Notes under the pieces: model-generated | What the model saw: the letters and a program-made list of their open reading frames with translations, nothing else | Database searches by the model: none | What the model was told of the DNA's origin: nothing | Shown here: piece after piece, positions 1 to 64,000 of the stretch | How positions within the stretch are numbered: position 1 is the stretch's first letter | Layout of the letters: every line of letters begins with the position of its first letter | Position numbers and translations under genes: made by a program | Source: a virus | Length of the DNA: 64,000 nucleotides | IMG/VR virus record: IMGVR_UViG_3300010396_000011 | Coordinates: 1 to 64,000 of that record | Direction: 5' to 3' (one strand)

Positions 1-1068
1 GAGGACCTGTCCGCGCCACTGGATTTCGATGAGATCCTGCCTGGCAAGTACCGCGGCCTGATCGTGCTGGACCGCTGGAGCGGCGTGTACCCCGATTCGC
101 AACTGGTGACGGACATCAACAACCCTGTCGAGTTCGGGCAGCCGATGTTCTACAAGTGCGACCTGCAAGAGAATGGCCGGAGCGTCTTGGTTCACCATTC
201 GCGGCTGTTGCGGTTCATCGGCCGGGATCTACCTTCCTGGGAAAAGCAGGTTCAGCTTTATTGGGGGATGAGCGAACTGGAGCTCGTCTTCGATGAGCTT
301 CGCAAGCGCGATTACACCGACTGGAACATCGTAAGCCTGATCAGCCGGGCGCAAATCATGGTTCTGAAGGAGCCGGAACTTGCGCCGATGCTGTCCGGAT
401 TGGGCGCAAGCCAGAAGATGCTGGAGCAGTACGTCGCGCGGCTGCAAGCGATGAGCGATTCGATGAGCAACCAAGGCTTGCTCACCCTCGGTAAAGACGG
501 CTCGCTCGAAAACAAACAGTTCGGATTCTCCGGTCTCGAAGGCGTGCTGAATCTGTTTTTGCTGAATATCTCCGGTGCCTCGGAGATCCCCGTGTCGCGG
601 CTGTTTGGCCGCACCATCACCGGGCTCGGGCAGAGTGGCGAGGGCGACCTCCAGATTTACTACGACGCCGCCGATCAGAAGCGCCAGCGCGAACTAGGGC
701 CACAGATTGACAAGCTCTATCGCGTGATCGCAGCGAGCACATGGGGTGAGGTTCCCGACGATCTGGACTACACCTTCCCGCCGATCCGCACGATGACGGA
801 TAAGGACCGGTCGGATTTGGCGAAGACGAACGGGGAGACCATCATCGGCGCGTTTAACGCCGGACTCATCGGGCGCCAGACCGCTCTCAAAGAACTAAAG
901 CAGCTTTCCGAGACCACTGAGATTTTCTCCAACATCACCGACGAAATGATCGAAGCAGCGAGCGACGACGTTGAGCCGGGCGACGTTCCCATGAAGACGG
1001 GAGAGGGCGAAGATCCTCTCATGCGCGGCGAACTGCCGGTTGCGAAAGACTCTGCGTTCGCGGCGTAG
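1..1068 (+). CDS. Phage portal protein (DUF1073 / Acb1-like N-terminal family), 5'-truncated
   Basis: The frame is open from base 1 with no stop before it, so the gene starts outside the window; about 355 C-terminal residues are visible. The segment resembles DUF1073 portal proteins, which form the dodecameric DNA entry ring of the capsid: a beta-rich part followed by long helices, ISGASEIPVSRLFG, and the polar stretch GLGQSGEGDLQIYYD. Family members are usually 450-550 residues, so roughly the first quarter is missing. The protease/scaffold and capsid genes follow directly, the normal head-module order. The GTG at position 64 is an internal codon, not the start. Confidence 0.85.
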   Translation, partial: EDLSAPLDFDEILPGKYRGLIVLDRWSGVYPDSQLVTDINNPVEFGQPMFYKCDLQENGRSVLVHHSRLLRFIGRDLPSWEKQVQLYWGMSELELVFDELRKRDYTDWNIVSLISRAQIMVLKEPELAPMLSGLGASQKMLEQYVARLQAMSDSMSNQGLLTLGKDGSLENKQFGFSGLEGVLNLFLLNISGASEIPVSRLFGRTITGLGQSGEGDLQIYYDAADQKRQRELGPQIDKLYRVIAASTWGEVPDDLDYTFPPIRTMTDKDRSDLAKTNGETIIGAFNAGLIGRQTALKELKQLSETTEIFSNITDEMIEAASDDVEPGDVPMKTGEGEDPLMRGELPVAKDSAFAA

Positions 1069-1074
1069 ACACCA

Positions 1075-2424
1075 ATGCCAAAACTCGCATACTACGCGTC
1101 GCAGATTGCGCCGGACAAGCCGCATCAGTTCGTCACGCAGGAAGGGTATCGGCTATTCACCTCCGTTCCAATTTGCCGGACGGGATCGCAGGAATATCTG
1201 GGCCGCGAACTGAAAGGGCACCCCGACTACGATCCTTCCTGGGATATCGGTGATGACGAAATCGTTCAGGTGTACCGACCGTTGGATGTAGTGACGGCAC
1301 GCGAAACTCTGGCTTCATTCGAGGGCAAGAGCGTGGTTGACGGCCATCCGCCATCGGACGTGGGAGTGGTTACCGCCGAAAACGAAGACGAATACGGCCG
1401 CGGCCACGCACAGAATGTTCGCGTGGGGCCGGTCTTCGCAGATGGCGATGCCGAGGGCGAAACACCTCTACTGGCCGACCTGTGGGTGAAGCACCAGCCG
1501 CTCAATGACAAGATCGACGGCGGCACGCGCGATATATCGTGCGGCTACATTTTCAACATGACGCGCGGCGAAGACGGCCGCCTCGTTATGACCAAGATCC
1601 TCGGCAATCACATCGCTGTGGTGGCCAAGGGGCGCGCGGGACCGGAAGTCGCGATTCAGGACTCCGCCGCGCAAATCCAAACGCAAAAGATCCGGCCAGT
1701 ACCGGAAAAAAAGGAGAAACCCATGAAGGATAGCAAGAGCCGATGGGGCCGGATTCTGAAGTTTCTGGCTGCCACGGATGCCGAGCCCGAAGATATGGAA
1801 GCGGTAGCGAAAGCTGCCAAGGACGCCGACGAAAGCGAAGCGGAGAAAAAGAAGGACGGCGTGAATTACGACGTCGATTTCTATTGGGACGCCGCCAATC
1901 AGAAGGCCGTGCCGATTCGTGGCAGCAAAGGCTACAGCAAGAAAAAGGCGGGCGATGCCGACCCGATGGAGGGAGAAAACGAACTCCACCCGAAACTTGC
2001 CACGGCCTGCGATGACATCTCGGCGATCAAGGAACACCTGGGAGTCGGCAAAGAGAAGGTTCAGGACCCCGCCGAAACCACCGGCGACGCGGACGTTCTC
2101 GACCTCGAAGCCCGCGAGCAGGGCGCAACCGAACTTCCCAAGCAGATCGCGGACAGCGCGGAGTTCCTGACTGCGGTTCGCCCGCTGGTCGCCGCGAAGA
2201 AAGACAAGAAAATCACGGACCTGTTCAACGCTCAGGTGAAGGCGACCAAGGCCGCGACGGTCGCGCATGACAGCGCGTACGCCGGCCTAGCGACCCCCGC
2301 CAACCCGAACCCCGGCCAAGCTGCGGTTGACGAAGTGGACCCGAGCACATTCTTCGCTGGCGTTCCGTACGCGGAAGGCCTGCGCCGCCTCAACGAGCAC
2401 AAATCCAAGAAAGGGGGCAAATAA
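1075..2424 (+). CDS. DUF2213-type prohead protease fused to scaffold domain
   Basis: This is a 449-residue protein. Residues 1-200 resemble DUF2213, an HK97-like serine protease of capsid maturation. A conserved His lies in VVDGHPPSD near residue 91 and the block GNHIAVVAKGRAG near residue 187 is typical of the family. From about residue 217 it becomes charged and Lys/Glu/Asp/Ala-rich, as in scaffolding proteins. A strong ribosome site and in-frame ATG at that junction suggest the scaffold is also made alone (see 1723-2424). It starts 6 bp after the portal stop and is followed by the cement and capsid genes. The protease would process the prohead from within. Confidence 0.8.
   Translation: MPKLAYYASQIAPDKPHQFVTQEGYRLFTSVPICRTGSQEYLGRELKGHPDYDPSWDIGDDEIVQVYRPLDVVTARETLASFEGKSVVDGHPPSDVGVVTAENEDEYGRGHAQNVRVGPVFADGDAEGETPLLADLWVKHQPLNDKIDGGTRDISCGYIFNMTRGEDGRLVMTKILGNHIAVVAKGRAGPEVAIQDSAAQIQTQKIRPVPEKKEKPMKDSKSRWGRILKFLAATDAEPEDMEAVAKAAKDADESEAEKKKDGVNYDVDFYWDAANQKAVPIRGSKGYSKKKAGDADPMEGENELHPKLATACDDISAIKEHLGVGKEKVQDPAETTGDADVLDLEAREQGATELPKQIADSAEFLTAVRPLVAAKKDKKITDLFNAQVKATKAATVAHDSAYAGLATPANPNPGQAAVDEVDPSTFFAGVPYAEGLRRLNEHKSKKGGK
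1723..2424 (+). CDS. Nested scaffold protein from internal start
   Basis: An AAGGAG motif (1711-1716) sits 6 bp before an in-frame ATG (1723), exactly where the protease domain ends. The product would be 233 residues, highly charged and helix-forming, which suits a capsid scaffold. Lambda C/Nu3 and many DUF2213-type or S49-type phages make the scaffold by this nested arrangement. The ribosome site and domain boundary are seen directly; separate translation is inferred. Confidence 0.6.
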   Translation: MKDSKSRWGRILKFLAATDAEPEDMEAVAKAAKDADESEAEKKKDGVNYDVDFYWDAANQKAVPIRGSKGYSKKKAGDADPMEGENELHPKLATACDDISAIKEHLGVGKEKVQDPAETTGDADVLDLEAREQGATELPKQIADSAEFLTAVRPLVAAKKDKKITDLFNAQVKATKAATVAHDSAYAGLATPANPNPGQAAVDEVDPSTFFAGVPYAEGLRRLNEHKSKKGGK

Positions 2425-2427
2425 CTC

Positions 2428-3183
2428 ATGCCCGCAAAAGTCATTCCCGTAACTGGACTGAACCTCGGCCCTGTCGGGTCGGTTTCGCAGTCCGATTTCC
2501 CGCTGCGTACCCCTCGTCAGGTCAAATCCACCGACACCAAGAGCGTCGCTTTCGGTGAGCCTGTCGTGCTGAACAGCGACAACACGTATTCGAGCGTGGC
2601 GCAGACTTTGGCCAATGCCGCGGGCAGCATCTCAGCGGCTTCCGCTCTCGGCATTGCCGTGGCGAACACGCGCACCAATCCTACGTTCCCGATGGCCGGA
2701 AGCCTCGGCGTTGTCACCCCCGGAGGCTCGTATGCTCCGGCGACAATCGCCGATGTGCTGACTCAGGGGACCGTCAACATCCAGGTCAACAACGGAACCC
2801 CAACGGCTGGCGGCGCGGTTTTCATCCGCCTCGTGGCGAACGCCTCCATCCCGGCTGGTATCGTCGGCATGCTCGAAGCGGTTGCTGACACCGTAGCCAC
2901 GACCGGCACGGCAAGCAGCGGCAGCACGGCTCTGACGGTCGCCTCGGGTACCGGCATCGCTGTCGGTCAGCTTGTCACCGGCGCTGGCATCGCTGCCGGC
3001 ACGTACGTTGCGGCCGTTTCCGGCACGAGCGTGACGCTTTCAGCGAACACGACGGCCGCCCTTTCCTCCACTGCGGTCACATTCGCCAACACCGTCGTGG
3101 TCAACTGCATGAAATTCAAAACCGGCGTGCTTGGCAGCGACGGCACGGCTCAGGTGACGATCCCCACGCGGGTGATGGTGTAA
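2428..3183 (+). CDS. Capsid cement / decoration protein (Gp24-like) with beta insertion
   Basis: A 251-residue Ala/Gly/Thr/Val-rich beta protein placed between scaffold and major capsid protein, where phages of this type encode a structural cement protein on the capsid surface. The N-terminal half (residues 1-150) and the end (220-251) look like one domain. Residues about 157-220 (VTTG..TALTVASGTGIAVGQ and on) form a separate repeat-like module that recurs in the genes at 4545 and 15248. The start is 3 bp after the scaffold stop. The role is assigned by position and composition more than by motif. Confidence 0.6.
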   Translation: MPAKVIPVTGLNLGPVGSVSQSDFPLRTPRQVKSTDTKSVAFGEPVVLNSDNTYSSVAQTLANAAGSISAASALGIAVANTRTNPTFPMAGSLGVVTPGGSYAPATIADVLTQGTVNIQVNNGTPTAGGAVFIRLVANASIPAGIVGMLEAVADTVATTGTASSGSTALTVASGTGIAVGQLVTGAGIAAGTYVAAVSGTSVTLSANTTAALSSTAVTFANTVVVNCMKFKTGVLGSDGTAQVTIPTRVMV

Positions 3184-3214
3184 GCCGCGCGGCAGAAAAG
3201 GAGATTAGACGAAC

Positions 3215-4225
3215 ATGTTTCCCACCCTCACCCCTCAGCAGTACCAGCAAAACCTCGCACGCCTCCGCTCCGGAATGTCTCTCGACGCCGCGGCGGAAGC
3301 GTCCACCGGCCAGGTGTTTCTCCAGTCGGAACTGACGCGCATCGATCCGTCGCTGCGCATGCCGCTGGAGAATTACACGCACTACCGTGACATTCCGATG
3401 ACCACCGGCGGAGGCTGGATGGACTACGAAGTCGCGCGCAACGTGGACTTCCGCGGCCCGCAGGACGGCAGCACCGGCACCGACTCGAATGACGTTCGCG
3501 TCATCGAGTACAACACTGATCAGGATGTCTGGCCGACCCTGCCTTACCAGGTGAACGTCCGCATCCCGCTCATCGAATCGCTGAAGATGGCGACCACCGG
3601 ACGCTCCCCGCAGGATCTGCTCGACAAGGCGGTGCGCGTCGATTGGCAGAAGTCTCTCGACGTCCGCGTCTACCAGGGAATCAAGGGCAACACCGGCTTG
3701 GTGAACAGCCCCATCGTCACTTCGCAACTGGTGGCCGTCGGTGCCGCCGGTCCGCGCACTTGGGTTTCGAAGACGCCGCAGGAAATCTACAACGATTTCA
3801 ACACCATGGCGTACACGGCCTGGAACAACGCGGGCGGCTCTCCGCTGGCGATCCCAGACCGCTACCTCGTCCCCGGATCGCAGTGGTCCGCGCTCACTCA
3901 GCCCATGGTGGTTGGCAGCACTCCGCTGGCTCTCAGCGTGGCGCAGTACCTGAAGGAAAACGGCTTCGCTAAAACCTTCGGCATCACGCCGGAGATTTAC
4001 CCGCTGCCCGTCTGGCTAGAAACCGCTGGCGCCAGTTCTTCGAAGCGCGTCATCGCCTACCGCTTTGATCAGGACTGCCTCAGCTTCACGCTGCTGCAGA
4101 ACATCCAGCGCATGGGCGGCCCGCTGTCCGTGCAGGCTGGCGCGTTCCTCATCACCTACGTCGGCAATACCGGCGTGGTGAAGGTCAACCGTCCGCAGAC
4201 GATCAACTATTGGGATGGAGTATAA
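3215..4225 (+). CDS. Major capsid protein (DUF2184, HK97 fold)
   Basis: A 336-residue protein matching DUF2184 major capsid proteins. Supporting segments are an N-terminal helical arm (residues 1-60), RNVDFRGPQDGS near residue 78, YQVNVRIPLIES near 111, and a C-terminal domain ending in PQTINYWDGV. It has a good ribosome site (AAAAGGAG) upstream of ATG 3215. It would assemble the icosahedral shell, guided by the scaffold encoded just upstream. The length is normal for the family and no insertion is visible. Confidence 0.85.
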   Translation: MFPTLTPQQYQQNLARLRSGMSLDAAAEASTGQVFLQSELTRIDPSLRMPLENYTHYRDIPMTTGGGWMDYEVARNVDFRGPQDGSTGTDSNDVRVIEYNTDQDVWPTLPYQVNVRIPLIESLKMATTGRSPQDLLDKAVRVDWQKSLDVRVYQGIKGNTGLVNSPIVTSQLVAVGAAGPRTWVSKTPQEIYNDFNTMAYTAWNNAGGSPLAIPDRYLVPGSQWSALTQPMVVGSTPLALSVAQYLKENGFAKTFGITPEIYPLPVWLETAGASSSKRVIAYRFDQDCLSFTLLQNIQRMGGPLSVQAGAFLITYVGNTGVVKVNRPQTINYWDGV

Positions 4226-4234
4226 GAGGCGGTT

Positions 4235-4489
4235 ATGTTGATCATCACCAGACAGACATACCGCTTCACGGACAAGGACAAGTCGGATATCTTCGTCAAG
4301 CCGTCGAAGGAACCGCAGAGCGTTCCCGACGATCTGAAGACGTATCCGCTGTTCGAAATGGCCGCGAAAGACGGCTCCGTGACCGTGGTCGAGATTCCCG
4401 GCGCACCGGCGCCCGAAACTGCGCCCGCTCCGGAACCGGAGCCGACTCCGGACGCAAAGCCCGATCCCAAACCCGCCAAGGGCAAGTAG
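4235..4489 (+). CDS. Small head-module protein with Pro/Glu-rich tail, unknown
   Basis: An 84-residue protein starting at ATG 4235 after the capsid gene. Residues 1-55 look like a small beta domain (MLIITRQTYRFTDKDKSD). Residues 56-84 are a charged tail of alternating Pro, Ala, Glu, Asp and Lys (PAPEPEPTPDAKPDPKP). Similar small proteins follow the capsid gene in many tailed phages, but I do not recognise a named family. A strong terminator lies 26 bp beyond its stop. Confidence 0.6.
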   Translation: MLIITRQTYRFTDKDKSDIFVKPSKEPQSVPDDLKTYPLFEMAAKDGSVTVVEIPGAPAPETAPAPEPEPTPDAKPDPKPAKGK

Positions 4490-4514
4490 CCATTCCCCTC
4501 CTTGAGTGCAACTT

Positions 4515-4542
4515 GAGGGGCGGTAATCCGCCCCTCGTTTTT
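4515..4542 (+). terminator. Rho-independent terminator after capsid genes
   Basis: A perfect 9-bp GC-rich stem (GAGGGGCGG / CCGCCCCTC) with a TAAT loop is followed by GTTTTT. It lies between 4235-4489 and the connector gene at 4545, so it probably lowers expression of everything after the capsid gene. The next ATG is only 3 bp beyond the T run and has no ribosome site of its own. Confidence 0.85.
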
Positions 4543-4544
4543 CC

Positions 4545-5258
4545 ATGGAACCATCGCTCAACCTTTTTTTCGACGATCTCTGTAGCGGCTTCGGCTGGGA
4601 CTGGGGCGCGCTCACCGTGGGCGTCGTCTGCGGTACCAACCCGCCGTACGGAGTCGCCGATTTCTTCGCTGTCTTCCCCAAGTTCTTCGGGGTAGCGACC
4701 GCAATTCAGGTCGCGACCACAACTGGATCTGCCGTGGTGCAAGGCACTGGTACGACGTGGCTATCCTCTGGATTCTCCGCAGGGCAACTGGCGAACTCGC
4801 CGGCATTCCCGGCTGGGACGCTCATCACCAGCGTGGACTCCAATACGCAGATCACGCTCTCTCAACCGGCAACCGCCACGGGAAACGCCAGCATTTCAGT
4901 GTTCGCGGCGCCGCTCGTGCCGATGGCCGTTCTCGCGATGTACATCACGCTCGCGTCCGGCTCGCTGGTTCAGGCCCGCTGGCTGGATACGTGGTTATAC
5001 GCGATGAGCTTATATGTCGCGCACTTCGCCACCCTGTACCTGCAATCCGATGGCAGCACATGCACCGCGCCGGGAGCGGTCGCCGCATCGGGACTCGCCC
5101 GCGGTATCGCGACTTCAAAGGGAGTCGGTGGCGTGAGTTTCGGATTCCAGCCGGTCCAAGGATTGGAGCAGTGGGCGGCGTGGACCCTCACCAGCTACGG
5201 AACGCAACTCGCGAGCTTCGCTAAGACCGTGGGCGCGGGACCGGTTTGGGTGCCTTGA
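4545..5258 (+). CDS. DUF4054-like head-tail connector with beta insertion
   Basis: A 237-residue protein. The outer parts resemble DUF4054 connector/adaptor proteins: a leading FAVFPKF, then helices with WLDTWLYAMSLYVAHFATLYL and a late GVGGVSFGFQ motif. Residues about 55-122 interrupt this fold with a Thr/Ser/Gly-rich beta module related to those in the genes at 2428 and 15248. DUF4054 proteins are normally about 130-150 residues, and the insertion explains the extra length. ATG 4545 directly follows a terminator and lacks a clear Shine-Dalgarno, so the start is the least certain point. Confidence 0.65.
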   Translation: MEPSLNLFFDDLCSGFGWDWGALTVGVVCGTNPPYGVADFFAVFPKFFGVATAIQVATTTGSAVVQGTGTTWLSSGFSAGQLANSPAFPAGTLITSVDSNTQITLSQPATATGNASISVFAAPLVPMAVLAMYITLASGSLVQARWLDTWLYAMSLYVAHFATLYLQSDGSTCTAPGAVAASGLARGIATSKGVGGVSFGFQPVQGLEQWAAWTLTSYGTQLASFAKTVGAGPVWVP

Positions 5259-5355
5259 CGAGTTGAGGGCCAGTCTTCACCGAGGGCTTTAGAACCGTCT
5301 TCAGGTTTGGTTTTTCGCCGCGCTTGAGCGCATCGATGTATTCGCCGAGAGACAC
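5221..5355 (-). CDS. Possible small antisense ORF in the only gap of the head module
   Basis: A 44-codon minus-strand frame (GTG 5355 to TAG 5221) fills the 111-bp gap between two plus-strand connector genes and overlaps the end of the first by 38 bp. The translation (SLGEYIDALKRGEKPNLKTV, Lys/Pro-rich C-terminus) has a protein-like composition. No clear ribosome site is visible. It may be chance; I list it because the gap is otherwise unexplained. Confidence 0.25.
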   Translation of the reverse strand: MSLGEYIDALKRGEKPNLKTVLKPSVKTGPQLVKAPKPVPRPRS

Positions 5356-5369
5356 AGGTTTCAGTATAG

Positions 5370-5840
5370 ATGGCGGCAAAGGTCACCAAGAAAGGCCCCG
5401 GACTTGTTGCTCTCGCCCGCGATCTGAAGCGTCTCGAAAAAAGCGAAGTCCTGGTCGGCATCCCGGCTGATAAGACGCTTCGCAAGGGCGACCCGATCAA
5501 TAACGCGAGTCTACTTTTTCTGCACTCCAAAGGGTCACCTATCAACCACATTCCGGCGCGGCCAGTGCTAGAGCCGAGCATTGAGGAAAACAAAAAGATC
5601 ATCGCTTCGCACCTCGGCGCGGCGGCCAAAGCCATTCTGGACAAGCAGCCGGACCAGGCGCAACGCGAATTGGAACTCATCGGCACGCTGGCTGCGAATG
5701 CGGCCAAGCGGTACATCACCAGCGGCGAACTGGCACCGAATGCGCCATCCACGATCGCGCGAAAGGGCAGCGATCAGCCGCTGATCGACACCGGGCAACT
5801 GCGGCGCTCTATAACTTTTGTCGTCCGTGAAGAGAAATGA
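5370..5840 (+). CDS. Virion morphogenesis / HK97 gp10-like tail completion protein
   Basis: A 156-residue basic protein. The segment PARPVLEPSIEENKK near residue 65, followed by a helical middle (IASHLGAAAKAILD) and a C-terminal LIDTGQLRRSITFVV, is the pattern of gp10-like or Mu G-like tail completion proteins, which cap the tail or join it to the head. The stop overlaps the next gene's ATG at 5837 by 4 bp, so the two are probably coupled in translation. Confidence 0.7.
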   Translation: MAAKVTKKGPGLVALARDLKRLEKSEVLVGIPADKTLRKGDPINNASLLFLHSKGSPINHIPARPVLEPSIEENKKIIASHLGAAAKAILDKQPDQAQRELELIGTLAANAAKRYITSGELAPNAPSTIARKGSDQPLIDTGQLRRSITFVVREEK

Positions 5841-6193
5841 TTTCCCTCGGAGAACTCACCTACGACCCGGATTTGGGCCAGTGCGTCACGATCATCCGCA
5901 CAACCGGCTCTTTTCAGCAGGGCGGCTGGCGTGGCACCGAGGCGCAAGTTCAGGCGTACGGAATCGTGACGATCGCAAGCGCCAAGGACCTTCAGCAAGT
6001 TCCCGAGGGCGACCGCGTGCGCGGCTCGCTGATGTTCGTCACGGAGACGCCGATCTACCCGACTTCGGCGGCGGCATCGCAAATCAGCGACGAAATCATC
6101 TGGAACGGTGAGCGGTATCGCGTGCAGCAAGTTGAGCCCTGGACGCAGTACGGCATGTATGTGGCCGTGCTCGTGAGGATGGCTGGAAATTGA
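5837..6193 (+). CDS. Head-tail joining protein
   Basis: A 118-residue beta-rich protein between two neck proteins. WRGTEAQVQAYGIVT, VPEGDRVRGSLMFV and ERYRVQQVEPWTQYGMYVAVLVR give the repeated strand pattern of head-completion/stopper proteins in phages with DUF4054 connectors. The role is inferred from order and size. It overlaps the genes on both sides (ATGA upstream, TTGA downstream). Confidence 0.6.
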   Translation: MISLGELTYDPDLGQCVTIIRTTGSFQQGGWRGTEAQVQAYGIVTIASAKDLQQVPEGDRVRGSLMFVTETPIYPTSAAASQISDEIIWNGERYRVQQVEPWTQYGMYVAVLVRMAGN

Positions 6194-6597
6194 CGCCAGT
6201 AGATCAAATCATTTTTGAAGAAGGCAAGGGAGATTGCCTGCGCACCTGCATTGCGAGCATCCTAAATCTCCCAGTTCTAGACGTGCCCAATTTCGCTGAT
6301 GACGATAGTTTTATCGGCGGAGCGATTCAATGGCTGTCCCGTCGCGGAATAACGGCCCTGACCGTTAGCTTCACTGGCAATGGTTACGACCAAAGCCAAT
6401 ATTTCTCCTGCCCCGAGTTTTGCATTTTGGTAGGGGTTAGCCCGCGCGCGACACCAGAAAAAAGAAAGCAACATGCCGTCGTTGGGCGTGCGATGGGGTG
6501 GAGCTTCAAGGTTGAGCACGACCCGCATCCAAGCAGGGATGGGATCGTCGGCAATCCGACTTTCGTGATGTGGATATTCCCTCCGCTGATCCCGTAA
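6190..6597 (+). CDS. Papain-like Cys/His protein inside the neck module
   Basis: A 135-residue protein starting at TTG 6190, overlapping the previous stop. The N-terminal GDCLRTCIASILNLP (Cys16 or Cys20), then QHAVVGRAMGW (His95) and EHDPHPSRDG (Asp111), is the arrangement of a widespread phage family with a C39/papain-like Cys-His-Asp site. Members are usually accessory genes. Here it is embedded in the structural operon, so a virion-processing or anti-host role is possible. The substrate is unknown. The fold call is by motif only. Confidence 0.5.
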   Translation: MTPVDQIIFEEGKGDCLRTCIASILNLPVLDVPNFADDDSFIGGAIQWLSRRGITALTVSFTGNGYDQSQYFSCPEFCILVGVSPRATPEKRKQHAVVGRAMGWSFKVEHDPHPSRDGIVGNPTFVMWIFPPLIP

Positions 6598-6603
6598 ACG
6601 TAA

Positions 6604-7221
6604 ATGTCCACCGTAACCTATCCGAACGGCCAGACGCTCACGTCTTCGGCGCTGACCCCCGCGACGCTCGCGACGCTGCTTCAGCCGCTCATCGCTCAGG
6701 CTCTCGGTATTGATCCCACCGTGCCGAACACGACGGCATGGAGCGCAGTGCGCATCGACTGGCCAGCGGTTGGTCAGCCGGTAGGCGGCATCTCCGAAGA
6801 TATCTGCTTCATCCGCGCGACAGCAGACAACGCGCCGTTCAGCCGCGTCCGCGATCAGGAGTACTCGCCCCTCGATAGCGAGACGCTGACGCAAAATATG
6901 GGATTCACGCAGGTCTGGAATCTTCACCTGACGGCGTACGGTCCCAACTGCTTCGACCGGCTACGAGAGATCGTCTCGGCATTCTCTTTCGATTGGCTGT
7001 GCCAGTCGCTTGCCGCCGCGAATCTCTACCCTGTTCCTGATTGGCAGCGTCCGCAATACGCACCCGACCTGTTCCAGGGGCAATGGTGGCCGCGCGCCGA
7101 TGTTGATCTGAAATTGTACGAGTCCGTAACCGAGTCCACCACCGCACCCAGCGCCGCCGGTGTGGACATCACCCTCCAGCCGGATACCGGCGCGGCAGTC
7201 GAATTCGAAATCACCGCGTAG
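6604..7221 (+). CDS. Tail (neck) terminator protein, LIC_12616-like
   Basis: A 205-residue protein with the pattern of phage neck terminator proteins: an early helix ATLATLLQPLIAQALG, the central block NMGFTQVWNLHLTAYGPN, then FDRLREIVSAFSFDWL and a C-terminal ARADVDLKLYESV. Such proteins form a hexameric ring that ends tail tube polymerisation. The position just before the sheath gene agrees. Residues after about 185 are an Ala/Thr-rich tail. Confidence 0.7.
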   Translation: MSTVTYPNGQTLTSSALTPATLATLLQPLIAQALGIDPTVPNTTAWSAVRIDWPAVGQPVGGISEDICFIRATADNAPFSRVRDQEYSPLDSETLTQNMGFTQVWNLHLTAYGPNCFDRLREIVSAFSFDWLCQSLAAANLYPVPDWQRPQYAPDLFQGQWWPRADVDLKLYESVTESTTAPSAAGVDITLQPDTGAAVEFEITA

Positions 7222-7255
7222 CCGAACGGCTCGCAAACCAGAAAGGAAGCTTCTC

Positions 7256-8677
7256 ATGTCCACCTCTTTGCCGCTTTCCTCCATCGTCGGAGTCAGCGTA
7301 GTCGTTTCGCCGGCCGCTTCTCCAGGGCCGAGTTTTAACCAGGCGCTCATCGTCGGGCCAAGCACCGTGATTCCGTCCGTCGGCGCGAACTCGCGAGTCC
7401 AGCTTTACCAGTCGTTGCTCGCTATGCAGCAGGCTGGTTTCAGCATCACGTCGCCCGAATACCTCGCCGCAGAGCTGTACTTCGGCCAACAGCCTCAGCC
7501 CACCTTCCTGTGGATCGGGCGGCAGGATCTCACCGCGATTGAGACCGCCATCGTCGGCGCCAGCGGCGGAACCGGATATACCGTGGGAGACATTCTCACC
7601 GTGGTCCAGTCGGGCGCGAGCGCCGGGCAGTTCAAAGTTACAACCATCGGCGGCGGCGGCGTGGTAACGGGCATCTCGCGAGTCGCTGGTGGCACGGGAT
7701 ACTCTGTCGCGACTAACCTTGCGACCACCGGCGGCACCGGAACCGGGGCCGAGATCAATGTCTCAACGATTGGAGAAAGCGCGGTCGAAGCGGTTTCCGC
7801 CTGTCGCCTCGCCCAGCCCGACTGGTACGCCTGCATGTTCGTGGGCACCGCGGTGGATGCGGATCACCTCGCGATCGCGGCATTCATCGAAGCCGCCTCG
7901 CCTGCCTCGGTGTACTTCCTGACGAGCGGATCCAGTGCCGTGCTGAACGGGACGGCGGGAAACCTGTTCGCCGAACTCCAGACGGCGAATTACCGCCGCA
8001 CCTTCAGCGTGTATTCGACGACGCAGGGCGGCACGTTCCCCAACAATACGTACGCCTCCGCCGCGCCGATGGGCATGGCTATGGGCCGCAACAACAAAGC
8101 CGTCGGTTCGTACTTTGATGTGATGTTCAAACTCATATCGGGAGTGGCGGCCGAGCCCCTGACGCAAACCCAAGTGAACAGCATCTGCGGGACCATTGAC
8201 CGCTCTTCGAATGGGCTCAACGGAAATGTCGTGCTGGAATATGCCGGGAACCGTATTTGGCTCCAGCCCGGCACTACGGCGAGCGGCGCGTGGTTCGACG
8301 AGGTGCTGAACCTCGACATGCTCGCGGCCGACATACAAAACAGCGCCATCAATCTGTTGACCAGCGTTCCCGCCCTGCCGATTACCAATGCGGGCGTGGC
8401 GACCATGCAGGCTGTTATTTCTGACGCGTGCGTGCGCGCACAGCAAATCGGCTTTATTGCTTCTTCTGGCCAGTGGGGTGGCGTGCAGATCGGAACCGGA
8501 CGGGCCGCTATTGAGAACGGCGACGCGCTGCCCAACGGGTACGCGCTGTATGCGCCGGCGGTATCGACGCTTTCCAGCGGGCAGCGCTCGGCACGCCTTC
8601 TTCCGCCGATCACGGTTGCGGTCATTGAGGCGCAGAGCGGCCATTCGCTCAGCGTGAACGTCAACGTCCAACGATAG
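7256..8677 (+). CDS. Contractile tail sheath protein (DUF3383) with inserted beta domain
   Basis: A 473-residue protein from ATG 7256 (ribosome site AAAGGAAG); an upstream GTG in frame is less likely because it lies within the previous gene. N-terminal LPLSSIVGVSVVVSPAA, internal VYSTTQGGTFPNNTYASA, and the C-terminal SARLLPPITVAVIEAQSGHSL suit DUF3383 sheath proteins, which drive tail contraction. Residues about 98-175 are a Gly/Val/Thr-rich insertion with two GGTGY motifs (GGTGYTVGDILTVV and GGTGYSVATNLATT). It probably folds as an extra surface domain. Its presence makes this a myovirus-type tail. Confidence 0.85.
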   Translation: MSTSLPLSSIVGVSVVVSPAASPGPSFNQALIVGPSTVIPSVGANSRVQLYQSLLAMQQAGFSITSPEYLAAELYFGQQPQPTFLWIGRQDLTAIETAIVGASGGTGYTVGDILTVVQSGASAGQFKVTTIGGGGVVTGISRVAGGTGYSVATNLATTGGTGTGAEINVSTIGESAVEAVSACRLAQPDWYACMFVGTAVDADHLAIAAFIEAASPASVYFLTSGSSAVLNGTAGNLFAELQTANYRRTFSVYSTTQGGTFPNNTYASAAPMGMAMGRNNKAVGSYFDVMFKLISGVAAEPLTQTQVNSICGTIDRSSNGLNGNVVLEYAGNRIWLQPGTTASGAWFDEVLNLDMLAADIQNSAINLLTSVPALPITNAGVATMQAVISDACVRAQQIGFIASSGQWGGVQIGTGRAAIENGDALPNGYALYAPAVSTLSSGQRSARLLPPITVAVIEAQSGHSLSVNVNVQR

Positions 8678-8712
8678 CGCGGACCTGAATTCAGCAAAAA
8701 GGAGAACTTAAA

Positions 8713-9171
8713 ATGTCCAACATTCTCAGCACGTACAGTGGGCGGGACACGAACATCGCCATCACGCACCCGCTGTTCACTCCCATTCAGGCCGCGGGCA
8801 TTGCCTCTCTCGGCCTGAACCAAGCGACCATTCGCATGACGCAAGATCAGGCCAGCCTCAAGGTGGGGATGGACGGCGCCGTGGTTCCGAGCGTCATTCC
8901 TGGCGACCAAGGCGAGATCGAGTTGCAGGTCTGGCAGACGTCCACGCTTCACCAGCTTCTGCTCGCAGGCTACAACCTCTGCAAGGCCGCGCGCGATCAG
9001 GGCGACGTATCGAACTGGTTTGCCGGCACGATTGTCGTCGTCAACATCGTGGACGGATCTTCCCATCACGCGACGGGAGTCGGCTTCAAGAAGGTCCCCG
9101 ACAAGACCTATCAGACTGAGGCTCAGGTTGTGACGTGGGTTTTCGCCGCGTGCAACATCGTGAGTGAGTAA
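8713..9171 (+). CDS. Tail tube protein (DUF3277)
   Basis: A 152-residue protein directly after the sheath, with a strong AAAAAGGAG site before ATG 8713. STYSGRDTNIAITHPLFT, DGAVVPSVIPGDQGEIELQV and a C-terminal TEAQVVTWVFAACNI match DUF3277 inner tube proteins of Pam3/E217-type tails. It would stack as hexamers inside the sheath. Confidence 0.85.
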   Translation: MSNILSTYSGRDTNIAITHPLFTPIQAAGIASLGLNQATIRMTQDQASLKVGMDGAVVPSVIPGDQGEIELQVWQTSTLHQLLLAGYNLCKAARDQGDVSNWFAGTIVVVNIVDGSSHHATGVGFKKVPDKTYQTEAQVVTWVFAACNIVSE

Positions 9172-9176
9172 TCCTT

Positions 9177-9542
9177 ATGCCGATCGAACTAACCAAAAAT
9201 ATCACGATCGACGGGCGGGAATTCCAGGTAGGGCGCGTTCCCGCCAACGTCGGTCAGTGGATCGTAGTGCAAATCGATAGATTCTCCGACGAAGCGGTAT
9301 TCAATAAAGCGCGCAATTACCTGTTCAACGCTTGCTCCTACATAAAGCAGGTTGACGGTGCGCCGGTTCCGATGAAGATGTACCACGATGGCAAGTGGCT
9401 TCTTCCGGACCTGGAGTACGATCTGGAAACCGTGTCGGCGCTCTTCCGAGAAGCGTTTGATTTCAACTTCGGACCTTTTTTGAAGCGTCGGCTGGAGGAA
9501 ATGGAAGCGGAATCCAGCCGGGAACAGGCTATCAACCTGTAG
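9177..9542 (+). CDS. Tail assembly chaperone, short (zero-frame) form
   Basis: A 121-residue protein between the tube and tape measure genes, the classic place for tail assembly chaperones. Features are an N-terminal beta domain (KNITIDGREFQVGRVPANVG) and a helical, acidic C-terminus (FLKRRLEEMEAESSREQ). A -1 slippery heptamer occurs at codons 100-102. Beyond it the -1 frame stays open to 9721, so this is the G-like product of a G/GT pair. Confidence 0.8.
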   Translation: MPIELTKNITIDGREFQVGRVPANVGQWIVVQIDRFSDEAVFNKARNYLFNACSYIKQVDGAPVPMKMYHDGKWLLPDLEYDLETVSALFREAFDFNFGPFLKRRLEEMEAESSREQAINL

Positions 9543-9721
9543 CTTTCCCACCCGATATGTCGGCGTACCTCTGGCGGCCGGTTATCGCCGGCCTCTGGCG
9601 CCAGCACGAAACCAGCGACGGGACGTACTCGTTCTTGGACCTCTGGGAAGTCAATCGAGCGCTTGACGTGCAGCAGGAAAACCAGCGGCGCGCCGCTGAA
9701 GCACACCGAAATCGTAAGTAG
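9177..9721 (+). CDS. Tail assembly chaperone, frameshifted long form
   Basis: Predicted 181-residue product: 102 zero-frame codons, then the -1 frame from 9482 to the TAG at 9719-9721. The added 79 residues begin with a Gly-rich linker (GGNGSGIQPGTGYQ) and continue with SAYLWRPVIAGLWRQHE and an Asn/Gln-rich helix. They resemble the DUF6889-like second halves of chaperones that bind the tape measure. An ATG at 9557 could also start the second part alone, but it lacks a good ribosome site. Confidence 0.7.
9476..9482 (+). promoter_or_regulatory. Programmed -1 ribosomal frameshift site (T TTT TTG)
   Basis: In the zero frame the codons read CCT TTT TTG, giving the canonical X XXY YYZ heptamer T TTT TTG. 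After a -1 slip the reading continues GAA GCG TCG with no stop for 79 codons. The site sits 60 bp before the zero-frame stop, as usual for tail chaperones. Confidence 0.8.
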
Positions 9722-9726
9722 ACCAC

Positions 9727-11919
9727 ATGCCGAACGTAATCGAGGAGTACTTAGTTTCTCTGGGATTTTCTTCTGACGAAAACTCCCTGCGAAAACTCCA
9801 GGGCACGCTTGGAATAGCCGAAAAGGCGGTAGAGTCTCACACGTTCGGCATGGCCCGCAAGCTTCTCGAAGCCCAAGGCGCAATCGTCGGCGCCTTCACG
9901 TCGATATCAGCCGTTATCCTCGGGACGGTCGATAAGGTCGCCATGGCCGACCAGGGCTATCGGCTGATGGGATTGCACATGCTCATGAGCACGGAGCAGG
10001 CCCGCAAGCTCGACATCGTTACCAAGGCTCTCGGGGCGACGATGGAAGAGATCATGTACGACCCGGAGTTGCGGGCGCGTGCAGGAGAGGTGAGCGAACA
10101 CATCGACCGCCTCACTCAGCAACTTGGACCAGGCTTCGAAGGCAGCATGAAGAGCGTGCGCGACTTCCGCCAGCAGTTCACCCTCCTGGGAGTAGACGCC
10201 AAGTTTCTTGGCATGCAGTTCGCCTCGAATCTTTTCTCCAAACTCGTGCCCGGGGACAGTATGACAGAAAAGCTGTCGTCGGTTAAGAAATGGGTCAATG
10301 ACTTCGAGGCCAAAATCCCAAAGATTGCCGACTCCCTCTCTGGATACGCGATCCCCGTCTTGAAGCAGACCTATGAAATTCTGGCGTCCGTCGGCGGAGC
10401 CGCGAAGGAATTCGGCGTTCTGTTTACGAACGTTGTTGGCCTGCTCAGTAATGATCGAGCCCTTTCCGGCGCCACCTTCTCGTTTTCTGCCCTGGCTGGC
10501 GCGATCGGCCACGTCGGCGAATGGGTAAAGGACCTTTTCGTTTGGATCACGGACGGAGAAAAGGCACTCGTCGGGTTCTCGGGATCGCTGGCGCGTGCTA
10601 TCACCAGGATTCGAGACGATCCCAAAGGGATTTGGGACGGGCTGAAAAACGAAACCGCTTCCGCGTTCAACTTCGTATCCAATTTAGCGGAAAAGAACTT
10701 CTCTAAAATTCTGGGAAATATTGAAAGCTGGATCAACAAGCAGGCCACGTCGATAATGGCGATGCTGTCCAAGGTCCTTGACGATGCCAGCAAGAAACTC
10801 GAAGCCCAATTGGGAGTCATGGGCCGCGACCTGTACAACAAACTTCCGGGATGGATGAAAACGCTGCTTGGTCCCGGATTCGCAGCTACAGAAGATAAAG
10901 CACCGTCTAAGACGCCGCCTAATACCCTTAAAGACCATGGCTTCCCTTCCACGAAGCCTCCCGCTGCTGTAGCGGGGATACTTATGGGAGGAGCCGCAGG
11001 AGCCGGGATTGGCTCGATATTTGGTGGCGTAGGTGCGCTACCGGGAATGGGGATCGGTGCGGTTATTGGTTTGTGGAGAGGGCTGCATTTCGGAGAGCAG
11101 GAAGACGAAACCAGAGCGCGGGCGCTGCTTGAGCGCGATCAGGTATTGCGAGATAACGAGGCGCTGCGCAAGAAAATTTCCCCTGCTTCTCAGTACTGGC
11201 CCAAATTAAATCTTTTATCGTCCTCACCAGAAGCGCCATCCTCATTTTCGATTGCTGATCGGATAATCGGTGCCATTTCCAAGGTGGAAGCCGGCAAGAA
11301 GCCTAACCCAATCAGCGAGCGCAATAACAACCCTGGGAATCTGCGCTCTTGGCCTGGTGCTCCAACCGAAGGTGGATACGCCAAATTTCCCACGCCCGAA
11401 GCGGGCGCGGATGCTCTTCGCCAGCAAGTGGATAAACTCATAAGCCGCGGCTTGACGCTCGAAGAGTTTTTTGGAGGAAAACCGGGGGTTTATAAGGGCT
11501 ATGCTCCTAAGGCAGACCACAACAACCCGCACGCGTATGCGTCCGCCGTCGGGAAAGCGATCGGCGTTGACGTTGACGTTCCGCTGAACAAAATCACTGG
11601 CGTTCCGAGTTCCGGGGATGATGGGGGCAAGAAACCTGGGGCGGCGCTCATTATTCCAAAGTTCCCGATTAGCGCTCTGCCATTCCCAGACCGAGACTAC
11701 AGCCCAGCTCTCGCCCAAATGGAGCGGCCGATCTTCCCGGCGGCTCAGCATGTCACGCATGACGATCACAGCACGGTAATCGGGGATATCAATATTCACG
11801 TCATGCAGCCCGGAGCGGACGCATACACGATAGCCGCCCTAGCCCGGAAAGAGGTCCGGGAGGAATTAGACTCCCGATCAAAGATGGGCATAGCGGCCGT
11901 GGCGCCGGCTTGGGGATAA
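9727..11919 (+). CDS. Tail tape measure protein with peptidoglycan-hydrolase-like C-terminal domain
   Basis: A 730-residue protein, the longest in the tail module. It has an N-terminal helical region, amphipathic coiled regions to about residue 360, a Gly/Ala hydrophobic patch near 420-450 (GILMGGAAGAGIGSIFGG), and a C-terminal domain around residues 530-620. That domain contains ERNNNPGNLRSWPGAP and GLTLEEFFGGKPGVYKGYAP, a pattern found in phage muramidase-like domains. At about 0.15 nm per residue (a general rule for tape measures) the tail would be near 110 nm. The hydrolase part probably opens the host wall during DNA entry. Confidence 0.8.
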   Translation: MPNVIEEYLVSLGFSSDENSLRKLQGTLGIAEKAVESHTFGMARKLLEAQGAIVGAFTSISAVILGTVDKVAMADQGYRLMGLHMLMSTEQARKLDIVTKALGATMEEIMYDPELRARAGEVSEHIDRLTQQLGPGFEGSMKSVRDFRQQFTLLGVDAKFLGMQFASNLFSKLVPGDSMTEKLSSVKKWVNDFEAKIPKIADSLSGYAIPVLKQTYEILASVGGAAKEFGVLFTNVVGLLSNDRALSGATFSFSALAGAIGHVGEWVKDLFVWITDGEKALVGFSGSLARAITRIRDDPKGIWDGLKNETASAFNFVSNLAEKNFSKILGNIESWINKQATSIMAMLSKVLDDASKKLEAQLGVMGRDLYNKLPGWMKTLLGPGFAATEDKAPSKTPPNTLKDHGFPSTKPPAAVAGILMGGAAGAGIGSIFGGVGALPGMGIGAVIGLWRGLHFGEQEDETRARALLERDQVLRDNEALRKKISPASQYWPKLNLLSSSPEAPSSFSIADRIIGAISKVEAGKKPNPISERNNNPGNLRSWPGAPTEGGYAKFPTPEAGADALRQQVDKLISRGLTLEEFFGGKPGVYKGYAPKADHNNPHAYASAVGKAIGVDVDVPLNKITGVPSSGDDGGKKPGAALIIPKFPISALPFPDRDYSPALAQMERPIFPAAQHVTHDDHSTVIGDINIHVMQPGADAYTIAALARKEVREELDSRSKMGIAAVAPAWG

Positions 11920-12705
11920 ATGGCCTCACTCGCATCAGTACTCGTCGGGATTCGAACGAAGGTTTCGACCGGAAACTTCGTTGCTACCGAGATCGGAGAC
12001 TTGCTAACGGCGGGTCCATGGCGTCCGCCTCAGTGGGTAAACGCGCCCGCATTTGCTATGACCGCTACCGATCCCGTCACGAAGAAACCGACAGCGTACG
12101 TATTCGATGCGGTAATTCGCGCGGAGTACGACCAGAAAACAGTAGTCACCCTGAACCCGGTGCAGACCGGGGCTCCTCTCACGGATCACGCCTATGCAAT
12201 TCCGGCGACTGTTGTGATCGAGGTCGCGATGAGCGACGCGATGCAATCTTTCGCGATGGACCAATGGGCGGATAGCCCATCCAAGAGCATTTCCACGTTT
12301 CAAGCGCTACTCGCTCTCCAAAAACAGAGGCTACCGGTACAACTGGCAACCCCGCTTAACCTCTACAGCGCCATGATGATTACCGGCGTGAGCGCGACAG
12401 CGGACAAAGATACGAAGCACGCGCTCAAGGCCATCGTCACGTTTCAGCAGATATTGACCGCATCCGTACGGCAACCTTCGAACTCCGCAAACAGCTCCAT
12501 TCCGCAGACCACCGACCAGACCATCGGCGGGGTTTCGCAAGCCGTCGCTGTTCCCGCATCCACCGTTGCCCAAAACAACGTGCAGAGTGCTATCGCATCG
12601 GGCGCACTCACCGCTCAGCAAGCCGCCAGCGTAGCAAGGCAGATCGAAACGGCCGGCGTGTGGAGCAGCACGAATATCAGTTCTCTCGCCTCAATTTTCA
12701 GGTAA
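11920..12705 (+). CDS. Dit-like baseplate protein
   Basis: A 261-residue protein starting at the base after the tape measure stop. The first 170 residues are beta-rich, with ATVVIEVAMSDAM, STFQALLALQKQRLPVQL and a late KHALKAIVTFQQI, the pattern of Dit-like N-terminal domains that link tube and baseplate. Residues 170-261 are Ser/Gln/Ala-rich, with a helical end (SGALTAQQAASVARQIE). It fits the simple-baseplate order Dit, plug, hub, spike. Confidence 0.65.
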   Translation: MASLASVLVGIRTKVSTGNFVATEIGDLLTAGPWRPPQWVNAPAFAMTATDPVTKKPTAYVFDAVIRAEYDQKTVVTLNPVQTGAPLTDHAYAIPATVVIEVAMSDAMQSFAMDQWADSPSKSISTFQALLALQKQRLPVQLATPLNLYSAMMITGVSATADKDTKHALKAIVTFQQILTASVRQPSNSANSSIPQTTDQTIGGVSQAVAVPASTVAQNNVQSAIASGALTAQQAASVARQIETAGVWSSTNISSLASIFR

Positions 12706-12709
12706 GCAA

Positions 12710-13057
12710 ATGCCTGCTCAACTGATACCACTCACAAACGCGCCGAACCAGCAGTTCCAGCAGCAGTTGCGCGTAAATGGGCAGCAGATCACGCTCGGCC
12801 TTGACATCCGCTTTAATTCCTCCGCTGGCTTCTGGGTAATGGATATTTCGGATCAGTTTGGAAGCGCTTTTGTATCGTCGGTGCCGCTTCTGACCGGCGC
12901 ATGGCCGGCGGCGAACATCCTTGAGCCGTACGACTATCTGCAAATCGGATCAGCCTACGTCGTAAACCAGAACGGCGCTTCCACTGATTTCCCCAACGAC
13001 TCCGATATCGGTCAATTCGCTCTGATATGGGATGACAATCCTGGATTCGGCGCATGA
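12710..13057 (+). CDS. Baseplate plug protein (Pam3-like)
   Basis: A 115-residue beta protein: IPLTNAPNQQFQQQLRVNGQ at the start, FWVMDISDQFGSAF in the middle, and a negatively charged end with SDIGQFALIWDDN. This is the pattern of the phage baseplate plug family that blocks the tube lumen in minimal contractile tails. Its stop overlaps the hub ATG (13054). Confidence 0.75.
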   Translation: MPAQLIPLTNAPNQQFQQQLRVNGQQITLGLDIRFNSSAGFWVMDISDQFGSAFVSSVPLLTGAWPAANILEPYDYLQIGSAYVVNQNGASTDFPNDSDIGQFALIWDDNPGFGA

Positions 13058-14145
13058 GCACTCTGCCGCAGCAGCTTCCATTTTTCGGCCGGGCGTGGCA
13101 GGTGTCCGTCGATACGACTGACGGTACATTCGCGGTCAGCAGCGCCGATGATGCCGACCCGTTACGCGTTTGTTTCACGGTTGAGAAATACATGCTGATG
13201 GCGTATTGGAAAGCCGATATCAGCATCTACAACATGAACCAATCCACGGCGCAAACGGTAGGCGCAAGTGCCCCAACGTTCGCGGATTTTTGGCTTGCAA
13301 ATAAACCGCTGAAACTCGGATGCCCGATTACAATAAGCGCCGGATACCAGAACGGTACGAGTGGTCAGCCATTCGCGCCGACCGCCAACGTACTACACCG
13401 CGCAAACCTTCTTCAATCCGTGTGGACTCGCGAAAACGTCACGGATTACCGCCTGATTCTGCGAACGGTTACAGGACTTCTCGAAGATGCTCTGAACGTA
13501 GTGAATATACCCATTGGCGGCGAAAACACCGACTACGACGCACTTCTCCAGATTTGCTCTGGAGCCAAGCGGCCACTGGTGATAGAAAGCATTGACCAAG
13601 CGGCAACCGAAAAATTATCCGCCGCGAGGCAGGGTCCGCGCGTGTTCAGCGGTCGCCCATACGAAAAGATCAACGAGATCGTGGCGCAGAATAAACTTTA
13701 TGCCTGGTACTCGCCGGACGGATTGAATATCAGGGGCTCCGATCCTTTCGAGCGCTCAGCCAGCGGCGGAGTTCCGGATCACTCTTTCGCACCAATCGGA
13801 GATGCTTCCGAAGGCGCTTCCACGGTAGACGTGCAGATCCCCATTAAACAGACGCTTATCGACGTTCCACAGTTGACGCAGGATGGAGTTTTATTCAAGG
13901 TGCTTCTCGACTCCGACGTAAAGATCGGAGACCTGGTGCAACTCAGCGGAACGGTGCTTCCGAATTTTCAATTCCAATTCACCAGTGGGTTCACGCCCGT
14001 TACCGCACTAAATGGCACATACTGCGTTGTCGGAATTCGTCACGTAGGTGATTCTCGCGGTCGGGGCGGAGATTGGTACACCGAAATCCAGGGAGTCGCG
14101 CGCGGCTTCTTTGCCAACATTCTGAACGCCAAGAACCCGAACTGA
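13054..14145 (+). CDS. Baseplate hub protein
   Basis: A 363-residue protein following the plug gene with a 4-bp overlap. N-terminal FGRAWQVSVDT, then KADISIYNMN, GCPITISAGYQNG and a C-terminal YCVVGIRHVGDSRG resemble hub proteins (gp27-like beta barrels) of Pam3-type baseplates. It would form the ring that joins the tube and spike. The length is usual for the group. Confidence 0.7.
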   Translation: MSTLPQQLPFFGRAWQVSVDTTDGTFAVSSADDADPLRVCFTVEKYMLMAYWKADISIYNMNQSTAQTVGASAPTFADFWLANKPLKLGCPITISAGYQNGTSGQPFAPTANVLHRANLLQSVWTRENVTDYRLILRTVTGLLEDALNVVNIPIGGENTDYDALLQICSGAKRPLVIESIDQAATEKLSAARQGPRVFSGRPYEKINEIVAQNKLYAWYSPDGLNIRGSDPFERSASGGVPDHSFAPIGDASEGASTVDVQIPIKQTLIDVPQLTQDGVLFKVLLDSDVKIGDLVQLSGTVLPNFQFQFTSGFTPVTALNGTYCVVGIRHVGDSRGRGGDWYTEIQGVARGFFANILNAKNPN

Positions 14146-14146
14146 A

Positions 14147-14884
14147 ATGCTTCCTAAGCCCCCTCAGTCTTCGAACTTCGGAGAGACGTTAGAGCAGCGA
14201 CTTAATCAGCCCGAAGCCGTATTGCGCGCAATTAGGCAGGCCATCTTCCAGAACTTGCGCGTTGCGCTTCCGGCGCAGGTGCAATCTTTTAATCCAGGCC
14301 CTCCGGCGACGGTTAGCGTCATTATCTCAACGAACGAATTAATGCTCCATGGAATCGGGGACCTCGATACGCTTTCACTCCAGACCGAAGCTGTGCGACT
14401 TCCAATTCTCGAGAATGTTCCCGTGCTTGTTCCTGGCGCCGGGGGCTGGAGCCTCACGTTTCCGATTCAGGCCGGCGACGAGTGTTACGTCATATTCGCG
14501 GATACTCCGCTGGGCGTCTGGCTGCAAAACGGTGAGGTTGATAATTACCCGTCAGACCAGCGGCGCCACAGCCTTTCCGATGGAGTGGCCATTTTCGGCC
14601 TGCGATCGAAGCCCCGCGGGCTGTCCGGATACTCCACCGAATCCGCGCAACTCAGGAACGATGACGGAACGGTAAAGATCGATCTCGCTCCCGATACGAT
14701 CACCATCACCGCTCCCACGGTCAACGTGAACGCCGCGAACGTGACGGTGGACGCTTCAGAGACAGTGAAAATCGAGGGCGACAGCCAGGTGCTCATATCG
14801 AATGGCACCAAGACCCGCGATTTCTTCTCGCACCAGCATTCTGGCGTAGCGGGCGGAGTAGCAAATAGCGGACCGGTGTTCTGA
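14147..14884 (+). CDS. Baseplate spike / assembly protein V (Gp138 N-terminal domain)
   Basis: A 245-residue protein with an OB-fold-like N-terminal half (LRVALPAQVQSFNPGPPATV, QAGDECYVIFADTPLGVWLQ), typical of Gp138/gpV spike proteins. The C-terminal half repeats short strands (TITAPTVNVNAANVTVDASETVKIEG), expected for a triple-stranded beta-helix needle. It ends in HQHSGVAGGVANSGPVF, where His residues could bind metal at the tip. The stop overlaps the gp25 start (14884). Confidence 0.8.
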   Translation: MLPKPPQSSNFGETLEQRLNQPEAVLRAIRQAIFQNLRVALPAQVQSFNPGPPATVSVIISTNELMLHGIGDLDTLSLQTEAVRLPILENVPVLVPGAGGWSLTFPIQAGDECYVIFADTPLGVWLQNGEVDNYPSDQRRHSLSDGVAIFGLRSKPRGLSGYSTESAQLRNDDGTVKIDLAPDTITITAPTVNVNAANVTVDASETVKIEGDSQVLISNGTKTRDFFSHQHSGVAGGVANSGPVF

Positions 14885-15243
14885 TGCCGACTATTCAGGT
14901 TAGAAAACTGGACGCGAACGGCGACCCGATGCGCGGCGCCGGTCTCGCGAACTTCGTCACCGATATCGACGCCGTGGCGCAGATTATCCGCACGCGCCTC
15001 CTTCTACTGCAGGGCGAGTGGTTCCTCAACACCAGCGAAGGACTCCCGCTGTTCCAGCAGTTGCTTGGGCACTCAACCACGGTGCGAGCGGTCGCGCTGA
15101 TTCTTCGCGAGCGCATCTTGGGCACGCCGTACGTGACCGGCATCAATTCTCTTTCGGTGGATTACGCGGCGGCGGGCCGCAATTTCACCTTCACCGCGAA
15201 CGTGCAGACGCAGTTCGGTACGGTCTCCATCTCAAACCAGTAA
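14884..15243 (+). CDS. Baseplate wedge protein gp25-like
   Basis: A 119-residue protein with FVTDIDAVAQIIRTRLLLLQGEW and FLNTSEGLPLFQQLLGH, the signature of gp25-like/W-type wedge proteins that start sheath assembly. It overlaps the spike gene by 1 bp (TGATG) and precedes the gp47-like gene, as usual. Confidence 0.8.
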   Translation: MPTIQVRKLDANGDPMRGAGLANFVTDIDAVAQIIRTRLLLLQGEWFLNTSEGLPLFQQLLGHSTTVRAVALILRERILGTPYVTGINSLSVDYAAAGRNFTFTANVQTQFGTVSISNQ

Positions 15244-15247
15244 AGCC

Positions 15248-16621
15248 ATGCCATACACCCCTCCGACCATCGGCCTGACAGGGCTGACGCTGCCGTCCTA
15301 TGCCGACATTCTGAACTGGCTGACCGGTCAATTTTTGGCAATTTACGGAGCCGCATCCTATCTAGGCGCGGACTCTGCTGATTTCCAGGACATCGCGGTG
15401 CGCGCGCTGCAAGCCTATGACACAGCGCAAGCGTTGCAGGCGGTCTACTTGTCGATGAACCCCGAAACTTCGGTCGGAACGAGCTTAGACCTCTGCGGGC
15501 GCCTGATCGGCACGGCTCGTAAATCGGCATCGTATTCGAGCGTCATCCTCACGCTCAGCGGCGCGGCCGGAACGGTCATCAATAACGGTTTCGCCAAAGA
15601 CGTGAACGGCAACTCGTGGAAGCTGCCCTCGCCAGTGACGATCGGCAGCGGCGGAACGATCGCGGTTACTGCGACCGCGTCGACGCTCGGGAACATCACT
15701 GCGAACGCAAACGACATCACCACAATCGCGACGCCTACGGCTGGGTGGACCGGCGTGGTGAATCTCGCCGCTGCCATTCCCGGCGCGGCGGTGGAGCCGG
15801 ACTCTTCGTACCGCGCGCGGCTTTTGGTCGCACAGACGAAGCCGTCTATGAGCTTGCTCCCCGGTACCGCCGCGGCTATCGCGGCAGTATCGGGCGTCAC
15901 CCGCAGCCAGGTGTACGAGAACCCGACGAACGCGACGGACTCCAACGGCCTTCCTCCGCATTCCATCACCTGTGTAGTCGAGGGCGGCGCAGCGGAAGAT
16001 GTCGCACAGGCGATTTACGATAACTCCGGCGTGGGGTGCGACAGGAACGGCAACACAACGGTGACGATCACCGATCCGGCCAACCCCGGAATTACGATGC
16101 CGATTTCCTTCGACGTGCTCGCGTACGTGCCGGTATTCGTTGCGCTGAACGTGCATTCCCTGGCCGGCTACACCACGGCCACAACGGCGGCGATTCAGGC
16201 GGCGGTTGCTGCCTACCTAAACAGTCTCGGCATCGGAGAGGGCGTAGTCTACAGCGAGCTTTTCGGTGCGGCGCTGAACGCGCGCCCAAACCCGGACCAG
16301 CCGCTTTTCTCTGTGCGCGCGATCGCATTTGGCGGCGCAGCGGCGCAGACGACGGCAACCACAACGGCAAGCAGCCCGACCATCACCGTTGCGAGCGCAA
16401 CCGGCATTGCCACGGGCCAAGTCGTGGTGGGCGCGAACATCCCGGCAGGTACGACCGTTTCGGCAGTCAGCGGAACGACGATCACGCTATCCGCCAACGC
16501 GACGGCGAACGCGACCGGCATAGCGGTATCTTTCTTCCCGACTGGCACTTCAGATTTGGCGGTCGCCTTCAACAAGGCCGCCAGCGGCTCTACGACATTC
16601 GTTCAAATCACTCTCGTTTAA
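15248..16621 (+). CDS. Baseplate J / gp47-like protein with C-terminal beta insertion
   Basis: A 457-residue protein with LTLPSYADILNWLTGQFL, SLDLCGRLIGTARKSAS and AVEPDSSYRARLLVAQTK, classic for gp47/J baseplate proteins. Residues about 365-432 (TATTTASSPTITVASATGIA and on) are an inserted module related to those in the genes at 2428 and 4545. It splits the J C-terminal strands (FSVRAIAFG before, GTSDLAVAFNK after). Confidence 0.8.
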   Translation: MPYTPPTIGLTGLTLPSYADILNWLTGQFLAIYGAASYLGADSADFQDIAVRALQAYDTAQALQAVYLSMNPETSVGTSLDLCGRLIGTARKSASYSSVILTLSGAAGTVINNGFAKDVNGNSWKLPSPVTIGSGGTIAVTATASTLGNITANANDITTIATPTAGWTGVVNLAAAIPGAAVEPDSSYRARLLVAQTKPSMSLLPGTAAAIAAVSGVTRSQVYENPTNATDSNGLPPHSITCVVEGGAAEDVAQAIYDNSGVGCDRNGNTTVTITDPANPGITMPISFDVLAYVPVFVALNVHSLAGYTTATTAAIQAAVAAYLNSLGIGEGVVYSELFGAALNARPNPDQPLFSVRAIAFGGAAAQTTATTTASSPTITVASATGIATGQVVVGANIPAGTTVSAVSGTTITLSANATANATGIAVSFFPTGTSDLAVAFNKAASGSTTFVQITLV

Positions 16622-16633
16622 AGGAAATCAATT

Positions 16634-17044
16634 ATGGCTCTGAACCTTCAAATCTCGGACGCGACGGCGAATGCCGGCGTCAACGCGCTCTGCGCTCTCG
16701 CCAACGGTGGATTCATCAAGCTCTATACCGGAAGCCAGCCCGCGAATGCGAACACGGCTCTCGGCGCTCAAACGCTTCTCGTTACGTTGGCGCTCTCTGC
16801 GACGGCTTTCGCAACTGCGGTCGCAGGCGTCGCAACGGCGAACTCGATCACGGCGGCATCGGCGGTCGCAAGCGGCACGGCTACCTGGTTCCGCTGCTAC
16901 AAATCGGACGGCACAAGCGTTGTGTTCGACGGCACCGTAGGAACTTCCGGTTGCGACATCAACATGAATTCCAACGTGATTTCGAGCGGTGCGACCGTCG
17001 GAGTATCCTCGCTCACCTTCACACTGAACGAAGCCGGTAGCTAA
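16634..17044 (+). CDS. Small virion-associated protein of tail-tip region, unknown
   Basis: A 136-residue protein rich in Ala, Ser, Thr and Asn, with a ribosome site (AAAGGAAA) before ATG 16634. GGFIKLYTGSQPANAN and WFRCYKSDGTSVVFDGTVG are typical of a small beta-sandwich protein encoded after gp47 in many environmental phages. It may be part of the adhesion apparatus. No catalytic motif is visible. Confidence 0.55.
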   Translation: MALNLQISDATANAGVNALCALANGGFIKLYTGSQPANANTALGAQTLLVTLALSATAFATAVAGVATANSITAASAVASGTATWFRCYKSDGTSVVFDGTVGTSGCDINMNSNVISSGATVGVSSLTFTLNEAGS

Positions 17045-17073
17045 ACCTTTCCCGCATAAGATCCGCACCAGCC

Positions 17074-18249
17074 ATGTCTACCCAAACCTGGAATACTCCC
17101 GGCACTTTTACCTGGACATGCCCTGCTAATGTCAGCAGCGTCCAGATTGAGTGCTGGGGGCCGGGTGCGGACGGCGGAGAAGGGTCGGACCAAAACCTCG
17201 GGGCGGATTTCCAGGGGGGCGGTGGTGGTGGCGGCGGCGGTTACGCCAAGGTTTTATCGTATGCCGTAACTCCCGGAACCAATTACACCGTAGTCGTAGG
17301 AGGCGTCGGCAACTTCGTCGATTCTTCTTTTGCTTCTTCGGCCTGCATCGGCGGCAAAGGCTCTCCCGGAACGGATTCGTCTGGTACTGGATTCGTCAGC
17401 GGGGGCGCCGGCGGCTCCGGCACTGGCGACGTCGTAGTAGCGGGCTCACCCGGACAGGACACCAGCGTTGGGGCAGCCGGTGCCGGTGGAAACGGGGGCA
17501 ACGGCGGGACCGGTGGAGGTCCTGGAGATCCTACCGCGAGTCCAACCGGAAACACTGGCTTTGGCGGCGATGGTACCGCTCCGGGCGGTGGTGGTGGTGG
17601 TGGATACAGCGCCTTCGACCACATCGGCGGGCCAGGGTACCCCGGCGGCGCCGGAGCAACGGGCGCGGTTACCCTCACCTGGCAGGTATCGTTTATCGGG
17701 ACCGGCGCGGTTTCAGCCGGACCATCTTTTTCCGGATCTGGCACCCAGTCTCTCTCCGGATCTGGCGCGGTCACATCGGTATCGTCTTTTTCCGCTACAG
17801 GTTCCCAATCCCTTATCGGGCGGGCCGCGACCTCCGCAATATGCTCCCTGTCGGCATTGGGTACGGAGACGTTCTCCGGTACCGCGACCGTCAGTTCGTC
17901 GGCATCGCTATCCGGCTCGGGGATCGAGGTCAATAATATCGCCTCTGGGTCTGTGGCGACGTCTGCCCATATCTCAGGCTCGGGAACTGAGACATTCACC
18001 GGAACCAGCAGCCCGCGCGCGACAGCATCAGTTTCCTCCGTTGGCACCGAATCCTATGCCGGATCGGCGGCGGCCACCGCTCTCGCGTCAGTTGCCGCAA
18101 ACGCTTCTCAATCTCTTTCGGGCGACGGCGCAGTTAGCCTTTCCGCATCCACCTCTGGCGATTTCTGGATGATCCCGCCGCCGCCACTTCCGCCACGGTG
18201 GAAGACATCGGCATATTATCTCGGCCTTTTGACGTCGGAGTATAAATGA
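17074..18249 (+). CDS. Glycine-rich adhesin with Ser/Gly repeat tail
   Basis: A 391-residue protein. Residues 1-200 are a glycine-rich domain with runs such as GGGGGGGGGY and GAGGNGGNGGTGGGPG, as in tail-tip adhesins that pack polyglycine-II helices. Residues 205-360 contain repeats near 20 residues with GSGTQSLSGSGAV, SGTATVSSSASLSGSG and GTSSPRATASVSSVGTE, likely a repetitive beta structure. It ends in PPPPLPPRWKTSAYYLGLLT. Its stop overlaps the DUF2612 gene ATG. Probable receptor-binding part. Confidence 0.55.
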   Translation: MSTQTWNTPGTFTWTCPANVSSVQIECWGPGADGGEGSDQNLGADFQGGGGGGGGGYAKVLSYAVTPGTNYTVVVGGVGNFVDSSFASSACIGGKGSPGTDSSGTGFVSGGAGGSGTGDVVVAGSPGQDTSVGAAGAGGNGGNGGTGGGPGDPTASPTGNTGFGGDGTAPGGGGGGGYSAFDHIGGPGYPGGAGATGAVTLTWQVSFIGTGAVSAGPSFSGSGTQSLSGSGAVTSVSSFSATGSQSLIGRAATSAICSLSALGTETFSGTATVSSSASLSGSGIEVNNIASGSVATSAHISGSGTETFTGTSSPRATASVSSVGTESYAGSAAATALASVAANASQSLSGDGAVSLSASTSGDFWMIPPPPLPPRWKTSAYYLGLLTSEYK

Positions 18250-18770
18250 GCGCTCCCAATATGACGGCGTGGCTGAGCGCGAATCTCGAGCTATACCAGG
18301 ACATTCTTCTGTGTCTCTCGGAGTTTGAAGACGCGTTTGATCTGCCGACCGCTGTAGGGCCGCAGCTCGATATCTTGGGAGCGATTGTCGGACAATCCCG
18401 TACGGTTCTCTTTCAGCCGAGCGGCGGCATCAGCCCGGTGCTGGATGACGACACCTACCGCCTGTTGTTGCAGGCGCGCATCGCCCAGAACCACTGGGAT
18501 GGGAAAATCGCTAGCCTACTGGCAATTTGGAACGCGATGTTCCCCGGCGGAACGCTCGTTGTTGACGATCACCAGGATATGACGGTGGATATCTTCGTAT
18601 CGGGTGCGTTCACGAGCATCATTCAGGATCTGATTCTGAACGGCTACATGCTCCCGCGCCCGCAGGGCGTGCTTTATAACTACTCGCTCGCGGATCTGCC
18701 CATGCTCGGGTTCGACCGCGACGATGCCTTTGTAAGTGGGTTCGATTCTGGAAAGTGGACTGGGAGTTAA
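18246..18770 (+). CDS. DUF2612 baseplate protein
   Basis: A 174-residue protein with LPTAVGPQLDILGAIVGQSR and DDDTYRLLLQARIAQNHWDG, diagnostic for DUF2612. This family follows gp47 in simple contractile-tail phages and probably forms the outer wedge or fibre attachment. It is separated from gp47 here by two adhesin-like genes. It overlaps the upstream gene by 4 bp (ATGA). Confidence 0.8.
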   Translation: MSAPNMTAWLSANLELYQDILLCLSEFEDAFDLPTAVGPQLDILGAIVGQSRTVLFQPSGGISPVLDDDTYRLLLQARIAQNHWDGKIASLLAIWNAMFPGGTLVVDDHQDMTVDIFVSGAFTSIIQDLILNGYMLPRPQGVLYNYSLADLPMLGFDRDDAFVSGFDSGKWTGS

Positions 18771-18774
18771 GTAA

Positions 18775-19665
18775 ATGCTTGGAACCTCTAATATTCTTCA
18801 GTGGAACCCATCCGGCTCAAACATGGAGCCGGACTCCACGTATGCGGCCGATACGCAGCGATCCGGAGGCGCGACAACCGCGGCCATCTTCGGATCTCCG
18901 GTCGGCAATAAGCTTTTCTATCAGGTATCGACAGTCTGCGCGGCATTCTGCGCGATGATGGCGGCGAAGGGCTACACCATCTCCGACTCCAGCCTTTCCG
19001 CGCTCACCGCGGTCATGATGAACGTGAAGACTTCGGCGGATTTCCCGTCGTCGATCCTGTCTATCGCGTACGCCACGTCAGTCACCTTCGACGCAACCGC
19101 CTCCGAAGGCTTTGACCTGATTCTCACGGGCAACGTATCAGCCTCAACCCTGACGGGCACCAGTCCGGGGCAACTACTCACCTTTGTCTTCGCGCAGGAC
19201 GCCACGGGCGGCCGGACGTTCGCCTGGCCAACGAATGTCATCGCGCCCGGTGCCGTTTGCCCATTCGCCAGTTCGGTGAGCATCCAGGTATTCAAGGTGC
19301 GGGCGGGCGGCACGATCATTCCCGTCGCGCCGATGCTCTGGATATCGGCGGCGGGGGCCATCATCCCGCAGAGCGCGGCCGTGGTCGTTTCCGTGAATTC
19401 CAGCGGAACGGTCGCCTCGGGATTTTCCGAGATCACCGAAAAGGTGGATGCGAGCGGCGGGGCCATCACCCGCACTCTGTACGCCGGGATAGCGGCGCAT
19501 ACCGGCCTGAAGGTGAACGTCAAAAAGATGGACAGCAGTATCAATTCCGTGACGATCGCCGGTGCCGGATCGCAGGGCATCGACGGTTTCCCGAGCATCA
19601 CGATTTTCCGGCAATCCGACTCCATCACCGTGCAATTCGACGGCGCGAACTGGATCATCATCTGA
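18775..19665 (+). CDS. Tail fibre-like protein
   Basis: A 296-residue protein after DUF2612. N-terminal NILQWNPSGSNMEPDSTYAA and KLFYQVSTVCAAFCAMM resemble the anchor domain of environmental phage fibres. The middle strand series (FDATASEGFDLILTGNVSAS, GQLLTFVFAQDATGG) and the C-terminal VQFDGANWIII are typical of a fibre knob. Role in adsorption inferred. Confidence 0.55.
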   Translation: MLGTSNILQWNPSGSNMEPDSTYAADTQRSGGATTAAIFGSPVGNKLFYQVSTVCAAFCAMMAAKGYTISDSSLSALTAVMMNVKTSADFPSSILSIAYATSVTFDATASEGFDLILTGNVSASTLTGTSPGQLLTFVFAQDATGGRTFAWPTNVIAPGAVCPFASSVSIQVFKVRAGGTIIPVAPMLWISAAGAIIPQSAAVVVSVNSSGTVASGFSEITEKVDASGGAITRTLYAGIAAHTGLKVNVKKMDSSINSVTIAGAGSQGIDGFPSITIFRQSDSITVQFDGANWIII

Positions 19666-19672
19666 GGTCTAA

Positions 19673-20347
19673 ATGAGCTTTCTCGGCGGCAGAATTCAAA
19701 AGCAGCAAGTCTTCACGGGCAGCGGCACGTTCTTGCTATCAACCCTACTGCAACAGGCCGGAGGATGGGTGACCGTTCTCGCGGCCGGCGGAGGTGGTGG
19801 TGGCGGTGGCAACTTCGGTGGCGGCGGCGGCGGCGGGCAAGTCATTGAGCGCGTGGTCCAGGTATCTGGGTCATCGGTTTCCGTCACAATCGGTGGCGGC
19901 GGCTCAGGCGGCGCCAATGGCCTGCCCGGCAATCCAGGCGGACAGACCTCCTTCGGTCCATACGTCACGGTTACGGGCGGGCGCGGTGGGGACGCCTCCG
20001 GCAACGGCGGAAACTGCGGCGACGGAAGCGGTGGCGGTTTTGGAAGCACTGCTGCGGGCGCTGGCGGAGGCGGAGCGGGCGGTGCCGGCGGCAACGCGCA
20101 AGTTGGGTCTGGCTTCGGCTCAATATCCGGCGGCGGCGGGATTGGGCTCAAAGGATTCGGCGGCGGTGGTGGCGGTGGTGGAACCCCAGGCCCGGGAAGT
20201 TGCGGAGGCGGAACGGGGGCGAGCGGGACAATACCGCCAACAAGCGCTACCGCCAATAGCGGATCTGGCGGCGGTGGAGCGAACCCAACGTACAACACAG
20301 GCGGAAACGGTGGTAGCGGCATCGTGATCGTGACGTGGTGGGAGTAG
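19673..20347 (+). CDS. Glycine-rich tail-tip adhesin
   Basis: A 224-residue protein that is very glycine-rich, with blocks such as GGGGGGGNFGGGGGGG and GGGGSGGANGLPGNPGG and an ending GNGGSGIVIVTWWE. The composition and the closing IVTWW motif are common in phage polyglycine adhesins that bind outer-membrane receptors. It differs from the gene at 17074 by lacking the Ser-rich repeat tail. The reverse strand is also open here because of the GGN codons; that is a shadow. Confidence 0.55.
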   Translation: MSFLGGRIQKQQVFTGSGTFLLSTLLQQAGGWVTVLAAGGGGGGGGNFGGGGGGGQVIERVVQVSGSSVSVTIGGGGSGGANGLPGNPGGQTSFGPYVTVTGGRGGDASGNGGNCGDGSGGGFGSTAAGAGGGGAGGAGGNAQVGSGFGSISGGGGIGLKGFGGGGGGGGTPGPGSCGGGTGASGTIPPTSATANSGSGGGGANPTYNTGGNGGSGIVIVTWWE

Positions 20348-20350
20348 ACG

Positions 20351-20803
20351 ATGGCTCAACAGACCTTTGCAATTCTGTCCAACGGTAAGGTGGCGAATAT
20401 CATCTCAGCGGAGCCCGACGTTGCGGCGCAGAGCTTTCCGCAGGCCGTCCGGATCGACAATCTGAGTCCGACGCCGGGAGTGGGATGGACGTACGCGGCA
20501 GGAGTGTTCGCATCGCCGTACTCTACCGCTCCACAGCCGTTTCCAACGGTGTTCTCGAAATTCGCGTTCCGGTCTCTGTTCACGCTTTCAGAGCTAATGG
20601 GAATCGACAACTACGCCAGCAACCAAACCCTCACCGACGATCAGCGGGCGACCCTGAACACCATCACAAAGAACTTCGATGTTTCTGAATCTATCGACGT
20701 CACCGATCCCGCAACACAGTTCGGAGTGAACTATCTCGCGTCCGCTGGGCTGATCAGTGATACGAGAGCAGCCATCATCCTCAGAGGACAAGGCCCCAAC
20801 TAA
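20351..20803 (+). CDS. Small protein after glycine-rich adhesin, unknown
   Basis: A 150-residue protein beginning 3 bp after the adhesin stop. QTFAILSNGKVANIISAEPD and GVGWTYAAGVFASP resemble the N-terminal strands of tail fibre assembly or fibre-cap proteins. The C-terminal half is helical (FSKFAFRSLFTLSELMGIDN). It may chaperone or cap the neighbouring adhesin. Not certain. Confidence 0.5.
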   Translation: MAQQTFAILSNGKVANIISAEPDVAAQSFPQAVRIDNLSPTPGVGWTYAAGVFASPYSTAPQPFPTVFSKFAFRSLFTLSELMGIDNYASNQTLTDDQRATLNTITKNFDVSESIDVTDPATQFGVNYLASAGLISDTRAAIILRGQGPN

Positions 20804-20827
20804 AGAGCAAAAGGAAGGCCTGTAGAA

Positions 20828-23800
20828 ATGAAAAGAATTCTATCTCTTGTAATCACCGCTGCGTGCACGCTGCCGGTCCTCGCGCAGCAGCCTCCGACGA
20901 TTGTTCGGGGCGTGCAGACGTACCAGGAAAGTAAAGCTCCCGCCACTCCGCCTAGCCCCGGCTACGGCAACGTATGGTTCGACGCGCAGGCGCACAAGTA
21001 TTACGTGCAGAATTCCGATGGCACGATATCGCAGTCCGTCGCGGCTGTTTCCGCGCTGCCCGCGCATTGCGCCGTTGGCGACCTCGCATTCCTGACTACG
21101 GGAAGCGTCGGGCTGAACGCCTGCACCGCAATCGATACGTGGACAGCCGTAGGGATTGGAGCTGGAGGCGGTGCCAGTGGCCAATACTCTACAGCTTCGG
21201 CCTCGTACGCCGCTGGCACATACTACTTCGCTCCGGGCGGTGGATTGGCGGCAAATTCCACCCGCGCAAATGTTCAAACCGTACAAGGCGGAGCCGGTGC
21301 CATTAGCAATTTTGCGGCGACGGTGGTCCCCGCTCTCGGCGCTGGCGTAACCGCGGCGTTCACTTGGTTCGACGGATCGACTGGCCAAGTCGTGACCTGC
21401 ACGATAGCAGCGCTGGCGCAGTCCTGCTCGGACGTTACGCATAACTTCAGTTACGCGGCTGGCGACTCCATCTCTGTGCAGATGGTGGTTGCGGGTGGAT
21501 CCTTCTCTGGAACGGTAGCGATGTCTTGGGCCACAGGCCAGGTGGGACCGACTGGACCAGCCGGTCCAACTGGGCCGACCGGCCCCACCGGATCCACTGG
21601 CCCGACAGGCCAGACTGGACCAGCAGGGCCTACCGGCGCCACCGGACCAGCGGGCGCGACCGGACCCACTGGAGCAACCGGTCCGTCCGGACTTCTATCC
21701 GGCACGCTCGCCGCAATTCCCGCTACCTGCACGGCTGGCGCGTCTCTGTACCAGGCCACGGATCAGCCGACCGGCCTTCAGGTTTACGCCTGCACATCGA
21801 CGAATACCTGGACACGAGTTGCGTATTCTCAAGGGTCCAGCAATCCGGCGACGTGCTCTGTCGGGCAGATCTTCTTCAATACGAGTTCGTCCGCTGGATC
21901 GAATCTGCAACTCTGCACTTCTTCTAATACATGGACGCAGGTGAGCGGAAGCGGCGGTGGTGGCTCGGGAGCTTCCGGCATCGCCTCCGCAAACTTCAGC
22001 ATCGGAGCGACCTCAGTCACGATCAACCACAATTTCGGCACGTTGAGCCACGCGGTCTATTGCACGGATGCTGCTGGCAACTCGTACGGCGGAATCCCCG
22101 TGAATGGCGTCAACTCGACGGTAGTGACGTTCTCTGTGGCCACCACCGTAGCGGGGCAATGTACCGCAGTCGGTGGCACGGGCTTCTCGGGAACGTTCAC
22201 CGTTTCCACTCTGCCAGCGACTCCCGCGACCGGAGCGCTGGCGGTAATCACGGATGGCAACACCACTTGCTCGACAGGCGGCGGTAGCACGGTAGCACTC
22301 TGCCGGTACTCCGGCTCAGCCTGGCAGACGATCAGCGGCGGCGGTGGAAGCGGCCTCGCGGACCCCGGCAGCAACGGCATCGTTAAACGCACGGCGCTGA
22401 ACACAACGGCCCTGGCTGTGGCTGGAACTGACTATCAAGTCCCGCTCAACATCTCCCTCAATGGAGACGGCACGAATACCGCTACGAAGTCTGTGACTTG
22501 GGCATCCGCCTACAAACCGACCTTCAGCGGAGGAGCAACCACCACTTGCGATTTGAGCCAATCGAACCTCTGCGAAGTGGACTTCGGCGCTGGAAATACG
22601 ACACTCGCATTTACCAATCCGCACGGCAGCGGGCCATATTGGCTGCGCTCGTGTCAGGACAGCGTTGGCGGCAGAGCGTACACGTTCGCCGGCACGATGA
22701 AAGGCTTCGTGCAGCCTGACCCGGCAGCGGGTACCAGCAATTGCACAGAGCAACCGTTTACGTACGACGGCACGAACTATCAGGGTGGAACTTCGGCTGT
22801 CCCAACGAGCGCATGGCACGGAGTAAGTTCCCCCGAGGGAAGCGCTCCTACTGCGACATCCGGCTCCGACATCATCTACGCCGATTCCGCCGCGCACCGC
22901 TTCAAAATGACGAACAACGGCGGGACGGCGGTTCAGGTCGTTGGCTCTGGAGTCGACATCAACGCGTCGGATCAGGTGACCTCGACGCACCTCTCTGCTG
23001 GCTTGCCGCGAGCGCAAGGCGGCCTGAGCTCCGCGAGCCCCGGCACGGGAATTCTACGGGATGGCACCACGCCAACGGCTTCTGAGTTGAGCGGGGACGC
23101 GACTACATCCGGGTCAAATTCCGTAACCGTGGCAAAGGTCAACGGGACGAGTGTCCCCACGAATTCCGTAGCGGATCAGTTCCTTGGAACTACAGCATCG
23201 GCAACCGGAGCGTGGGCGTCGATGCCGAATTGCGGGGATAGCTCCCACGCACTGGCGTACAACACTTCGACCCATGCTTTCAGTTGTCAGAGCGTAACGG
23301 GCGGGACCAGTTCTCCACCAAACTTCCCGGTCAACCCCCAGACTACCACCTACACTGCAACAGTAGCCGACTTCACGAATTGCAAGGTAATTTCAGTAGC
23401 GTCTGGGACTTTTACCGTGACGCTTGTAGCGAGTGGCTCTCAGCCATCCAACGGCCAATGCGTCTGGGTCGTGAACTACGGGTCGGGCGTTGTCACGCTC
23501 GCAAGAAACGGGCAAAATATCAATGGCGCAGCGGCCAACTTGACGTTGCCAGCGGGGTCGGCGTCTGCTCCCACCGGGGCGTTCGTTGTCTCGGATGGGA
23601 CAAACTACTTCACGCAGCCGTTTGGAAGCGGCGGCACAGCCACAGTGCAGCACGCCATTCCTTTCGTAATAGACGGCGGCGGTTCACCCATCACAACGGG
23701 CGCGCTGAAGGATTTCCCAACGGCGGCATTCTCCTGCACCATCAACCGAATTGACATCTCGGCGGATCAGGCGGGCTCAATCACGATCGATATTTGGAAG

Positions 23801-23995
23801 GCGGCGGGTGCGATCCCGACATCGGCCAACAAGATTTCCGCATCGGCACCGCTGACTCTTTCTTCCGCGCAGTTGAATCAGAACGGATCGCTGACGGGCT
23901 GGACTACCGCAGTAAGCGTTGGGGACGTATTCGGGTTCAACGTGGCGACAGCCAGCACGGTAACCCATGTAGACGGCCAAATCTGGTGCCAGTAA
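20828..23995 (+). CDS. Large exported collagen-like fibre protein
   Basis: A 1055-residue protein with a clear Sec signal peptide ([20 protein letters not shown]). It then carries repeated modules with paired Cys and a Trp (for example [13 protein letters not shown], then [24 protein letters not shown], then [11 protein letters not shown]). A collagen-like Gly-X-Y stretch lies around residues 240-290 ([17 protein letters not shown]). Long Ser/Thr/Gly beta regions follow. Fibre architecture suggests adsorption, but the signal peptide and likely disulfides suggest export from the lysogen or infected cell. Ribosome site AAGGAAGG. First gene of the exported island. Confidence 0.55.
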
Positions 23996-24006
23996 GGAGA
24001 CGCCGC

Positions 24007-25212
24007 ATGAAGAAACTCATCTCTTTCGTTCTTCTGTCAATGACGTTGCTCGCCATCGACGTGAACCGTATCCGGTTTGGCTCTCCAGTCGAAGTCGGGA
24101 CCGACAACTCTACGCCGACGTTCACGGCGGTATCTCTGAATAGCACGAGCAATTTTCTGGCGTGGATCTTTCCCGCGCCAAAGAGTGAAACGGCTACTTC
24201 GTTTTTAATCCGGCAATCGAGCGTGACCGGGACGCAGCCGCAGTACCGTGTGTCTCTGCAAACCGTTGACGGAAACGGCAACGCGAGCGGCACCATCCTA
24301 GCGGCTGGCGCTTACACCTCCGCGGGTAGCGGCGCGAATAACACTTTCGTTTCCATCGGGACACTTTTCGACGCCTCTGGCACATCCCTGCCAAGCGGAA
24401 TCGCCGTCACGCGCGGCACATACTACGCGCTCGTCATTGACCCGTGCCCGAACTCGACCGCTCCATGCTCCGGCGCGGCGACTCCAGATGCAAGCGACTT
24501 CACCGCGTTCAGCTCGGTGGTTACGGGTATCAATTCCGGGGCGACAGTCGGTCAGTCCCCGTATTCCGAAACATGGAACGGGACGACATGGACGAAGAAC
24601 ACCAGCCAGCCCGTCTATGGCTACCGCACGAGCACCAGCACGACGCGCGGATTCCCGATTCAGTCGATTCAGTCAACCACCATAAACCAGGGAGCCGAAA
24701 CCGGCATCCTGCTCAATTTGCCAACTGGCTTCTGCTCTACCTTCCAGGTGGCGGGTATCCACTTTTGGGGAACGGCGGCGATTGCGGCCAAGACAATGGA
24801 CCTCACCGTGTACAACGGGACAACCGTAGTCGGGGCCACTACGGCTATCGACTCCGATTACGTGCGCACCCCAGGATCGTTCGCGGCAGAGATTTGGTAT
24901 TTTACTGACGCCACTCTACCAACCCTGAACTGCGGCACGTCTTACCGCATCGGCCTTGCGCCGGCCGGAGGAGGCAGCGAAGCATTCTTCGTCCGTGCGC
25001 TCAACTTCCCCACGGCGCAAGACCGGCTGGCCTTCCCCGGTGGAGACTGGTTTGCCTACACGAGCCGGACGGGATGCACGGGAGCGTGTCCCGGAAATAC
25101 CACGGCGTGGACCGACGACACCACCACGCGGCCAGTGCTCAATCTGATATTCGCCGATATCACCCCGCCTGCCGGATCTGGAGGACAGCGCTCTTATGCC
25201 ACGATTCGCTAG
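24007..25212 (+). CDS. Exported protein of unknown function
   Basis: A 401-residue protein. ATG 24007 is chosen because it follows AAGGAG and begins a signal peptide (KKLISFVLLSMTLLAIDV); the frame upstream is open only inside the preceding gene. The mature part is beta-rich, with FLAWIFPAPKSETATSF, YYALVIDPCPNSTAPC and LNCGTSYRIGLAPAGGG. Several Cys could pair outside the cytoplasm. It overlaps the next gene by 17 bp, so the island is translated as one unit. I do not recognise the family. Confidence 0.6.
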   Translation: MKKLISFVLLSMTLLAIDVNRIRFGSPVEVGTDNSTPTFTAVSLNSTSNFLAWIFPAPKSETATSFLIRQSSVTGTQPQYRVSLQTVDGNGNASGTILAAGAYTSAGSGANNTFVSIGTLFDASGTSLPSGIAVTRGTYYALVIDPCPNSTAPCSGAATPDASDFTAFSSVVTGINSGATVGQSPYSETWNGTTWTKNTSQPVYGYRTSTSTTRGFPIQSIQSTTINQGAETGILLNLPTGFCSTFQVAGIHFWGTAAIAAKTMDLTVYNGTTVVGATTAIDSDYVRTPGSFAAEIWYFTDATLPTLNCGTSYRIGLAPAGGGSEAFFVRALNFPTAQDRLAFPGGDWFAYTSRTGCTGACPGNTTAWTDDTTTRPVLNLIFADITPPAGSGGQRSYATIR

Positions 25213-26230
25213 GCTAGCGCTGCTCGCGTCTCTATCCGTCGCGCTGTTCGCTCAACCTCCAGCGACCTTCACCGTTGTCGTGTGGAATGACATCCACACC
25301 GATTCAGCGGGCAATACAGTAGCGGGCGGGCACATCCGCGATTGGATCGTCGCCAACAAGACAGCACGAAACATTACGGGATTCCTGTCGGCGGGCGATG
25401 AAATCGCGGACCCCTTGAGCGCGACGGGCCATTGGACAGATGTCGTCGGGCTCCTGACGGACATCCACAATGCCGGAATTCCAGTGGTCACCGCGCTAGG
25501 CAACCACGACGTGGCATTCTTTTCGGCCCCAGACTCCTCGCAGTGGAATTTCTATATCGCACCCCTGAATGCCGCGTGGGCATCGCACGTTTCCAGTTCG
25601 CATTTCACGGGCGGTCTCGCTTCGGCGAACGAGCAGAATGTGAACGTCTACTTCCCGTGGGACGTTGTGACCGCCTCGGGAACTATCCATCTTGCAGGGG
25701 TCGCGGTGAACATGAACGCCGCGCATGGAGATATTTCCGACGTGCGCGCATTGATGGATGCGGACACAACCCGCCAGTACATTCTGACGACGCATATGTT
25801 CGTGTCAACGCGGGACGCCTCAAATAATCCAGTGGCGGCGCATACCTGCCTGTACGGCGAGGAATTCTGCGTTGCGACCAACGCTGTCGGAGCGCAAGAT
25901 GCCGTGGATATGTGGGCCGACTTCTCGGCCAATCCTCGGATTCTCGCAATGATGTCGGGCCACGAGCACTTGCAGGGCTTCTACACCATGGCTGGCTCTG
26001 GCCCGAATCCCGTGATCGCGATGGAGAACTTCAATGCAGCACTCAACGGCGGAACGTTCACCATCCTGAATTTTCGTCCGGCTGACCGCAAGATCGATCT
26101 CATCAGTTCGCAGTGGAACTCCGGCACGAGCAGCTTTAACGAGACCACGCTCGGCACCTATGACTGGACGCCGATTCTATCGTCCGCATCTTCCTCCGCG
26201 CTGTACGGCGGGGGCCTGACTGTGCACTAA
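25196..26230 (+). CDS. Exported calcineurin-like metallophosphoesterase
   Basis: A 344-residue protein with a signal peptide (PRFARLALLASLSVALFAQ) followed by a complete two-metal phosphoesterase motif set: DIH (Asp32, His34), GDE (Asp68), GNHD (residues 102-105), TTH (His200) and GHEH (residues 255-258). All expected metal ligands are present, so it should be active. Substrate unknown; nucleotides, phospholipid heads or surface phosphates are possible. The neighbours are exported fibre-like proteins in the same operon. Such an enzyme is unusual among tail genes. The stop overlaps the next ATG. Confidence 0.8.
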   Translation: MPRFARLALLASLSVALFAQPPATFTVVVWNDIHTDSAGNTVAGGHIRDWIVANKTARNITGFLSAGDEIADPLSATGHWTDVVGLLTDIHNAGIPVVTALGNHDVAFFSAPDSSQWNFYIAPLNAAWASHVSSSHFTGGLASANEQNVNVYFPWDVVTASGTIHLAGVAVNMNAAHGDISDVRALMDADTTRQYILTTHMFVSTRDASNNPVAAHTCLYGEEFCVATNAVGAQDAVDMWADFSANPRILAMMSGHEHLQGFYTMAGSGPNPVIAMENFNAALNGGTFTILNFRPADRKIDLISSQWNSGTSSFNETTLGTYDWTPILSSASSSALYGGGLTVH

Positions 26231-29157
26231 TGAGACTGCTTTACCTGTTGCTGCTATCTCCCGGCATGCTTTTCGCGCAGTTCGCGCAGGGCTGGACGCA
26301 GATATCAGGGACGACCATTTCTAGTGCTGTTGCGCCAACAGGATACCTCGGCTCGGTATGCCCCTCGCCGAGTACGAGCCTCTGTCCGGCCGGATCTCCC
26401 ATCCCGTTCTCCGATCCGATCCGCATCAACGCGCTGATATTGGCGTGGAATGGCGCCGTGTGGGATTCACTGCACAAGCAGATGATACTGCCGGCGGGTG
26501 GCGGTCACGATGACGGGTTCGATAATTCAGCCTTCGGTGTGAAAACCAGCGGTTCTGTGTCGAGGCTGGTCGGCCCATCAACCAACATCGTCGGAGGGAT
26601 CTTTCCCGACGTAGACGCCAATCCAGACGGTACTCCTGTTTCGCGGCACACCTATGACGGGATTGCGGAGATGGGCTATCGCTCTGGCTACTTCGTAATT
26701 GCGGAAGGCTCGACTTACCCCAACGGGCAAAATCCCGGTGGTCTTTGGCTGTTGGATACGAATCAATCGCCAGCCGCCTGGACGTCGCTAAGTAAAACTG
26801 GGACGCCGCCTGGAATTGCAACCGACACTCCGTATTCCTCGCTCGTGTGGGACTCCGTAGCCAATCGCCTTCTGCTCTTATATAACGGGGCTCTGTATGC
26901 CGTGACAGTGAACGTCTCTACGGCAACCGCAACCTTCACGCGACTCTCCAGCGGATCGATGAACGGCTACCAGCCGACATGCGAGATTGACCCGGTGATG
27001 CGCACTCCGATCGGCACAGCGAGCGCGGGACGGTGGATGGTTTGCATCGGGGACGGATACTCGGATACCCCGCCTGGGACCTTCTACATTCAAGCTACCG
27101 ACATTTCGGGCAACGATCCCACCTACACTCCACTGACATGGACAAGCAACGCCAACGGGACGTGCGACGGGCTGCATAACCTTTCCGGCTCGCAAGGTGG
27201 ACCAGGCTTTTCCTACGATGATGCACTCGGGATGATCGTCGGATACCCAAACGCCGGAGGCAATACGGTCTATGCATACTCCACGGTGACACAGCAATGC
27301 ACCGCTATAGCCTTCCCCGGTGGACCGGCAGCACAACAGAATCTGGATGGTAATTATCACGGAACGTTCGGGCGGTTCCGGTACGTGCGCGAAGGGAACT
27401 ACTTTGCGACGGTCCTGAGCGCTGTCGGGAATGCCTACGTGCTCAACCTCGACTCTCCCATTCCCGGCCTCGGATCCTCAACATCTACGTGCATAGATGC
27501 AGACGGTGACGGGTACGGAACCGGCTCGGGGTGCCTGGGGCCGGATGCCAACGACCAGGACGCCACGATTCACACTGCCGCACAGGCCATCGGGAAGTAC
27601 GGCAGCATCGACGCGACTTTCCAGTTACGGAATTACCATCCAACCCGCTACTGGACAGTCGATCCCGCATCCGGCAACGACGGAACGGGTGCGTCTTGCA
27701 CGCCCGCGAATTTGGGCACGGGCGGTGGATCGGACTGCAAGCCGTACCAGCATTGGTCCGCGCTCTCGGGCTCGGTTGCGGCGGGCGATGCTGTGGTGTT
27801 TCGCGCGGGCACGTACTCGTATCCTGTCACCATTGTGCAGGGCACCTCCTCTGCCTCCGTCTACTATCTGACTTACCCCGGAGAGTCGGCGACGTTCGCT
27901 GCTTACCCGAATTACTGGACCGTCATCGACAAGGCGTATTGGGTAATCGACGGACTCAGATTTGACGGCCAAGGCGACAGCACAAGCGGCACTGGCTGTA
28001 TTGTCGGCGGCACTGGAGATCTGCAATCGGGTTCGACGCAGCATGATTTCATCGTCCGTAATGTGGAGTGCAAAAACTGGCTGAACGGCCCGTATATGTT
28101 CAACGGTCTCCAGAACGGGCTAATCGAATCCAGTTCATTCCACGACATGACCGGAAGCCACGGTATCTATCTCGGATCGCGTGCCATGGTCAGCAATAAC
28201 ATCACGATTCGGCGCAACCTGCTGTATCGGAATTCCCGTTGCGGTGTGCAGTTCAACGGCCGCGTTTCGGACCTGCACATTGAGCAGAACTACGCATATC
28301 AAAACGGCATCGTGGATGGTGGGGACGACATTTGCTTAGAGAACGGCGTGCACGATTCCTTCATCCGCGGGAATGTGTCTCTCGGATCGGCATTCGGCAT
28401 CACGATGAACACGTACGACGGGAGCGAGTTCGGCGGCGTGGGCTCATCCAGTAATTGCGGAGCGGCGCAGAATCAGAACTGCACATGCGGGGCGAGCCCC
28501 AATCTGTTTGCGATTTGCGCCTTCAGCGAATTCAATAACCTGTTCTCGAACAACACGGCGGTCAACACCGGCCAGGACGTGAACGGAGCGGATATTTCCG
28601 GCAACCCGCTCTATCAGATCGGGAGACAGCCGACCGATTGCACAACCGCGACATGCCTCGCTACTTCGTTCCCGAACAATACGTGGCAGAACATGGTGAT
28701 TCTGTCGAAGGGGCTGGCGAGCTTTGCGCCTCCATGGACCTTCACAGGAGGAACCACCGCCCCTGAGTCCGGCCCTACAAACACGCTGAATCAGGTGGTT
28801 TACTTCCAGACTGCGGGGACGGCGGAGGTGGTTGGCTACGGACTACAGGTCGGCTGCTGCGGATACCAGTCCTATTCGTGCGCGGCGGCGGTAAGCGGAG
28901 GGCACATCGGATCGGCCACTAACTGCACGAAGTCCGACCCGAAATTCACCGCGCTCGGAGCGTACAACAACATCGCCGGATACAACCTGCGGTTGCAGCC
29001 GTCCTCCCCGGCGCTAACAGGAGCGATCATCCCCGGATCGCTTCCCATGGACATACTCGGCGCCCCAATAGTTTCTGGATCGCTAGGGGCCTACGAAGGA
29101 ACTGTCGTTGCCATCCCGTCCATCACCTTTGGCGGGAGGGTAGTAATTCATCCCTGA
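26230..29157 (+). CDS. Exported fusion: propeller-like domain, calcium-type motif, right-handed beta-helix
   Basis: A 975-residue protein with signal peptide (RLLYLLLLSPGMLFAQ). Residues about 20-410 have galactose-oxidase/Kelch-like strands (ALILAWNGAVWDSLHKQ, LPAGGGHDDGFDNSAFG). Near 420-440 is DADGDGYGTGSGCLGPDAND, a MopE-like metal-binding motif. From 475 on it resembles parallel beta-helix polysaccharide-active proteins (YWTVDPASGNDGTGASC, WVIDGLRFDGQG, NNITIRRNLLYRNSRCG). It may bind or cut a surface glycan. No lyase catalytic residue can be assigned by eye. Confidence 0.6.
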   Translation: MRLLYLLLLSPGMLFAQFAQGWTQISGTTISSAVAPTGYLGSVCPSPSTSLCPAGSPIPFSDPIRINALILAWNGAVWDSLHKQMILPAGGGHDDGFDNSAFGVKTSGSVSRLVGPSTNIVGGIFPDVDANPDGTPVSRHTYDGIAEMGYRSGYFVIAEGSTYPNGQNPGGLWLLDTNQSPAAWTSLSKTGTPPGIATDTPYSSLVWDSVANRLLLLYNGALYAVTVNVSTATATFTRLSSGSMNGYQPTCEIDPVMRTPIGTASAGRWMVCIGDGYSDTPPGTFYIQATDISGNDPTYTPLTWTSNANGTCDGLHNLSGSQGGPGFSYDDALGMIVGYPNAGGNTVYAYSTVTQQCTAIAFPGGPAAQQNLDGNYHGTFGRFRYVREGNYFATVLSAVGNAYVLNLDSPIPGLGSSTSTCIDADGDGYGTGSGCLGPDANDQDATIHTAAQAIGKYGSIDATFQLRNYHPTRYWTVDPASGNDGTGASCTPANLGTGGGSDCKPYQHWSALSGSVAAGDAVVFRAGTYSYPVTIVQGTSSASVYYLTYPGESATFAAYPNYWTVIDKAYWVIDGLRFDGQGDSTSGTGCIVGGTGDLQSGSTQHDFIVRNVECKNWLNGPYMFNGLQNGLIESSSFHDMTGSHGIYLGSRAMVSNNITIRRNLLYRNSRCGVQFNGRVSDLHIEQNYAYQNGIVDGGDDICLENGVHDSFIRGNVSLGSAFGITMNTYDGSEFGGVGSSSNCGAAQNQNCTCGASPNLFAICAFSEFNNLFSNNTAVNTGQDVNGADISGNPLYQIGRQPTDCTTATCLATSFPNNTWQNMVILSKGLASFAPPWTFTGGTTAPESGPTNTLNQVVYFQTAGTAEVVGYGLQVGCCGYQSYSCAAAVSGGHIGSATNCTKSDPKFTALGAYNNIAGYNLRLQPSSPALTGAIIPGSLPMDILGAPIVSGSLGAYEGTVVAIPSITFGGRVVIHP

Positions 29158-29165
29158 GGAGACTT

Positions 29166-30752
29166 ATGAAAGCAGTAATTCTGATTCTGATTGCAACGGC
29201 GGCTTTCGCCCAGACCACGACCAACGGAAGCACAACGGTAATCGGCGGCCGGGTGAACAACTCTGGCGCTGCGGCGACCCAACCACACCGGACGGGCACG
29301 GGCTCGCCAGTCGGTAGAGACGCCTGTTCGTTCGTTGGAGAAACCTATTTTCAGTCCGACGCGACGGCCGGATCGAACGTCTGGGCCAGCACCGCCACGG
29401 GGACTCCGTGCACATGGAGTTTGCAGGGCGGCGGGGCTGTTGCCGCCTCACAGTTGAACACGCTACAGGTGACGCGCACAAGCCCCACGGTCCTCACCAT
29501 CGGCGCGAACTGCTCCACCTCCACGCCCTGTAATGTTCAGGCGGGGACGAGCGTATTATCGATCGTCACGAGCGCGACGGCAACCATCTCAAGCGGAAAC
29601 CCCACGGCCCGCATCTGGGTCGATAACACCGGAGCGGTAAATGTAGGCTACTCCACTTCCTCGGGCGTGGCATGCGTCAACGCGACCTGCGCGCCGAGTA
29701 TATCCAGCTTCTCGAATTCCGGTATTGCTCCGACGTGGCAGTGGGTATCCAGCACCACGGCAGGCCAGTGGGACGCTGCTGGTGGAACAGACCTGCGCTC
29801 GGTGTACCACATTAGCAAGGTAGTCTCGGCGACCGGACCGGCCATGAGCGCCTCTCAAACTCCGACAGGAACGACCGTCACTTACTCTCCCACCAGCAAC
29901 ACGAACTCGGCGCTTGAAACGTGCGCGCCTGCATCCGCGAGCGGTACGGCGTACGTGTGTTCAACTTCTCCTACCTTTACGCCGGTAAAGGGGAGTCGCA
30001 TTATCTTCCAGCCAGACGTGGCCAACACCGGAGCGGCAACACTCGCTGTCAATGGCGCATCTGCCGCATCGATCACCAAACAGGCTGGAGCGGCGGCACT
30101 CGTCGCTAACGATATCCTGGCCTCTCCCGCAGAGTACACCTTGGTTTACGACGGCTCAACTTGGGAAATGCAAAGTCAATCCGGCAATGCTTCTGGAGGC
30201 ACAGTCACCGGCCCGGTGTCTTCGACTACCGGCAACGTGCCGCAGTTCGCTGACACTTCTGGTAAGGTCCTTAACGGCGGTTTGCCCGTCACTCAGATAG
30301 GCGCTAACTCATCGCTGGTTGAGACGGACTCCTCTGGTGATATCGTCACCGGGGCGGGCGGCGCAATCAAGGTAGGTGGCGTTTCGGGCGTCGCCGTTAT
30401 CGCGGCAAGCGGGAATATGATCCCGTATTTCCGCATCGCCTTCGGCAACCTGGACACTGTTACTTGCACTGCTGGCGCCGCATCGCTATCCACGAATTAC
30501 ACGATCCACCGCGTAGACCTGAATAACCAGACATCGTGCGCGATCACTTTCACGGCAGCCTCGCAGGCGCAGCAGATAGCCACAGTATTGCTGTGCAACG
30601 GTGGTACGACCGCAACAACAAGCATCACCTGGACGGGAGTTAAAGGCGCGACGGCGGCTGGTGGAACAACGGGACAATGCGCCCTCCAATCGTTCTATTA
30701 CGACGCAACTAATTCTGTATGGTATGGAGCGGGAGCCGGTACATGGAACTAA
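29166..30752 (+). CDS. Exported fibre-like protein
   Basis: A 528-residue protein with signal peptide (KAVILILIATAAFAQ) and a ribosome site (GAGGAG) before ATG 29166. It is rich in Thr/Ser/Ala/Gly strands with paired Cys (CSTSTPCNVQAGTSV). The C-terminal part (TVTCTAGAASLSTNYTIHRV, then LQSFYYDATNSVWYG) resembles the knob of environmental phage fibres. It combines fibre-like composition with export, as does 20828-23995. It overlaps the next gene by 10 bp. Confidence 0.55.
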   Translation: MKAVILILIATAAFAQTTTNGSTTVIGGRVNNSGAAATQPHRTGTGSPVGRDACSFVGETYFQSDATAGSNVWASTATGTPCTWSLQGGGAVAASQLNTLQVTRTSPTVLTIGANCSTSTPCNVQAGTSVLSIVTSATATISSGNPTARIWVDNTGAVNVGYSTSSGVACVNATCAPSISSFSNSGIAPTWQWVSSTTAGQWDAAGGTDLRSVYHISKVVSATGPAMSASQTPTGTTVTYSPTSNTNSALETCAPASASGTAYVCSTSPTFTPVKGSRIIFQPDVANTGAATLAVNGASAASITKQAGAAALVANDILASPAEYTLVYDGSTWEMQSQSGNASGGTVTGPVSSTTGNVPQFADTSGKVLNGGLPVTQIGANSSLVETDSSGDIVTGAGGAIKVGGVSGVAVIAASGNMIPYFRIAFGNLDTVTCTAGAASLSTNYTIHRVDLNNQTSCAITFTAASQAQQIATVLLCNGGTTATTSITWTGVKGATAAGGTTGQCALQSFYYDATNSVWYGAGAGTWN

Positions 30753-33700
30753 CCAAGCGGCTGGTTCTCATTCTGTTCTGCGCGTTCGCGGCGCGTGCGG
30801 CGAGTGTCGCGAATCTTGCCGTGCAGATTTCCAACACTCAGGCGATTCTGTCCTGGGACGCCGTAGATTACATCGGCTCCTGCGCGGTGACCGTGAGCGA
30901 GTCAGCCTCGATGACGCCGGTGGTGCATGACGTAGACGAAACGTTGTTCACCGCATCGAGTTCCGATGCTCGGTTTCCGCGGCTACGGGCTGGACAGCAT
31001 CGCACCTTCGTGGTGGGTACGCGGACAGTGCAAGTGGGAAACGACGGGCACAACTACAGCCGTGCCCTTCAGGCCGATACGATCCACTATGTTACCGTGA
31101 CGTGCGGAACGGCCACCGCCACAATTTCATTCCGTACGGCCACGATCCCGTACGGCGCATCGTTCGGCGAGCAGCCCGTGGTGAATCCGGCGCACGATGG
31201 GACGTATCTGTACCCGACGTGGCTTATTGACACTGGCGGATTAACAGCCCGCACCAGCGCGCTGAATCGGGTCATCGAGCCGCACACTGGTTTACTGACC
31301 AAACCGTTCACGCTCTCCACCGATCCGAACGCCGCAGGAACCGTCAATATGGGGTCCTCGGGCTGGCCGGATATGTGCTATCCGCAGACGGTTTCGCTCA
31401 ACGACGGAACGCCGGGGTACCAGTGCGTTCACCAATTCCTGACGGGCACGAGTTCATCGGGGCTCTATTGGGTCAACCCTGCGACTGGCGATTCGCGCTT
31501 TCTTACCTACCTCACGGCGCAGTACGGGCCGCCGGATATCGGATATGCAGGGCACTACTTTGGAGCGCTCGCGCCGCCTATGGACTTCACCGCTGGCGGG
31601 AATACCTTCTACACGCAGCTATCCTCTAGCGTGGACACCACGGGTTTAACGTGGGTATTTTTCAAGGGCACGTACACCGGACATTCGGTCGCCGGACAGG
31701 ACTCTGACCACACGGGGCTCAACTGGTCCACCACCACTCCGGCGACCACTCTGCATTTCGCGTCAAGCCCGACCAACCCGAACTCCTGCGGGGCTGATCC
31801 GAATGATTTGTCGGTGTGCATGCTCGAACCATGGACACGCGACATCAAAACTTTGATCGCAGAATTGAATCCGGCAATGGCAAATATTTGCCAGCTAACG
31901 GGCGACAATCACGGCGGCGCGATCGAGACTCCGGGCAACGGCATTATTGTGCTGCGCTGTTTCACTTCTCAGGACGACCCCGGTTGGATTGCGGTGTTCG
32001 ATGTGAACCGGACGGCTGCACAGCAGACTACCAAACTCGGTAGCGCGGCGGGGTGCATCGACAATCCCGCCGTTGCGAGCGGAACGAACATCGCCGGGAA
32101 GACCGGCTGTTTCATCGCGGTCACGGGAACTCTGCAAAGTGGCGCGGAATCGCCGCTCCGGTTTGCTACGCTGCATCAACTGGCCGTCCTTCGCGCGACT
32201 GCAAATTTCGGATCGATATACATTTCGACGAACACGCTCCGCAATAAGCTGGGCAACGCCTATCAGGTCACGCTTAGCTCAGCGATCCACAGCGCCTCTG
32301 GTGACCCCACGACCGGCGATTGGGGGCCATGCACGATGACGCAGCCCGTGGGAAACAATCTGCGGAACTGGCCTACTTCATCGTCTTGGGCGGATGGGTG
32401 CACGTACGCTACCGTGACCGGACTCAGTTCGACTTGGAGCGGCACATCATCGGCCTTGTTCCCAGCCAACATCACAATACACGAAGGGGACGTGATTATC
32501 ACTAACTCCTCAATGGCCTCCCCGCAAAAAGAACCGATGCGTATTTTGAATATAGACCCGGATGGGCACACTCTGTACTTGCAGCGGAGTTACGGTTACG
32601 GCAGTTCGCAACTCGGGGCCAACGGGCATATGGAAATCGCCAGCGGCACTGCGATGGACATGATGCCAGATGCTATTTATCCGGACACAAATAACACCGG
32701 ACTGGCCGCTATGTGGTGGGACTTCAATAACGGGCCGCTGGTCACCAACCAGCAGACCGTTTACATCGATCCCGAGCCGGTAGTTCACAACACCGCACAG
32801 AACGCCATCTCATGCACCGGATCAGACTGCCCCAAAGACAACCGTTGGACCTGGGCGGATTACGCGCAGGGCGGTGGGGAATTCGCGCGACTGACGAACG
32901 TGCCGTTTGCCAACAGTGTCCCGACGCCATCGATCTTCTTTCAGTCCGGCCTGGCCGCGCCCTACAAGTTTGCAAATACAGCCAACCAACTGGAAAGCCA
33001 TCCGAACCTCAGCGTTACGACGGGTACGGCTTTCGCGTTCAACCAACTCATCGACGTGCATCCGTTTTTCGGCAACCCGCCCACTCCGCTGCTTGCGGCG
33101 ACATTGGCGAGCGGCGCCACGCAGGTCTACAAGATCCCGGCTACCGGCTCTGTCGTCGCTACGGATTATAAATGGATGACCTGGATCGGCACGAGCGGCT
33201 GGCACGCCATGAGTGAGCTTTCCGGCCCATCGGTGATTCTCACGGATGCGAACGCCTATCAGTGGTGTGTGGTTCTGTTTGCCGGTGAGTGTTACACGGG
33301 ATCGGCAGTCGGAGAAATCTACTTCAATGCTCCTAGCGTCGCCTTATTAACCTGCGATAAAAGTTGGAGCCAGAACATTGGTGACGGCGGCGGTATAAAT
33401 GCCATTAGGGATATTTGCATATCGCCACTGACGGCCGATTTCCAGGCAATCAAGACGCAGGACATGGTTGCAGACCCCCTCGGCAGCCGGTCGCGAGTTC
33501 TATCCAATGCGTTCCTCTGGCCAAAACTCGACTCAATTTTCCACAACGCCAGAATGTTGCCGGATGGCTCCTGGGGCTTCACGATGTTTGAGGATTCCCA
33601 ACTCCACCTATTCAAAATCCCTGTGCGGCACATCGACAGCATCAACCGCGCGGCCTATGTCCCCGTAGACGTGACGGTCCAAGCTGGCGTGGCGTCAAAC

Positions 33701-33973
33701 GCAGTGGTGGAATTTGGCTACGCCGAGAACGGGACACCCGCGAGCGGGCAATTGTATTGCACGGCGAGGCAGGAAAACTGCGTAGCTCAATCAGCAACCG
33801 TGACGCAAGCGTCTCCATTCCTGTGGGCTACTACCGAGACGCACACCGGCATGTCCTGCTCCAGCGGCTGCACGATTAAAGTTCCCGGCATTAGCGGGCG
33901 GGTGCTCTGGTATCGGACGAACAACGCCGCATTGACGGCACCCGGACCGCTGCAAACAACAGTAGTGCCGTAA
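30743..33973 (+). CDS. Very large exported protein with fibronectin-like N-terminus
   Basis: A 1076-residue protein from ATG 30743. An earlier GTG at 30719 would place eight residues ahead of the signal peptide (ELTKRLVLILFCAFAARA), so it is rejected. Residues 20-130 resemble an Ig/fibronectin-type domain (VANLAVQISNTQAILSWDAV). The rest is a long beta-rich region with several Cys and Trp (GHYFGALAPPMDFTAGGN, MWWDFNNGPLVTNQQ), perhaps a propeller. No enzyme motif is recognised. It is the last gene of the exported island, and its 3' end overlaps the convergent PEP-CTERM gene by 83 bp. Confidence 0.6.
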   Translation: MELTKRLVLILFCAFAARAASVANLAVQISNTQAILSWDAVDYIGSCAVTVSESASMTPVVHDVDETLFTASSSDARFPRLRAGQHRTFVVGTRTVQVGNDGHNYSRALQADTIHYVTVTCGTATATISFRTATIPYGASFGEQPVVNPAHDGTYLYPTWLIDTGGLTARTSALNRVIEPHTGLLTKPFTLSTDPNAAGTVNMGSSGWPDMCYPQTVSLNDGTPGYQCVHQFLTGTSSSGLYWVNPATGDSRFLTYLTAQYGPPDIGYAGHYFGALAPPMDFTAGGNTFYTQLSSSVDTTGLTWVFFKGTYTGHSVAGQDSDHTGLNWSTTTPATTLHFASSPTNPNSCGADPNDLSVCMLEPWTRDIKTLIAELNPAMANICQLTGDNHGGAIETPGNGIIVLRCFTSQDDPGWIAVFDVNRTAAQQTTKLGSAAGCIDNPAVASGTNIAGKTGCFIAVTGTLQSGAESPLRFATLHQLAVLRATANFGSIYISTNTLRNKLGNAYQVTLSSAIHSASGDPTTGDWGPCTMTQPVGNNLRNWPTSSSWADGCTYATVTGLSSTWSGTSSALFPANITIHEGDVIITNSSMASPQKEPMRILNIDPDGHTLYLQRSYGYGSSQLGANGHMEIASGTAMDMMPDAIYPDTNNTGLAAMWWDFNNGPLVTNQQTVYIDPEPVVHNTAQNAISCTGSDCPKDNRWTWADYAQGGGEFARLTNVPFANSVPTPSIFFQSGLAAPYKFANTANQLESHPNLSVTTGTAFAFNQLIDVHPFFGNPPTPLLAATLASGATQVYKIPATGSVVATDYKWMTWIGTSGWHAMSELSGPSVILTDANAYQWCVVLFAGECYTGSAVGEIYFNAPSVALLTCDKSWSQNIGDGGGINAIRDICISPLTADFQAIKTQDMVADPLGSRSRVLSNAFLWPKLDSIFHNARMLPDGSWGFTMFEDSQLHLFKIPVRHIDSINRAAYVPVDVTVQAGVASNAVVEFGYAENGTPASGQLYCTARQENCVAQSATVTQASPFLWATTETHTGMSCSSGCTIKVPGISGRVLWYRTNNAALTAPGPLQTTVVP

Positions 33974-34499
33974 GCAGCACAAAGGAGGACGGCTCTGGCG
34001 TAGGAACCTGCTCCCATCCGATTGTTCCCCCGGTCTGCACGATGCTCCACGAGGCTAGCCCATCTCCGACTTCCCATCCTAGCGAGTCGTTCTCCAGCAT
34101 CAGTTGCGGAGGGATGAACATATCGACAACGTACGGGCGGTCAAGATCGGCAATGCCAACCTCAACTGCGGTTGCCCAAATGGACGCCGGCAGGGAACGT
34201 ATCGGCGACTGCAAGACGATGGCTGGCCCGTGGTACGCTTCGCCGTCAAACCAGGCGTTCACGGCCTCCCCTTGAACCGTTTCTGAAAACATGCCGCTCG
34301 TTAGAGTGAGCGAGAAACGGTCTCCGATATTTGCGGAATCGCCAACGAGGTACGGAACCACCTCATCGGGATACGCAGGCCCCACGAGCCGCGTCCATGT
34401 GTCGCTCAGCGTTACGTGCATCACCAGGGTATCGCCGACGTTGAGCGTCGAGCCCATCGCCAGAACCGACGACAGAAGAATAGCAGCCGCAAGTCGCAT
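33891..34499 (-). CDS. PEP-CTERM-like exported protein
   Basis: A 202-residue minus-strand protein. N-terminal signal peptide (RLAAAILLSSVLAMGS), then a beta-rich body, then PTPEPSS followed by a hydrophobic helix (FVLLTALLLFAAVRV) and a basic end (SMRRCSS). This order is the PEP-CTERM sorting signal, cleaved and sorted by exosortase systems of Gram-negative bacteria. The phage shows no exosortase, so it would depend on the host. It lies convergent to the exported island. No obvious ribosome site is seen. Confidence 0.75.
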   Translation of the reverse strand: MRLAAAILLSSVLAMGSTLNVGDTLVMHVTLSDTWTRLVGPAYPDEVVPYLVGDSANIGDRFSLTLTSGMFSETVQGEAVNAWFDGEAYHGPAIVLQSPIRSLPASIWATAVEVGIADLDRPYVVDMFIPPQLMLENDSLGWEVGDGLASWSIVQTGGTIGWEQVPTPEPSSFVLLTALLLFAAVRVPSMRRCSSDTRAPAR

Positions 34500-34583
34500 G
34501 GCTGAAGTTTAGAGCGAATAGCCTTATCGTTCCGTGAAGCACCCACCATTCGGCCAACCCTGTACCTGAAAGAACAACGTTTT

Positions 34584-35339
34584 ATGACACACGGAATACG
34601 AAACGCTGGCCCCGCATCGTGGGCCGGAGCGGTTGCTATTCTTGCGGTCGGATGCTCCCTGACGCTCGCGGCACTCGATGGTCGCGCGTTCATCAAGGCG
34701 CAGAACGGCAAAGCGGAGCGGGCCGACGTGCAGTGGCAGGCGCTCGCGGATCGGCACGCACGGCAGATCGAACAGGATCTACGCCTCCGCGAAGACGCGG
34801 CGGTCTCCGGGATATCTGCCCTCCACGCCACCGTTGACGCGCAACTGACTGGATTTCGCTCCGATCTCACGCGCGAATCATCCGCCTACCGCGGCGCACT
34901 CCTGATCGCAGTTGGGATGCTGGACCGGCGCATAGGGCAGGGTCTTCAGATCAGCGACGCGCAGTTGGCCGGATTTCGCGCGGATGTGAAACCCACACTC
35001 GTGAATGCAGCCGCGCTGGAAGCCACGTACACCGCCCTGCCGGATCGTCTCGCATACGCGAATCGCTGGCTGTGGGATTGTCACGAATTCTCAGGCTGTC
35101 TGCAATCTCAGACGCTGGCGCTGGTCGGCTCAACGCGCTACACCCTCGGGCGCGTGGCGAAAGCGTCGGACGCCTTCCCTGAGCTTGTGCAGGGTATCGG
35201 AGGCATGGCGGCAGACGGTCATGCGTGGACCCGCAAATACGTCATGCCGCACCCGATGAAGGTCGGGGACTACTTCAAGGCGGCCGGCAAGGCCACGCTC
35301 GGTGTCGGCACAGCGGCGTTGCGCGGCGGGGTGTTCTGA
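34584..35339 (+). CDS. Membrane-anchored helical protein, unknown
   Basis: A 251-residue protein. A hydrophobic segment at residues 11-32 (WAGAVAILAVGCSLTLAAL) is followed by a long helical, coiled-coil-like part (ERADVQWQALADRHARQIEQ) and a repeated motif (DAQLTGFRSDL and DAQLAGFRADV). The C-terminal part is basic and Ala/Gly-rich. It opens the lysis/accessory block. Its stop directly precedes the GTG of the next gene. Function not recognised; envelope-located by topology. Confidence 0.55.
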   Translation: MTHGIRNAGPASWAGAVAILAVGCSLTLAALDGRAFIKAQNGKAERADVQWQALADRHARQIEQDLRLREDAAVSGISALHATVDAQLTGFRSDLTRESSAYRGALLIAVGMLDRRIGQGLQISDAQLAGFRADVKPTLVNAAALEATYTALPDRLAYANRWLWDCHEFSGCLQSQTLALVGSTRYTLGRVAKASDAFPELVQGIGGMAADGHAWTRKYVMPHPMKVGDYFKAAGKATLGVGTAALRGGVF

Positions 35340-35549
35340 GTGTCCAACTACTGCCACATCCTCAACAAGCCGCCCGTAATCGCGACGAACTACCGCGAGC
35401 GGCAGGAAATCTGCGCATCATGCGGGGCTGAATTCACGAAACGCGCGGGCAATCAGGTTCGCTGCAAATCATGCGCGGAGGCGCGGGCGGCGAAGCTGGC
35501 GAAGTCTGCCCTTCAGCGCTCGCGTGCGAAGAAATCACTTTCGAAGTAG
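35340..35549 (+). CDS. Small zinc-ribbon protein
   Basis: A 69-residue basic protein starting at GTG 35340, next to the upstream stop. CASCGAEF (CxxC) and VRCKSCAEAR (CxxC) form a four-Cys zinc ribbon, followed by a Lys/Arg/Ala helix. Likely to bind nucleic acid or protein. No family assigned. Confidence 0.6.
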   Translation: MSNYCHILNKPPVIATNYRERQEICASCGAEFTKRAGNQVRCKSCAEARAAKLAKSALQRSRAKKSLSK

Positions 35550-35569
35550 CACCCCAAAGGAGAAGCACC

Positions 35570-35716
35570 ATGGACCTATCGACACTCGCAAACGCGGCGG
35601 AATCGGCTCTTTCCACTTACGGTAATAGCCAAACCGCCGTCACCAATGACCAAGCAACCCCCGGCCCCTGTTCCCGCTGCCTAACCAACACCTCACTAAA
35701 ACCGAAAAGGAGCTAA
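35570..35716 (+). CDS. Hypothetical 48-residue protein
   Basis: A strong AAAGGAG site lies 7 bp before ATG 35570. The product has a helical N-terminus (DLSTLANAAESALSTYG) and a C-terminal CSRC motif. Too short to classify; called on ribosome site and spacing between neighbours. Confidence 0.5.
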   Translation: MDLSTLANAAESALSTYGNSQTAVTNDQATPGPCSRCLTNTSLKPKRS

Positions 35717-35722
35717 CCGACT

Positions 35723-36025
35723 ATGAACGTTATTGCAATCGCCTTACTCGCCATGGCCGCCGTCCAGCAGCAGCCCCAAAAACAGGCGGACGGCATAAAG
35801 CCGAAGATCCTCAGTATCGAAATGGTGCCCAGCGACGCCGAACTTCTCCCTCCCGCCTGCAAAGACGTTGCCAGCGGAGGATATCTGCACTTGGACGAAC
35901 TCACCCCTGAGCAAGTCGGGGAAAGCGTAATCGAGCTTTCCAAGAGTGGCGCGGAAATCAAGTTGTGGGGCGTCGTCAACAATCGGATCTTCGTATCCAC
36001 CAGATGTCCGAAGCCGACTAAATAG
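35723..36025 (+). CDS. Small exported protein, unknown
   Basis: A 100-residue protein with a short signal peptide-like start (NVIAIALLAMAAVQQQ) and AAAAGGAG upstream. The mature part has IKPKILSIEMVPSDAEL and a helix (TPEQVGESVIELSKSGAEI). One of several small exported proteins in this block. Not recognised. Confidence 0.55.
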   Translation: MNVIAIALLAMAAVQQQPQKQADGIKPKILSIEMVPSDAELLPPACKDVASGGYLHLDELTPEQVGESVIELSKSGAEIKLWGVVNNRIFVSTRCPKPTK

Positions 36026-36069
36026 CCGAACCGCGCGGCGTGCTTCGGTGCGCCGCGCACCTCCACAAC

Positions 36070-36975
36070 ATGAAAAGAATACTGAGTATCGATGGCGGTG
36101 GAATTCGCGGCTCGCTCCCGGCATGCGCGCTGGTGGAGCTGGAACGGCAGACCGGAAAGCTCACGCGCGATTCGTTCGACTTCGTAGCGGGGACTTCAAC
36201 GGGCGCGCTGATCGCCGCAGCTGTGGCGGCCGGTGTTCCGGCGACGCGCATCCTCGACATCTACCTGAAGCGCACTCCGGAGATATTCAACCACGGCATT
36301 GCAGAGGCTTGGGGATTGCGCCTCACGCGCGGATGGGCCTACGATCCCCGCAACATCGCGCGGGTGCTCGCGTCCGAATTCGGCGTCGCGGCGGACTGGT
36401 CGCTCAACGATTCGCCGATTCGCATCCTGCTGACGGCGCGCGGGGTGGGGCAGCAGCCCTGGTACTTCGTTCAGGACCGGCCGCGAAACGCGAAGACGAC
36501 CGGCAAGCTGCACATAATCGATTGCGCGGTGGCGAGCGCGGCGGCGCCCACGTATTTCGCGCCGTGGTATGTTCCGCCTCTCGCGGGCTCGCTCGTGGGC
36601 TGGGCGTTCGACGGCGGTACAGGCGTCACCGGGAACCCCGTGTACCAGGCGTGCGTGGAGGCCTTCGAGTACGACGATTTCACGCCGGCCGATACGCGCG
36701 TCATCTCGCTCGGCACCGGCTTTCATCCCGGCGCCACGGTGAATCCACCGGAAGGACTGCTCGCAACGCTCTCCTGGACCATCGACTCGCTCACGAGCGC
36801 GCCGGAGGATCAGCAGACGGAAATCGTGCAACGGCACTACCCCGGCATCATGCAGCGCTTCAACTGGCCACTGCCTGCGGCTGTGGATATGGCCGACGTG
36901 AGCGCGGTACCTGGGCTGGTGGATATTGGCCGGAAGGTCGCGGCCGAGATGGACTGGAATTCGATTCTGGAGTAA
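36070..36975 (+). CDS. Patatin-like phospholipase
   Basis: A 301-residue protein from ATG 36070; an earlier in-frame ATG adds ten residues before the conserved start and is less likely. It has the oxyanion motif DGGGIRG (8-14), the nucleophile elbow GTSTG (Ser43), and a catalytic-Asp candidate in FDGGTG (Asp181), so the Ser-Asp dyad is complete. It would hydrolyse acyl chains of phospholipids. No cyclic-nucleotide synthase is nearby, so there is no sign of a CBASS system. The position within the lysis/accessory block suggests envelope damage or lipid remodelling. Confidence 0.85.
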   Translation: MKRILSIDGGGIRGSLPACALVELERQTGKLTRDSFDFVAGTSTGALIAAAVAAGVPATRILDIYLKRTPEIFNHGIAEAWGLRLTRGWAYDPRNIARVLASEFGVAADWSLNDSPIRILLTARGVGQQPWYFVQDRPRNAKTTGKLHIIDCAVASAAAPTYFAPWYVPPLAGSLVGWAFDGGTGVTGNPVYQACVEAFEYDDFTPADTRVISLGTGFHPGATVNPPEGLLATLSWTIDSLTSAPEDQQTEIVQRHYPGIMQRFNWPLPAAVDMADVSAVPGLVDIGRKVAAEMDWNSILE

Positions 36976-36998
36976 TACCGCATCAAAAAGGAGCAACT

Positions 36999-37361
36999 AT
37001 GAAAGCATATACGCCCACTTGGGATACGCCTGTCGGCATTCAGTTCAACGGTCAGCCGTCAGGAGTTTCCGTCAATCCGAAACTCTGCCTGACGCCCGAA
37101 AGCGCGGTTGAGCTTGCGGCTTTATTCCCGCAATACATCTCCGCAATCACGTTCGAGTTTCCTTCCTCGCTCGGCGGCGCGTTCTCGTTCGAAGCGAGCA
37201 GCAACGCACACGGCGGAAAGGTGCCGTGGTTTAACTATGTCAACGGCACGAAGGACAACGCGGCGAATGTCGCCGGGATCTTCGACCACGGGTTTCCGAT
37301 TGTCAACGCTCTGCCTTGGGCTCTGATGCAGATTCAGGGCGTGATGGACGCCGGAGAGTAG
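36999..37361 (+). CDS. Hypothetical 120-residue protein
   Basis: A strong AAAAAGGAG site precedes ATG 36999. The protein has TPTWDTPVGIQFNGQPSG at the start and a middle strand-loop region (ITFEFPSSLGGAFSFEASS). The longer upstream frame lies inside the patatin gene and is a shadow. No family recognised. Confidence 0.6.
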   Translation: MKAYTPTWDTPVGIQFNGQPSGVSVNPKLCLTPESAVELAALFPQYISAITFEFPSSLGGAFSFEASSNAHGGKVPWFNYVNGTKDNAANVAGIFDHGFPIVNALPWALMQIQGVMDAGE

Positions 37362-37365
37362 GATA

Positions 37366-37608
37366 ATGATGCGGCAGGCTCTAATCCTCGTGGTGGCGCT
37401 TGCCGCATCCGCCAAGGCCCCCTGGGAACTAGCCAACGGTTACGCCGTGGTCTACAACCAGTGGGCCGCGATGCGCAACGAGCGCGTGAACGATCCAGCG
37501 AAAGTCGGCACCGTATCAGCGAAAGAATTTCAACTTTGGCAGCGCGTGAAGTCCGCTAGGCGCGCATTCGAAGATGCCATCGACGCGGAATATCGCGGCG
37601 AACGGTAA
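37366..37608 (+). CDS. Small exported helical protein
   Basis: An 80-residue protein with a signal-like start (MRQALILVVALAASAKA) followed by a charged helix (KEFQLWQRVKSARRAFEDAI). It begins 4 bp after the previous stop. A periplasmic accessory or spanin-like role is possible but not shown. Confidence 0.5.
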   Translation: MMRQALILVVALAASAKAPWELANGYAVVYNQWAAMRNERVNDPAKVGTVSAKEFQLWQRVKSARRAFEDAIDAEYRGER

Positions 37609-37647
37609 AACGTCCCGCAAGTAAACCAACCGCACAAAGGAGATGTC

Positions 37648-38169
37648 ATGCGAAAGCTCTCTGTAATCACCGCTCTGCTCACGCTCACCGCGCTTTCCGC
37701 CTTCGCGCAAAGTGCTCATCCCTGCTCCGCGCACGATCAGTTCTGGGCGCACGTCTACAATCCGGAACGATTGACCGTTCAGGAGCCCTGCGTCTCCGTT
37801 ACTGGCGTGATCGTGGATGCGACCTCCGGCAAGCGCAAGGATGGCCAGCGGCACGAGAAAGACGGCGACAACCACGGTTGGCTGAAACTGGATCCTGGCC
37901 AGGCGAAGTACCTCAACGCCGGGAACCGATCGCACGAGGGCGGCAATCTGGTATTTGAGGTGGCTTGCAAATACCCCGTCGGCCAATCCGATGCCGTTGC
38001 GGCGTGCGAGGGCTACGAAAGCCCGGTGCAGATACCGCCCGTCGGCACGCATGTACGGATCACCGGTAGTTGGGTACAGGACGATAACCACGCCCGGTGG
38101 CTTGAGGTGCATCCCGTTTTTCTAATCGAAGTGCTGGATGCGTCGGTATCGGCGATGCTCCGGAAGTAA
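37648..38169 (+). CDS. Exported OB-fold-like protein
   Basis: A 173-residue protein with a signal peptide (RKLSVITALLTLTALSAFAQ) and AAAGGAG upstream. The body contains VSVTGVIVDATSGKRKDG, HGWLKLDPGQAKYLNAGN and IPPVGTHVRITGSWVQD, ending LEVHPVFLIEV. This is a pattern I associate with a widespread family of secreted bacterial proteins with an OB-like fold. Probably acquired from a host-like genome. Role unknown. Confidence 0.6.
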   Translation: MRKLSVITALLTLTALSAFAQSAHPCSAHDQFWAHVYNPERLTVQEPCVSVTGVIVDATSGKRKDGQRHEKDGDNHGWLKLDPGQAKYLNAGNRSHEGGNLVFEVACKYPVGQSDAVAACEGYESPVQIPPVGTHVRITGSWVQDDNHARWLEVHPVFLIEVLDASVSAMLRK

Positions 38170-38210
38170 AAGCTACTTGGGAACCCGGTTGTGCATCGGT
38201 TCAACACGAT

Positions 38211-38531
38211 TTAACGCGAGTCGGGCCAGTAATGATTGCGAATAACCATTTCCATGCGCGCCTTGCCTGCGGGATTAGCGGAGTGGACTCTGACGCCACG
38301 TTCGGGCCATACTCCGTTTTCTTCCATCCAGCAGACCACGGTGTATCCGGTCTTTTCTTTGCTTGGCCGTCCGAGGGTCGATTCGATATCTAAGTCGTGG
38401 TCTAGGGACGCTTGGATAACGGTCCCGGTTTGCAGCGCGGCTATGGCCTCATCTGCAGTCTTGGCCCAGTGCCACCCAATGCAACCGTGCGCGGCGGGAT
38501 CGCGTATGTCGTCAAGCCAAAGCCTCATCAT
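38211..38531 (-). CDS. Cyclic-phosphate-processing receiver-like protein (cREC)
   Basis: A 106-residue minus-strand protein from ATG 38531, preceded by GGAG 9 bp upstream. RLWLDDIRDPAAHGC, AKTADEAIAALQTG and IQASLDHDLD are the conserved blocks of the cREC family of small receiver-like proteins, predicted to act on cyclic phosphate ends. The frame is open further upstream but has no better start. It is the only minus gene in the plus-strand lysis block, which suggests a moron-like acquisition. Confidence 0.65.
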   Translation of the reverse strand: MMRLWLDDIRDPAAHGCIGWHWAKTADEAIAALQTGTVIQASLDHDLDIESTLGRPSKEKTGYTVVCWMEENGVWPERGVRVHSANPAGKARMEMVIRNHYWPDSR

Positions 38532-38556
38532 ATAACCCGTCTCCATTCTACATTTT

Positions 38557-39075
38557 ATGAAAACCAAACTCACGCTCCCATTCGCGCTCGCGCTCTCTGC
38601 GTTCGGGCAAACCGTTGATACGCTCCCCGCGCACCTGATCGGCTTCGGCCCAACCTGGAATCGCGGTGCGAACAACCCGTACAGCGCCGATCTGAACTTC
38701 GCCGTCCGCGTCGGCACCACGAAGTTCTACAGCTACACATCCGTCGCCACGCCGATCAGTTTCCAGATCGCTGGCCAGCCGGTGGCGTCCTCGATTACCA
38801 CAGGTGGCGCGTATGTCGCTGTGCAATCCGCGAGCGGCGCCGTCTCGCTCGTATTCATCGCGCAGGCGGGATTTTCTTCGCTCCAGCAGACCAGCACGAT
38901 CGCTCCGCAGTTCAGCGGATCCGTGGGAGTTGATTTCCGCATCGGCAAGAGTCCGGTGCATGTGATGCCGTTTGCCAAAGCGGCGAATGCCAGCACTTCC
39001 GCAACGAGCGGGGCTCTCGCGACGGCTGTTCTACAGCCCGGAATTCAGGTGCTATTCAGCTTCGGAGGGAAGTAA
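38557..39075 (+). CDS. Exported beta-barrel-like protein
   Basis: A 172-residue protein with a signal peptide (KTKLTLPFALALSAFG) and alternating strands (FAVRVGTTKFYSYTSVATP, SGSVGVDFRIGKSPVHVMPF), ending in a strand pattern (LQPGIQVLFSFGGK) that resembles small outer-membrane barrels. Such a protein could mask a receptor after infection. It overlaps the candidate holin ATG by one base. Confidence 0.55.
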   Translation: MKTKLTLPFALALSAFGQTVDTLPAHLIGFGPTWNRGANNPYSADLNFAVRVGTTKFYSYTSVATPISFQIAGQPVASSITTGGAYVAVQSASGAVSLVFIAQAGFSSLQQTSTIAPQFSGSVGVDFRIGKSPVHVMPFAKAANASTSATSGALATAVLQPGIQVLFSFGGK

Positions 39076-39254
39076 TGCAAACCTTCAAGTCATTCCTCGA
39101 AAGCTCTGCGGGCGAAGTCCTCGTCGCCTTTGCCCTGATGGGCGCTGGAACCGCAATGTATCTCGGCAAGATCCCGAAGGCCGAAGACGCCATCGTTGCG
39201 GGTTTGACGCTCGTGAGCCGCGCCATGATCGGAGGTCGTAACAGTGCCCAATAG
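39075..39254 (+). CDS. Candidate holin, 59 residues
   Basis: Starts at ATG 39075 with GGAGGGA upstream and overlaps the endolysin gene by 11 bp. One hydrophobic segment (VLVAFALMGAGTAMYLG) is followed by a basic, amphipathic tail. Its size, single membrane segment and position right before the endolysin fit a small holin. Sequence alone cannot prove it. Confidence 0.5.
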   Translation: MQTFKSFLESSAGEVLVAFALMGAGTAMYLGKIPKAEDAIVAGLTLVSRAMIGGRNSAQ

Positions 39255-39723
39255 CGAACAACTCGCCTTCCTGAAAATGGCCGCGACAGCAGCCGCCAAG
39301 TGCGAGCAGGAAACCGGATGCCCCGCTGAGCTATCCGTGGCGCAATGCGTCCTGGAAAGCGCGTGGGGAACACGCATGCCTGGGATGAACGCATTCGGCA
39401 TCAAGGCGACCGATTCCCACGCCACTTACCAGCTCACCAAGGAATATCTCGACGGCCAGTGGCAGACGGTCCGCGCCGCCTTCGAAGCGTACGACACTCT
39501 CGCGGATTGCTTCATCGCTCACGCGCGGCTGATCCAGCGAGGCCGCTACACGGACGCGTGGCGCGACTATGAGCAGCGGTGCGACCTTGACGCCCTGGTC
39601 GACGGCATCGCGCACATCTACGCGACCGATCCGAACTACGCAGCAATGGTAAAGCAGATCGCGCACGAGCCCGCGGTAGCGGCTGCGCTTTCCGCCGCTC
39701 GCAACCGGGTGAACGTCGCGTGA
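39244..39723 (+). CDS. Endolysin, GH73-like glucosaminidase
   Basis: A 159-residue protein from GTG 39244. The core CPAELSVAQCVLESAWGTR with Glu38, followed by MNAFGIKA and a late RYTDAWRDYEQRCDL, matches FlgJ/GH73-type glucosaminidase domains that cut peptidoglycan between GlcNAc and MurNAc. There is no signal peptide, so release would need the upstream holin. The length is that of a one-domain endolysin. Confidence 0.8.
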   Translation: MPNSEQLAFLKMAATAAAKCEQETGCPAELSVAQCVLESAWGTRMPGMNAFGIKATDSHATYQLTKEYLDGQWQTVRAAFEAYDTLADCFIAHARLIQRGRYTDAWRDYEQRCDLDALVDGIAHIYATDPNYAAMVKQIAHEPAVAAALSAARNRVNVA

Positions 39724-39800
39724 GCCTCTTCCGCCACAAGCAGTGTGACCGCTGCAAAACGAAGCGACCGGAGTCCGCCGATGGAACAGAGCGAGAATAG
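39720..39800 (+). CDS. Tiny CxxC protein
   Basis: A 26-residue frame from GTG 39720, sharing GTGA with the endolysin stop, a junction used repeatedly in this genome. It has a CDRC motif and basic residues, and ends 20 bp inside the next gene. Supported only by junction style and composition. Confidence 0.35.
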   Translation: MSLFRHKQCDRCKTKRPESADGTERE

Positions 39801-40071
39801 CCGCCGCGATCGCGCTGGCATGGTAGCGTATGCCGCTGCAGCCGATCTCCTGGACGAACTCACGATCATCGTCACGGAGGTGGCCGATGCCCGCGGCGAG
39901 CTCATGGATGACGACTTGATGCAGCCGCGGCTTCGCAAGATCCATGCGGCCACGGAACGGCTGGCGTGCGTGGCATTGAGCCTTCAGGCATTCGCGAAGG
40001 TGCGCGGCGCCGGCGGGTACATCAGCGTGCATGACGGCCGGTCCCGCGTTTCGGTTGTCACTGGGTGCTGA
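39781..40071 (+). CDS. Hypothetical helical protein
   Basis: A 96-residue protein from ATG 39781; an earlier in-frame ATG at 39745 is possible. Mostly helical and acidic (AAAADLLDELTIIVTEVADA, HAATERLACVALSLQAF), ending in a short strand (GYISVHDGRSRVSVV). Last plus gene of the lysis block, meeting the minus-strand genes tail to tail at 40071/40073. Confidence 0.5.
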   Translation: MEQSENSRRDRAGMVAYAAAADLLDELTIIVTEVADARGELMDDDLMQPRLRKIHAATERLACVALSLQAFAKVRGAGGYISVHDGRSRVSVVTGC

Positions 40072-40072
40072 T

Positions 40073-40300
40073 TCACGCCGCCAGCGCGAACGGCACTTCC
40101 TCTGCCTTCGCTATCACGGCGCGCGCCCATTCCAGCATTAATCCCTGATACCGCTGCGGATCGCGCAGAATGATCCGTGCTGCCTGCTCGTTTTCGCGGG
40201 CGTAGCGCTCTGCCTTTTGTTGCGGGGTTTTCATGCGGAGCGGGCATTCGCGGGAGCGTTTGCGAATGCCCACGGGTGCGACGGCTGACGCCTTAACCAT
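40073..40300 (-). CDS. Small helical protein, minus strand
   Basis: A 75-residue frame; a shorter version from ATG 40234 (KTPQQKAERYARENEQAA) is equally likely and contains the convincing part. It is a basic amphipathic helix ending in WARAVIAKAEEVPFALAA. No clear ribosome site for either start. First gene after the strand switch. Confidence 0.45.
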   Translation of the reverse strand: MVKASAVAPVGIRKRSRECPLRMKTPQQKAERYARENEQAARIILRDPQRYQGLMLEWARAVIAKAEEVPFALAA

Positions 40301-40356
40301 ACAGCGGGTAATATCTTAGAATCAAGATTATTTGATGCGGGGGTGGGCGTTTACGC

Positions 40357-40511
40357 TCACTTGTCCGGTTTACTGGGTGGAGGCGGCGCGGGCGGATGAG
40401 GAGACGCTGGCCTCAACGTGTCCGGATGGGCGTCGCCGACGTGATCTCGCTTGAAGCGGTCAGGACGAGGCTCGGGCGGGCGTGGCGGAGGCTGGGGGTT
40501 CTTTTGTTTCC
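40357..40511 (-). other. Proline-rich open frame beyond the SLATT-like gene
   Basis: Downstream of the SLATT-like stop, the -1 frame encodes about 50 Pro-rich residues (PQPPPRPPEPRPDRFKRD and PHPPAPPPPSKPDK) ending at 40357. That frame is open all the way back to an ATG at 41070 that has the best ribosome site of the region. It may be a frameshifted tail, a separate overlapped protein, or chance. Apart from this, 40301-40511 shows nothing else. Confidence 0.25.
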
Positions 40512-41057
40512 CTAGAAATGCGTCCAGAGGTAATCGGGCGGAATGGCCTGGAGGGTTTTGGCGTCTTCGCGCGTGAACATTTCCGAATCCGGATCGAGCT
40601 CGTCCATTGATTCGATACGCGTGTACGCCTCGTGCAGCATCTTGGCGTAGCCGAGGTGTTCCGGAAGCAGCCTGCCGGCGCGCTTCATCTCCGTGATCGC
40701 CAGTTCGATTTGGCCGAACAGTTGAGAATACGCAAATCGCAGGTTGCGGAGATCGCGGATCTTTTCCGACAGACCGAAGTAAGGAACGGTCCCGGAGATG
40801 ATTGCCGCGATTCCCGACAGGATCGCTGCCGGATAGCTCGGGGCATCGGGAATGAGTAGAAGCGATAGGGTGCCCGTGGAACACAGGGCCGCGGCGACCA
40901 GTAGCGATCGGCTGCGACTCTCGAACTTCTCCGCGCGACAGCCGTAATACCGCATGTTCACGTTTGCGAGACGGTACAGATTGAACAGTCGGCACAACTC
41001 GGTGTGATACGGGTCCGGCGTCGCGGCGGATACGAGGGCTTCTACTGCCGATTCCAT
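40512..41057 (-). CDS. Two-TM, SLATT-like membrane protein
   Basis: A 181-residue minus-strand protein. A helical N-terminus (LCRLFNLYRLANVNMRYYG) is followed by two membrane segments (LLVAAALCSTGTLSLLLI and AAILSGIAAIISGTVPYFG) and a long cytoplasmic helix (SEKIRDLRNLRFAYSQLFGQ). This is the topology of SLATT-domain proteins, membrane effectors of nucleotide-signalling defence systems. No synthase is visible nearby, so a stand-alone role such as superinfection exclusion is possible. AGGAG lies 18 bp ahead of ATG 41057, closer to another ATG at 41070 in a different frame. Confidence 0.5.
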   Translation of the reverse strand: MESAVEALVSAATPDPYHTELCRLFNLYRLANVNMRYYGCRAEKFESRSRSLLVAAALCSTGTLSLLLIPDAPSYPAAILSGIAAIISGTVPYFGLSEKIRDLRNLRFAYSQLFGQIELAITEMKRAGRLLPEHLGYAKMLHEAYTRIESMDELDPDSEMFTREDAKTLQAIPPDYLWTHF

Positions 41058-41237
41058 AATGGTTGCCCATATTATCTCCTATTGCGAAGCTTAAGTCTCT
41101 GGTTTTCTACTTCGCCCCGCACGCGCGTTCCGCGTCCTCCACAGCGATCCCCTTCCGCACCTGGGACACCCTGCACTCGCAGAACGTCTTCGCGTCAGTT
41201 CGCGCACCGACAGGTTTAAGACTCGGTTGTCGATTTT
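41058..41237. other. Non-coding stretch, upstream part of the intergenic region
   Basis: Between the start of the SLATT-like gene and the direct repeats I see no gene with a ribosome site and no clear promoter. It should hold the minus-strand promoter of the SLATT-like gene, but no consensus boxes stand out. Confidence 0.5.
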
Positions 41238-41269
41238 GCGGTCATTTGTCAGCAAGCCGCGGTCATTTG
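41238..41269. repeat. Paired direct repeats, possible operator
   Basis: GCGGTCATTTG occurs at 41238-41248 and 41259-41269, exactly 21 bp apart, which is two helix turns. The shared block extends to GCGGTCATTTGYC. This spacing suits binding of two repressor units on one DNA face. It lies 19 bp upstream of a promoter-like pair. Confidence 0.45.
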
Positions 41270-41287
41270 CCCGCGAGTTGCGGCGGA

Positions 41288-41316
41288 TTGCGGCGGTATG
41301 TCGCGTGTGCTAACAT
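41288..41316 (+). promoter_or_regulatory. Promoter-like pair TTGCGG-N17-TAACAT
   Basis: A TTGCGG box (41288-41293), a 17-bp spacer and TAACAT (41311-41316) would start a transcript near 41322. That transcript reaches a terminator at 41346-41405 and contains only a five-codon frame (ATG at 41321), so it would make a short RNA of about 80 nt. Confidence 0.35.
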
Positions 41317-41345
41317 TTGCATGAGTCTAGTGCTTTAGCAAGATT

Positions 41346-41405
41346 GGCCCATCATGCCGGACTAATACACCCGGCGCGGAAACGCAGATGGGCCTTTCTC
41401 TTTTT
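41346..41405 (+). terminator. Terminator with branched stem
   Basis: The 8-bp stem GGCCCATC (41346-41353) / GATGGGCC (41387-41394) encloses an inner GCCGG/CCGGC hairpin and is followed by TTTCTCTTTTT. It separates a short upstream transcript from the next promoter at 41408. Confidence 0.6.
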
Positions 41406-41407
41406 CC

Positions 41408-41438
41408 TTGACAGGCCGCCAGTGTCGTTTGTTATCGT
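41408..41438 (+). promoter_or_regulatory. Promoter with consensus TTGACA
   Basis: TTGACA at 41408-41413 is a perfect -35 box. The best -10 candidate is TATCGT at 41433-41438, with a 19-bp spacer. It directly precedes a region dense in long inverted repeats and lacking a protein gene, so it probably drives the structured RNA. Confidence 0.5.
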
Positions 41439-41445
41439 AGGGGCG

Positions 41446-41700
41446 TATTCGGCTAAAGCGCAGTCCATCACTAGGTAAGTCCCTAGTCGGTTGGTTCGCG
41501 GGACTCCTTACCCCGGTTCACCCGGCCCGATAAAACAACGGCCCGCAGCAGCAAGGATTACGGACATAGGCACCGATGAAGTTGAGCGCTTGTGAAATCC
41601 CAGGCAACGGGCAGGTAGTTGATCCTGCAATCGCGGCTACGTCCTGGTCTCCGGCGTTCGAAGCATACTAAGCTAGCGCTCAACTTCAAGAATCCTTAGG
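41446..41700 (+). ncRNA. Candidate structured non-coding RNA
   Basis: No protein gene fits here. A perfect 13-bp stem pairs 41578-41590 (GAAGTTGAGCGCT) with 41675-41687 (AGCGCTCAACTTC), enclosing 84 nt. Inside, CCCAGG/CCTGG and the hairpin CAGG-TAGTTGAT-CCTG nest within it. The 5' half holds GGTAAG-TCCC paired with GGGA-CTC-CTTACC. With a TTGACA box upstream, this looks like an expressed, folded RNA of about 255 nt. I could not match it to tmRNA, 6S, RNase P, SRP or a tRNA. The 3' end is not defined by a clear terminator. Confidence 0.55.
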
Positions 41701-41790
41701 TTCTGTGCTGAAGAAAGTCTTTAAACCCCTAGCGCTATATAGAACGCCAAGGGAAGCCGCGCTATGCCCTGACGTTCTGAGACGAGCGTT

Positions 41791-42924
41791 TCACTTTACG
41801 CTGACGCTGACATTAGCTTGGCTGGCGGCCCCGCCAATTATGACGGACACTTGTTCAGGGCCAGCCGTCAGCCCGAGCGGGATTGTCGCATTGACCTGTA
41901 GGACTCCAGCAATGAGCCCCGGAGCTTCCCCCGCGTAGGTCACAGTGGAAGGCTTGCCGCCAATGGTAACGGCTACAGGTAAAACCGGCCGCGGAATGTC
42001 ACTCGCCGACCCGCATCCCTTCGCGCATGTTACGCCGCCGGACGTTCCAGCCGGGTATGTTTGCCCTTCGCCAGTGCCAAAAATCTGAATTACACTGCCG
42101 ACCGTCGCCGGATTAGCAGAGGAATTCACGGTTCCATCTTGGTTCAGCGCAGCAGCTTGCCCTACTCCGTTACTAGCAGTGAAGATAGACGGCACCGCCT
42201 GCGTGATCTGAACATTTGGCGAAGTCGTCGTATACCATCCCCCGACGTAGCCGACCTGAAGGTACGCGTTGGTCCATTTGGACACCTCATACGGCACAAC
42301 GGCGTTTACCTGCGTGTCGGTCGCATAAATCACGGTTCCGAAGTATTCAGCGAGCGCTCCATCGAAAAAGATCACTTCTGTGCTGGACGTCGCAGGCGGG
42401 AGTGTCCCCGGAGGTGGTCCGAGGTTCGTCCCGAATATCGAGATGATCTCTCCCGGTGATAGCGGACCAGCCGTGAAGCTGGCTGCGTTCACGATTGCCG
42501 TTACATGCGGTGGCGGAAGATTGGTTACAGGGGGCGCGAGGACCGTAATGGATACGGGGACCTTGAGTGCCGGCGCAAGTGGCGACACGACGCTAAGGTA
42601 TCCCGTATACGTTCCGAGTGGCGCATTCGGAAACGAAAACTTTGCGCATACCTGCAACGGGGCGTTCAAAGCGTTCGACACGGGGACTCCTAGTTGTGGC
42701 TGAAGCCAAGTTCCTTGCGGCGACACTGCGATATAGGTAATGGATGAGTTTAGCGCCGCAACGCTCTCGCCATCGGACGACGTTACGTTTACGCACTGGT
42801 AGGGTGGCGTGGCACCAGGCGACGTCATCATGCTAATCGACGAAGGCGAAGCCGTCAGAGCGGCCTGCGCGTCCAGCCGGAAACTGGCTATCGCCAGTAG
42901 CCCAACAGATATGATTCCCCTCAC
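41791..42924 (-). CDS. TIGR03437-family exported protein (host-type)
   Basis: A 377-residue minus-strand protein with a signal peptide (RGIISVGLLAIASFRLDA). Residues 20-130 form a BACON/Ig-like domain (SPSSISMMTSPGATPPYQCV). Residues about 140-377 have the TIGR03437 signature: IVNAASFTAGPLSPGEIISI, FGTNLGPP, INAVVPYEV-like strands, VIQIFGTGEG and GVLQVNATIPLGL. This domain is amplified in Solibacter-like Acidobacteriota, so the gene is most likely captured from the host. It is the first gene after the non-coding region, reading toward the candidate RNA. Function unknown; secreted or surface location expected. Confidence 0.85.
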   Translation of the reverse strand: MRGIISVGLLAIASFRLDAQAALTASPSSISMMTSPGATPPYQCVNVTSSDGESVAALNSSITYIAVSPQGTWLQPQLGVPVSNALNAPLQVCAKFSFPNAPLGTYTGYLSVVSPLAPALKVPVSITVLAPPVTNLPPPHVTAIVNAASFTAGPLSPGEIISIFGTNLGPPPGTLPPATSSTEVIFFDGALAEYFGTVIYATDTQVNAVVPYEVSKWTNAYLQVGYVGGWYTTTSPNVQITQAVPSIFTASNGVGQAAALNQDGTVNSSANPATVGSVIQIFGTGEGQTYPAGTSGGVTCAKGCGSASDIPRPVLPVAVTIGGKPSTVTYAGEAPGLIAGVLQVNATIPLGLTAGPEQVSVIIGGAASQANVSVSVK

Positions 42925-42927
42925 GCC

Positions 42928-43188
42928 TTACGCCTCCTTGGAATTATCCCGTCGTCGCACGATTCCCCGCTTCTCATCGAAGTAGTATTTTGCGCCGGAA
43001 TCTACCGCCCCGCGCTCAAGCCGCACACGCAGCCTGCCAAGCACCTTGCGCTCTTCTCCTTGCGCGAACAGAACGGTGTCCTGAACTCGAATCGCCTCTT
43101 CGTAATCGTCGTCAGTGATGACATCTTCAGGCAGTGGATCGCCGGTCATTGACAGCACGCGGGCGGGTGGCTTTCTTTCCGGATTCAT
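42928..43188 (-). CDS. Small protein after RHH regulator, minus strand
   Basis: An 86-residue protein. The N-terminal part is basic and Pro-rich; the remainder (LPEDVITDDDYEEAIRVQDT, GRLRVRLERGAVDSGAKYYF) is mixed. It overlaps the regulator gene by 62 bp. A start at ATG 43149 would cut the overlap to 23 bp and keep the conserved-looking part. It might be the partner of the RHH protein in a toxin-antitoxin-like pair. Confidence 0.5.
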   Translation of the reverse strand: MNPERKPPARVLSMTGDPLPEDVITDDDYEEAIRVQDTVLFAQGEERKVLGRLRVRLERGAVDSGAKYYFDEKRGIVRRRDNSKEA

Positions 43189-43438
43189 TGGGCGGCGGGA
43201 CCTCCTTATGCTCTTTCTTCCATCGTTCTATAGCGTTTAGAATGACGTGGTTCGTCGGCGATCCTTTATCTTTTAGGATCTCGATAAGCGCCGCCGCGTC
43301 GGGAACTTCTACCCACAGAGTGAGCGCTTCGGCGGCAGCTTCCTTATCCGCCATCCTGCGCTTGGGGGCCTCTTCGCGAAATCTCCAAGCCAGATCCTTG
43401 GGTAGCGTGAACGTCGTTTTAACGTTTTCTTCTGACAT
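43127..43438 (-). CDS. Ribbon-helix-helix-like regulator, minus strand
   Basis: A 103-residue protein. VKTTFTLPKDLAWRFREEAP is the strand-helix start of CopG/Arc-type DNA-binding proteins, followed by a helical region and a basic, Pro-rich tail. It is transcribed away from a second RHH gene at 43515, with an inverted-repeat operator in between. It is a likely partner in a lysogeny switch or antitoxin-like autoregulation. Minus transcription continues through 42928 and 41791. Confidence 0.6.
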   Translation of the reverse strand: MSEENVKTTFTLPKDLAWRFREEAPKRRMADKEAAAEALTLWVEVPDAAALIEILKDKGSPTNHVILNAIERWKKEHKEVPPPNESGKKATRPRAVNDRRSTA

Positions 43439-43457
43439 AAATTAATAAACTTTAATT

Positions 43458-43507
43458 CCGTAAAACCGTCGGTTCTTATTGACGGCTTTACGGCTTTACG
43501 GCATAAT
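43458..43507. promoter_or_regulatory. Divergent operator with promoter for rightward RHH gene
   Basis: CCGTAAAACCGTC (43458-43470) is an inverted copy of GACGGCTTTACGG (43481-43493), with one central mismatch. A further CTTTACGG follows in tandem (43494-43501). A rightward promoter TTGACG (43479-43484), 17-bp spacer, CATAAT (43502-43507) overlaps the repeat fully, so a bound regulator would block it. Transcription would begin near the GTG at 43515. Confidence 0.65.
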
Positions 43508-43514
43508 CGTGTAC

Positions 43515-43709
43515 GTGAAAGCCTTAAATACCAAAAAACAGAGAGTACCAGAACCAGACGCCGGAATAAAGCGGACCTCGGTGAATGTCTCTGCGGATCT
43601 CTGGGAAGATCTGAAGGTTTCCGCCATTCGGCGCAAGATGACGACCGGGGAAGCGGTCGAGCGCGCCATTCGACTGTGGATCAACACTGGCGAATCCGCG
43701 GCCGCGTAG
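43515..43709 (+). CDS. Ribbon-helix-helix regulator, probably leaderless mRNA
   Basis: A 64-residue protein. KRTSVNVSADLWEDLKVSAI followed by TTGEAVERAIRLWI is a full ribbon-helix-helix (CopG/MetJ type). A TTG at 43479 is part of the -35 box and cannot be the start. The -10 box ends at 43507, so the transcript starts at or next to GTG 43515 and has no room for a ribosome site (GTG 43509 is the only alternative). Leaderless repressor mRNA is known for lambda cI from PRM. First gene of the rightward early operon. Confidence 0.65.
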   Translation: MKALNTKKQRVPEPDAGIKRTSVNVSADLWEDLKVSAIRRKMTTGEAVERAIRLWINTGESAAA

Positions 43710-43759
43710 ACCCCTAGGCCCCATTCTCAACAACGATTTCGAACTCACTAGGAGGAAGT

Positions 43760-44038
43760 GTGCCCGCATTCAAAGTTACTTCGAACTCGCGCCCCGCGAA
43801 ATCCGCCAAAGGGACGATTCTGCAATTTCCGCAGATCGACGAACGCCTTGGAAAACCGCTGACGGCGCGTGAATCCGAAGCTGTTGCGCTGCTGCCTCTA
43901 CCAAACAAAAATATCGCGGCTGCGATGGGATGCGGCGTGAGAACCGCAAAGCAGCATCTGGCATCAGCGCGGGCCAAGTTCGGCGCGGCCAACAGATGCG
44001 AGTTGGCAATGATGACCGTGACTCGGCGGGCCGCGTAA
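43760..44038 (+). CDS. LuxR/GerE-type HTH protein
   Basis: A 92-residue protein from GTG 43760, with AGGAGG upstream. The C-terminal part (LTARESEAVALLPLPNKNIA, then GVRTAKQHLASARAKFGAAN) is a LuxR-type helix-turn-helix. There is no receiver or ligand domain, so it would bind DNA constitutively. Probably an early transcription regulator. Confidence 0.7.
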   Translation: MPAFKVTSNSRPAKSAKGTILQFPQIDERLGKPLTARESEAVALLPLPNKNIAAAMGCGVRTAKQHLASARAKFGAANRCELAMMTVTRRAA

Positions 44039-44051
44039 TCGGAGGGATTTT

Positions 44052-44210
44052 ATGGTCAAGCGAAAGACAAAAGAGACTGCGGCGGTATTCACGGCGTCTC
44101 AACTTGCCGTGGTGATCGAGCTAGTGCGCAAGCAACCACAGCGGGCCAGCACTCCGACCCCGCCGACTACGACGCGGCGGCTGGAAGTGATGAAGGCGAG
44201 GACGGCATGA
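44052..44210 (+). CDS. Small basic protein, unknown
   Basis: A 52-residue protein, with GGAGGG 7 bp before ATG 44052. Helical and basic (SQLAVVIELVRKQPQRAS), followed by a Thr/Pro segment. It overlaps the pentapeptide gene by 4 bp (ATGA). Not recognised. Confidence 0.5.
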   Translation: MVKRKTKETAAVFTASQLAVVIELVRKQPQRASTPTPPTTTRRLEVMKARTA

Positions 44211-44881
44211 TCGAAATTCTCAATCGCTACACACGCGCGGTGATCTACGCGAGTGCCAGCGCCGAAACGATAGCCCAAGCGGTAGTTGAAGCGGCGAGGG
44301 TCCGCGCGAACCTCAGCTACGCGGACCTCAGAGAAGCGAACCTCAGCGGCGCGGACCTCAGAGAAGCGAACCTCAGCGGCGCGTACCTCAGCCGCGCGTA
44401 CCTCAGCCGCGCGGACCTCAGAGACGCGGACCTCAGCGGCGCATACCTCAGAGACGCGGACCTCAGAGACGCGTACCTCAGCCGCGCGGACCTCAGAGAC
44501 GCGGACCTCAGCGGCGCGTACCTCAGCCGCGCGTACCTCAGCCGCGCGGACCTCAGAGACGCGGACCTCAGCGGCGCGTACCTCAGCCGCGCGAACCTCA
44601 GAGACGCGGACCTCAGCGGCGCGAAAACCGATGCCGCCACCAAGATGGACCGCTGGTCGCTTGTGATTGTCGGATCGCGCCATGTCATCACGGCAACAGA
44701 CCGTCTGGTTGCCATCGGTTGCCAGCGGCACTCACTGGACTGGTGGCTGGAGAACTACAAGACAGTAGGCTCCGAGAGCGGCTATAGCGCCGAAGAAATC
44801 GAAGAGTACGGCGGCCACCTGAAGCGGATCGAAGCCGCCGCGAACGCCCTGAAATCCGATCTCGTTGCGAGGACGGCATGA
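44207..44881 (+). CDS. Pentapeptide repeat protein
   Basis: A 224-residue protein. Residues about 34-139 are over 20 pentapeptide units of the A(D/N/Y)LRx or A(D/Y)LSx type (ADLREANLSGADLREANLSG), which should form a right-handed four-sided helix of about five turns. Residues 140-224 are a separate helical domain (DRWSLVIVGSRHVITATD, HLKRIEAAANALKSDLVA) common in phages. Proteins of this shape can mimic DNA (Qnr, MfpA), but no such target can be shown here. The DNA repeats are nearly identical, so the number of units is likely to vary. Confidence 0.85.
   Translation: MIEILNRYTRAVIYASASAETIAQAVVEAARVRANLSYADLREANLSGADLREANLSGAYLSRAYLSRADLRDADLSGAYLRDADLRDAYLSRADLRDADLSGAYLSRAYLSRADLRDADLSGAYLSRANLRDADLSGAKTDAATKMDRWSLVIVGSRHVITATDRLVAIGCQRHSLDWWLENYKTVGSESGYSAEEIEEYGGHLKRIEAAANALKSDLVARTA
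44311..44622 (+). repeat. 15-bp coding tandem repeats
   Basis: Near-identical units of GCGNACCTCAGMGRC type encode the pentapeptides. Because the units lack stops in every frame, all other frames are open as well; those are artefacts. The identity suggests recent expansion by slippage or recombination. Confidence 0.8.
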
Positions 44882-45051
44882 CCCCGAACACCGTTTTCTA
44901 CCGCCGCCCGGTCCACCAGCGGCCAGCAAAGCTGGACCCGGCGACGAATGACACCTGCTTCGGGCTGCTGCTCGGCTGCGCCATTGGCGCGGTGCTGTAC
45001 GTGGTTGTGATTGCCGTGATAGCGATCAGCCACGGGTGGAAAGGATTTTAG
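44878..45051 (+). CDS. Small membrane protein
   Basis: A 57-residue protein overlapping the pentapeptide gene by 4 bp (ATGA). The N-terminus is basic, followed by one membrane segment (GLLLGCAIGAVLYVVVIAVI) and a short tail. Could be an early inner-membrane protein. No family recognised. Confidence 0.6.
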   Translation: MTPNTVFYRRPVHQRPAKLDPATNDTCFGLLLGCAIGAVLYVVVIAVIAISHGWKGF

Positions 45052-45053
45052 AG

Positions 45054-45416
45054 ATGAGCGAGGCGATATGGACGCCGGGAACGTTTGACATTCCGCTGGG
45101 TGATCGTCCGCCGCGAGGCGCGCGCCACGAACTGTCGATGCTTAACGGCAGGCATACGACCGTCGATGCCCTGCATTGGAAATGCTTCGCCGTAACGCCG
45201 GTTCTCGATCCTATTGGCGGTAAGCCGACGGCGAGCTTCGACCTCACGCATAAGCCAACGGGATTTCGATTCAACCTTGTGCTGACTCAGGACAAGGCCA
45301 AGCAGCTTGCGGAGAGGGTCGCTGATTTGGACTGGAATTTCACAGACCCGGCTAACATGCCACATCGAACCAGGCTGTTGGCCAGCCGGATACGCCGGGA
45401 GTTTTTAGCGAAATGA
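45054..45416 (+). CDS. Hypothetical 120-residue protein
   Basis: ATG 45054 follows AAAGGA; a GTG 18 bp upstream is less likely. IWTPGTFDIPLGDRPPRGAR opens the protein, with a strand pair FDLTHKPTGFRFNLVLTQ and a helical end (TRLLASRIRREFLAK). Common style in phage early regions, function unknown. It overlaps the next gene by 4 bp. Confidence 0.55.
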   Translation: MSEAIWTPGTFDIPLGDRPPRGARHELSMLNGRHTTVDALHWKCFAVTPVLDPIGGKPTASFDLTHKPTGFRFNLVLTQDKAKQLAERVADLDWNFTDPANMPHRTRLLASRIRREFLAK

Positions 45417-45820
45417 GCCTGCCTTCCTCCAACTCCAATCCGGCGCGGTCTGTTGGGTCCGCGCCGGAATTTTTCGGCATGCTCGCTGCCAAGGAAGCGG
45501 AGATTCGCGGCCGCCGGCGAGAGATCAACGTGGAGAGAGTCGCAGACTCCCAGGAACAAGCGGCCATCCTCGCCCGCAATGAGAACGAAGCGCTATGCTG
45601 CGCCCGCGACCGCAATCTGCTGATCGAGGTTCGCGCGGCGATGGTGCGATTACAGCGCGGAGAATTCGGATTTTGCCTCTCCTGCGAGCGCCCTATCGGC
45701 GATAAGTGGCTTGTGGCGCTTCCATGGGCGAGTAAATGCGTACGCTGCGCTGATGCCCAGGAGCGCGTTGCGCGTGAGCAGTTAGAGCCCTGCGGAAGAT
45801 TGCTGGAGGAAACGATATGA
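45413..45820 (+). CDS. DksA/TraR-type zinc finger protein
   Basis: A 135-residue protein. A long N-terminal coiled-coil (residues 20-80) is followed by a four-Cys zinc finger: FCLSC (Cys88, Cys91) and CVRC (Cys109, Cys112). This is the DksA/TraR architecture, which binds the RNA polymerase secondary channel. It could redirect host transcription during infection. It overlaps both neighbours by 4 bp. Confidence 0.75.
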   Translation: MSLPSSNSNPARSVGSAPEFFGMLAAKEAEIRGRRREINVERVADSQEQAAILARNENEALCCARDRNLLIEVRAAMVRLQRGEFGFCLSCERPIGDKWLVALPWASKCVRCADAQERVAREQLEPCGRLLEETI

Positions 45821-45954
45821 GACGCATGGTCTACATGATTGACGGTGTATCAGTGCCAAAGAAAACGTGGGAAGCACGCCAGATTTGGGGTGAGTACGCC
45901 GGGGCGAAGTTCTCCGTGTACGAGCCTGCGCCGAAGCGGGAGTTCACGCGGTGA
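45817..45954 (+). CDS. Small protein, unknown
   Basis: A 45-residue protein with GGAGGAAA before ATG 45817. RMVYMIDGVSVPKKTWEARQ suggests a strand-helix. It overlaps the next gene by 4 bp (GTGA). Confidence 0.5.
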   Translation: MRRMVYMIDGVSVPKKTWEARQIWGEYAGAKFSVYEPAPKREFTR

Positions 45955-46079
45955 ACGGGTTTTGTAGATTCTGCCACCGCCTGACCGCCGACTGCATCTG
46001 CGACGTGCTTCGCGCGGCGGGATGTTCGGAGCGAGAGATCGCGGCGTATCTGCGAATAGTTTCGAGGGGAGAGAAATAG
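45951..46079 (+). CDS. Small Cys-rich protein
   Basis: A 42-residue protein from GTG 45951. CRFCHRLTADCIC contains CxxC and CxC pairs for zinc, followed by a helix (SEREIAAYLRIVSRGEK). Called on the GTGA junction and composition. Confidence 0.45.
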   Translation: MNGFCRFCHRLTADCICDVLRAAGCSEREIAAYLRIVSRGEK

Positions 46080-46080
46080 C

Positions 46081-46407
46081 ATGGCACAGATAAGCACGAA
46101 ATGGACACCGGGGCCGTGGATGGTCAGAGGCAGACTCGGTTTCGCGAGTTACATCGTTGCCGAAGACGGTACGGCGATAGCGTGCGGATACGAGCATGGC
46201 ACAGTGGCTGGAAATGCGAATGCCCAACTGATCGCCGCCGCGCCGGATCTCTACGATGCGCTGAAGGAAATCTGCGATGCGCTGATAGGTGCCCAGGCTG
46301 CGAATCCGGAAGCATCGGCGGAGTTCTTTGAAGAGATCGTTGAGATCGAGCCCGGCTACCGAACCAGAATGTGCGCCGCCCTCGCCCAAGCCCGAGGTGA
46401 GCAGTGA
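46081..46407 (+). CDS. Phage protein of the TPGPW / LIAAAPDL family
   Basis: A 108-residue protein with the widespread phage pattern: WTPGPWMVRG at the start, GNANAQLIAAAPDLYDALKE in the middle, then an acidic helix. The function of this family is unknown to me. It ends with a 4-bp overlap to the next gene. Confidence 0.7.
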   Translation: MAQISTKWTPGPWMVRGRLGFASYIVAEDGTAIACGYEHGTVAGNANAQLIAAAPDLYDALKEICDALIGAQAANPEASAEFFEEIVEIEPGYRTRMCAALAQARGEQ

Positions 46408-46559
46408 CCTCCCTCGAATCCGCAAGCGACCGCGACTTCACCGAACAGGCGAACCCGCAAGAGCCCGAACCGGACCTCGGCGACGTGTGCCTGCACTGTT
46501 GGGCCGTGGGAGATCAGCCATGCGAACCAGAATGTCCGACGAGAAGGGGGAGAGCGTGA
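46404..46559 (+). CDS. Small Cys-rich acidic protein
   Basis: A 51-residue protein from GTG 46404. The acidic, Pro-rich start is followed by VCLHCWAVGDQPCEPECP, a possible zinc knuckle. It overlaps both neighbours by 4 bp. Confidence 0.45.
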   Translation: MTSLESASDRDFTEQANPQEPEPDLGDVCLHCWAVGDQPCEPECPTRRGRA

Positions 46560-46695
46560 GCGAAGCCCGAAAGCGCCGCAAAGTCGAAGAGGCTGACATG
46601 AAAGATCACGTAATCGTCATCACCGTCTTCACTACGAATGACAAGCAGATTCGGCTTCCTGGGCTTTGCGAGTCCGACGCCTGGGATCTGGCCCA

Positions 46696-46703
46696 CAAGT
46701 TAA
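46696..46703 (+). repeat. Target-site duplication, left copy (CAAGTTAA)
   Basis: CAAGTTAA directly flanks the GGCTATTC end of the transposon and is repeated at 48770-48777. Eight bp is the usual duplication of ISL3 elements. Confidence 0.9.
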
Positions 46704-46725
46704 GGCTATTCGGATTTGAGTGTGC

Positions 46726-47991
46726 TCAATGACCACAACTAAACAATTCGACCAGATGTGGCAGGGACACACCGTAGTCATCGGTGCTTCGGAGCCAGCA
46801 CTCCACCAGTCCAGAGAACGCTTTGGGCTTCTCAACGTGCTTGGCTTGGCCGAAGAGAACCTTGGCTCTGATGGCTTCAAACGAGTAGCCACGGCCCATT
46901 CGGTTGGCGACCTTCGCCATGCCGTTCACGGCTTCAGTGTAGGCGTTCGTGACCTTGTAGTCGAAGTAGTTGAAGATTTCGGGACGCCAATTGTCCACGG
47001 CCCGGATGACCTCAAAGAAGGCATCGCAGGTCTTCTTATCGCCTTGAAGGTATTCCTTCCATGTGTCGTACAGGTCCATCGCTTCGGCTTTGGTCTTGCA
47101 GTCGTAGATCTGGAAGAAGTCTTCTTTGGCGTTGTATGCGTTGAACAGGATCGGGACCAAATCAGTCCACTCCTGCATTGCCCGGAACTCTTCGGGCGTG
47201 AGATCGTGGCGGCGTTTGAGAAGCAACTTACGGCCTCTCAGGAGCTTGCGCCGTCCTTTCAAATCCAGTCCTTCACGGAAGGTCTTACGGATCGTATCGA
47301 GTGCGTGGTTCGCCAGCTTCACCACATGGAACACGTCTACGATACAGATGGCATTGGGCAAAACGTCCAGCACGGCATCCCGGTACGGCTTCCACATGTC
47401 CATGGTGACGACCTGAATGCGTTCTTTCTCAGGCAAGCATTGGAGCCACTTCACGACGGTGGGCTTGTTCCTATCCACCAGAATGTCAACGACAGTGTTC
47501 TCAGCAACATTGGTCAACATGCAACGGGGTTTGCGGATCAGGAACAGTTCGTCGATCCCAAGCCAAACCGGAGTTTCCGGCATCCAGCCGTTGTTCAGGT
47601 TGCGAACGTGGTCAAAGAAGATGTTACGGACGGTCTTTTCGTCCCGGCCCACGTCGCCAGCAACTTGGGTGAAGGTGCGTTCCAGACTCAGGGTCTGGAT
47701 GTGGTGCAACAGGCGAGTGGTCATCTGCCGCTTGTCGTCCATGAAGTAGAGCGGCTGGAAGAACGTCTTCTGGCATTCCAAGCATTTGTACCGCTGGCGT
47801 CGGACTTGAATCATGGCACGCTTGCCATGGATCGGGGTGTCGATGAAGCACTGGATCTGAACGCCGTGCCGCTTCAGTTGCGGCCCTTCAATGCCACACC
47901 GGACACAAAACTCAACGGGCTTGGTGAACTCGGCAGTAATCACCATATCGTGCTCATCTTCCCTTCGATCCAGCACGTTGTAGCCTTCCAT
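46726..47991 (-). CDS. ISL3-family DDE transposase
   Basis: A 421-residue protein from ATG 47991 (EGYNVLDRREDEHDMVI); the frame is open further upstream but runs into the passenger gene. An N-terminal zinc-binding region has CVRCG and CLECQKTFFQP, then an HTH-like segment. The catalytic core shows WLGIDELFL, VVTMDMWKPYRDAV and a late NAYTEAVNG carrying the acidic residue. These are hallmarks of ISL3-family transposases, and the length is normal. The stop overlaps the left terminal repeat. The opposite strand is also open for 447 codons; that is a shadow. Confidence 0.9.
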   Translation of the reverse strand: MEGYNVLDRREDEHDMVITAEFTKPVEFCVRCGIEGPQLKRHGVQIQCFIDTPIHGKRAMIQVRRQRYKCLECQKTFFQPLYFMDDKRQMTTRLLHHIQTLSLERTFTQVAGDVGRDEKTVRNIFFDHVRNLNNGWMPETPVWLGIDELFLIRKPRCMLTNVAENTVVDILVDRNKPTVVKWLQCLPEKERIQVVTMDMWKPYRDAVLDVLPNAICIVDVFHVVKLANHALDTIRKTFREGLDLKGRRKLLRGRKLLLKRRHDLTPEEFRAMQEWTDLVPILFNAYNAKEDFFQIYDCKTKAEAMDLYDTWKEYLQGDKKTCDAFFEVIRAVDNWRPEIFNYFDYKVTNAYTEAVNGMAKVANRMGRGYSFEAIRAKVLFGQAKHVEKPKAFSGLVECWLRSTDDYGVSLPHLVELFSCGH

Positions 47992-48059
47992 TCCCAGAAT
48001 GTTTGGCAAGAGAACAGGATAACAAGATCGGATTCTTGTGTGCTCACCGGGAGTACCAG

Positions 48060-48725
48060 ATGAGTACCATGCGATTCGCTTACGCAGATCCGCCATACAT
48101 TGGACAGGCGAAGAAGCACTACTCGCATGATCCGGCGTGCGCCGAAGTAGACCACCGGGAACTGATTGATCGGCTCGTGGCCGAATACCCCGATGGGTGG
48201 GCGTTGTCTCTTAGTTCTCCATCGCTCAAGTACATCATTTCGCTTTGCCCGGACGATGTACGGGTGATGCCGTGGGTGAAGCCGTTCTGTTCCTTCAAGC
48301 CGGGGGTCGGAGTGGCATACGCATGGGAGCCAATCATCGTTCGTGGTGGTAGGCCACGGACACGCCAACAGGCCACCATTCGGGATTGGGTAGAGGCCAA
48401 CATCACGCTTCAGAAGGGTCTGTCCGGTGCAAAGCCCAAGCACGTCTGCTACTGGCTCTTCGATGTATTCAATGTACTGCCGGGGGATAGCCTTGATGAC
48501 TTGTTCCCCGGCACTGGCATTGTTGGACGTTGCTTCGCTGAGTACACGTCCAAGCCAACCATTACAGACAGTCCGCTCTTCCAGTTCGATGAACGAAGTG
48601 CGATGGCAGTAGAAGACTTGGAGCGTCAGGGATACCACTTTAATGAGATCCCTGTTGGTGACAAATTACTGCGGATTCCAGTGTGCCCTAACACAGTGAA
48701 ATCCGAAGAGAGAACGAATGAATGA
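48060..48725 (+). CDS. DNA adenine methyltransferase, transposon passenger
   Basis: A 221-residue protein from ATG 48060 (GGGAG upstream). FAYADPPYIGQAKKHY near the N-terminus is the DPPY catalytic motif. SLDDLFPGTGIVGRCF near residue 150 is the SAM-binding FxGxG motif. The order DPPY then FxGxG suits beta-class amino-methyltransferases. It lies between an internal copy of the transposon end and the right terminal repeat, so it moves with the element. It might protect the element or phage from restriction. Recognition sequence unknown. Confidence 0.75.
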   Translation: MSTMRFAYADPPYIGQAKKHYSHDPACAEVDHRELIDRLVAEYPDGWALSLSSPSLKYIISLCPDDVRVMPWVKPFCSFKPGVGVAYAWEPIIVRGGRPRTRQQATIRDWVEANITLQKGLSGAKPKHVCYWLFDVFNVLPGDSLDDLFPGTGIVGRCFAEYTSKPTITDSPLFQFDERSAMAVEDLERQGYHFNEIPVGDKLLRIPVCPNTVKSEERTNE

Positions 48726-48769
48726 ACAGCGAACAATATGCGAAGCAACACACAAGAATCCGAATACCC

Positions 48770-48777
48770 CAAGTTAA
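48770..48777 (+). repeat. Target-site duplication, right copy (CAAGTTAA)
   Basis: Identical to 46696-46703 and directly follows the CCGAATACCC end of the transposon. Confidence 0.9.
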
Positions 48778-48835
48778 ACGACTACTACCCGGAAGCGTTG
48801 ATTGAGGTGGCGCACAAGGGCATGAGGATCAGCGT

Positions 48836-49057
48836 ATGACCCCGACCACCTACGCACTCCTCGCCCGCGAGCGCAAGGCCGCGAAGATAGCGGATGCCCT
48901 TCAAAAGATCGGCATCACCTCCGACGAAGCAGCCACGGCCACGGAGAACGAATATGGCATGGCGGCGGAACTGGCCGGCACGAAGGTTCCGAGTGCGGCG
49001 ACCTGGGCTGTGGTGGTGGATATGTTGCGAAGGAGCCAAGCGGGAGCACTGGTATGA
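48836..49057 (+). CDS. Hypothetical 73-residue protein
   Basis: ATG 48836 overlaps the stop of the interrupted gene. Mostly helical (LARERKAAKIADALQKIG, ATWAVVVDMLRRSQAGALV). It ends with a 4-bp overlap to the nuclease gene. Possibly a DNA-binding early protein; no motif strong enough. Confidence 0.55.
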   Translation: MTPTTYALLARERKAAKIADALQKIGITSDEAATATENEYGMAAELAGTKVPSAATWAVVVDMLRRSQAGALV

Positions 49058-49674
49058 CAGCAGCAGCGCGTCTCGAATTCGACGAGATAACGCATTCGTA
49101 CACGATTGATGGTGCGCGCGTGCCGAGCGTGACGGCGGTACTTGAAGACGTCGGCATTATCGACTATTCCGCCATTCCTGACGGCACGCGCATTATGTCG
49201 CTGGAGCGTGGGCGCTTCGTCCACTCTCTCTGCCAATTCGATGACGAAGGCTCGCTGGATGAGAGCACGGTGGACCCGCGCTTATCTGGATACCTCCACG
49301 CTTGGCGCCGGTTTCGCTCGGACCATGGATTCCGGCCGGACCTGAATGAGCACCGCGATTACTGCGCTGCATTCGGATACGCGGGAACACTGGACCGCCG
49401 CGGCGTATTCGAGCACGTATACGGCAGCCCCGCGCCGACCGGCGAGGCGTTGATAGACATAAAAACAAGCGTGGCGCCATTTTGGGCCGCGTACCAGACT
49501 GCCGCGTACGCCAACTTTTTTGACAGCCCCGCGAAGTACCGACGCATGGCGGTGGAACTCCACGCCGACGAGACGTACCGCGTGCACGAATACCGGTGCT
49601 CGGACTTCGCAAAACATCTGAACGTTTTCCTCGCGGCACTCGCCGTTTACAACGCCAAAAGGAGCACCAGGTAA
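49054..49674 (+). CDS. PD-(D/E)XK nuclease, recombination exonuclease
   Basis: A 206-residue protein. FDEITHSYTIDGARVPSVTA at the start, FGYAGTLDRRGV and LIDIKTSVAPFWAAYQTAAY contain the Asp, (D/E)xK and QxxxY elements of RecB/lambda-exo-like nucleases. Together with the RecT gene downstream it probably forms an exonuclease-annealase pair for phage recombination. Overlaps upstream by 4 bp. Confidence 0.75.
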   Translation: MTAAARLEFDEITHSYTIDGARVPSVTAVLEDVGIIDYSAIPDGTRIMSLERGRFVHSLCQFDDEGSLDESTVDPRLSGYLHAWRRFRSDHGFRPDLNEHRDYCAAFGYAGTLDRRGVFEHVYGSPAPTGEALIDIKTSVAPFWAAYQTAAYANFFDSPAKYRRMAVELHADETYRVHEYRCSDFAKHLNVFLAALAVYNAKRSTR

Positions 49675-49676
49675 AT

Positions 49677-50369
49677 ATGAGCGCACAACCAATTACAGCA
49701 GCACCTCCAATTTTAGAAGAACGCGCGATGACCATAACTCAGCGCGCCCAAGCGATTCGCGTGGTGGATCAGCTGAGTTACGAACAGGCCGCAGAGATGC
49801 TCCTGGGCATCAAGGATCTGCGGAGGGAAGCGGAGGACCATCACCGTCCAATGATCGATGCCGCGCACAAATCGTGGAAATCGGCGCTCGCCGGTCTTCA
49901 TCGAATCGATGGCCCACTTTGCGAAGCCGAGAAGATCCTGAAAAACGGCATCGGTGGTTACGAGTCCGAACAGCGGCGTCTCCAGCAGGAACGCGAACGC
50001 GAAGCGCGGGAAGCGGCGGAGCGTGCGCAAGCAGAGTTGCTGGAAGCATCGATCGAAGCGGCCGAAGCCGAAGGCGCGAGCGTAGAGGAAGTGCGAGCCA
50101 TCATCGAACAGCCGATGGTCGCGCCCACGGTCACGGTCGCGCCGACGATTCAGAAAGTCTCCGGCGTGAGCATGGCCAAAACGTACCGCGCCGAAGTTTC
50201 CAACCTTCGCGAACTTTGTAAGGCAGTGGCGTTAGGCACGGTTCCCGAGGCCTATGTCACCGCGAACATGCCGGCGTTAAACGGCGTGGCGCGTTCAACT
50301 CGGGGCTCACTCAGAATTCCCGGCGTGCGCATAGTCGAAGAAACCAACGTGCGTGCCGGGCGGAGATAA
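49677..50369 (+). CDS. Coiled-coil protein between exonuclease and RecT
   Basis: A 230-residue protein from ATG 49677, three bases after the nuclease stop. A long charged coiled-coil lies at residues 80-150 (QRRLQQEREREAREAAERAQ), followed by a C-terminal globular part (YRAEVSNLRELCKAVALGTV). Proteins of this design commonly sit next to recT in phages, but their role is unknown to me. The frame upstream is open within the nuclease gene and is a shadow. Confidence 0.6.
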   Translation: MSAQPITAAPPILEERAMTITQRAQAIRVVDQLSYEQAAEMLLGIKDLRREAEDHHRPMIDAAHKSWKSALAGLHRIDGPLCEAEKILKNGIGGYESEQRRLQQEREREAREAAERAQAELLEASIEAAEAEGASVEEVRAIIEQPMVAPTVTVAPTIQKVSGVSMAKTYRAEVSNLRELCKAVALGTVPEAYVTANMPALNGVARSTRGSLRIPGVRIVEETNVRAGRR

Positions 50370-50374
50370 ACGAA

Positions 50375-51415
50375 ATGGCAACTCAAACGACAGCACCACC
50401 GAACAACGCGGTAGCTAGACAGCAGGCGCCTACTGGCCTCGCGACCGTCCAGAACTTGCTCGAAAAATTCAAGGGCCAGATTCAGGTCGCCCTGCCCAAG
50501 CACATGACTCCGGAGCGCATGATTCGCGTAGCGCTCACGGCTATGTCGCAGAATCCGCTACTGCAAAAGTGCGATCCACTGACGGTCTGCGCCTCGGTAG
50601 TGCAGGCATCGATTCTCGGCCTGGAGCCGAACAGCGCTCTCGGCGAGGCCTATCTGATCCCGTTCTGGAATCACAAGGGAAATGGCGGGCGCGGCGGCTA
50701 CGATTGCCAACTGCAGATCGGCTACAAGGGGCATACGAAGCTCGCTCGTAACTCCGGCGAAATCGCAATGATCGATGCGCAGCCCGTGTTCGAGGCTGAC
50801 GAATTCGACTGCGAAAAAGGAGACTCGCCGTACCTGAAACATAAGTGGGCGAAGACTGGAAGCCGTGGGAAGATCATCGGGTATTGGGCCGGATTCAAGA
50901 CGAAGGATGGTACCTTCTCTTTCGAATACTGGCCGTTAGAGCAGATCTACGAGCACCGCGACAAGTACAGTCAGGGAGCGTACAAGCGCGAGCGCGGCAA
51001 GGTCGTTCTCGACGAAAAGGGGCAGAAGGTTCTTCAGGGTCCGTGGAAAGATAGCCCTGACTGGATGTGCCGCAAGACCGTCCTCATTCAGGCTCTAAAA
51101 CTGGCACCGAAGTCCGTGCACCTGGCAACTGCGATCGCTCTCGACGAGGCTCACGACGCCGGCATCCGCCAGCAGTTCAGCATCGACGTTCCGCTGGAAT
51201 TGCAGCCTCCGGTGGAAGCGGAAGACACCGATCCGCCATTGCAAGAGCCGCAACGCACCGGATCGTCGGAAGCCGCGCCGAAACCCTGTACCACGAAGCC
51301 GCCATCGATTCTCGACGACAGCGACGAATTCGACGGCGACACCCTGCTCTGGCAGAAAGTGAAGGGCGTCGTATACCACCTGAATTCGGACGGCAAGGGT
51401 TACCACAAGCATTAA
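50375..51415 (+). CDS. recT: RecT single-strand annealing protein
   Basis: A 346-residue protein with the RecT core: ALPKHMTPERMIRVALTAM, QNPLLQKCDPLTVCASVVQA, GLEPNSALGEAYLIPF and YDCQLQIGYKGHTKLARNSG, then DSPDWMCRKTVLIQALKLAP. It anneals complementary strands during recombination-dependent replication. The C-terminal 70 residues are acidic and Pro-rich, perhaps for SSB or exonuclease contact. Normal length. Confidence 0.9.
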   Translation: MATQTTAPPNNAVARQQAPTGLATVQNLLEKFKGQIQVALPKHMTPERMIRVALTAMSQNPLLQKCDPLTVCASVVQASILGLEPNSALGEAYLIPFWNHKGNGGRGGYDCQLQIGYKGHTKLARNSGEIAMIDAQPVFEADEFDCEKGDSPYLKHKWAKTGSRGKIIGYWAGFKTKDGTFSFEYWPLEQIYEHRDKYSQGAYKRERGKVVLDEKGQKVLQGPWKDSPDWMCRKTVLIQALKLAPKSVHLATAIALDEAHDAGIRQQFSIDVPLELQPPVEAEDTDPPLQEPQRTGSSEAAPKPCTTKPPSILDDSDEFDGDTLLWQKVKGVVYHLNSDGKGYHKH

Positions 51416-51425
51416 CGGGCTCGGA

Positions 51426-51509
51426 GGCGCTAGCGATAGCGCCCTCTGGTAGCCGCTGGCAACGTTCCGGTTTCCTGGGGAGGATCTGAGGATTGCGCCA
51501 GCGGCTACC
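51426..51509 (+). ncRNA. Two-hairpin RNA element after recT
   Basis: A 7-bp stem with a GCGA (GNRA) loop (51426-51443) is followed by a perfect 13-bp inverted repeat, GGTAGCCGCTGGC (51448-51460) and GCCAGCGGCTACC (51497-51509), with a 36-nt loop. There is no T run, so it is not a standard terminator. It may shield the recT mRNA 3' end or regulate downstream genes. The small transposable element is inserted 12 bp after it. Confidence 0.5.
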
Positions 51510-51521
51510 TGAGCAAAAAAC

Positions 51522-51974
51522 GGCTATTCGGATTTGAGTGTGGAGAAACGTTGAAATGACATTGCATCCAAAATCGGATTCTGGTGTGGCTTCTGGTGAC
51601 GGTCGGGAAAGTATGCCGTTACGGGCCGTCGTTCAGGACGGCAATCTAGTCGTCTCCATCGGTATCCGCACGCTGGCTTTTGCCTTTGAGAATGGCGAGG
51701 GAAACAACCCGTATGACGAGTCTTCAGGGAAGTTCAAGCGGGAGTTCCAGATAGCCGATCCTCTTCAATTTGCCGAAGATGTCTGCCACGAAATCAACGA
51801 TGAGGAAGAGGACGGCAGCACGCCGCTGACCCGATTCTTGGATTACATGATGGACAAGGCTGTCGATAACGGCAGTCTCGGAATCTTGGACCCGGAAGAC
51901 GATGAACCACACGCAGCGAATCCCGATGGAGTTGACGGTGATGGAGCAAAAACCACACCAGAATCCGAATAGCC
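51522..51974. mobile_element. 453-bp non-autonomous element related to the ISL3-like transposon
   Basis: Left end GGCTATTCGGATTTGAGTGT is identical over 21 bp to the left end of the 46704 element. The right end, read inward, is GGCTATTCGGATTCTGGTGT. Flanking 8-mers are CAAAAAAC and CAAAAAAA, a near-perfect duplication in an A tract. There is no transposase inside; it carries one open frame. An inner copy of the end motif lies at 51572-51587. It would need the transposase encoded 4 kb upstream, or a host copy, to move. Confidence 0.75.
51556..51972 (+). CDS. Acidic protein carried by the small element
   Basis: A 138-residue protein from ATG 51556 (GGAG 10 bp upstream). PLRAVVQDGNLVVSIGIRTL and KREFQIADPLQFAEDVCHEI suggest a compact alpha/beta protein, with an acidic tail (DPEDDEPHAANPDG). 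The first and last codons run through the terminal repeats, so its ends are supplied by the element itself. No family recognised. Confidence 0.5.
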   Translation: MTLHPKSDSGVASGDGRESMPLRAVVQDGNLVVSIGIRTLAFAFENGEGNNPYDESSGKFKREFQIADPLQFAEDVCHEINDEEEDGSTPLTRFLDYMMDKAVDNGSLGILDPEDDEPHAANPDGVDGDGAKTTPESE

Positions 51975-51993
51975 CAAAAAAACAAGGAGAAAT

Positions 51994-52158
51994 ATGCAAG
52001 TCAGCCCGATCGAGAAAGAAGCCATCAAAGCGGCCATCGAAGAAGTACGCCAAAACTGCGAGCGCGTCTACGGCCAGCAGCCGGTGGGCGATTGGCGGTC
52101 GCGACTAGTGCTTCAGATTTATCAGCGCAACATGCGCGAGATGGCGGAGCGGAATTAG
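51994..52158 (+). CDS. Small helical protein
   Basis: A 54-residue protein with AAGGAG before ATG 51994. A single helical design (IEKEAIKAAIEEVRQNCERV). Its ribosome site begins 9 bp after the inserted element's right end, so expression may be altered by that insertion. Confidence 0.55.
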   Translation: MQVSPIEKEAIKAAIEEVRQNCERVYGQQPVGDWRSRLVLQIYQRNMREMAERN

Positions 52159-52162
52159 AGCG

Positions 52163-52315
52163 ATGTACACCATCCACAAAAAGCGCCTCTGCGAAGACTG
52201 CGGCTGCGGTCAAACCTTGCCGGAACATCTACAGTCGTGCGAATGCGCCTGTCATCCGCAGGACCGAGAGTCTGGTCCGCTCGTGAATAGCGCCGGCGCG
52301 GCGGTGCAGCAATGA
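52163..52315 (+). CDS. Small Cys/His-rich zinc-binding protein
   Basis: A 50-residue protein from ATG 52163. CEDCGCGQTLPEHLQSCECA holds multiple Cys and a His for zinc. It overlaps the next gene by 4 bp (ATGA). Function unknown. Confidence 0.5.
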   Translation: MYTIHKKRLCEDCGCGQTLPEHLQSCECACHPQDRESGPLVNSAGAAVQQ

Positions 52316-52440
52316 CCACCCTCCGTCGCCTCTGGTGCCGCGCCTTCCATCGCAAAACCCTTTGGCCGATCCACGGAACTTACATTTGCGCGGTCTGCAA
52401 GTTGGTGCATCCCGCGTGGGAGTCTGAGGTGGTTCGGTAG
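52312..52440 (+). CDS. Small CxxC protein
   Basis: A 42-residue protein with RRLWCRAFHRKTLWPIHG and CAVCKLVHPAW, a minimal zinc finger. It ends one base before the methyltransferase GTG. Called on junction and motif. Confidence 0.5.
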   Translation: MTTLRRLWCRAFHRKTLWPIHGTYICAVCKLVHPAWESEVVR

Positions 52441-53918
52441 TGTGGCTACACGTCCCATCCGAATGCTCTCCCTGTTCTCCGGCGCCGGTGGACTTGACCT
52501 CGGAATCCGAATCGCTCTACCAGGCGTTCGAACACTCTGTTACGTGGAGAGGGAACTCGCGGCCTGCCAGATCCTGGCGGCGCGCATGGCCGATGGATCG
52601 GCTGAGCCAGCACCCATCTTTACGGACATTGCCGCCTTCGATGGCCACCCGTGGCGTGGAGCAGTGGATCTCATTGTGGGCGGATTCCCTTGCACCGACC
52701 TGTCCGTCGCCGGGAAACGCGCCGGCATCACCGGAGAACACTCGGGACTCTGGTTTGAATACCTCCGCATCATTCGCGAGGTGCAACCCCGATGGGTCTT
52801 TATCGAGAATGTGCCGGCAGTTATCGCTGATCCCGCTGGAGGAATCGTACTCGGAGGGCTTGCCGAAGTCGGGTTCGATGCGGAATGGATATCTCTTCGA
52901 GCGTCCGACGTGGGAGCGCCCCACAAGCGGGAGCGGGTCTTTATCCTGGCCGTCTCCAAGGAGCGAGGATTCCGAGAGTTGCGGCAATCATCCGGGAGCG
53001 AACGATTCGTTGACGGGAATGGCTGGCCCGTGGAACACGCCGTCAACGGAGGACACCAAGACGGATGGACCAGCGGTTCTGGAGAGGTACGGAACGGCCG
53101 CCATGAAGACGTGCGACATGAGACTTCGGAATCAAATCGAGGCATGGGCGACACCGCGGGCGAACGATCCAGAGAAGCGCGGGAACTTCGACCCCACGGA
53201 CCCGATGACGGGGATAGCGGGGCAGGCGGCGATGTGGACGACTCCGCAATCCCACGACACAGCACCGGGAGATCCGAGCCGAGTAGGGCGGTACGGGACG
53301 GAGCACGGCGGCCGGAATCTGACGGACGACGTGATGCTGTGGCGGACGCCGGATGCTCCGGGGAGCGGCGATCCAAGGAATCGCCAGAACTCAATCGGCA
53401 ACGGACATCAGGTGACGATTGCCGAGCAAGCGGAGAGCTTCTGGTACACCCCGAACACCCCGAACGGCGGACGCCCTGTATCTGCGGACGTTGTGGAATC
53501 GAAGGGGCAGACGGAGGACGGCAAGCGGCAAGTGGGGCTGGAGAGTCAGTCGCGGCATTGGCCGACGCCGGCGGCGAGGGATTACAGGAGCGAAGCGGGG
53601 AGCGAAGCGACGGTAACGCACTTCAACCGCGCGGCGGGGCCGAGTTTGCCGGCGATGATCGAGCACGGATTTTCCCTCCCGGACCCGCAGACCGAGACGG
53701 ATGGGCAGAGCTCTTGCGGACGCACCCGCACTTCGCGCCTGCGATTGAACCCGGCCTTCGTGTGTCTGTTGATGGGCTGGCCCTGGTGGTTGACGAGGCC
53801 CGAACCGATCAGCTTCGCGCGGCGGGAAATGGAGTCGTGGCTCTCTGCGCAGCGCTGGCATTTACGGTCCTTGCTCACCGCGCGGGGCTTGACCTGTCGG
53901 AATTCGGAGGACTGTTGA
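52440..53918 (+). CDS. Overlapping frame with conserved-looking WPTP repeats
   Basis: In the frame two bases before the methyltransferase frame (equivalently +1), 492 codons are open. The product from about residue 80 contains ADSLAPTCPSPGNAPASP, SLSRMCRQLSLIPLEESYSE, SGSMRNGYLFERPTWERPTS, repeated WATPRAND, WTTPQSHD and WPTPAARD motifs, and RLNPAFVCLLMGWPWWLT. I recall similar proteins annotated next to or over phage C5 methyltransferases. ADA-type motifs of the methyltransferase frame coincide with WPTP motifs here. It is either truly dual-coding or a recurrent shadow. No good ribosome site is visible. Confidence 0.4.
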   Translation: MWLHVPSECSPCSPAPVDLTSESESLYQAFEHSVTWRGNSRPARSWRRAWPMDRLSQHPSLRTLPPSMATRGVEQWISLWADSLAPTCPSPGNAPASPENTRDSGLNTSASFARCNPDGSLSRMCRQLSLIPLEESYSEGLPKSGSMRNGYLFERPTWERPTSGSGSLSWPSPRSEDSESCGNHPGANDSLTGMAGPWNTPSTEDTKTDGPAVLERYGTAAMKTCDMRLRNQIEAWATPRANDPEKRGNFDPTDPMTGIAGQAAMWTTPQSHDTAPGDPSRVGRYGTEHGGRNLTDDVMLWRTPDAPGSGDPRNRQNSIGNGHQVTIAEQAESFWYTPNTPNGGRPVSADVVESKGQTEDGKRQVGLESQSRHWPTPAARDYRSEAGSEATVTHFNRAAGPSLPAMIEHGFSLPDPQTETDGQSSCGRTRTSRLRLNPAFVCLLMGWPWWLTRPEPISFARREMESWLSAQRWHLRSLLTARGLTCRNSEDC

Positions 53919-53923
53919 AGTGA
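52442..53923 (+). CDS. DNA cytosine-5 methyltransferase
   Basis: A 493-residue protein from GTG 52442; ATG 52463 is an alternative start at the conserved MLSLFSGAGG. Motif I FSGAGG (12-17), motif IV GGFPCTDLS (catalytic Cys84), motif VI ENV (122-124), motif VIII HKRERVF (161-167) and a C-terminal AAGNGVV (motif X-like) are all present. Residues 175-440 are a low-complexity polar region where the target-recognition domain should be. That region is overprinted by another open frame. It probably methylates phage DNA to avoid restriction. Confidence 0.85.
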   Translation: MATRPIRMLSLFSGAGGLDLGIRIALPGVRTLCYVERELAACQILAARMADGSAEPAPIFTDIAAFDGHPWRGAVDLIVGGFPCTDLSVAGKRAGITGEHSGLWFEYLRIIREVQPRWVFIENVPAVIADPAGGIVLGGLAEVGFDAEWISLRASDVGAPHKRERVFILAVSKERGFRELRQSSGSERFVDGNGWPVEHAVNGGHQDGWTSGSGEVRNGRHEDVRHETSESNRGMGDTAGERSREARELRPHGPDDGDSGAGGDVDDSAIPRHSTGRSEPSRAVRDGARRPESDGRRDAVADAGCSGERRSKESPELNRQRTSGDDCRASGELLVHPEHPERRTPCICGRCGIEGADGGRQAASGAGESVAALADAGGEGLQERSGERSDGNALQPRGGAEFAGDDRARIFPPGPADRDGWAELLRTHPHFAPAIEPGLRVSVDGLALVVDEARTDQLRAAGNGVVALCAALAFTVLAHRAGLDLSEFGGLLK

Positions 53924-53924
53924 C

Positions 53925-55142
53925 ATGGACTACCAATCTGAAATCGCCCGCTGCGAACGGGAAATGGCCGAATGCGAAGCGTACGGCGGCAAAGACGGGT
54001 TCGGGGCACTCCTTGGATTTTGCGATTGGTGGGGTGAGCGGAGTTTATTGATGGCAGAAGCGTTGAGGGCACCTTTTCCTTACTTCGGCGGAAAGTCAAA
54101 AGTCGCTCCTTTGGCGTGGGAGCGGTTCGGGGACGTGCCGAATTACGTAGAGCCGTTTTTTGGCAGCGGCGCGGTGCTTTTGGGCCGTCCAACCACACCA
54201 GGTGTTGAAACAGTGAACGACCGCGATTGTCTGCTCGCAAACTTCTGGCGGGCACTCCAAAATGACCCAGATAAAGTAGCGCGGTATGCCGACAATCCCG
54301 TAAACGAAGCAGACCAGCACGCGCGCCACTTATGGCTCGTTCAGCAAGAAGAGTTTCGCGAGCGAATGAAGACCGAGCCGGAGTTTTACGATGCAAAGAT
54401 TGCAGGATGGTGGGTATGGGGACAGTGTATTTGGATTGGCTCTGGATGGTGCGCGGTACAGCTACCCCACCTCGGGGACGCGGGCAAAGGGGTAAACCGA
54501 CAGCTACCCCACCTCGGGGACGCGGGCACGGGCGTACATCGTAAGCTACCCCACCTCGGGAACGCGGGCACGGGGGGAGCATGGATAAGCGACCCCACCT
54601 CGGGAACGCCTTCGCGCCAAATCCCGTTTCTCAACCGTCCCGGCGCTGGAATCAACGCCAAAAATCGGCGCAATGCTCTTACGCAATACATGTGCGAGCT
54701 GGCGGAGCGGATGCGCCGCGTACGGGTATGCTGTGGCGATTGGTCGCGGGTGTGTGGGCCTTCGCCTACGGTCAAGCTCGGCATTACGGGAGTCTTCCTA
54801 GATCCTCCATACGCAGACGAAGCAGACCGCGCAGACTCACTGTATTCGACAGACGATCTGACCGTTGCCCATGCAGTGCGCGAATGGGCTGTCGCCAACG
54901 GAGATAACCGCAATCTTCGCATTGCGCTTTGCGGCTATGACGGGGAACACCAGATGCCGGATTCATGGGAGTGCATCGCGTGGAAAGCGCGCGGCGGGTA
55001 TGGATCACAGGGAGAAGGACGGGGCCGCGAGAACTCAGGAAGAGAGCGGATATGGTTTAGCCCGTTCTGCCTTCGACCGCAAGAGAGCCTATTCCACGCC
55101 CTGAATAGCGCACTGCCAAGCGACGCCGAGGCCGTAGCATGA
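53925..55142 (+). CDS. D12-class adenine DNA methyltransferase with tandem-repeat insertion
   Basis: A 405-residue protein. PFPYFGGKSKVAP (FGGK, residues 54-57), YVEPFFGSGAVLLG (SAM motif I, 76-84) and VFLDPPYADEADRAD (DPPY, near 293) define a Dam/D12-type N6-adenine methyltransferase. The N-terminal 45 residues are an extra helical part. Residues 179-220 are three 14-residue repeats (QLPHLGDAGKGVNR type) inserted between the motifs, where the DNA-recognition region lies. It follows the C5 methyltransferase by one base; the two likely modify phage DNA together. Confidence 0.85.
   Translation: MDYQSEIARCEREMAECEAYGGKDGFGALLGFCDWWGERSLLMAEALRAPFPYFGGKSKVAPLAWERFGDVPNYVEPFFGSGAVLLGRPTTPGVETVNDRDCLLANFWRALQNDPDKVARYADNPVNEADQHARHLWLVQQEEFRERMKTEPEFYDAKIAGWWVWGQCIWIGSGWCAVQLPHLGDAGKGVNRQLPHLGDAGTGVHRKLPHLGNAGTGGAWISDPTSGTPSRQIPFLNRPGAGINAKNRRNALTQYMCELAERMRRVRVCCGDWSRVCGPSPTVKLGITGVFLDPPYADEADRADSLYSTDDLTVAHAVREWAVANGDNRNLRIALCGYDGEHQMPDSWECIAWKARGGYGSQGEGRGRENSGRERIWFSPFCLRPQESLFHALNSALPSDAEAVA
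54459..54584 (+). repeat. Three 42-bp coding tandem repeats
   Basis: Units begin at 54459, 54501 and 54543, with GCTACCCCACCTCGGG conserved in all. They encode the LPHLG(D/N)AG repeats of the D12 methyltransferase. High identity suggests copy number can change. The reverse frame is open as well and is a shadow. Confidence 0.8.
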
Positions 55143-55507
55143 CCCCCGACCTGAACCTTACCGCCGGGGAAATCGTGTGGATCTGCCGAGAATACGGCTC
55201 CCTCATGCAGGCCACGTACAACGAAACGATCTCCGCGATCGCCGCGTGTCCCGCGTGCGATGCGGACGTGGACCAGCACTGCATCGGGCAGTACGGAAGG
55301 CGGCATCGCGGCTCGCTTCACTCGGGCCGGCGCTCTGCGGCCGAGGCGTGGCGCAAGGCCAATCGCGACGAATGGATAATGCTGCGCGATTCGATCTTCC
55401 TCTCGCTGGTGCGGGAGAAACTGGCCGAGCGGCAGATTGCGGGGCGCGCGGCCGAGTTGATTCTCAGGCAGGCGGATTCCAACTTCGACATTCGGAGGGC
55501 GCTATGA
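55139..55507 (+). CDS. Zinc-ribbon-containing hypothetical protein
   Basis: A 122-residue protein overlapping the methyltransferase gene by 4 bp. The helical start (AGEIVWICREYGSLMQATYN) is followed by ACPACDADVDQHCIGQYG, a possible zinc site, then RRHRGSLHSGRRSAAEAWRK and a helical end. The zinc-site context is common in phage proteins. Overlaps downstream by 4 bp. Confidence 0.6.
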   Translation: MTPDLNLTAGEIVWICREYGSLMQATYNETISAIAACPACDADVDQHCIGQYGRRHRGSLHSGRRSAAEAWRKANRDEWIMLRDSIFLSLVREKLAERQIAGRAAELILRQADSNFDIRRAL

Positions 55508-56028
55508 ACTCCAAACCTTGTTATGGATGCCCGCTGCGCCACGTTGAGGCAGAGTCGCGAACTGGCAGCCTCATTCGTAAGCGATGCCCGATCCTTCAGG
55601 GGAAGTTGGACGCGGTACGCGGGCTTGGACTGAAGTCAATCGATTTTGAATGCTCGACCAAAACGGCACTGTTCACGCCGGGGCAGGGAGTTGCGTTTCT
55701 CGGCAGTAGCGATGAGCGAGGAGAATATGGCGAAAGGCCCTACGAAACCTACGCCGGGTTTGTGATGCGATGGCGCGGCAATAAGGTGCTAGTGGTGTCT
55801 GAAGAGACGGACAGCCCATTTTGTTCCATCTTCCCGAATAGGCTCACGCCTGTGTCGGATCGCAGGCGGGCGTGCATCCATTGTGGAATGCCAGAGGGCG
55901 TGAACATCAAAGTCAAGGGTAAGTTCGACGCCGAACCTCACGCATGGGTATGCAGGGCCGAAATCGGAGAGGGGGGAGACGGCATTCTCCCGTGTGAATA
56001 CGGATCAGCTACGGAGGCCGAAGCGTGA
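55504..56028 (+). CDS. Cys-rich hypothetical protein
   Basis: A 174-residue protein from ATG 55504. It has CYGCPLRHVE near the start, a middle beta region (GRPYETY-like strands, YAGFVMRWRGNKVLVVSEET) and CIHCGMPEG near residue 120. Two CxxC pairs could bind one zinc. Not recognised. The longer frame upstream belongs to the previous gene's shadow. Confidence 0.6.
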   Translation: MNSKPCYGCPLRHVEAESRTGSLIRKRCPILQGKLDAVRGLGLKSIDFECSTKTALFTPGQGVAFLGSSDERGEYGERPYETYAGFVMRWRGNKVLVVSEETDSPFCSIFPNRLTPVSDRRRACIHCGMPEGVNIKVKGKFDAEPHAWVCRAEIGEGGDGILPCEYGSATEAEA

Positions 56029-56318
56029 CCGGCCCGCGAGCTCGTCCGCATCCTCGCTGAGAACGTCACGTTCCCGCCTAGCACTACAAGCTCAACGTCA
56101 TTGGTGACCGCGCGCGCGGGTACCGTTTTGCCGATTCGGATGAAGAGTTCGCGGAGTACCAGGGGGGGGGGAATATTCGACAGGCAGTTACGACAATGCG
56201 GCGGGTGCGGGCGCGGATCGGCGAGAAGCGCTTTTCGCGGATTGCTCGTGAAGATGAAGGTTGCAGAGGCCTTGCAGTTGGGTGCCGATTTACAAACCGG
56301 GGTAAGTGAAAGGAGATA
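56025..56318 (+). pseudogene. Frameshifted small gene with a ten-G tract
   Basis: No intact gene spans this 290-bp gap, yet two frames carry protein-like text that would join into one: ARELVRILAENVTFPP (56032-56079), then after a shift YKLNVIGDRARGYRFADSDE and FAEYQGGG to a stop near 56307. The likely start is GTG 56025 (GTGA junction), so at least two frame changes are needed. A run of ten G at 56162-56171 lies inside. This is either a decayed gene, a phase-variable tract, or sequencing error in a homopolymer. Confidence 0.45.
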
Positions 56319-56324
56319 GATGCC

Positions 56325-56927
56325 GTGGGCAAGCCAAAGAAAATCAATTTTGAACTGATCGATGATGTGGAATCTGAACCGTATCAGATCCTCAATGAGA
56401 TGCGCCGCTTCCATGACGGCATTCGTGAGGCGGCAATCGCGCTCGCGTGGCGCAAGGGCCTGACTCCGGACACGGACGGAAAACTGATACTCGGCAAGTG
56501 CATCAAAGCTTCCGACTTACAGCGCGAATTTGCCGCGTACGATTTCGTGATCTTACTCAACCGCGAAGTCTGGAGCGATCCGGAGTTCACCGACGATAAG
56601 AAGCGCGCGCTGATCGACCACGAACTCTGCCACGCGGCGGCAGCGTATGACGTTGATGGTCCGAAGTATGACGAGCGTGGCCGGCGCGTATTCCGCACCC
56701 GTAAGCACGATATCGAGGAATTCTATGAGATCGTGCAGCGGCACGGCTGCTACAAACGTGATCTGGAATTGTTCGCGGAGGCGCTCAGGAGGAAGCGAAA
56801 CACGCCGCTATTTAAGGACGAAAGCACGAACATAGAAATACGCACGGGAGAGGGTAAGGTTCTGTATCGCGGGACCGGCGAAGAGCTTCACGACATCGCG
56901 GAGAAGATGGCGGAGAAGGTTCAGTGA
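56325..56927 (+). CDS. Putative phage metallopeptidase
   Basis: A 200-residue protein from GTG 56325. FVILLNREVWSDPEFTDDKK and ALIDHELCHAAAAYD (HExxH-type His-Glu-Leu-Cys-His) match the phage metallopeptidase domain family. The C-terminal part is helical and charged (KRDLELFAEALRRKR). Substrate unknown; anti-host or DNA-protein processing roles have been proposed for such proteins. It overlaps the RusA gene by 4 bp. Confidence 0.75.
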   Translation: MGKPKKINFELIDDVESEPYQILNEMRRFHDGIREAAIALAWRKGLTPDTDGKLILGKCIKASDLQREFAAYDFVILLNREVWSDPEFTDDKKRALIDHELCHAAAAYDVDGPKYDERGRRVFRTRKHDIEEFYEIVQRHGCYKRDLELFAEALRRKRNTPLFKDESTNIEIRTGEGKVLYRGTGEELHDIAEKMAEKVQ

Positions 56928-57349
56928 CAATCACCGTAATTGGACTCCCGGCTCCTCAAGGCTCAAAAAAGCACATCGGCCACGGCGTAATGGTCGAGTC
57001 CAGTAAGAACGTTAAGCCGTGGAGAGAGGCAGTGGTTTGGGCCACTCGCGATGCGATGGAGCGGCCGGACCACATGCCGGACGCGCGGCTTCTCGGTCCA
57101 GTGGAAATAGGAATCGTATTCACGGTTCCGAAACCAAAGAGCGCCCCTAAAACGCGGCGCACGTTTCCAGACCGCAAGCCTGACTTGGACAAGCTGTGCC
57201 GATCCACCTTGGATGCGATTGTTACTGCTGGCGTTATCGAGGATGACGCGCGAGTGATAAACCTCTCGGCGGTAAAGGTATATCCGAATGAGGGAATCGG
57301 GGCTCTTGACGTTCCGGGCGCGGTGATTCGGATTACGAATGCGAGTTAG
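56924..57349 (+). CDS. rusA: RusA-type Holliday junction resolvase
   Basis: A 141-residue protein from GTG 56924. GLPAPQGSKKHIGHG at the start, KPDLDKLCRSTLDAIVTAGV and IEDDARVINLSAVKVY carry the acidic metal ligands and Lys of RusA endodeoxyribonucleases. It resolves branched DNA from recombination-dependent replication, in keeping with RecT and the exonuclease. Normal length. Confidence 0.9.
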   Translation: MTITVIGLPAPQGSKKHIGHGVMVESSKNVKPWREAVVWATRDAMERPDHMPDARLLGPVEIGIVFTVPKPKSAPKTRRTFPDRKPDLDKLCRSTLDAIVTAGVIEDDARVINLSAVKVYPNEGIGALDVPGAVIRITNAS

Positions 57350-57352
57350 CCG

Positions 57353-57544
57353 ATGGATAACGGGCAAAAACGTATAGGGCGAATTTTGTTGAATTCCGCC
57401 GTGATAGGGTGGAAAATAGAGATTCAAGGTTCCGCCGGCCAGCGGGATTTTGATGCTGTTCTCTCCGATGCAGCGGGTCGCCTTCTCCTTAGAGGCGGCC
57501 CCACTTCGGAAAGAACAACCCGTCTAAGGAGCGGGCGTCGATGA
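57353..57544 (+). CDS. Hypothetical 63-residue protein
   Basis: ATG 57353 lies 3 bp after the rusA stop. IGRILLNSAVIGWKIEIQGS suggests a helix-strand fold; the end is Arg-rich. Overlaps the HNH gene by 4 bp (ATGA). Confidence 0.5.
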   Translation: MDNGQKRIGRILLNSAVIGWKIEIQGSAGQRDFDAVLSDAAGRLLLRGGPTSERTTRLRSGRR

Positions 57545-57981
57545 CTAAACCAGAAGGCTCTCTAGCCACAATACCCCTAACGGAAGCTGTATCCAAAGTT
57601 CTGTTCGGCGACCAAAAATGCAGCCAGCACGATATCCTGCTTGCGATAGCGCTTATAACAGAACAGTCGCCACACTTCTCAGCCGCCAGAAAGTTCTCTG
57701 CCATAGCCGAATGGCTCGAATTCGCGGAAGCCGATGAAATCCTGAAGAAATTGCCGTATAAGAGATTCTTATCTGGCGGGGTGTGGCGATCTATTCGTGA
57801 GTACCTGTTTGAGATTCGCGGTCGAGCGTGCCAGGTGTGCTGCTCGTCTGAGCGTCTTCAAATTCATCACAGCACCTACAAGCATCGCGGATCGGAGTAT
57901 AAACACTTGAACGATCTAGTTATACTCTGCCGCGACTGTCACGCCAAATTTCACGGCAAGTTGCCCCAGGAGCCAGCATGA
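57541..57981 (+). CDS. HNH endonuclease
   Basis: A 146-residue protein. The N-terminal helical part (LTEAVSKVLFGDQKCSQHDI) is followed by a C-terminal HNH domain: RACQVCCSSERLQIHHSTYK, then HLNDLVILCRDCHAKFH, with two Cys pairs for zinc and the HH/N/H residues. It may be free-standing and phage-specific; a homing role is not excluded. Overlaps the replication gene by 4 bp. Confidence 0.8.
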   Translation: MTKPEGSLATIPLTEAVSKVLFGDQKCSQHDILLAIALITEQSPHFSAARKFSAIAEWLEFAEADEILKKLPYKRFLSGGVWRSIREYLFEIRGRACQVCCSSERLQIHHSTYKHRGSEYKHLNDLVILCRDCHAKFHGKLPQEPA

Positions 57982-58820
57982 AGGGAAAATTTCCAGCATT
58001 CCAGTTCTACCCGGACGCTTGGCTGGCATCCACAACTGTCTCCCTGATGACTCCCGCTGAAGAGGGCGCGTACCTGCGGCTGTTGTGTCACGCATGGCAA
58101 TCTAGCGATTGCGGAATTCCAGCAGACGATGAGACTTTAGCTGAGTTATCGCGCCTGCGGACTCAATGGAAGAAGAGTTCCGGCAAGATACTTTCCAAGT
58201 TCGAGCGCGTTGGCGACCGCCTGTTTAATCCCCGCCTCATAGAAGAGCGCCAGAAACAGCTTGATTGGCGCAGTAAGTCAGCGCGGGGTGGAAAGCGTTC
58301 TGCTGCAACAAGATCATCGAAGGGTGGTTCAAGGGTGGTTCAACCACACTTGAAGGGTGGTTCGGTTTTGGTTGACGAAAACAACGAACCAAAAGGCAAC
58401 ATTTCTTCTTCATCTTCATTTACAGATAATGCTGGTACAAAAAACGTACCAGCATTAGAGATTGTCCCTCGCACGCTTGACGTTGAGCACCCATCTCCAC
58501 GCTTTACCGAGTGGTGGGCGCTTTGGTCATCGGTGAGGGGGACCAACCACCGCATTCAAGCGGAGCGGACATATTTCCGAACGGTATCCGTGACGAATGA
58601 GGAATCCTGCTTTAACTGCACGCGGAGCTACCTTGATTCGCTAACCAGCCCAGCCAAGGGCTACAACCCAGAGAACTTTCTGGAAGAACAGGCGAAAGAT
58701 GAATTCCGCGCGACGTGGCCAAAGGCCCGTGACTCACCTACTTCCCGTGAGCGTTGCTTTACGTCAGACGTAGCGGAAGTGTTCGGCAAGAGAATGCTAG
58801 AGGATGGTAAGCCATGGTGA
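57978..58820 (+). CDS. DUF1376 (YdaU) replication protein
   Basis: A 280-residue protein. FPAFQFYPDAWLASTTVSLM and TPAEEGAYLRLLCHAWQSSD are the DUF1376 signature of phage replication initiator-like proteins. The linker (residues 105-165) is Gly/Ser/Asn-rich and is encoded by the candidate origin repeats. The C-terminal part (PSPRFTEWWALWSSVRGTNH) is the usual second domain. It overlaps the next gene, a possible loader, by 7 bp. As with lambda O, origin and initiator appear to be combined. Confidence 0.8.
   Translation: MKGKFPAFQFYPDAWLASTTVSLMTPAEEGAYLRLLCHAWQSSDCGIPADDETLAELSRLRTQWKKSSGKILSKFERVGDRLFNPRLIEERQKQLDWRSKSARGGKRSAATRSSKGGSRVVQPHLKGGSVLVDENNEPKGNISSSSSFTDNAGTKNVPALEIVPRTLDVEHPSPRFTEWWALWSSVRGTNHRIQAERTYFRTVSVTNEESCFNCTRSYLDSLTSPAKGYNPENFLEEQAKDEFRATWPKARDSPTSRERCFTSDVAEVFGKRMLEDGKPW
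58321..58456 (+). other. Candidate replication origin inside the replication gene
   Basis: Three copies of AGGGTGGTTC start at 58321, 58332 and 58354, spaced 11 and 22 bp (one and two helix turns). They are followed by an A/T-rich stretch (about 58381-58430). A perfect 11-bp hairpin, AATGCTGGTAC / GTACCAGCATT with a 7-nt A-rich loop, lies at 58428-58456. Lambda places its iterons, AT-rich region and inverted repeat in the same way inside gene O. Function inferred from this architecture. Confidence 0.55.
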
Positions 58821-59380
58821 ACGTAGCAGAAGCGGCGAAGGAAATCGCCAAACTCGGGATGCTGAAATATTTTCCAGCTGACAAGGAGGCGCGCGCCGCC
58901 ATCGTGCAAATGGTCTGCGAAATGGCCGCTAACAACGCGCAAGTGGCATGGCTTGTGAAGCGCGCACTAGCCCTCTACAACGAGTGGCCCGGGCCAAATG
59001 AGCTTCGCGCGGCGTTCTGTTCTAAGTTCCGGCCGCGCGATGGAATCACGGCGTATTCACGGATCTACGCAGATGGAATTCCCAGCGAGAAGCAGGGATT
59101 TGCCGCGGCGTTGCCGTCGCCGGATCGAAAAGCCCTCCCCGCTGGCGCTGCCTCTGCCGACCCCGAACTTGCCGCTGAGGTGAAAGCCTCCGTGAAGCGC
59201 CTACAGAATGCCCCGCTTTCGCGCTCTGGGTTCGCCAGAACGATTGCCGAGGTGGTAACCGCCCCGCAGGACCGGAAAGCGCTTCCGGGGCCAACGGAGC
59301 AGGTTATAACGCGAGAGGATTGCGAGCGAGCTGTCGAAGCGAATCACGCGGCAAAACGGGCAGAGGCGGAAAAGGCGTGA
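58814..59380 (+). CDS. Hypothetical protein after DUF1376 (possible helicase-loader position)
   Basis: A 188-residue protein. NAQVAWLVKRALALYNEWPG and PNELRAAFCSKFRPRDGI are common in proteins paired with YdaU-like initiators. The C-terminal half is Ala/Pro/Lys-rich and disordered-looking. There is no Walker motif, so it is not a DnaC-type ATPase. Overlaps the next gene by 4 bp (GTGA). Confidence 0.55.
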   Translation: MVNVAEAAKEIAKLGMLKYFPADKEARAAIVQMVCEMAANNAQVAWLVKRALALYNEWPGPNELRAAFCSKFRPRDGITAYSRIYADGIPSEKQGFAAALPSPDRKALPAGAASADPELAAEVKASVKRLQNAPLSRSGFARTIAEVVTAPQDRKALPGPTEQVITREDCERAVEANHAAKRAEAEKA

Positions 59381-59508
59381 GCGAAACCCTCCATGTCGTC
59401 AACTTCAGCGGCGGCCTGTGTTCTTTTTGGGCAGCGCATCGCGTGAAGGAGCGCTACGGGACGGAAAACATGGTCCTCCTAGAGAAACCGGAGGAGCAAC
59501 CGAGGTGA
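59377..59508 (+). pseudogene. Truncated PP-loop (PAPS reductase-like) gene remnant
   Basis: A 43-residue frame from GTG 59377. LHVVNFSGGLCSFWAAHRVK has the SGGxxS PP-loop of phosphoadenosine phosphosulfate reductase-like proteins common in phages, which are normally 200 residues or more. Here it stops right after the loop-helix unit. Either the gene was cut when the SET gene arrived, or a short form is kept. It retains the 4-bp junctions on both sides. Confidence 0.5.
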
Positions 59509-59849
59509 TGCTGGTAAAAACTGAGGTTCGACCCTCCCCTATCCACGGGAACGGCTGTTTTGCCGCCGAGTTTATTCCAGAGGGTAAGACCGTTTGGTGT
59601 CACATCGAGCGGCTTGAGAAATCGCCAATACACCTCTGCGATTTCTGCGACGACGCGCGCTTTATCAACCATTCCTTCGACCCAAACACCGGGCCAAGCC
59701 CTTTCGGTGAAACCATTGCACTTCGCGACATTCGAGCCGGAGAGGAAATCACTGAGAACTACTGGCGAACCGTCCCGCACCTGGCCTCGAAAGAACCTAG
59801 CGCTTCATGGTTGCTCTATGAGCAATCGGAGGAACCAAATGCCGAATAA
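59508..59849 (+). CDS. SET-domain protein (lysine methyltransferase-like)
   Basis: A 113-residue protein from ATG 59508 (TGATG junction). VRPSPIHGNGCFAAEFIPEG holds the GxG SAM motif (14-16), then DARFINHSFDPNTG with NHS (54-56), and IRAGEEITENYW with the catalytic-type Tyr85. This is the full short SET arrangement. CDFC in the middle could bind zinc with other residues. SET proteins are rare in phages; a protein-methylating role on host or phage targets is inferred. Confidence 0.75.
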   Translation: MLVKTEVRPSPIHGNGCFAAEFIPEGKTVWCHIERLEKSPIHLCDFCDDARFINHSFDPNTGPSPFGETIALRDIRAGEEITENYWRTVPHLASKEPSASWLLYEQSEEPNAE

Positions 59850-60270
59850 CTGGAGAGTCGGGTCTAAAATCCCACTGAACGTCTATGAAGGCGACCGTCC
59901 GGTGTGCCAGTGCCACTCGGAAGAGGACGCGAGACGGATTGTTGCAGCGATGAACGCCTCTGCGGGAGAGGGCGTTTCGTTAATTGCGGCAGAGCGTCAG
60001 CGGCAAGTATCGGTCGAGGGTTGGACGCCAGAACACGATGATGAGCACCAGTACGGTGAATTGACATTGGCCGCAATGTGCTATATCGAGGCCAAACCAA
60101 GCCATTTTCACCGCAACATTAGGCGGTGGCCGTGGGATTCAAAGTGGTGGAAGCCGAAGGACCGCATTTCCAACTTGGCCAGGGCCGGAGCGTTGATCGC
60201 CGCCGAGATTGACCGACTGAAGCGCGCCCGAGACCTTCAAACGGAACGCGAAGTTCTGGAGGGCAAATGA
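59839..60270 (+). CDS. Phage protein with WPWDSKWWKP block
   Basis: A 143-residue protein from ATG 59839, overlapping the SET gene by 11 bp. NVYEGDRPVCQCHSEEDARR, IAAERQRQVSVEGWTPEHDD and RWPWDSKWWKPKDRISNLAR form a pattern widespread in phage early regions, ending in a helix (AGALIAAEIDRL). Function unknown to me. Confidence 0.65.
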   Translation: MPNNWRVGSKIPLNVYEGDRPVCQCHSEEDARRIVAAMNASAGEGVSLIAAERQRQVSVEGWTPEHDDEHQYGELTLAAMCYIEAKPSHFHRNIRRWPWDSKWWKPKDRISNLARAGALIAAEIDRLKRARDLQTEREVLEGK

Positions 60271-60536
60271 CAACCGGAAACCACGGTCTTGACGCGTTGG
60301 CGGATTCGATAGCCCAGCGCGTCATCGAAGAGATGAAAAATTCGCAGAAAGAGCAGAGAATCACCCCGCGCTTGCTATCAGTGGATCAGGCGGCGCAATA
60401 CCTCTCGCGAACCAGCGCGGCAGTTCGCCGTCTGATTTCGAGCGGCAAACTGAAATCCGTGCGGATGGACGACCGCGTATTTCTTGATATCCAGGACCTT
60501 GACCGCATCATCGAAGCGTCGAAGGGCGTAGAATAA
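60267..60536 (+). CDS. Excisionase-like HTH protein
   Basis: An 89-residue protein overlapping the upstream gene by 4 bp. RLLSVDQAAQYLSRTSAAVR and KLKSVRMDDRVFLDIQDLDR are a MerR/AlpA-type (HTH_17) winged helix, the usual excisionase fold. It lies 6 bp before the integrase, so it probably controls recombination direction. Confidence 0.7.
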   Translation: MTTGNHGLDALADSIAQRVIEEMKNSQKEQRITPRLLSVDQAAQYLSRTSAAVRRLISSGKLKSVRMDDRVFLDIQDLDRIIEASKGVE

Positions 60537-60542
60537 TCACCC

Positions 60543-61592
60543 ATGGGACGAAGGCCAAAAGGCACCGGATCGATTCAGCCGCACGGCACGGGCTTCCGCA
60601 TCCAGTATTTCGTGGATGGTGCCCGCCGTCGCGAGACGTTCGCCACGTGCGAAGAGGCCGAGGCTAAACTCCTAGACAGACTCTCAGCCGCGAAGCGCGG
60701 GAGCATTGCCCCGGAAAAAATCTGCGTCGGTGATCTGATTGACCTGGTGATTGAGGATTACGAGTTTCGGCGCCTGCGCTCCGCAGCGGTGGTGAAATGG
60801 CGGGCAGAAGCGCACTTGCGGAAAGCATTCGGGAAAGTACGCGCCGCCAAACTGAGCCAAGATCACATCAAGCGCTATGTCGCGCAACGGCGATCTGAGG
60901 GCGCTACAGACGCGACGATCAACCGTGAGCTGGCCATCGTGCGTCGCGGATACACCTTGGGAGCGCAGCAAGACCCGCCATTGGTCCACAGGCAACCGTA
61001 CATCGCGAAACTCGACGAAGACAACGTGCGGCAAGGGTTTTTGGATGCTAGCGCCTATACTGCCCTATTAGCCGAGCTACCGGAGCGACTGAAGGCCCTG
61101 TGCGTCTGCGCCTATCATGTCGGCACGCGCAAGGGTGAGCTTCGCAAGATCCGGTGGGATCAGGTGGATTTCGAAGCGCTGACAATCCGACTCACGAAAC
61201 GGCAGACGAAAGGAAAGCGCCCGCGCACAGTTCCCATTTACGGGGACATGCTGCCATGGCTGGAAGCACAGAAGGAACGCTGCCCGCAAGGTTGCCAGTG
61301 GGTATTCTTCCACCACAGCAGGCCGGTCGGGGCTCAATTGCGCGGATGGCGCGAAGCCTGCGAACGTGCAGGAATGCCGGATCTGCTGTTCCACGATCTG
61401 CGCCGTTCCGCAGTGCGCAATATGGAGCGGGCGGGAATACCGCGCAAGGTGGCAATGGAGATCAGCGGACACAAAACTGAATCGGTTTACCGCCGCTACG
61501 ATATCGTGTCTAGCGATGATCTGCAATCAGCCGCCAAGAAACTCGCTGAGTTCCATTCCCGGAAACCAGAGCTTCGGATCGTCAACAAGTAG
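60543..61592 (+). CDS. int: Tyrosine integrase
   Basis: A 349-residue protein. A basic N-terminal arm-binding part (GRRPKGTGSIQPHG) is followed by a core-binding helical domain (residues 60-150) and a catalytic domain with GTRKGELRKIRW (Arg196), LLFHDLRRSAVRN (His284, Arg287), ISGHKTES (His310) and YRRYD (Tyr319). All key residues are present. The attP lies about 0.9 kb downstream. Confidence 0.95.
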   Translation: MGRRPKGTGSIQPHGTGFRIQYFVDGARRRETFATCEEAEAKLLDRLSAAKRGSIAPEKICVGDLIDLVIEDYEFRRLRSAAVVKWRAEAHLRKAFGKVRAAKLSQDHIKRYVAQRRSEGATDATINRELAIVRRGYTLGAQQDPPLVHRQPYIAKLDEDNVRQGFLDASAYTALLAELPERLKALCVCAYHVGTRKGELRKIRWDQVDFEALTIRLTKRQTKGKRPRTVPIYGDMLPWLEAQKERCPQGCQWVFFHHSRPVGAQLRGWREACERAGMPDLLFHDLRRSAVRNMERAGIPRKVAMEISGHKTESVYRRYDIVSSDDLQSAAKKLAEFHSRKPELRIVNK

Positions 61593-61596
61593 AGCC

Positions 61597-61785
61597 TCAG
61601 TGCGCTCGTGGCTTTCTGCAGTGCATCCAAGCGGCACGCGCCGATGGCTGCTCAACTCCACATCTGGAACAGAGCGTTGGTACGGGCTTTCGGCCACCAG
61701 CCGCACTCGGGGGAAGTTCGCCGGAGCGGACTTTGGCAGCTTTCGCGAGCGCGGCTTTGCGAAGGTGCTTCTGGAGGGCGTTCAT
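61597..61785 (-). CDS. Small basic zinc-finger protein
   Basis: A 62-residue minus-strand protein from ATG 61785. A basic helix (ALQKHLRKAALAKAAKVRSG) is followed by TLCSRCGVEQPSARAAWMHC, a zinc finger. Last gene of the small leftward operon. The frame extends upstream but without a ribosome site. Confidence 0.55.
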   Translation of the reverse strand: MNALQKHLRKAALAKAAKVRSGELPPSAAGGRKPVPTLCSRCGVEQPSARAAWMHCRKPRAH

Positions 61786-61793
61786 TGCGACGG

Positions 61794-62036
61794 CTACCAA
61801 ACCACCGAATACAGGCTGCGGACGTTGTCGCGGTAGATCGTTTCCCCCTTCGCGAATCCGCCTCCCCCTCGAATAACCATGGCCGTGGACTGGTTCGGCT
61901 TGCCGCCGGGGAGCGTCACGCGGTGACGGCTCGCCGCTTTTTTCGCAGCCTCCTCGCTCGAATGTGCCGAATACACGCACGTCGTGTTGCCCTGCCCAAA
62001 TCCGTCTCTATCGATCACTGCGTACTGTTTCGTCAT
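61794..62036 (-). CDS. Small protein of leftward operon
   Basis: An 80-residue minus-strand protein; AAGGAG lies 9 bp before ATG 62036. TKQYAVIDRDGFGQGNTTCV, SAHSSEEAAKKAASRHRVTL and GGGGFAKGETIYRDN suggest a small alpha/beta fold similar in style to its neighbour at 62069. Not recognised. Confidence 0.6.
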   Translation of the reverse strand: MTKQYAVIDRDGFGQGNTTCVYSAHSSEEAAKKAASRHRVTLPGGKPNQSTAMVIRGGGGFAKGETIYRDNVRSLYSVVW

Positions 62037-62068
62037 CGTCTTTTTCTCCTTCGCCTCAACTTCCGGCC

Positions 62069-62281
62069 TCAAGCCTCCCTCGCGTCCCGCTTTTCGCCCG
62101 TCTCGGTATCGAGGATCGCCCAAGGATGGTGCGCCCATGTGCTCGCGCCCACTGGGTTGCGAATCTGCTTTGTCCGCGCATACACTTTCGCCTTTTCGAG
62201 CGTGTCGAACTCAGCGACGACTCCAGTGTGCGGCTGGTTAAGTCCGTTGTCGATTCTGACTACTTGGTATCTCTTGTCCAT
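62069..62281 (-). CDS. Small protein of leftward operon
   Basis: A 70-residue minus-strand protein with AAGGAG before ATG 62281. KRYQVVRIDNGLNQPHTGVV, FDTLEKAKVYARTKQIRN and HHPWAILDTETGEKRDA make a compact beta-alpha-beta design. First gene after a strong leftward promoter. Confidence 0.6.
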   Translation of the reverse strand: MDKRYQVVRIDNGLNQPHTGVVAEFDTLEKAKVYARTKQIRNPVGASTWAHHPWAILDTETGEKRDAREA

Positions 62282-62320
62282 CGTCTTTCTCCTTCGCCGA
62301 TCACTTCCGGCTACATTCTG

Positions 62321-62349
62321 ATATTAGGATACTGCTGGCAGAATGTCAA
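62321..62349 (-). promoter_or_regulatory. Leftward consensus promoter TTGACA-N17-TAATAT
   Basis: On the minus strand, TTGACA (62344-62349), a 17-bp spacer and TAATAT (62321-62326) nearly match the sigma-70 consensus. It drives the three small minus genes. A 12-bp palindrome GCAGAAATCTGC (62359-62370) just upstream may be a regulator site. Confidence 0.75.
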
Positions 62350-62426
62350 TAGGAAAATGCAGAAATCTGCGAAGCACTTGTTAATTGTGGAGATGGGAAA
62401 TAGGGATGGGTGACCCTGGCGAAGTA

Positions 62427-62635
62427 TAAGCCCCAGGATAAGCCCCATGACTTTTTTACGATTCTCTATAAGTTGTTGGTGCGGATGATAGGACTTGAAC
62501 CTACACTCCCTCGCGGGAACTGGAACCTAAATCCAGCAAAGGGTTATCGCCGGTCTTATCTTGCTTCACTTTGGATCGGTCTTGCCATGAGGCGGCAGCA
62601 GGCGTACAGAGGCGATAAGCCCCACGTAAGCCCCA
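62427..62635. other. attP with arm-type repeats
   Basis: TAAGCCCCA occurs four times in the same orientation: 62427-62435 and 62439-62447 on one side, 62616-62624 and 62627-62635 on the other, as two closely spaced pairs (12 and 11 bp). Between them is the tRNA-derived core (62477-62536). This is the design of a lambda-type attP, with integrase arm sites flanking a core. The integrase gene ends about 0.8 kb away. Confidence 0.7.
62477..62536 (-). tRNA. 3' part of tRNA-Leu(TAG), attachment core, not a full tRNA
   Basis: On the minus strand, 60 bases run from the anticodon stem-loop (CTGGA TTTAGGT TCCAG, anticodon TAG) through a long Leu-type variable arm and the TAGGTTCAAGTCCTA T-arm to GCACCA. 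The acceptor 5' strand and D-arm are absent: the bases beyond 62536 do not fit. Temperate phages carry such fragments to restore the host tRNA on integration. Confidence 0.85.
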
Positions 62636-62636
62636 G

Positions 62637-62783
62637 AGCTTAAAACATTTCCTTGACTCCACGTTGTATTCGGGGATACCGTGTAATCGAGCGTGCGCCT
62701 TTTCACCGCTCCGCGACTGGCCGCGAAGCATGAAGCCCAGCACCTGATTCGCAGCACCCCCTTTTCAACCCCATTCCCTTCAT
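62637..62783. other. Short gap with no clear gene
   Basis: About 150 bp between the attP arm sites and the next gene. A TTGACT box at 62653 could be part of a rightward promoter, but no convincing -10 follows at standard spacing. Nothing else is seen. Confidence 0.4.
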
Positions 62784-63176
62784 ATGCGCATACCGCCCAG
62801 CAGATTGGCCAGCGTGCTCACCCCTGGATCATCGTTTCAGGTGCGCACATCCGAATATCAGCCATTTGACCGCGCCATGCCGTACACCGAGGCTCTGGCC
62901 GCGGCGATTCGCGGCGAGATCGAGGGTATCGCGACCAGATCCGGGCACATCAAGTGCCTCCGGCAGTTGGCAGCGAGCGAGCGGCCCGTCGTGCGGCCGG
63001 AAGCCGGCGCCGAACTGGCGCCGAAGGGATCGAGTTCCGGCGTGGTGGCGCAACTCAATATGGGCGTCTACCGGCAAGAGGTCGAATCGGCGGTGAAGGA
63101 TGAATGGGGAGTGCCGACGCGCATCATCATCGGCCACGTCTACGCGTTCTGCCAGTTGCGCCACGCTGGGATGTGA
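62784..63176 (+). CDS. Hypothetical protein before the terminase module
   Basis: A 130-residue protein from ATG 62784; ATG 62877 is an alternative that keeps the main part (PYTEALAAAIRGEIEGIATR). Helical, with a late VYRQEVESAVKDEWGVPTRI and HVYAFCQLRHAGM. It ends in a TGATG junction. Not recognised. Confidence 0.5.
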   Translation: MRIPPSRLASVLTPGSSFQVRTSEYQPFDRAMPYTEALAAAIRGEIEGIATRSGHIKCLRQLAASERPVVRPEAGAELAPKGSSSGVVAQLNMGVYRQEVESAVKDEWGVPTRIIIGHVYAFCQLRHAGM

Positions 63177-63355
63177 TGCAGTCCGGAGCCCGATTCATCG
63201 CCCGTGAGCGCGGCACGTTCGAAGCGCCACGCGAATCTGAGCCGGAGCGCGACAAGGCAAAGGCTTTTTGCGGAACGTTTTACGACGCCATCAGAATACA
63301 CATGGATGGTGATGAATTCGCGCGGTTTTGCGCATGGTTTGCGGGGTTGCCGTGA
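63176..63355 (+). CDS. Small helical protein
   Basis: A 59-residue protein from ATG 63176 (TGATG junction). SEPERDKAKAFCGTFYDAIR and DEFARFCAWFAGLP form two helices. Overlaps the next gene by 4 bp. Confidence 0.5.
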   Translation: MQSGARFIARERGTFEAPRESEPERDKAKAFCGTFYDAIRIHMDGDEFARFCAWFAGLP

Positions 63356-63672
63356 CGGATCTGCTCACCACCATCTACCATGTAGCGGAGATCGTCATCG
63401 CCATTGGATTTCTGGCTGGGGTGTTCGTATTAGCGACTCGCGGCAAGGCAAAAAACGCAATCGCCGCCGAATGGAAAGAACTGGCGACAGCCAAGGCCGC
63501 AAAGATCACCGATCTTGAATCGCGGGTCTCGCATCTCGAATCGGAACTTCGCGCCGTGCGCAGTGAGAATGATGAATACCGCCGGCTGAACCTGGAGTAC
63601 CAGGCAGAGGTAGTTGAGCTGCGACGAAAGGTCGTGGAGCTTGAACGGGAAGTGCAGCGGCATGGACGTTGA
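63352..63672 (+). CDS. Membrane-anchored coiled-coil protein (spanin-like topology)
   Basis: A 106-residue protein from GTG 63352. One membrane segment (VAEIVIAIGFLAGVFVLAT) is followed by a long coiled-coil (ITDLESRVSHLESELRAVRS, EVVELRRKVVELEREVQR). N-terminal anchor plus periplasmic coiled-coil is the layout of an i-spanin, but it lies far from the endolysin and no o-spanin lipobox is seen nearby. It overlaps the next gene by 11 bp. Confidence 0.5.
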   Translation: MTDLLTTIYHVAEIVIAIGFLAGVFVLATRGKAKNAIAAEWKELATAKAAKITDLESRVSHLESELRAVRSENDEYRRLNLEYQAEVVELRRKVVELEREVQRHGR

Positions 63673-63808
63673 AGCCAGCGCGAACCGCAACCACCTGACA
63701 CTCCGCGATGGCAAACTCACGCCCTGCGTAGATCCGAAATGCGCGTGCCGGCTGTTCGCAACGAAGCACACGAAAGTGGTCGCGTCGGTCGCGAAGCGAG
63801 CGGAGTAA
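63662..63808 (+). CDS. Small Cys-containing protein
   Basis: A 48-residue protein from ATG 63662, nested 11 bp into the upstream gene. LTPCVDPKCACRLFATKHTK contains three Cys and a His, possibly a metal site. Not recognised. Confidence 0.45.
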   Translation: MDVEASANRNHLTLRDGKLTPCVDPKCACRLFATKHTKVVASVAKRAE

Positions 63809-63908
63809 CTACTAATCAGTTGTTTGTTACTTACTCCCTCCGCTGAAGCGTCGGGTTCAGGGTAGCAGATAATCGCGGCATTCGACAACGGTAATTTTAG
63901 AAGCAGAT

Positions 63909-64000
63909 GTGCAAAAGCTTGGCAGGCCAACGCGATTCACCAAAGCGATCGCCGATAAAATATGCGAACGTCTCGCCAATGGTGAAACCCTACGGGCGAT
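63909..64000 (+). CDS. Terminase small subunit-like protein, 3'-truncated
   Basis: From GTG 63909 the frame reads KLGRPTRFTKAIADKICERL then ANGETLRA and leaves the window. GRPTxFTxxIADxICERLANGETLR is the opening HTH of terminase small subunit-like proteins that bind the packaging site. The frame is also open just upstream, so the exact start is not certain. With the portal at the opposite edge it marks the packaging module. Confidence 0.65.
   Translation, partial: MQKLGRPTRFTKAIADKICERLANGETLRA

Follow-up and report, generated by a model that had tools for sequence, protein, structure and literature searches.

Six consecutive genes for predicted Sec-exported proteins, in part related to exported host proteins, extend the tail operon of a phage most likely infecting Bryobacterales

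Directly after the tail-fibre genes of the virus IMGVR_UViG_3300010396_000011 lie six genes for large proteins (P1 to P6; Table 1), each with a predicted Sec signal peptide. The reading that we favour, with moderate confidence, is that they form a late cassette of Sec-exported, disulphide-stabilised, fibre-like proteins acting in the exopolysaccharide or envelope layer of Bryobacterales; here we infer export itself, late timing, the place of action and a function in the matrix or in adsorption. As judged by homology, the cassette is a mosaic: P5, P6 and half of P4 belong to exported host protein families, and P1 combines a collagen fibre and a C-terminal domain of virion-structural type. The block (20828-33973) takes up 13.1 kb of the 67.8-kb genome (approximately 19%), agreeing with the fifth at which the initial annotation had put it.

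Table 1. Features of the window; the arrow marks the predicted signal peptidase cleavage site.
Feature	Position	Strand	Length (aa)	Cys, mature protein	Cleavage site	Parts and matches
Tail-fibre genes	16634..20803	+				No signal peptides; directly 5' of the block; phrog_863 and phrog_587 types
P1	20828..23995	+	1055	22	VLA↓QQ	Signal peptide; three C...CTxxNTW modules; collagen repeat; C-terminal virion-structural-type domain
P2	24007..25212	+	401	6	LLA↓ID	
P3	25196..26230	+	344	2	LFA↓QP	Signal peptide; calcineurin-like metallophosphoesterase (PF00149, 7e-6, 27 bits, cutoff 21.5)
P4	26230..29157	+	975	24	LFA↓QF	Signal peptide; ~400-aa N-terminal domain; DxDGDGYG...GPDANDxD motif; putative right-handed β-helix
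P5	29166..30752	+	528	12	AFA↓QT	Signal peptide; module (aa 1-270) homologous to first protein of host pair; extra C-terminal half
P6	30743..33973	+	1076	22		Signal peptide; large, mostly β protein homologous to second protein of host pair
ORF convergent with P6	33891..34499	-				Signal peptide; PEP-CTERM-like tail (TIGR02595, 9.2 bits, cutoff 16)
Membrane/signal-peptide genes	34584..39075	+				Genes at 34584, 37366, 37648 and 38557, between block and lysis genes
Patatin-like phospholipase	36070-36975	+				No signal peptide; between block and lysis genes; PF01734, 5.7e-20
Soli_cterm exported protein	41791-42924	-				Host-type gene (TIGR03437); closest relatives in Bryobacterales

The window (bases 1-64,000 of the 67,817-base virus record) has genes for the portal, head protease, major head protein, tail sheath, tape measure and baseplate in its first 17 kb, and an integrase, RecT and DNA methylases are encoded farther along, past the tail-fibre genes. 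The methylases include a C5-cytosine methylase followed by a D12-class adenine methyltransferase (52442-55142). Because it has this set of virion genes, tail sheath and baseplate included, together with an integrase, the phage is a myophage with an integrase, and it is probably temperate. The virus contigs are of metagenomic origin and their hosts uncultured. A member of the Bryobacterales (Acidobacteriota) is the most likely host: the initial assignment to Acidobacteriota is supported by the Soli_cterm gene, by tail sheath homologues in three Bryobacterales genomes and by the homologues of P5 and P6 described below.

Signal peptides were called with our own rule set (charged n-region, hydrophobic core and -3/-1 rule) rather than SignalP, and genes with a home-made caller. 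All six block proteins have the n-region, hydrophobic core and small residues at -3 and -1 expected of Sec substrates cut by signal peptidase I, as against none of the 25 upstream virion proteins. Genome-wide, 11 of 77 genes were positive, as were 1.6% of shuffled N-termini. With 11 of 77 positive, six given neighbours would all be so with a probability of 2e-6, a figure that tests clustering and not export itself. Among the controls, lambda Lom was positive, and the fibre proteins of lambda, Klebsiella phage Mulock, Bordetella phage IFTN9 and Bacteroides phage B40-8 were negative. This simple rule-based check upholds the Sec signal that had been read at each of the six starts, the site in P2 being the weakest. 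Most of the cleavage-like motifs are followed by glutamine, as in an exported host protein pair (below), and no convincing lipobox was seen by eye in any of the six.

The paired cysteines noted at the outset were likewise found, with an even number in every mature protein (Table 1). Cysteine makes up 2.07% of the mature block proteins and 0.62% of the virion module, a 3.3-fold enrichment. Across nine further phage contigs, cysteine reaches 1.84% in signal-peptide proteins of at least 150 aa against 0.82%, and 23 of 28 signal-peptide proteins have even counts. Signal peptides and cysteine pattern together are what folding in an oxidising compartment would lead one to expect, and the predicted export of the block proteins via Sec is well supported by their sequences.

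The six ORFs stand as first described, but the run of predicted exported proteins extends beyond them, as signal-peptide genes were also found at 34584, 37366, 37648 and 38557 and, on the opposite strand, at 33891 and 41791. The ORF at 33891 can be compared with the PEP-CTERM/EpsH system, which is an exopolysaccharide-associated sorting system (PMC1569441). Despite its signal peptide and PEP-CTERM-like tail it falls below the family cutoff, and the family label was rejected; the six block proteins have no such tail. An analogous ORF in another phage (L176, 14077-14781, minus strand) is also convergent with a P6 homologue and combines a signal peptide with such a tail, again scoring too low for the family. 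The two ORFs encode 202 to 234 aa and are otherwise unrelated in sequence.

P5 and P6 matched no known family, but homologues of P5 were present in 64 and homologues of P6 in 50 of 250 Bryobacterales genomes. In the host loci that were fetched, a P5-like gene (approximately 280 aa) and a P6-like gene (1200-1500 aa) are adjacent and in the same order as in the phage. Both encode signal peptides, and phage genes of this type are absent from their surroundings. This pair is unnamed and was found in the present analysis. Gene order, close spacing, signal peptides and conserved cysteines are common to the phage and host pairs, at identities of 26-38% for P5 and 23-37% for P6. Phage P6 is shorter than its host counterpart, and phage P5 has an added C-terminal half, as do some host copies (L160, L161 and L163). 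Unlike most host copies (14 of 19), the phage genes lie within a tail operon and not beside exopolysaccharide genes.

The exopolysaccharide exemplars (asparagine synthase-type amidotransferase, glycosyltransferases, UDP-glucose dehydrogenase, flippase and acyltransferase, with identities confirmed by Pfam) were present in 14 of 19 host pair loci, or 8 of 13 once donor loci were omitted, and in none of 20 control regions, almost all of which came from one genome. The enrichment is genuine, although how large it is stays uncertain because the exemplars were mostly drawn from the tested loci and because two loci, L174 and L142, look like one cluster. In an unrooted tree of P6, two phage copies fall apart and that of the window joins a host copy at 100/100. 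The phage copies make up no single clade, which indicates that phage and host have exchanged P6 at least twice, in either direction since the tree is unrooted. The AlphaFold model of P6 had a mean pLDDT of 62.6 and gave no convincing match in Foldseek; a PDB sequence search returned no match for P6 or P3.

The C-terminal, putative β-helix half of P4 is homologous to two exported Bryobacterales proteins, one of which sits among glycosyltransferases. P4 matches the β-helix family PF13229 at 2.3e-4 (21.2 bits, below the cutoff of 25.9), and a host homologue (L146) reaches 47.9 bits. There was also a weak match of P4 to polysaccharide lyase family 6 (1.3e-3); its AlphaFold model (pLDDT 35.8) was unusable. 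In an exported Bryobacterales protein (L162, 3293-6046, minus strand), one segment is 39% identical to a phage tail-fibre protein (window 18775), indicating that fibres and exported host proteins share modules.

That the six genes are consecutive and tightly packed or overlapping behind the tail fibres is clear from the spacings of +11, -17, -1, +8 and -10 nt from P1 to P6. P1 starts 24 nt after the last tail-fibre gene, and no gap between the baseplate genes and the end of P6 exceeds 29 nt. A moron would have its own promoter and terminator, separate from the late operon. A promoter scan gave 7 hits (6.2 expected from shuffles), which is chance level with a consensus that may not fit Acidobacteriota, and a terminator scan gave 13 (15.4 expected), no excess.

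These results bear on the proposal in the initial annotation that the block serves lysogenic conversion, that is, that proteins made by the prophage alter the surface or matrix of the lysogen, for example by masking receptors. The phage does have an integrase and RecT, the host homologues adjoin exopolysaccharide genes, and a presumed precedent is lambda lom, a tail-fibre-region gene for an outer-membrane protein that may alter the lysogen surface, for example by masking receptors. Like the block genes, lom encodes a signal peptide and lies among tail-fibre genes; however, it is a single gene of 206 aa and not fibre-like, whereas the block encodes six large proteins. The genome also has, on the opposite strand, a host-type Soli_cterm gene (41791) that is nearer to a classic conversion gene than the block. 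Against lysogenic conversion, gaps of no more than 29 nt and scans at chance level leave the block with no independent promoter or terminator, with the same reservation about the Acidobacteriota consensus, and late operons are normally silent in lysogens. Since the block extends the tail operon with no gap above 29 nt, we take expression late, with the tail, to be more probable than classic lysogenic conversion, which we regard as unlikely.

P1 has a collagen repeat (PF01391, 3.3e-8), and the module C...C-T-x(2)-[ND]-TW occurs in three copies in P1 and as a variant in P5, confirming the fibre-like composition (collagen, CxxxxTW) first noted for the block. The C-terminus of P1 matches phrog_35197 (6.5e-16), the virion structural family phrog_10330 (8.5e-10) and a virion structural protein of Synechococcus phage S-CAM1 (9e-5). 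Virion or tail-fibre families matched by P1 are phrog_366, phrog_5073 and phrog_10330; none was matched by P2, P3, P4, P5 or P6. The virion-structural-type end of P1 and the position in a tail operon count against the reading that we favour, being what one would expect of virion parts. Collagen-like tail fibres of Escherichia coli O157:H7 prophages, which are built on PfN and PfC domains (PMC3368898), resemble P1 as phage fibres with a collagen repeat. P1 differs in its signal peptide, which is not among the domains listed for them (PMC3368898).

P2 has no family match. The score of P3 above its family cutoff goes together with the metal-binding motifs DxH, GDE, GNHD, H and GHEH, read directly in its translation, which identifies P3 as a calcineurin-like metallophosphoesterase. 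Neither P2 nor P3 had a match in the 250 Bryobacterales genomes, which shows little because that set had no positive control.

Searches by tblastn with P1, P3, P4, P5 and P6 of 50,697 GenBank phages gave no match. The initial view that the block has no obvious counterpart in model phages thus holds for GenBank phages, but counterparts were found in uncultivated phages and in one prophage. A first contig scan using the sheath alignment gave no relative, and a wide P6 alignment was too divergent for scanning viral contigs. Sheath relatives carry signal-peptide genes within or behind the tail region. In G003 there are three in succession, encoding a fibre-like protein, a protein with DUF2341 and laminin-G domains and a third large protein; in L006 two, one fibre-like and one small, lie between the tape measure and baseplate hub genes; and in the G200 prophage a 762-aa signal-peptide collagen fibre occupies the fibre position. 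The trait is not universal, as the G255 and G254 prophages have no such genes. In the G255 prophage (L136, reverse strand 11802-14558) the gene in the fibre position encodes a 918-aa protein without a signal peptide, in which a DGVDIDWE motif, as in GH18 chitinases, and FN3-like repeats were seen by eye.

The unrelated phage L176 (major head protein phrog_371) has a homologue of P6 together with a fibre that bears a signal peptide and one further exported protein. When viral contigs were scanned with the host P5 module, eleven more came up. Ten of them were examined, and in most there are signal-peptide genes, with as many as five in succession, next to terminase, portal, major head or lysis genes; no frequency follows from this because the module itself is linked to signal peptides. 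Runs of two to five genes for exported fibre-like proteins recur among unrelated phages, and signal-peptide proteins in other phages bear tail-fibre, phage-tail-repeat, BppL_N receptor-binding, collagen or virion-structural modules. A related module occurs in a phage fibre without a signal peptide (L204, 9551-12850), indicating that modules move between exported and non-exported proteins.

Some of the proteins could instead be virion appendages finished outside the cell, fibres that leave the cytoplasm through Sec, acquire disulphides as they fold in the periplasm and are joined to virions at or after lysis. The position directly after the fibre genes, the collagen and virion-structural modules of P1, the tail-fibre, phage-tail-repeat and BppL_N domains on signal-peptide proteins of other phages and the two genes between tape measure and baseplate hub in L006 all agree with this. 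However, P4 to P6 resemble exported host proteins rather than virion proteins, the host copies are not near phage genes, and we know of no tailed phage that assembles Sec-exported fibres. We consider this route quite improbable. Still more doubtful is that the proteins are ordinary cytoplasmic fibres, whose hydrophobic N-termini are merely signal-like and act as virion anchors. The cassette lies in the virion region and related modules do occur in fibres without a signal peptide (L204), but cleavage-like motifs in all six proteins, most followed by glutamine as in the host pair, the even and enriched cysteines, the export of the chromosomal homologues and the retention of the signal when a domain of P4 was replaced (below) all argue against it.

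A relative, IMGVR_UViG_3300010373_000114, carries all six block genes in unchanged order. Compared with it, dN/dS is 0.12 for P1, 0.07 for P2, 0.08 for P3 and 0.37 for P4, values by which P1 to P4 are under purifying selection; P5 and P6 are 100% identical as proteins. DNA identity is 98% in a segment that starts in the 3' part of P4 and runs past P6, as against 90% farther upstream, and this segment has therefore recombined recently. Over the first ~400 residues of P4 (window 26240-27430) the relative has a diverged homologous domain substituted, and a signal peptide is retained despite this replacement (MRLLLFLSVCAASVSA). An ATG and a signal peptide occur at the corresponding place in the relative, which supports 26230 as the start of P4; the start at 26266 proposed by our gene caller was rejected on these grounds. 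The hydrophobic N-terminus of P2 is likewise retained although its sequence has changed (dS 0.72, dN 0.05). Selection and conservation also led us to reject the block as an ORF artefact. Passenger genes, picked up from the host by chance and with no role for the phage, would suit the repeated exchange of P6 (at least twice) and the near-identity of P4 to P6 as one segment in two phages, but with purifying selection on P1 to P4 (dN/dS 0.07-0.37) and similar cassettes recurring in unrelated phages this is the least credible explanation.

Under the favoured reading of a late exported cassette, P1 to P6 would be translated late as an extension of the tail-fibre operon, pass through Sec, be cut by signal peptidase I and become oxidised in the periplasm. 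Leaving the cytoplasm ahead of lysis, they would already be in the periplasm and matrix as progeny appear. There they may bind or cut surface polysaccharide (P4 by its putative β-helix, P3 as a phosphoesterase) or, alternatively, occupy surface receptors; either would free progeny and keep them from being lost on debris. Infected cells and debris would then no longer trap or re-adsorb progeny, and virions would escape the matrix. Candidate functions are matrix binding or degradation, receptor masking, or provision of fibres that are added outside. Remodelling or decoration of the host surface, as suggested in the initial annotation, fits best because P5 and P6 match exported proteins often encoded beside exopolysaccharide genes, whereas the function itself is a proposal drawn from gene neighbourhood and weak domain matches (β-helix below cutoff, lyase 1.3e-3).

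Among known systems, the T5 protein Llp is an exported superinfection-exclusion lipoprotein which stops adsorption to infected cells and debris (PMC9586334). The likeness is that of an exported phage protein acting at the host surface, as proposed for the block, and Llp is a known case in which loss of progeny on debris is prevented, though by other means. Llp is a small lipoprotein, whereas the block proteins are large and show no convincing lipobox by eye.

Single exported phage proteins are known, but to our knowledge multi-gene cassettes of large, exported, fibre-like proteins in a late tail operon, drawn in part from families that hosts encode near exopolysaccharide genes and seen again in unrelated phages, are not. 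Acidobacteriota are abundant and poorly cultured soil bacteria. If the favoured reading is true, their phages spend about a fifth of the genome on the extracellular matrix of the host, and if instead the proteins are Sec-exported virion fibres, they would represent a way of assembling appendages that is not known from any tailed phage. The P5-P6 pair offers a sequence handle on the host matrix and on how phages cope with it.

What the first reader, a model, noticed from the sequence alone, without database searches (positions are those of the whole stretch)
46704..48769. Recent ISL3-like transposon carrying a DNA methyltransferase inside a phage genome
The terminal repeats begin GG and run TATTCGGATT; an exact 8-bp duplication (CAAGTTAA) flanks the element; and removing the element plus one duplication copy restores a 69-residue phage gene whose stop overlaps the next start. 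The passenger adenine methyltransferase is complete (DPPY and FxGxG). Passenger genes are known in the ISL3 family, but a methyltransferase delivered into a phage could alter its restriction resistance in one step.
Basis: partly seen in the sequence, partly recalled or inferred. Interest (0 to 1): 0.75.

Follow-up and report, generated by a model that had tools for sequence, protein, structure and literature searches.

The report
Phage transposon carrying a DNA methyltransferase
A jumping gene of the ISL3 family has landed in this bacterial virus with a DNA-modifying enzyme on board, and a second, transposase-less copy with the same ends carries another gene nearby; relatives in many phages show that such elements move phage genes, including ones that can shield phage DNA from host restriction.

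Summary
Confirmed and extended. Window 46704-48769 is an ISL3-family transposon: GG-starting 21-nt terminal repeats, an exact 8-bp duplication (CAAGTTAA), an intact transposase, and a methyltransferase with a beta-class N6-adenine MTase fold. Removing it restores a 69-codon phage gene. A 90% identical cargo sits at another site in another phage with its own exact duplication. A census of viral contigs and named phages gave 56 distinct ISL3 elements and about a dozen transposase-less cassettes. Passengers include five kinds of DNA methyltransferase, Lar, Mom-like, DpdA-like and NADAR proteins. One MTase element sits identically in two different Vibrio phages. Carrier K251 g2 differs from its empty-site sister K242 by the element plus 8 bp and 9 point differences in 40,230. 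Nearly all elements carry one extra end repeat, upstream of the transposase only, at 45, 56 or 67 bp, one helical turn apart. ISL3 elements with passengers and mobile insertion cassettes are known kinds. Phage residence, recurrent DNA-modification cargo and the phased repeat appear undescribed in the literature I could search. The anti-restriction role is inferred, not shown.

The parts
46696..46703 (.). target-site duplication, left copy CAAGTTAA
   Evidence: exact repeat of 48770-48777
46704..46724 (+). left terminal inverted repeat GGCTATTCGGATTTGAGTGTG (downstream-of-transposase end)
   Evidence: similarity to L071 begins exactly here
46726..48096 (-). ISL3-family DDE transposase; the conserved part begins near M at 47991
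   Evidence: NF033550 271.6 bits, PF01610 198.8 bits; D182, D233, E388 invariant in a 14-row alignment
48028..48042 (+). internal copy of the end core, TCGGATTCTTGTGTG, exact complement of the right end core, between transposase and MTase starts
   Evidence: (I4, D1)
48060..48725 (+). passenger: beta-class (motif IV before motif I) N6-adenine-type DNA methyltransferase
   Evidence: DPPY and FPGTG invariant or nearly so in 18 relatives; fold matches METTL3 (1.2e-5) and CcrM (2e-4); Pfam/PHROG hits weak
48671..48685 (+). end-like repeat inside the MTase 3' end
48692..48706 (-). subterminal repeat, 57 bp in from the right (transposase-upstream) end
   Evidence: 11 of 15, above all 50 shuffles; p=0.01
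48749..48769 (-). right terminal inverted repeat GGGTATTCGGATTCTTGTGTG
48770..48777 (.). target-site duplication, right copy CAAGTTAA
46556..46703 (+). 5' part of the interrupted 69-codon phage gene (continues at 48778-48839; stop overlaps the next ATG at 48836)
   Evidence: joined flanks read open
51514..51521 (.). duplication beside the second element, CAAAAAAC (right copy CAAAAAAAC at 51975-51983, one A more)
51522..51974 (+). second, transposase-less element (453-bp cassette) with ISL3 ends at 51522-51542 and 51954-51974
   Evidence: left end identical to element 1 over 21 nt; TIR pair; same cassette at another site with exact duplication GAAATAAT in L005
51538..51972 (+). cassette cargo ORF, 144 codons (GTG; ATG at 51556); its TAG lies inside the right terminal repeat
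   Evidence: homologous to the passenger of the Escherichia phage Fraca element; phrog_31817/21508, unknown function
51574..51588 (+). subterminal repeat of the cassette, 46 bp in from its left end

Best explanation
46704-48769 is an autonomous ISL3-family transposon that inserted into a temperate phage gene. Its transposase (DDE type) cuts at the GG tips of the two ends and joins them to staggered target ends, giving the 8-bp duplication. It recognises the tips plus, at the end upstream of its own gene, a second site set one, two or three helical steps further in. The methyltransferase is a captured phage gene that rides between the ends. 51522-51974 is a cassette with the same ends and another phage gene but no transposase, moved in trans, possibly by element 1. 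Because passengers across such elements are often DNA-modification or counter-restriction genes, the likely benefit that keeps the transposon in phages is protection of phage DNA from host restriction. Shown: anatomy, family, duplications, passenger status, movement of sister elements between phages. Inferred: use of the phased second site, trans mobilisation, enzymatic activity and the anti-restriction benefit.
For: Ends, duplication and restored gene; family hits; MTase fold. Second element sharing 21/21 nt of end, with the same cargo at another site in another phage. Of 66 resolved viral rows, all but one have 8/8 duplications, and the exception has an N. DNA-modification or anti-restriction passengers: Dam (L055, Bacillus phage BSP9), D12 (Vibrio K256/K251 g2), C5 (L091), N4/N6-type (L049 cassette), Mom-like (L014 cassette), Lar (L008, L088, L109), DpdA-like (L102, L118), NADAR (L138). 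Same 2484-bp element in two Vibrio phages, with empty sites at 100%. K251 g2 minus element and 8 bp has the length of K242 with 9 mismatches in 40,230. Phased upstream-only repeat in 53 of 56 viral and 19 of 28 bacterial elements.
Against: No relative of this window's phage with an empty site was found. Enrichment of MTases among passengers over flanking genes is modest (5/51 against 3/139, p=0.034), and the wider count lacks a complete control. Many passengers have no known function. The phage already has a D12-type MTase gene of its own at 53925-55142. No activity of transposase or methyltransferase was tested.
Confidence: 0.85

Rival explanations
1. The methyltransferase is neutral hitchhiker cargo: ISL3 elements in phages pick up whatever phage gene lies near an end, and MTases are simply common phage genes.
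For: MTases of the window's family occur in phages outside elements (23 viral contigs, no end pairs detected round them; L101:5353-5889). Passengers are diverse, many of unknown function. MTase excess over flanking genes is modest.
Against: Five unrelated MTase kinds plus Lar, Mom-like, DpdA-like and NADAR recur among passengers. The K256/K251 g2 element has spread between two phage types with its MTase intact.
Confidence: 0.35
2. The methyltransferase serves the transposon itself, for instance by methylating its ends and so timing transposition, as Dam does for IS10 and IS50 (from memory).
For: MTase and transposase are divergently placed round an end-like repeat at 48028-48042, an arrangement that would allow joint control.
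Against: Most sister elements carry other passengers and no MTase, and cassettes carry an MTase without a transposase (L049:8730-10456).
Confidence: 0.08
3. Element 2 (51522-51974) is a decayed copy of element 1 that lost its transposase rather than an independent mobile cassette.
For: Identical left tip over 21 nt and same phage.
Against: Its interior is an intact, unrelated ORF. The same cassette with a 90% identical cargo lies at another site with an exact duplication in a record without a transposase.
Confidence: 0.03

Closest known systems
ISPst2 and similar passenger-carrying ISL3 elements (e.g. ISPst2a/b on Arthrobacter plasmids, PMC6305408)
   Same: ISL3 transposase, ends starting GGGTATnCGGA, 8-bp duplications, passengers between the ends.
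   Different: Those sit on plasmids and chromosomes and carry an ArsR-type regulator and permease. Here the vehicle is a phage and the cargo a DNA methyltransferase.
Mobile insertion cassettes (MICs; described for TnXax1-type ends in PMC4619425)
   Same: Passenger gene flanked by transposon ends, no transposase, presumed trans mobilisation.
   Different: The ends here are ISL3, the residents are phages, and a cassette is typically one phage ORF filling 260-770 bp.
ISL3-family transposons in Vibrio phages K256/K251 g2 and Bacillus phage BSP9
   Same: ISL3 transposase plus a DNA methyltransferase passenger inside a phage with exact 8-bp duplications.
   Different: Different MTase families (D12, Dam) and transposases only 33% identical; annotated gene by gene, not as transposons, in the records shown.
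Integron cassettes in phages (PMC9892861, seen as a search result, not read)
   Same: A way for phages to gain single genes without homology.
   Different: Site-specific integrase and attC, not a DDE transposase with terminal repeats.

Membership tests
ISL3 insertion-sequence family | ISL3-type DDE transposase | tested here: met
   NF033550 271.6 bits (cut-off 180), PF01610 198.8 (cut-off 23); D182, D233, E388 invariant
ISL3 insertion-sequence family | N-terminal zinc ribbon and HTH | tested here: met
   PF13542 35.5 bits (cut-off 27.4); PF14690 24.6, just under its cut-off 25.5
ISL3 insertion-sequence family | terminal inverted repeats beginning GG | tested here: met
ISL3 insertion-sequence family | 8-bp target duplication | tested here: met
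   CAAGTTAA exact; 8/8 in nearly all sister elements
ISL3 insertion-sequence family | transposition activity | not testable with these tools
   needs a bench assay; indirect support from the identical element in two phages and empty sites
Mobile insertion cassette (second element) | transposon ends and duplication, passenger gene, no transposase | tested here: met
   51522-51974; left/right duplications differ by one A, but the L005 copy is exact
Mobile insertion cassette (second element) | moved in trans by a cognate transposase | not testable with these tools
   10 of 12 records with cassettes hold no ISL3 transposase; window and L049 do
beta-class N6-adenine DNA methyltransferase | DPPY before FxGxG and the MTase fold | tested here: met
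   Foldseek METTL3 E=1.2e-5, CcrM E=2e-4, TM 0.38-0.46, model pLDDT 78
beta-class N6-adenine DNA methyltransferase | methyl transfer to DNA adenine | not testable with these tools
   no assay; substrate (DNA or RNA, N6 or N4) not settled
Phage-only lineage of ISL3 transposases | clade of viral transposases excluding bacterial ones | tested here: inconclusive
   32-row viral clade dissolves when more bacterial rows are added

The most novel reading that the evidence does not exclude
ISL3 ends and transposases form a general gene-shuffling system of phages: single phage genes, often ones that defeat host restriction, circulate as minimal cassettes without transposase and are moved in trans by transposases of co-infecting phages or hosts, a DDE-transposon counterpart of integron cassettes.
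Probability: 0.4. Interest if true: 0.82.

Novelty: new variant of a known kind. Interest (0 to 1): 0.64.

Why it matters
How phages gain DNA-modification and counter-defence genes without homology is mostly inferred from mosaic genomes. Here the vehicle is visible with exact ends, and natural near-isogenic pairs exist (Vibrio phages K242 and K251 g2). So the idea that a transposon hands a phage restriction resistance in one step can be tested directly. The phased subterminal repeat also gives a concrete, testable rule for how ISL3 transposases see their ends.

Tried and rejected
RecT search for relatives of the host phage: none confirmed. A phage-only transposase lineage: a 32-row viral clade appeared and held with 11 further bacterial sequences, but fell apart with 19 more, so it is not claimed. 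MTase enrichment: only modest against flanking genes; the wider anti-restriction count (11/51 against at least 3/139) lacks a full control because the tally shows 25 of 78 families. The 447-aa ORF on the + strand at 46720-48063 is antisense to the transposase and was disregarded. MTase relatives in 23 viral contigs gave no ISL3 end pairs with duplications. In L049 the outer ISL3 ends gave no matching duplication, so only the inner MTase cassette is used. Row L119 (4298 bp) is a chance pairing and was left out of the later counts. Literature: no paper found on ISL3 elements with MTase passengers in phages or on subterminal repeats in ISL3, but only open-access text was searched and ISfinder was not available.

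Full report
OBSERVATION. The sequence at 46704-48769 has 21-nt terminal inverted repeats beginning GG (17 of 21 alike) and exact 8-bp copies of CAAGTTAA on both sides. Joining the flanks at one copy gives an open 69-codon frame from GTG 46556 whose TGA overlaps the next ATG. Inside lie a 456-codon ISL3-family transposase on the minus strand (NCBIfam 271.6 bits, Pfam PF01610 198.8 bits) and a 221-codon ORF on the plus strand with DPPY and FPGTG motifs. Similarity to the nearest transposase locus, L071, starts exactly at 46704, so the ends do bound the conserved element.

THE PASSENGER. Profile libraries hit the passenger only weakly (Pfam D12 E=0.056, PHROG 1996 E=0.002). It has 23 relatives in viral contigs at 39-69% identity; no pair of ISL3 ends with a duplication was detected round them, so it looks like an ordinary phage gene that was captured. 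An alignment of 18 keeps YADPPY and the DxFPGTG region. A model (pLDDT 78) matches METTL3 (E=1.2e-5) and CcrM (E=2e-4), that is, a beta-class amino-methyltransferase with motif IV before motif I. Whether it methylates DNA adenine is inferred. Its last ~45 residues are not shared by relatives and run over end-like repeats.

A SECOND ELEMENT. Searching the phage with the element found a perfect 21-nt copy of the left end at 51522. It opens a 453-bp element (51522-51974) with a matching right end and flanks CAAAAAAC/CAAAAAAAC. It holds no transposase but one ORF, whose stop codon lies inside the right terminal repeat. The same cassette, with 90% identical cargo, lies in another 67-kb phage (L005) with an exact duplication GAAATAAT, so it is mobile. 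Its cargo is homologous to the passenger of an ISL3 element in Escherichia phage Fraca.

CENSUS. Two pattern scans of viral contigs and a transposase-profile scan gave 66 resolved viral rows with transposase, 56 distinct after removing copies. All have 8/8 duplications except one whose flank holds an N. About a dozen transposase-less cassettes of 263-1727 bp were also found. In L049 an MTase cassette with duplication ACAATATG sits inside another ISL3 transposase gene, and the reading frame is restored across the joined flanks. Named phages show the same: Vibrio phages K256 and K251 g2, Seahorse, Val-yong3, Escherichia phage Fraca, Bacillus phage BSP9, Caulobacter phage DMCA. Ten of the 12 records with cassettes, the window included, have no ISL3 transposase on the record; the window and L049 do.

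CARGO. Passengers in phage elements are phage genes. DNA-modification or counter-defence: Dam PF05869 (L055, BSP9), D12 (K256/K251 g2), C5 (L091), a DNA MTase cassette (L049), a Mom-like cassette (L014), Lar (L008, L088, L109), DpdA-like (L102, L118), NADAR (L138). Others: PAPS-reductase-like, YopX, DUF551 and many unknowns. Bacterial ISL3 relatives instead carry mostly MerR/MerA-like genes, transporters and toxin-antitoxin-like genes, by reading of sequences. Against 139 flanking ORFs, MTases are modestly over-represented (5/51 against 3/139, p=0.034). The wider anti-restriction count is suggestive only.

MOVEMENT SEEN IN NAMED PHAGES. The same 2484-bp MTase element lies in K256 and K251 g2 with different duplications. 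Empty sites exist at 100% identity: 67 records hold at least 80% of the K256 joined flanks (K303 and others), and K242, K243, K245, K279 and K280 hold the K251 g2 site. Taking element and 8 bp from K251 g2 leaves 40,230 bases, the length of K242, with 9 mismatches. BSP9 has a filled site that is empty in fHSPT3 at 97.5%.

END ARCHITECTURE. Comparing each end with its own interior against shuffles, 53 of 56 viral and 19 of 28 bacterial elements have one extra copy of the 15-nt end core, always at the end upstream of the transposase and never at the other. It sits at 44-46, 55-57 or 66-67 bp. The steps of about 11 bp match one turn of DNA, so I read it as a second transposase site held on the same face. 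In the window it lies at 57 bp in element 1 and 46 bp in the cassette. Related elements are not independent, but transposases in the set differ widely (27-49% identity to the window's).

COMPARISON. ISL3 elements with passengers are known, e.g. ISPst2 with an ArsR-type regulator and permease, ends GGGTATCCGGA, 8-bp duplications (PMC6305408), and cassettes with transposon ends but no transposase are known as MICs (PMC4619425). [quoted passage not shown] I found no report of this phage-borne group, of MTase passengers in ISL3, or of the phased repeat, within open-access text only. I call it a new variant of a known kind. A phage-only transposase lineage was tested and not upheld.

WHAT IS INFERRED. 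Catalytic activity, trans mobilisation of the cassette by element 1, the role of the phased repeat and the anti-restriction benefit rest on anatomy and comparison. The phage also carries a D12-type MTase gene at 53925-55142 and an integrase, so the added MTase need not be its only protection.

Noticed in passing
L049:8730-10456 in IMGVR_UViG_3300050014_000315: A cassette with a 399-residue DNA methyltransferase has inserted into the transposase gene of another ISL3 element (duplication ACAATATG); the transposase frame reads on across the joined flanks.
   Followed up: partly
L231 (Vibrio phage K242) and L232 (K251 g2): Natural near-isogenic isolate pair differing by an ISL3-MTase element, 8 bp and 9 point differences; the insertion truncates a transcriptional regulator gene at its start.
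   Followed up: yes
ISL3 elements in general, e.g. window 48692-48706 and 51574-51588: One extra end-core copy, upstream end only, at 45, 56 or 67 bp (helical steps), in viral and bacterial ISL3 elements.
   Followed up: partly
window 51970-51972; cassettes in L007 and L016: The cargo ORF's stop codon lies inside the terminal repeat, which supplies the last residues (..ESE* or ..KSE*).
   Followed up: no
window 53925-55142: The phage carries a second, D12-type adenine methyltransferase gene (Pfam E=1e-8) outside the transposon.
   Followed up: no
window 44207-44881: Pentapeptide-repeat protein (Pfam E=4e-38) in the same early region.
   Followed up: no
window 50375-51415, 60543-61592, 3215-4225: RecT recombinase, tyrosine integrase and major capsid protein: a temperate tailed phage.
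   Followed up: no
L140:2898-3500 and L142: Passenger of phrog_12600 (unknown function, E=3e-77) with a PPC motif, in identical elements of two phage contigs.
   Followed up: no

Follow-up and report, generated by a model that had tools for sequence, protein, structure and literature searches.

A transposase-less mobile insertion cassette with ISL3-type ends carries a conserved gene in two unrelated phages

A 453-bp segment of a phage genome (positions 51522 to 51974, + strand, of the window, the whole 64,000-nucleotide stretch of viral DNA that was analyzed) is very probably a mobile insertion cassette that is mobilized in trans by an ISL3 transposase, most likely that of a neighboring element in the same phage or of a close relative. 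The cassette has ISL3-type ends and a target-site duplication, encodes no transposase, and is present at a different site in an unrelated phage.

Results

The first-pass annotation of this DNA had placed the boundaries of the cassette exactly to the base. As is expected of a mobile insertion cassette, the segment is bounded by inverted repeats of an insertion sequence (IS) family: all specified end-motif bases are matched at both ends, and both ends match those of a larger ISL3 element in the same phage. The left terminal repeat, GGCTATTCGGATTTGAGTGTG (51522 to 51542, + strand), is identical over 21 bp to the left end of that element (46704 to 46724). The right terminal repeat (51953 to 51974, - strand) is an inverted copy, 86% identical over 22 nt, in agreement with the close inverted copy described earlier. 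In the 67.8-kb virus record, GGNTATTCGGATT occurs four times, always as an element end (four ends of two elements), and the reversed pattern, used as a control, occurs zero times. The near-identical 8-mers previously noted on either side, CAAAAAAC on the left (51514 to 51521) and CAAAAAAA on the right, are a target-site duplication. The sequence that follows the element is CAAAAAAAC (51975 to 51983); the two 8-mers differ because there is one extra A in a homopolymer on the right side, presumably a homopolymer slip.

The cassette lies between recT (50375 to 51415, + strand; PF03837, E = 5.5e-47) and the next small gene, where the first reading of the sequence had placed a new gene. It has the same direction as the operon, and its cargo is therefore probably transcribed with the operon. 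The gap between the small and the larger element is 2.75 kb, and 3.4 kb separates the cassette from the transposase gene. When we used recT as a query against viral contigs and phage records, we found no relatives and no empty site for the insertion in the window.

There is no internal transposase, and the cargo frame is the only frame of the cassette. Its ends are formed by the repeats, as the first reading of the sequence had it: it opens at a GTG within the left repeat (51538) and closes at a TAG within the right repeat (51970 to 51972), 2 bp from the cassette end. The ATG at 51556 gives a protein of 138 amino acids (51556 to 51972, + strand), and the ATG at 51613 is an alternative start. 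In a dozen relatives, transposase frames or others likewise end at a TAG supplied by the repeat.

By scanning 2.9 million viral contigs, we found a second copy of the cassette (L007/L010, contig 3300047160_004532). It is also 453 bp long, is 93.8% identical, and lies at a different site, flanked by a perfect 8-bp duplication, ATTATTTC. The cassette is the sole blastn match between the two phages. A comparison of the window frames (120 codons or more) with the second phage gave matches only for those of the element and for a 33-residue stretch. The second copy splits a 220-codon HNH_3 gene (insertion at L007:2967), and the HNH_3 frame stays open once the flanks are joined with one copy of the duplication. 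Thus, the cassette inserted independently in an unrelated phage. We found no P0002-like transposase in the 67.4-kb contig of the second copy, a record that may be a fragment; its helper transposase could be in the host.

The 28 differences between the two copies all fall at positions 62 to 422; the copies are identical over their first 61 bp and their last 31 bp. The chance of every difference falling in the middle is (361/453)^28 = 0.0017. The ends have thus remained unchanged while the middles have become about 8% different. The cargo frame has a dS of 0.149 and a dN of 0.049, a ratio of 0.33 (Fisher p = 0.007). This frame of 138 residues is under purifying selection, which bears out the low dN/dS that had been proposed as a check, and the passenger gene is maintained in both copies.

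The cargo protein matches PHROG 21508 and 31817 (E = 4.1e-7 and 1.1e-6, respectively; residues ~19 to 116), which are families of unknown function, and its core domain begins at about residue 20. Searches against Pfam, plasmids, and PADLOC gave no match, and the structure model has a mean pLDDT of 42. Free-standing homologues are found in the Acidobacteriota phage Tunturi_2 and in Vibrio phages, and two more are found in viral contigs (alignment query A2). We saw no ISL3 ends near these free-standing homologues, which have only the core domain in common, and no recT beside those examined. The case named at the outset as one that would speak against mobility, the segment as a fixed part of unrelated recT operons, was thus not found. 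One homologue (35% identity, E = 8e-14), in coliphage Fraca, adjoins a transposase within an ISL3 element with the duplication AAATTAAG; a search for its empty site gave only partial flank matches. An HNH gene also adjoins the Fraca element, as an HNH gene is split by the second copy of the cassette. The neighbors of cargo homologues include, in one phage group, a DNA ligase gene and, in another, recombination-associated and exonuclease genes, a hint of DNA metabolism. A role for the cargo in DNA metabolism or counter-defense is a weak suggestion from this context. The homologue in Tunturi_2 is the nearest clue to the host and hints at an Acidobacterium.

The candidate source of transposase is the larger ISL3-type element (46704 to 48769), which is 2,066 bp long and has a perfect 8-bp target duplication, CAAGTTAA, as ISL3 elements do. 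When its flanks are joined, a single open frame spans the site. Its transposase (46726 to 48096, - strand) has the ISL3 arrangement of a DDE domain with zinc ribbon and helix-turn-helix: it matches DDE_Tnp_ISL3 (PF01610, E = 1.6e-58) and PF13542 (6.6e-9), and its match to PF14690 (3.5e-5) is slightly short of that profile's cut-off. The true start is probably nearer 47991, judged by eye from relatives. The passenger (48060 to 48725, + strand) is a DPPY-type adenine methyltransferase-like protein, recognized by weak profile matches and a DPPY motif. An extra copy of the end motif (48029 to 48042, + strand) lies where the transposase and methyltransferase genes diverge and is possibly an operator or a relic. 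Two further end motifs stand face to face near the right end (48672 to 48705); one of them is the subterminal motif of this element (48692 to 48705, - strand), 58 bp inside the right end. These extra copies may form an operator for self-regulation.

We also observed a feature of the cassette that had been overlooked: a second, subterminal end motif, CGGATTCTGGTGTG (51575 to 51588, + strand), 47 bp inside the left end and in the same orientation. Among elements recovered by end pattern and duplication, 18 have a second CGGANNNNNGTGTG motif inside one end in the same orientation as the outer copy. It is 46 to 47 bp from the outer motif in 10 elements, 56 to 58 bp in 7, and 68 bp in 1, steps of one helical turn of DNA; shuffled interiors would be expected to have about 0.1 such motifs per 12-bp bin. 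Most transposase-encoding elements have the subterminal motif, as do the 453-bp element and its second copy, and it is absent from many other transposase-less elements. We had considered the motif at 51575 as a relic of an older end and dropped this idea on account of the fixed placement at 46 to 47, 56 to 58, or 68 bp across elements. That placement therefore favors a second site, predicted to be bound by the transposase. At the variable positions of the ends, the cassette has TTTGA and TTCTG and the larger element has TTTGA and TTCTT; no other listed element has the pair TTTGA/TTCT[G/T].

To survey the wider family, we scanned viral contigs and bacterial genomes for the end pattern and paired ends by their 8-bp duplication. 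This gave 41 end pairs with a duplication, against 4 in four offset controls. Removal of duplicate loci left 23 elements that lack a P0002-like transposase; viral contigs contain 13 of them and bacterial genomes 10. Among these, L053 and L074 each have one weak end, and L060 and L080, two of the longer bacterial elements, might encode a transposase that has diverged beyond detection. Metagenome 3300047160 is the origin of several of the loci studied. The transposase-less phage elements carry C5 or N6/N4 methyltransferases (L035, L045, and L053), a Mom-like modification protein (L019), or members of PHROG families of unknown function. Transposase-bearing elements carry methyltransferases (L028 and L047), Lar-like proteins (L013 and L020), and PAPS-reductase-like proteins (L027, L040, and L057). 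Many cassettes of the set carry predicted DNA-modification genes. One 980-bp element (L022:6078-7057) derives by deletion from an L013-type element (L013:1734-3711): most of its transposase is lost, and it has its own 8-bp duplication. It is a snapshot of an autonomous element becoming a cassette. One transposase-less element was found on two contigs (L034/L046) at 97.4% identity.

Several further arrangements were observed in the survey. Two different Bradyrhizobium genomes have transposase-less, ISL3-ended elements with DUF29 genes (L063:4844-5951 and L091:6893-7598). One phage contig, L014, has two different transposase-less elements (4361 to 5032 and 8033 to 8604) whose only common sequence is a 24-bp stretch near one end. 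At L096:890-5250, several end motifs form a mosaic around a methyltransferase cassette, beside an ISL3 transposase 54% identical to that of the window; the mosaic suggests end swapping.

A relative in Vibrio phages was found with both occupied and empty sites. A 2,484-bp ISL3 element with a methyltransferase gene is present in phages K256 (L108:21085-23568) and K251 g2 (L110:19439-21922); the copies are 100% identical in different phages and at different sites, with the duplications GAAAAGAG and GAAAAAAG. The joined flanks of the K256 element matched other isolates, such as K303, at 800 of 800 bases, which is an exact empty site. At least 80% of this joined-flank query was covered by 68 records, and the 40 that were listed were all full-length and identical. 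On this comparison, the isolate collection records a recent inter-phage transposition of the K256-type element. Because the copies are identical and the empty sites exact, elements of this family evidently move between phages in nature.

Two other features of the window were seen. At 52440 to 53923, two same-strand frames of ~490 codons overlap over their full length, one matching a C5 methyltransferase (PF00145) and the other phrog_1008; this could be dual coding, frameshifting, or a misleading profile. At 44207 to 44881, a pentapeptide-repeat-like frame (ADLRDADLSGAYL repeats) has long open frames on the opposite strand.

Discussion

We propose that an ISL3 transposase acts on the cassette in trans, most likely one made by the element at 46704 to 48769 or by a close relative. 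The transposase would bind the terminal repeats and also the subterminal site, 47 bp in from the left end, and would move the cassette into AT-rich 8-bp targets, which would be duplicated. These targets would lie in other DNA of the host cell, such as that of co-infecting or co-resident phages, so that transfer between phages would take place in co-infected cells. Here the insertion would have taken place between recT and the gene after it, in the operon direction, and the cargo would be expressed with the operon. The first-pass annotation had suggested a passenger-only derivative mobilized in trans by the nearby transposase. Judging from the copy at another site, the lack of an own transposase, and the matching end bases, mobilization by the neighboring transposase is likely and well supported. 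Four observations count against the explanation as a whole: the duplication is off by one A; no transposase was found in the contig of the second copy, a record that may be a fragment; the recT query turned up no empty site for the insertion in the window; and the paired site is at 58 bp in the larger element and at 47 bp in the cassette.

A genuine cassette might instead be served by a different ISL3 transposase, from the host chromosome or another phage, the neighbor being there by coincidence in a phage prone to acquire elements of this kind. For many transposase-less elements we found no P0002-like transposase on the contig, so that a helper can be located elsewhere, and the difference in subterminal spacing is in keeping with a different helper. 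However, the two spacings are one helical turn apart, a difference found across the family, and the variable bases of both ends match those of the neighbor and of no other listed element. We therefore consider a different helper unlikely, though worth keeping in mind. It seems improbable to us that the cassette is a dead relic, derived by deletion from a cargo-carrying ISL3 element, that made a single move and is now immobile. L022 shows that such derivatives arise, and the extra base in the right duplication copy would fit this reading, but the same transposase-less form has inserted separately at least twice, its ends are unchanged while its middles differ by about 8%, and the subterminal site has been kept.

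We also asked whether this could be an ordinary phage gene, with chance or regulatory repeats, that spread by homologous recombination. Its gene family is usually free-standing in phages and without such ends, as this would predict. However, the two host phages have no flanking homology, both insertions have 8-bp duplications, the second interrupts an HNH gene whose frame stays open when the flanks are joined, and chance end pairs with a duplication are rare (the 41 against 4 of the offset controls). We rejected chance repeats and homologous exchange on the pair controls, the absent flanking homology, and the open HNH frame, and we give this explanation hardly any credence.

MIC231A1 has been described as mobilized in trans by the IS231A transposase (PMC3913671). 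The cassette that we describe is a mobile insertion cassette in this sense (PMC3913671); what is new is the ISL3 ends, the phage carrier, and the phage gene. Like MIC231/IS231A of Bacillus cereus, mic-qnrD, and mic-qnrS2, it consists of a gene within IS-type inverted repeats, with a target duplication and without a transposase. However, the known cassettes have IS231 or unassigned ends and lie in bacterial or plasmid DNA, and the duplication of mic-qnrD is 2 bp, whereas here the ends are of ISL3 type, the duplication is 8 bp, and carrier and cargo are both phage. The neighboring element resembles the ISL3 passenger-gene IS (transporter IS), with an ISL3 transposase, imperfect GG...CC ends, 8-bp duplications, and a passenger; the 453-bp element differs from these in having no transposase. 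Miniature inverted-repeat elements (MITEs) are likewise small, transposase-less, and moved in trans, but they have no conserved gene, while the cassette has coding capacity in a conserved frame under purifying selection. The K256/K251 g2 element shares with the cassette the end family, subterminal site, 8-bp duplication, a cargo gene, and a phage carrier, and differs in encoding its own transposase and in its methyltransferase cargo. In a limited literature search, we did not meet a helically stepped subterminal site or a repeat-supplied stop codon for ISL3-family IS.

Phage genomes are mosaics built from unrelated pieces, which raises the question of how small genes pass from one phage to an unrelated one. 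Although insertion sequences are considered rare in phages, temperate phages that carry transposases are over-represented among recent mosaics (PMC8136500). The cassette and its family offer a concrete and testable route: the elements are compact, with recognizable ends and 8-bp duplications, and can be both searched for and assayed. The second site, with its helical spacing, can serve as a signature, and the Vibrio phage isolates, in which sites are occupied in some and empty in others, are a ready experimental system. Tentatively, these elements may form a two-tier economy, although we would not yet bet on it, in which phage-borne autonomous ISL3 elements also move transposase-less, single-gene cassettes, from a pool enriched for DNA-modification and anti-restriction genes. 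If this is true, counter-defense genes would circulate among unrelated phages by transposition and not by recombination.
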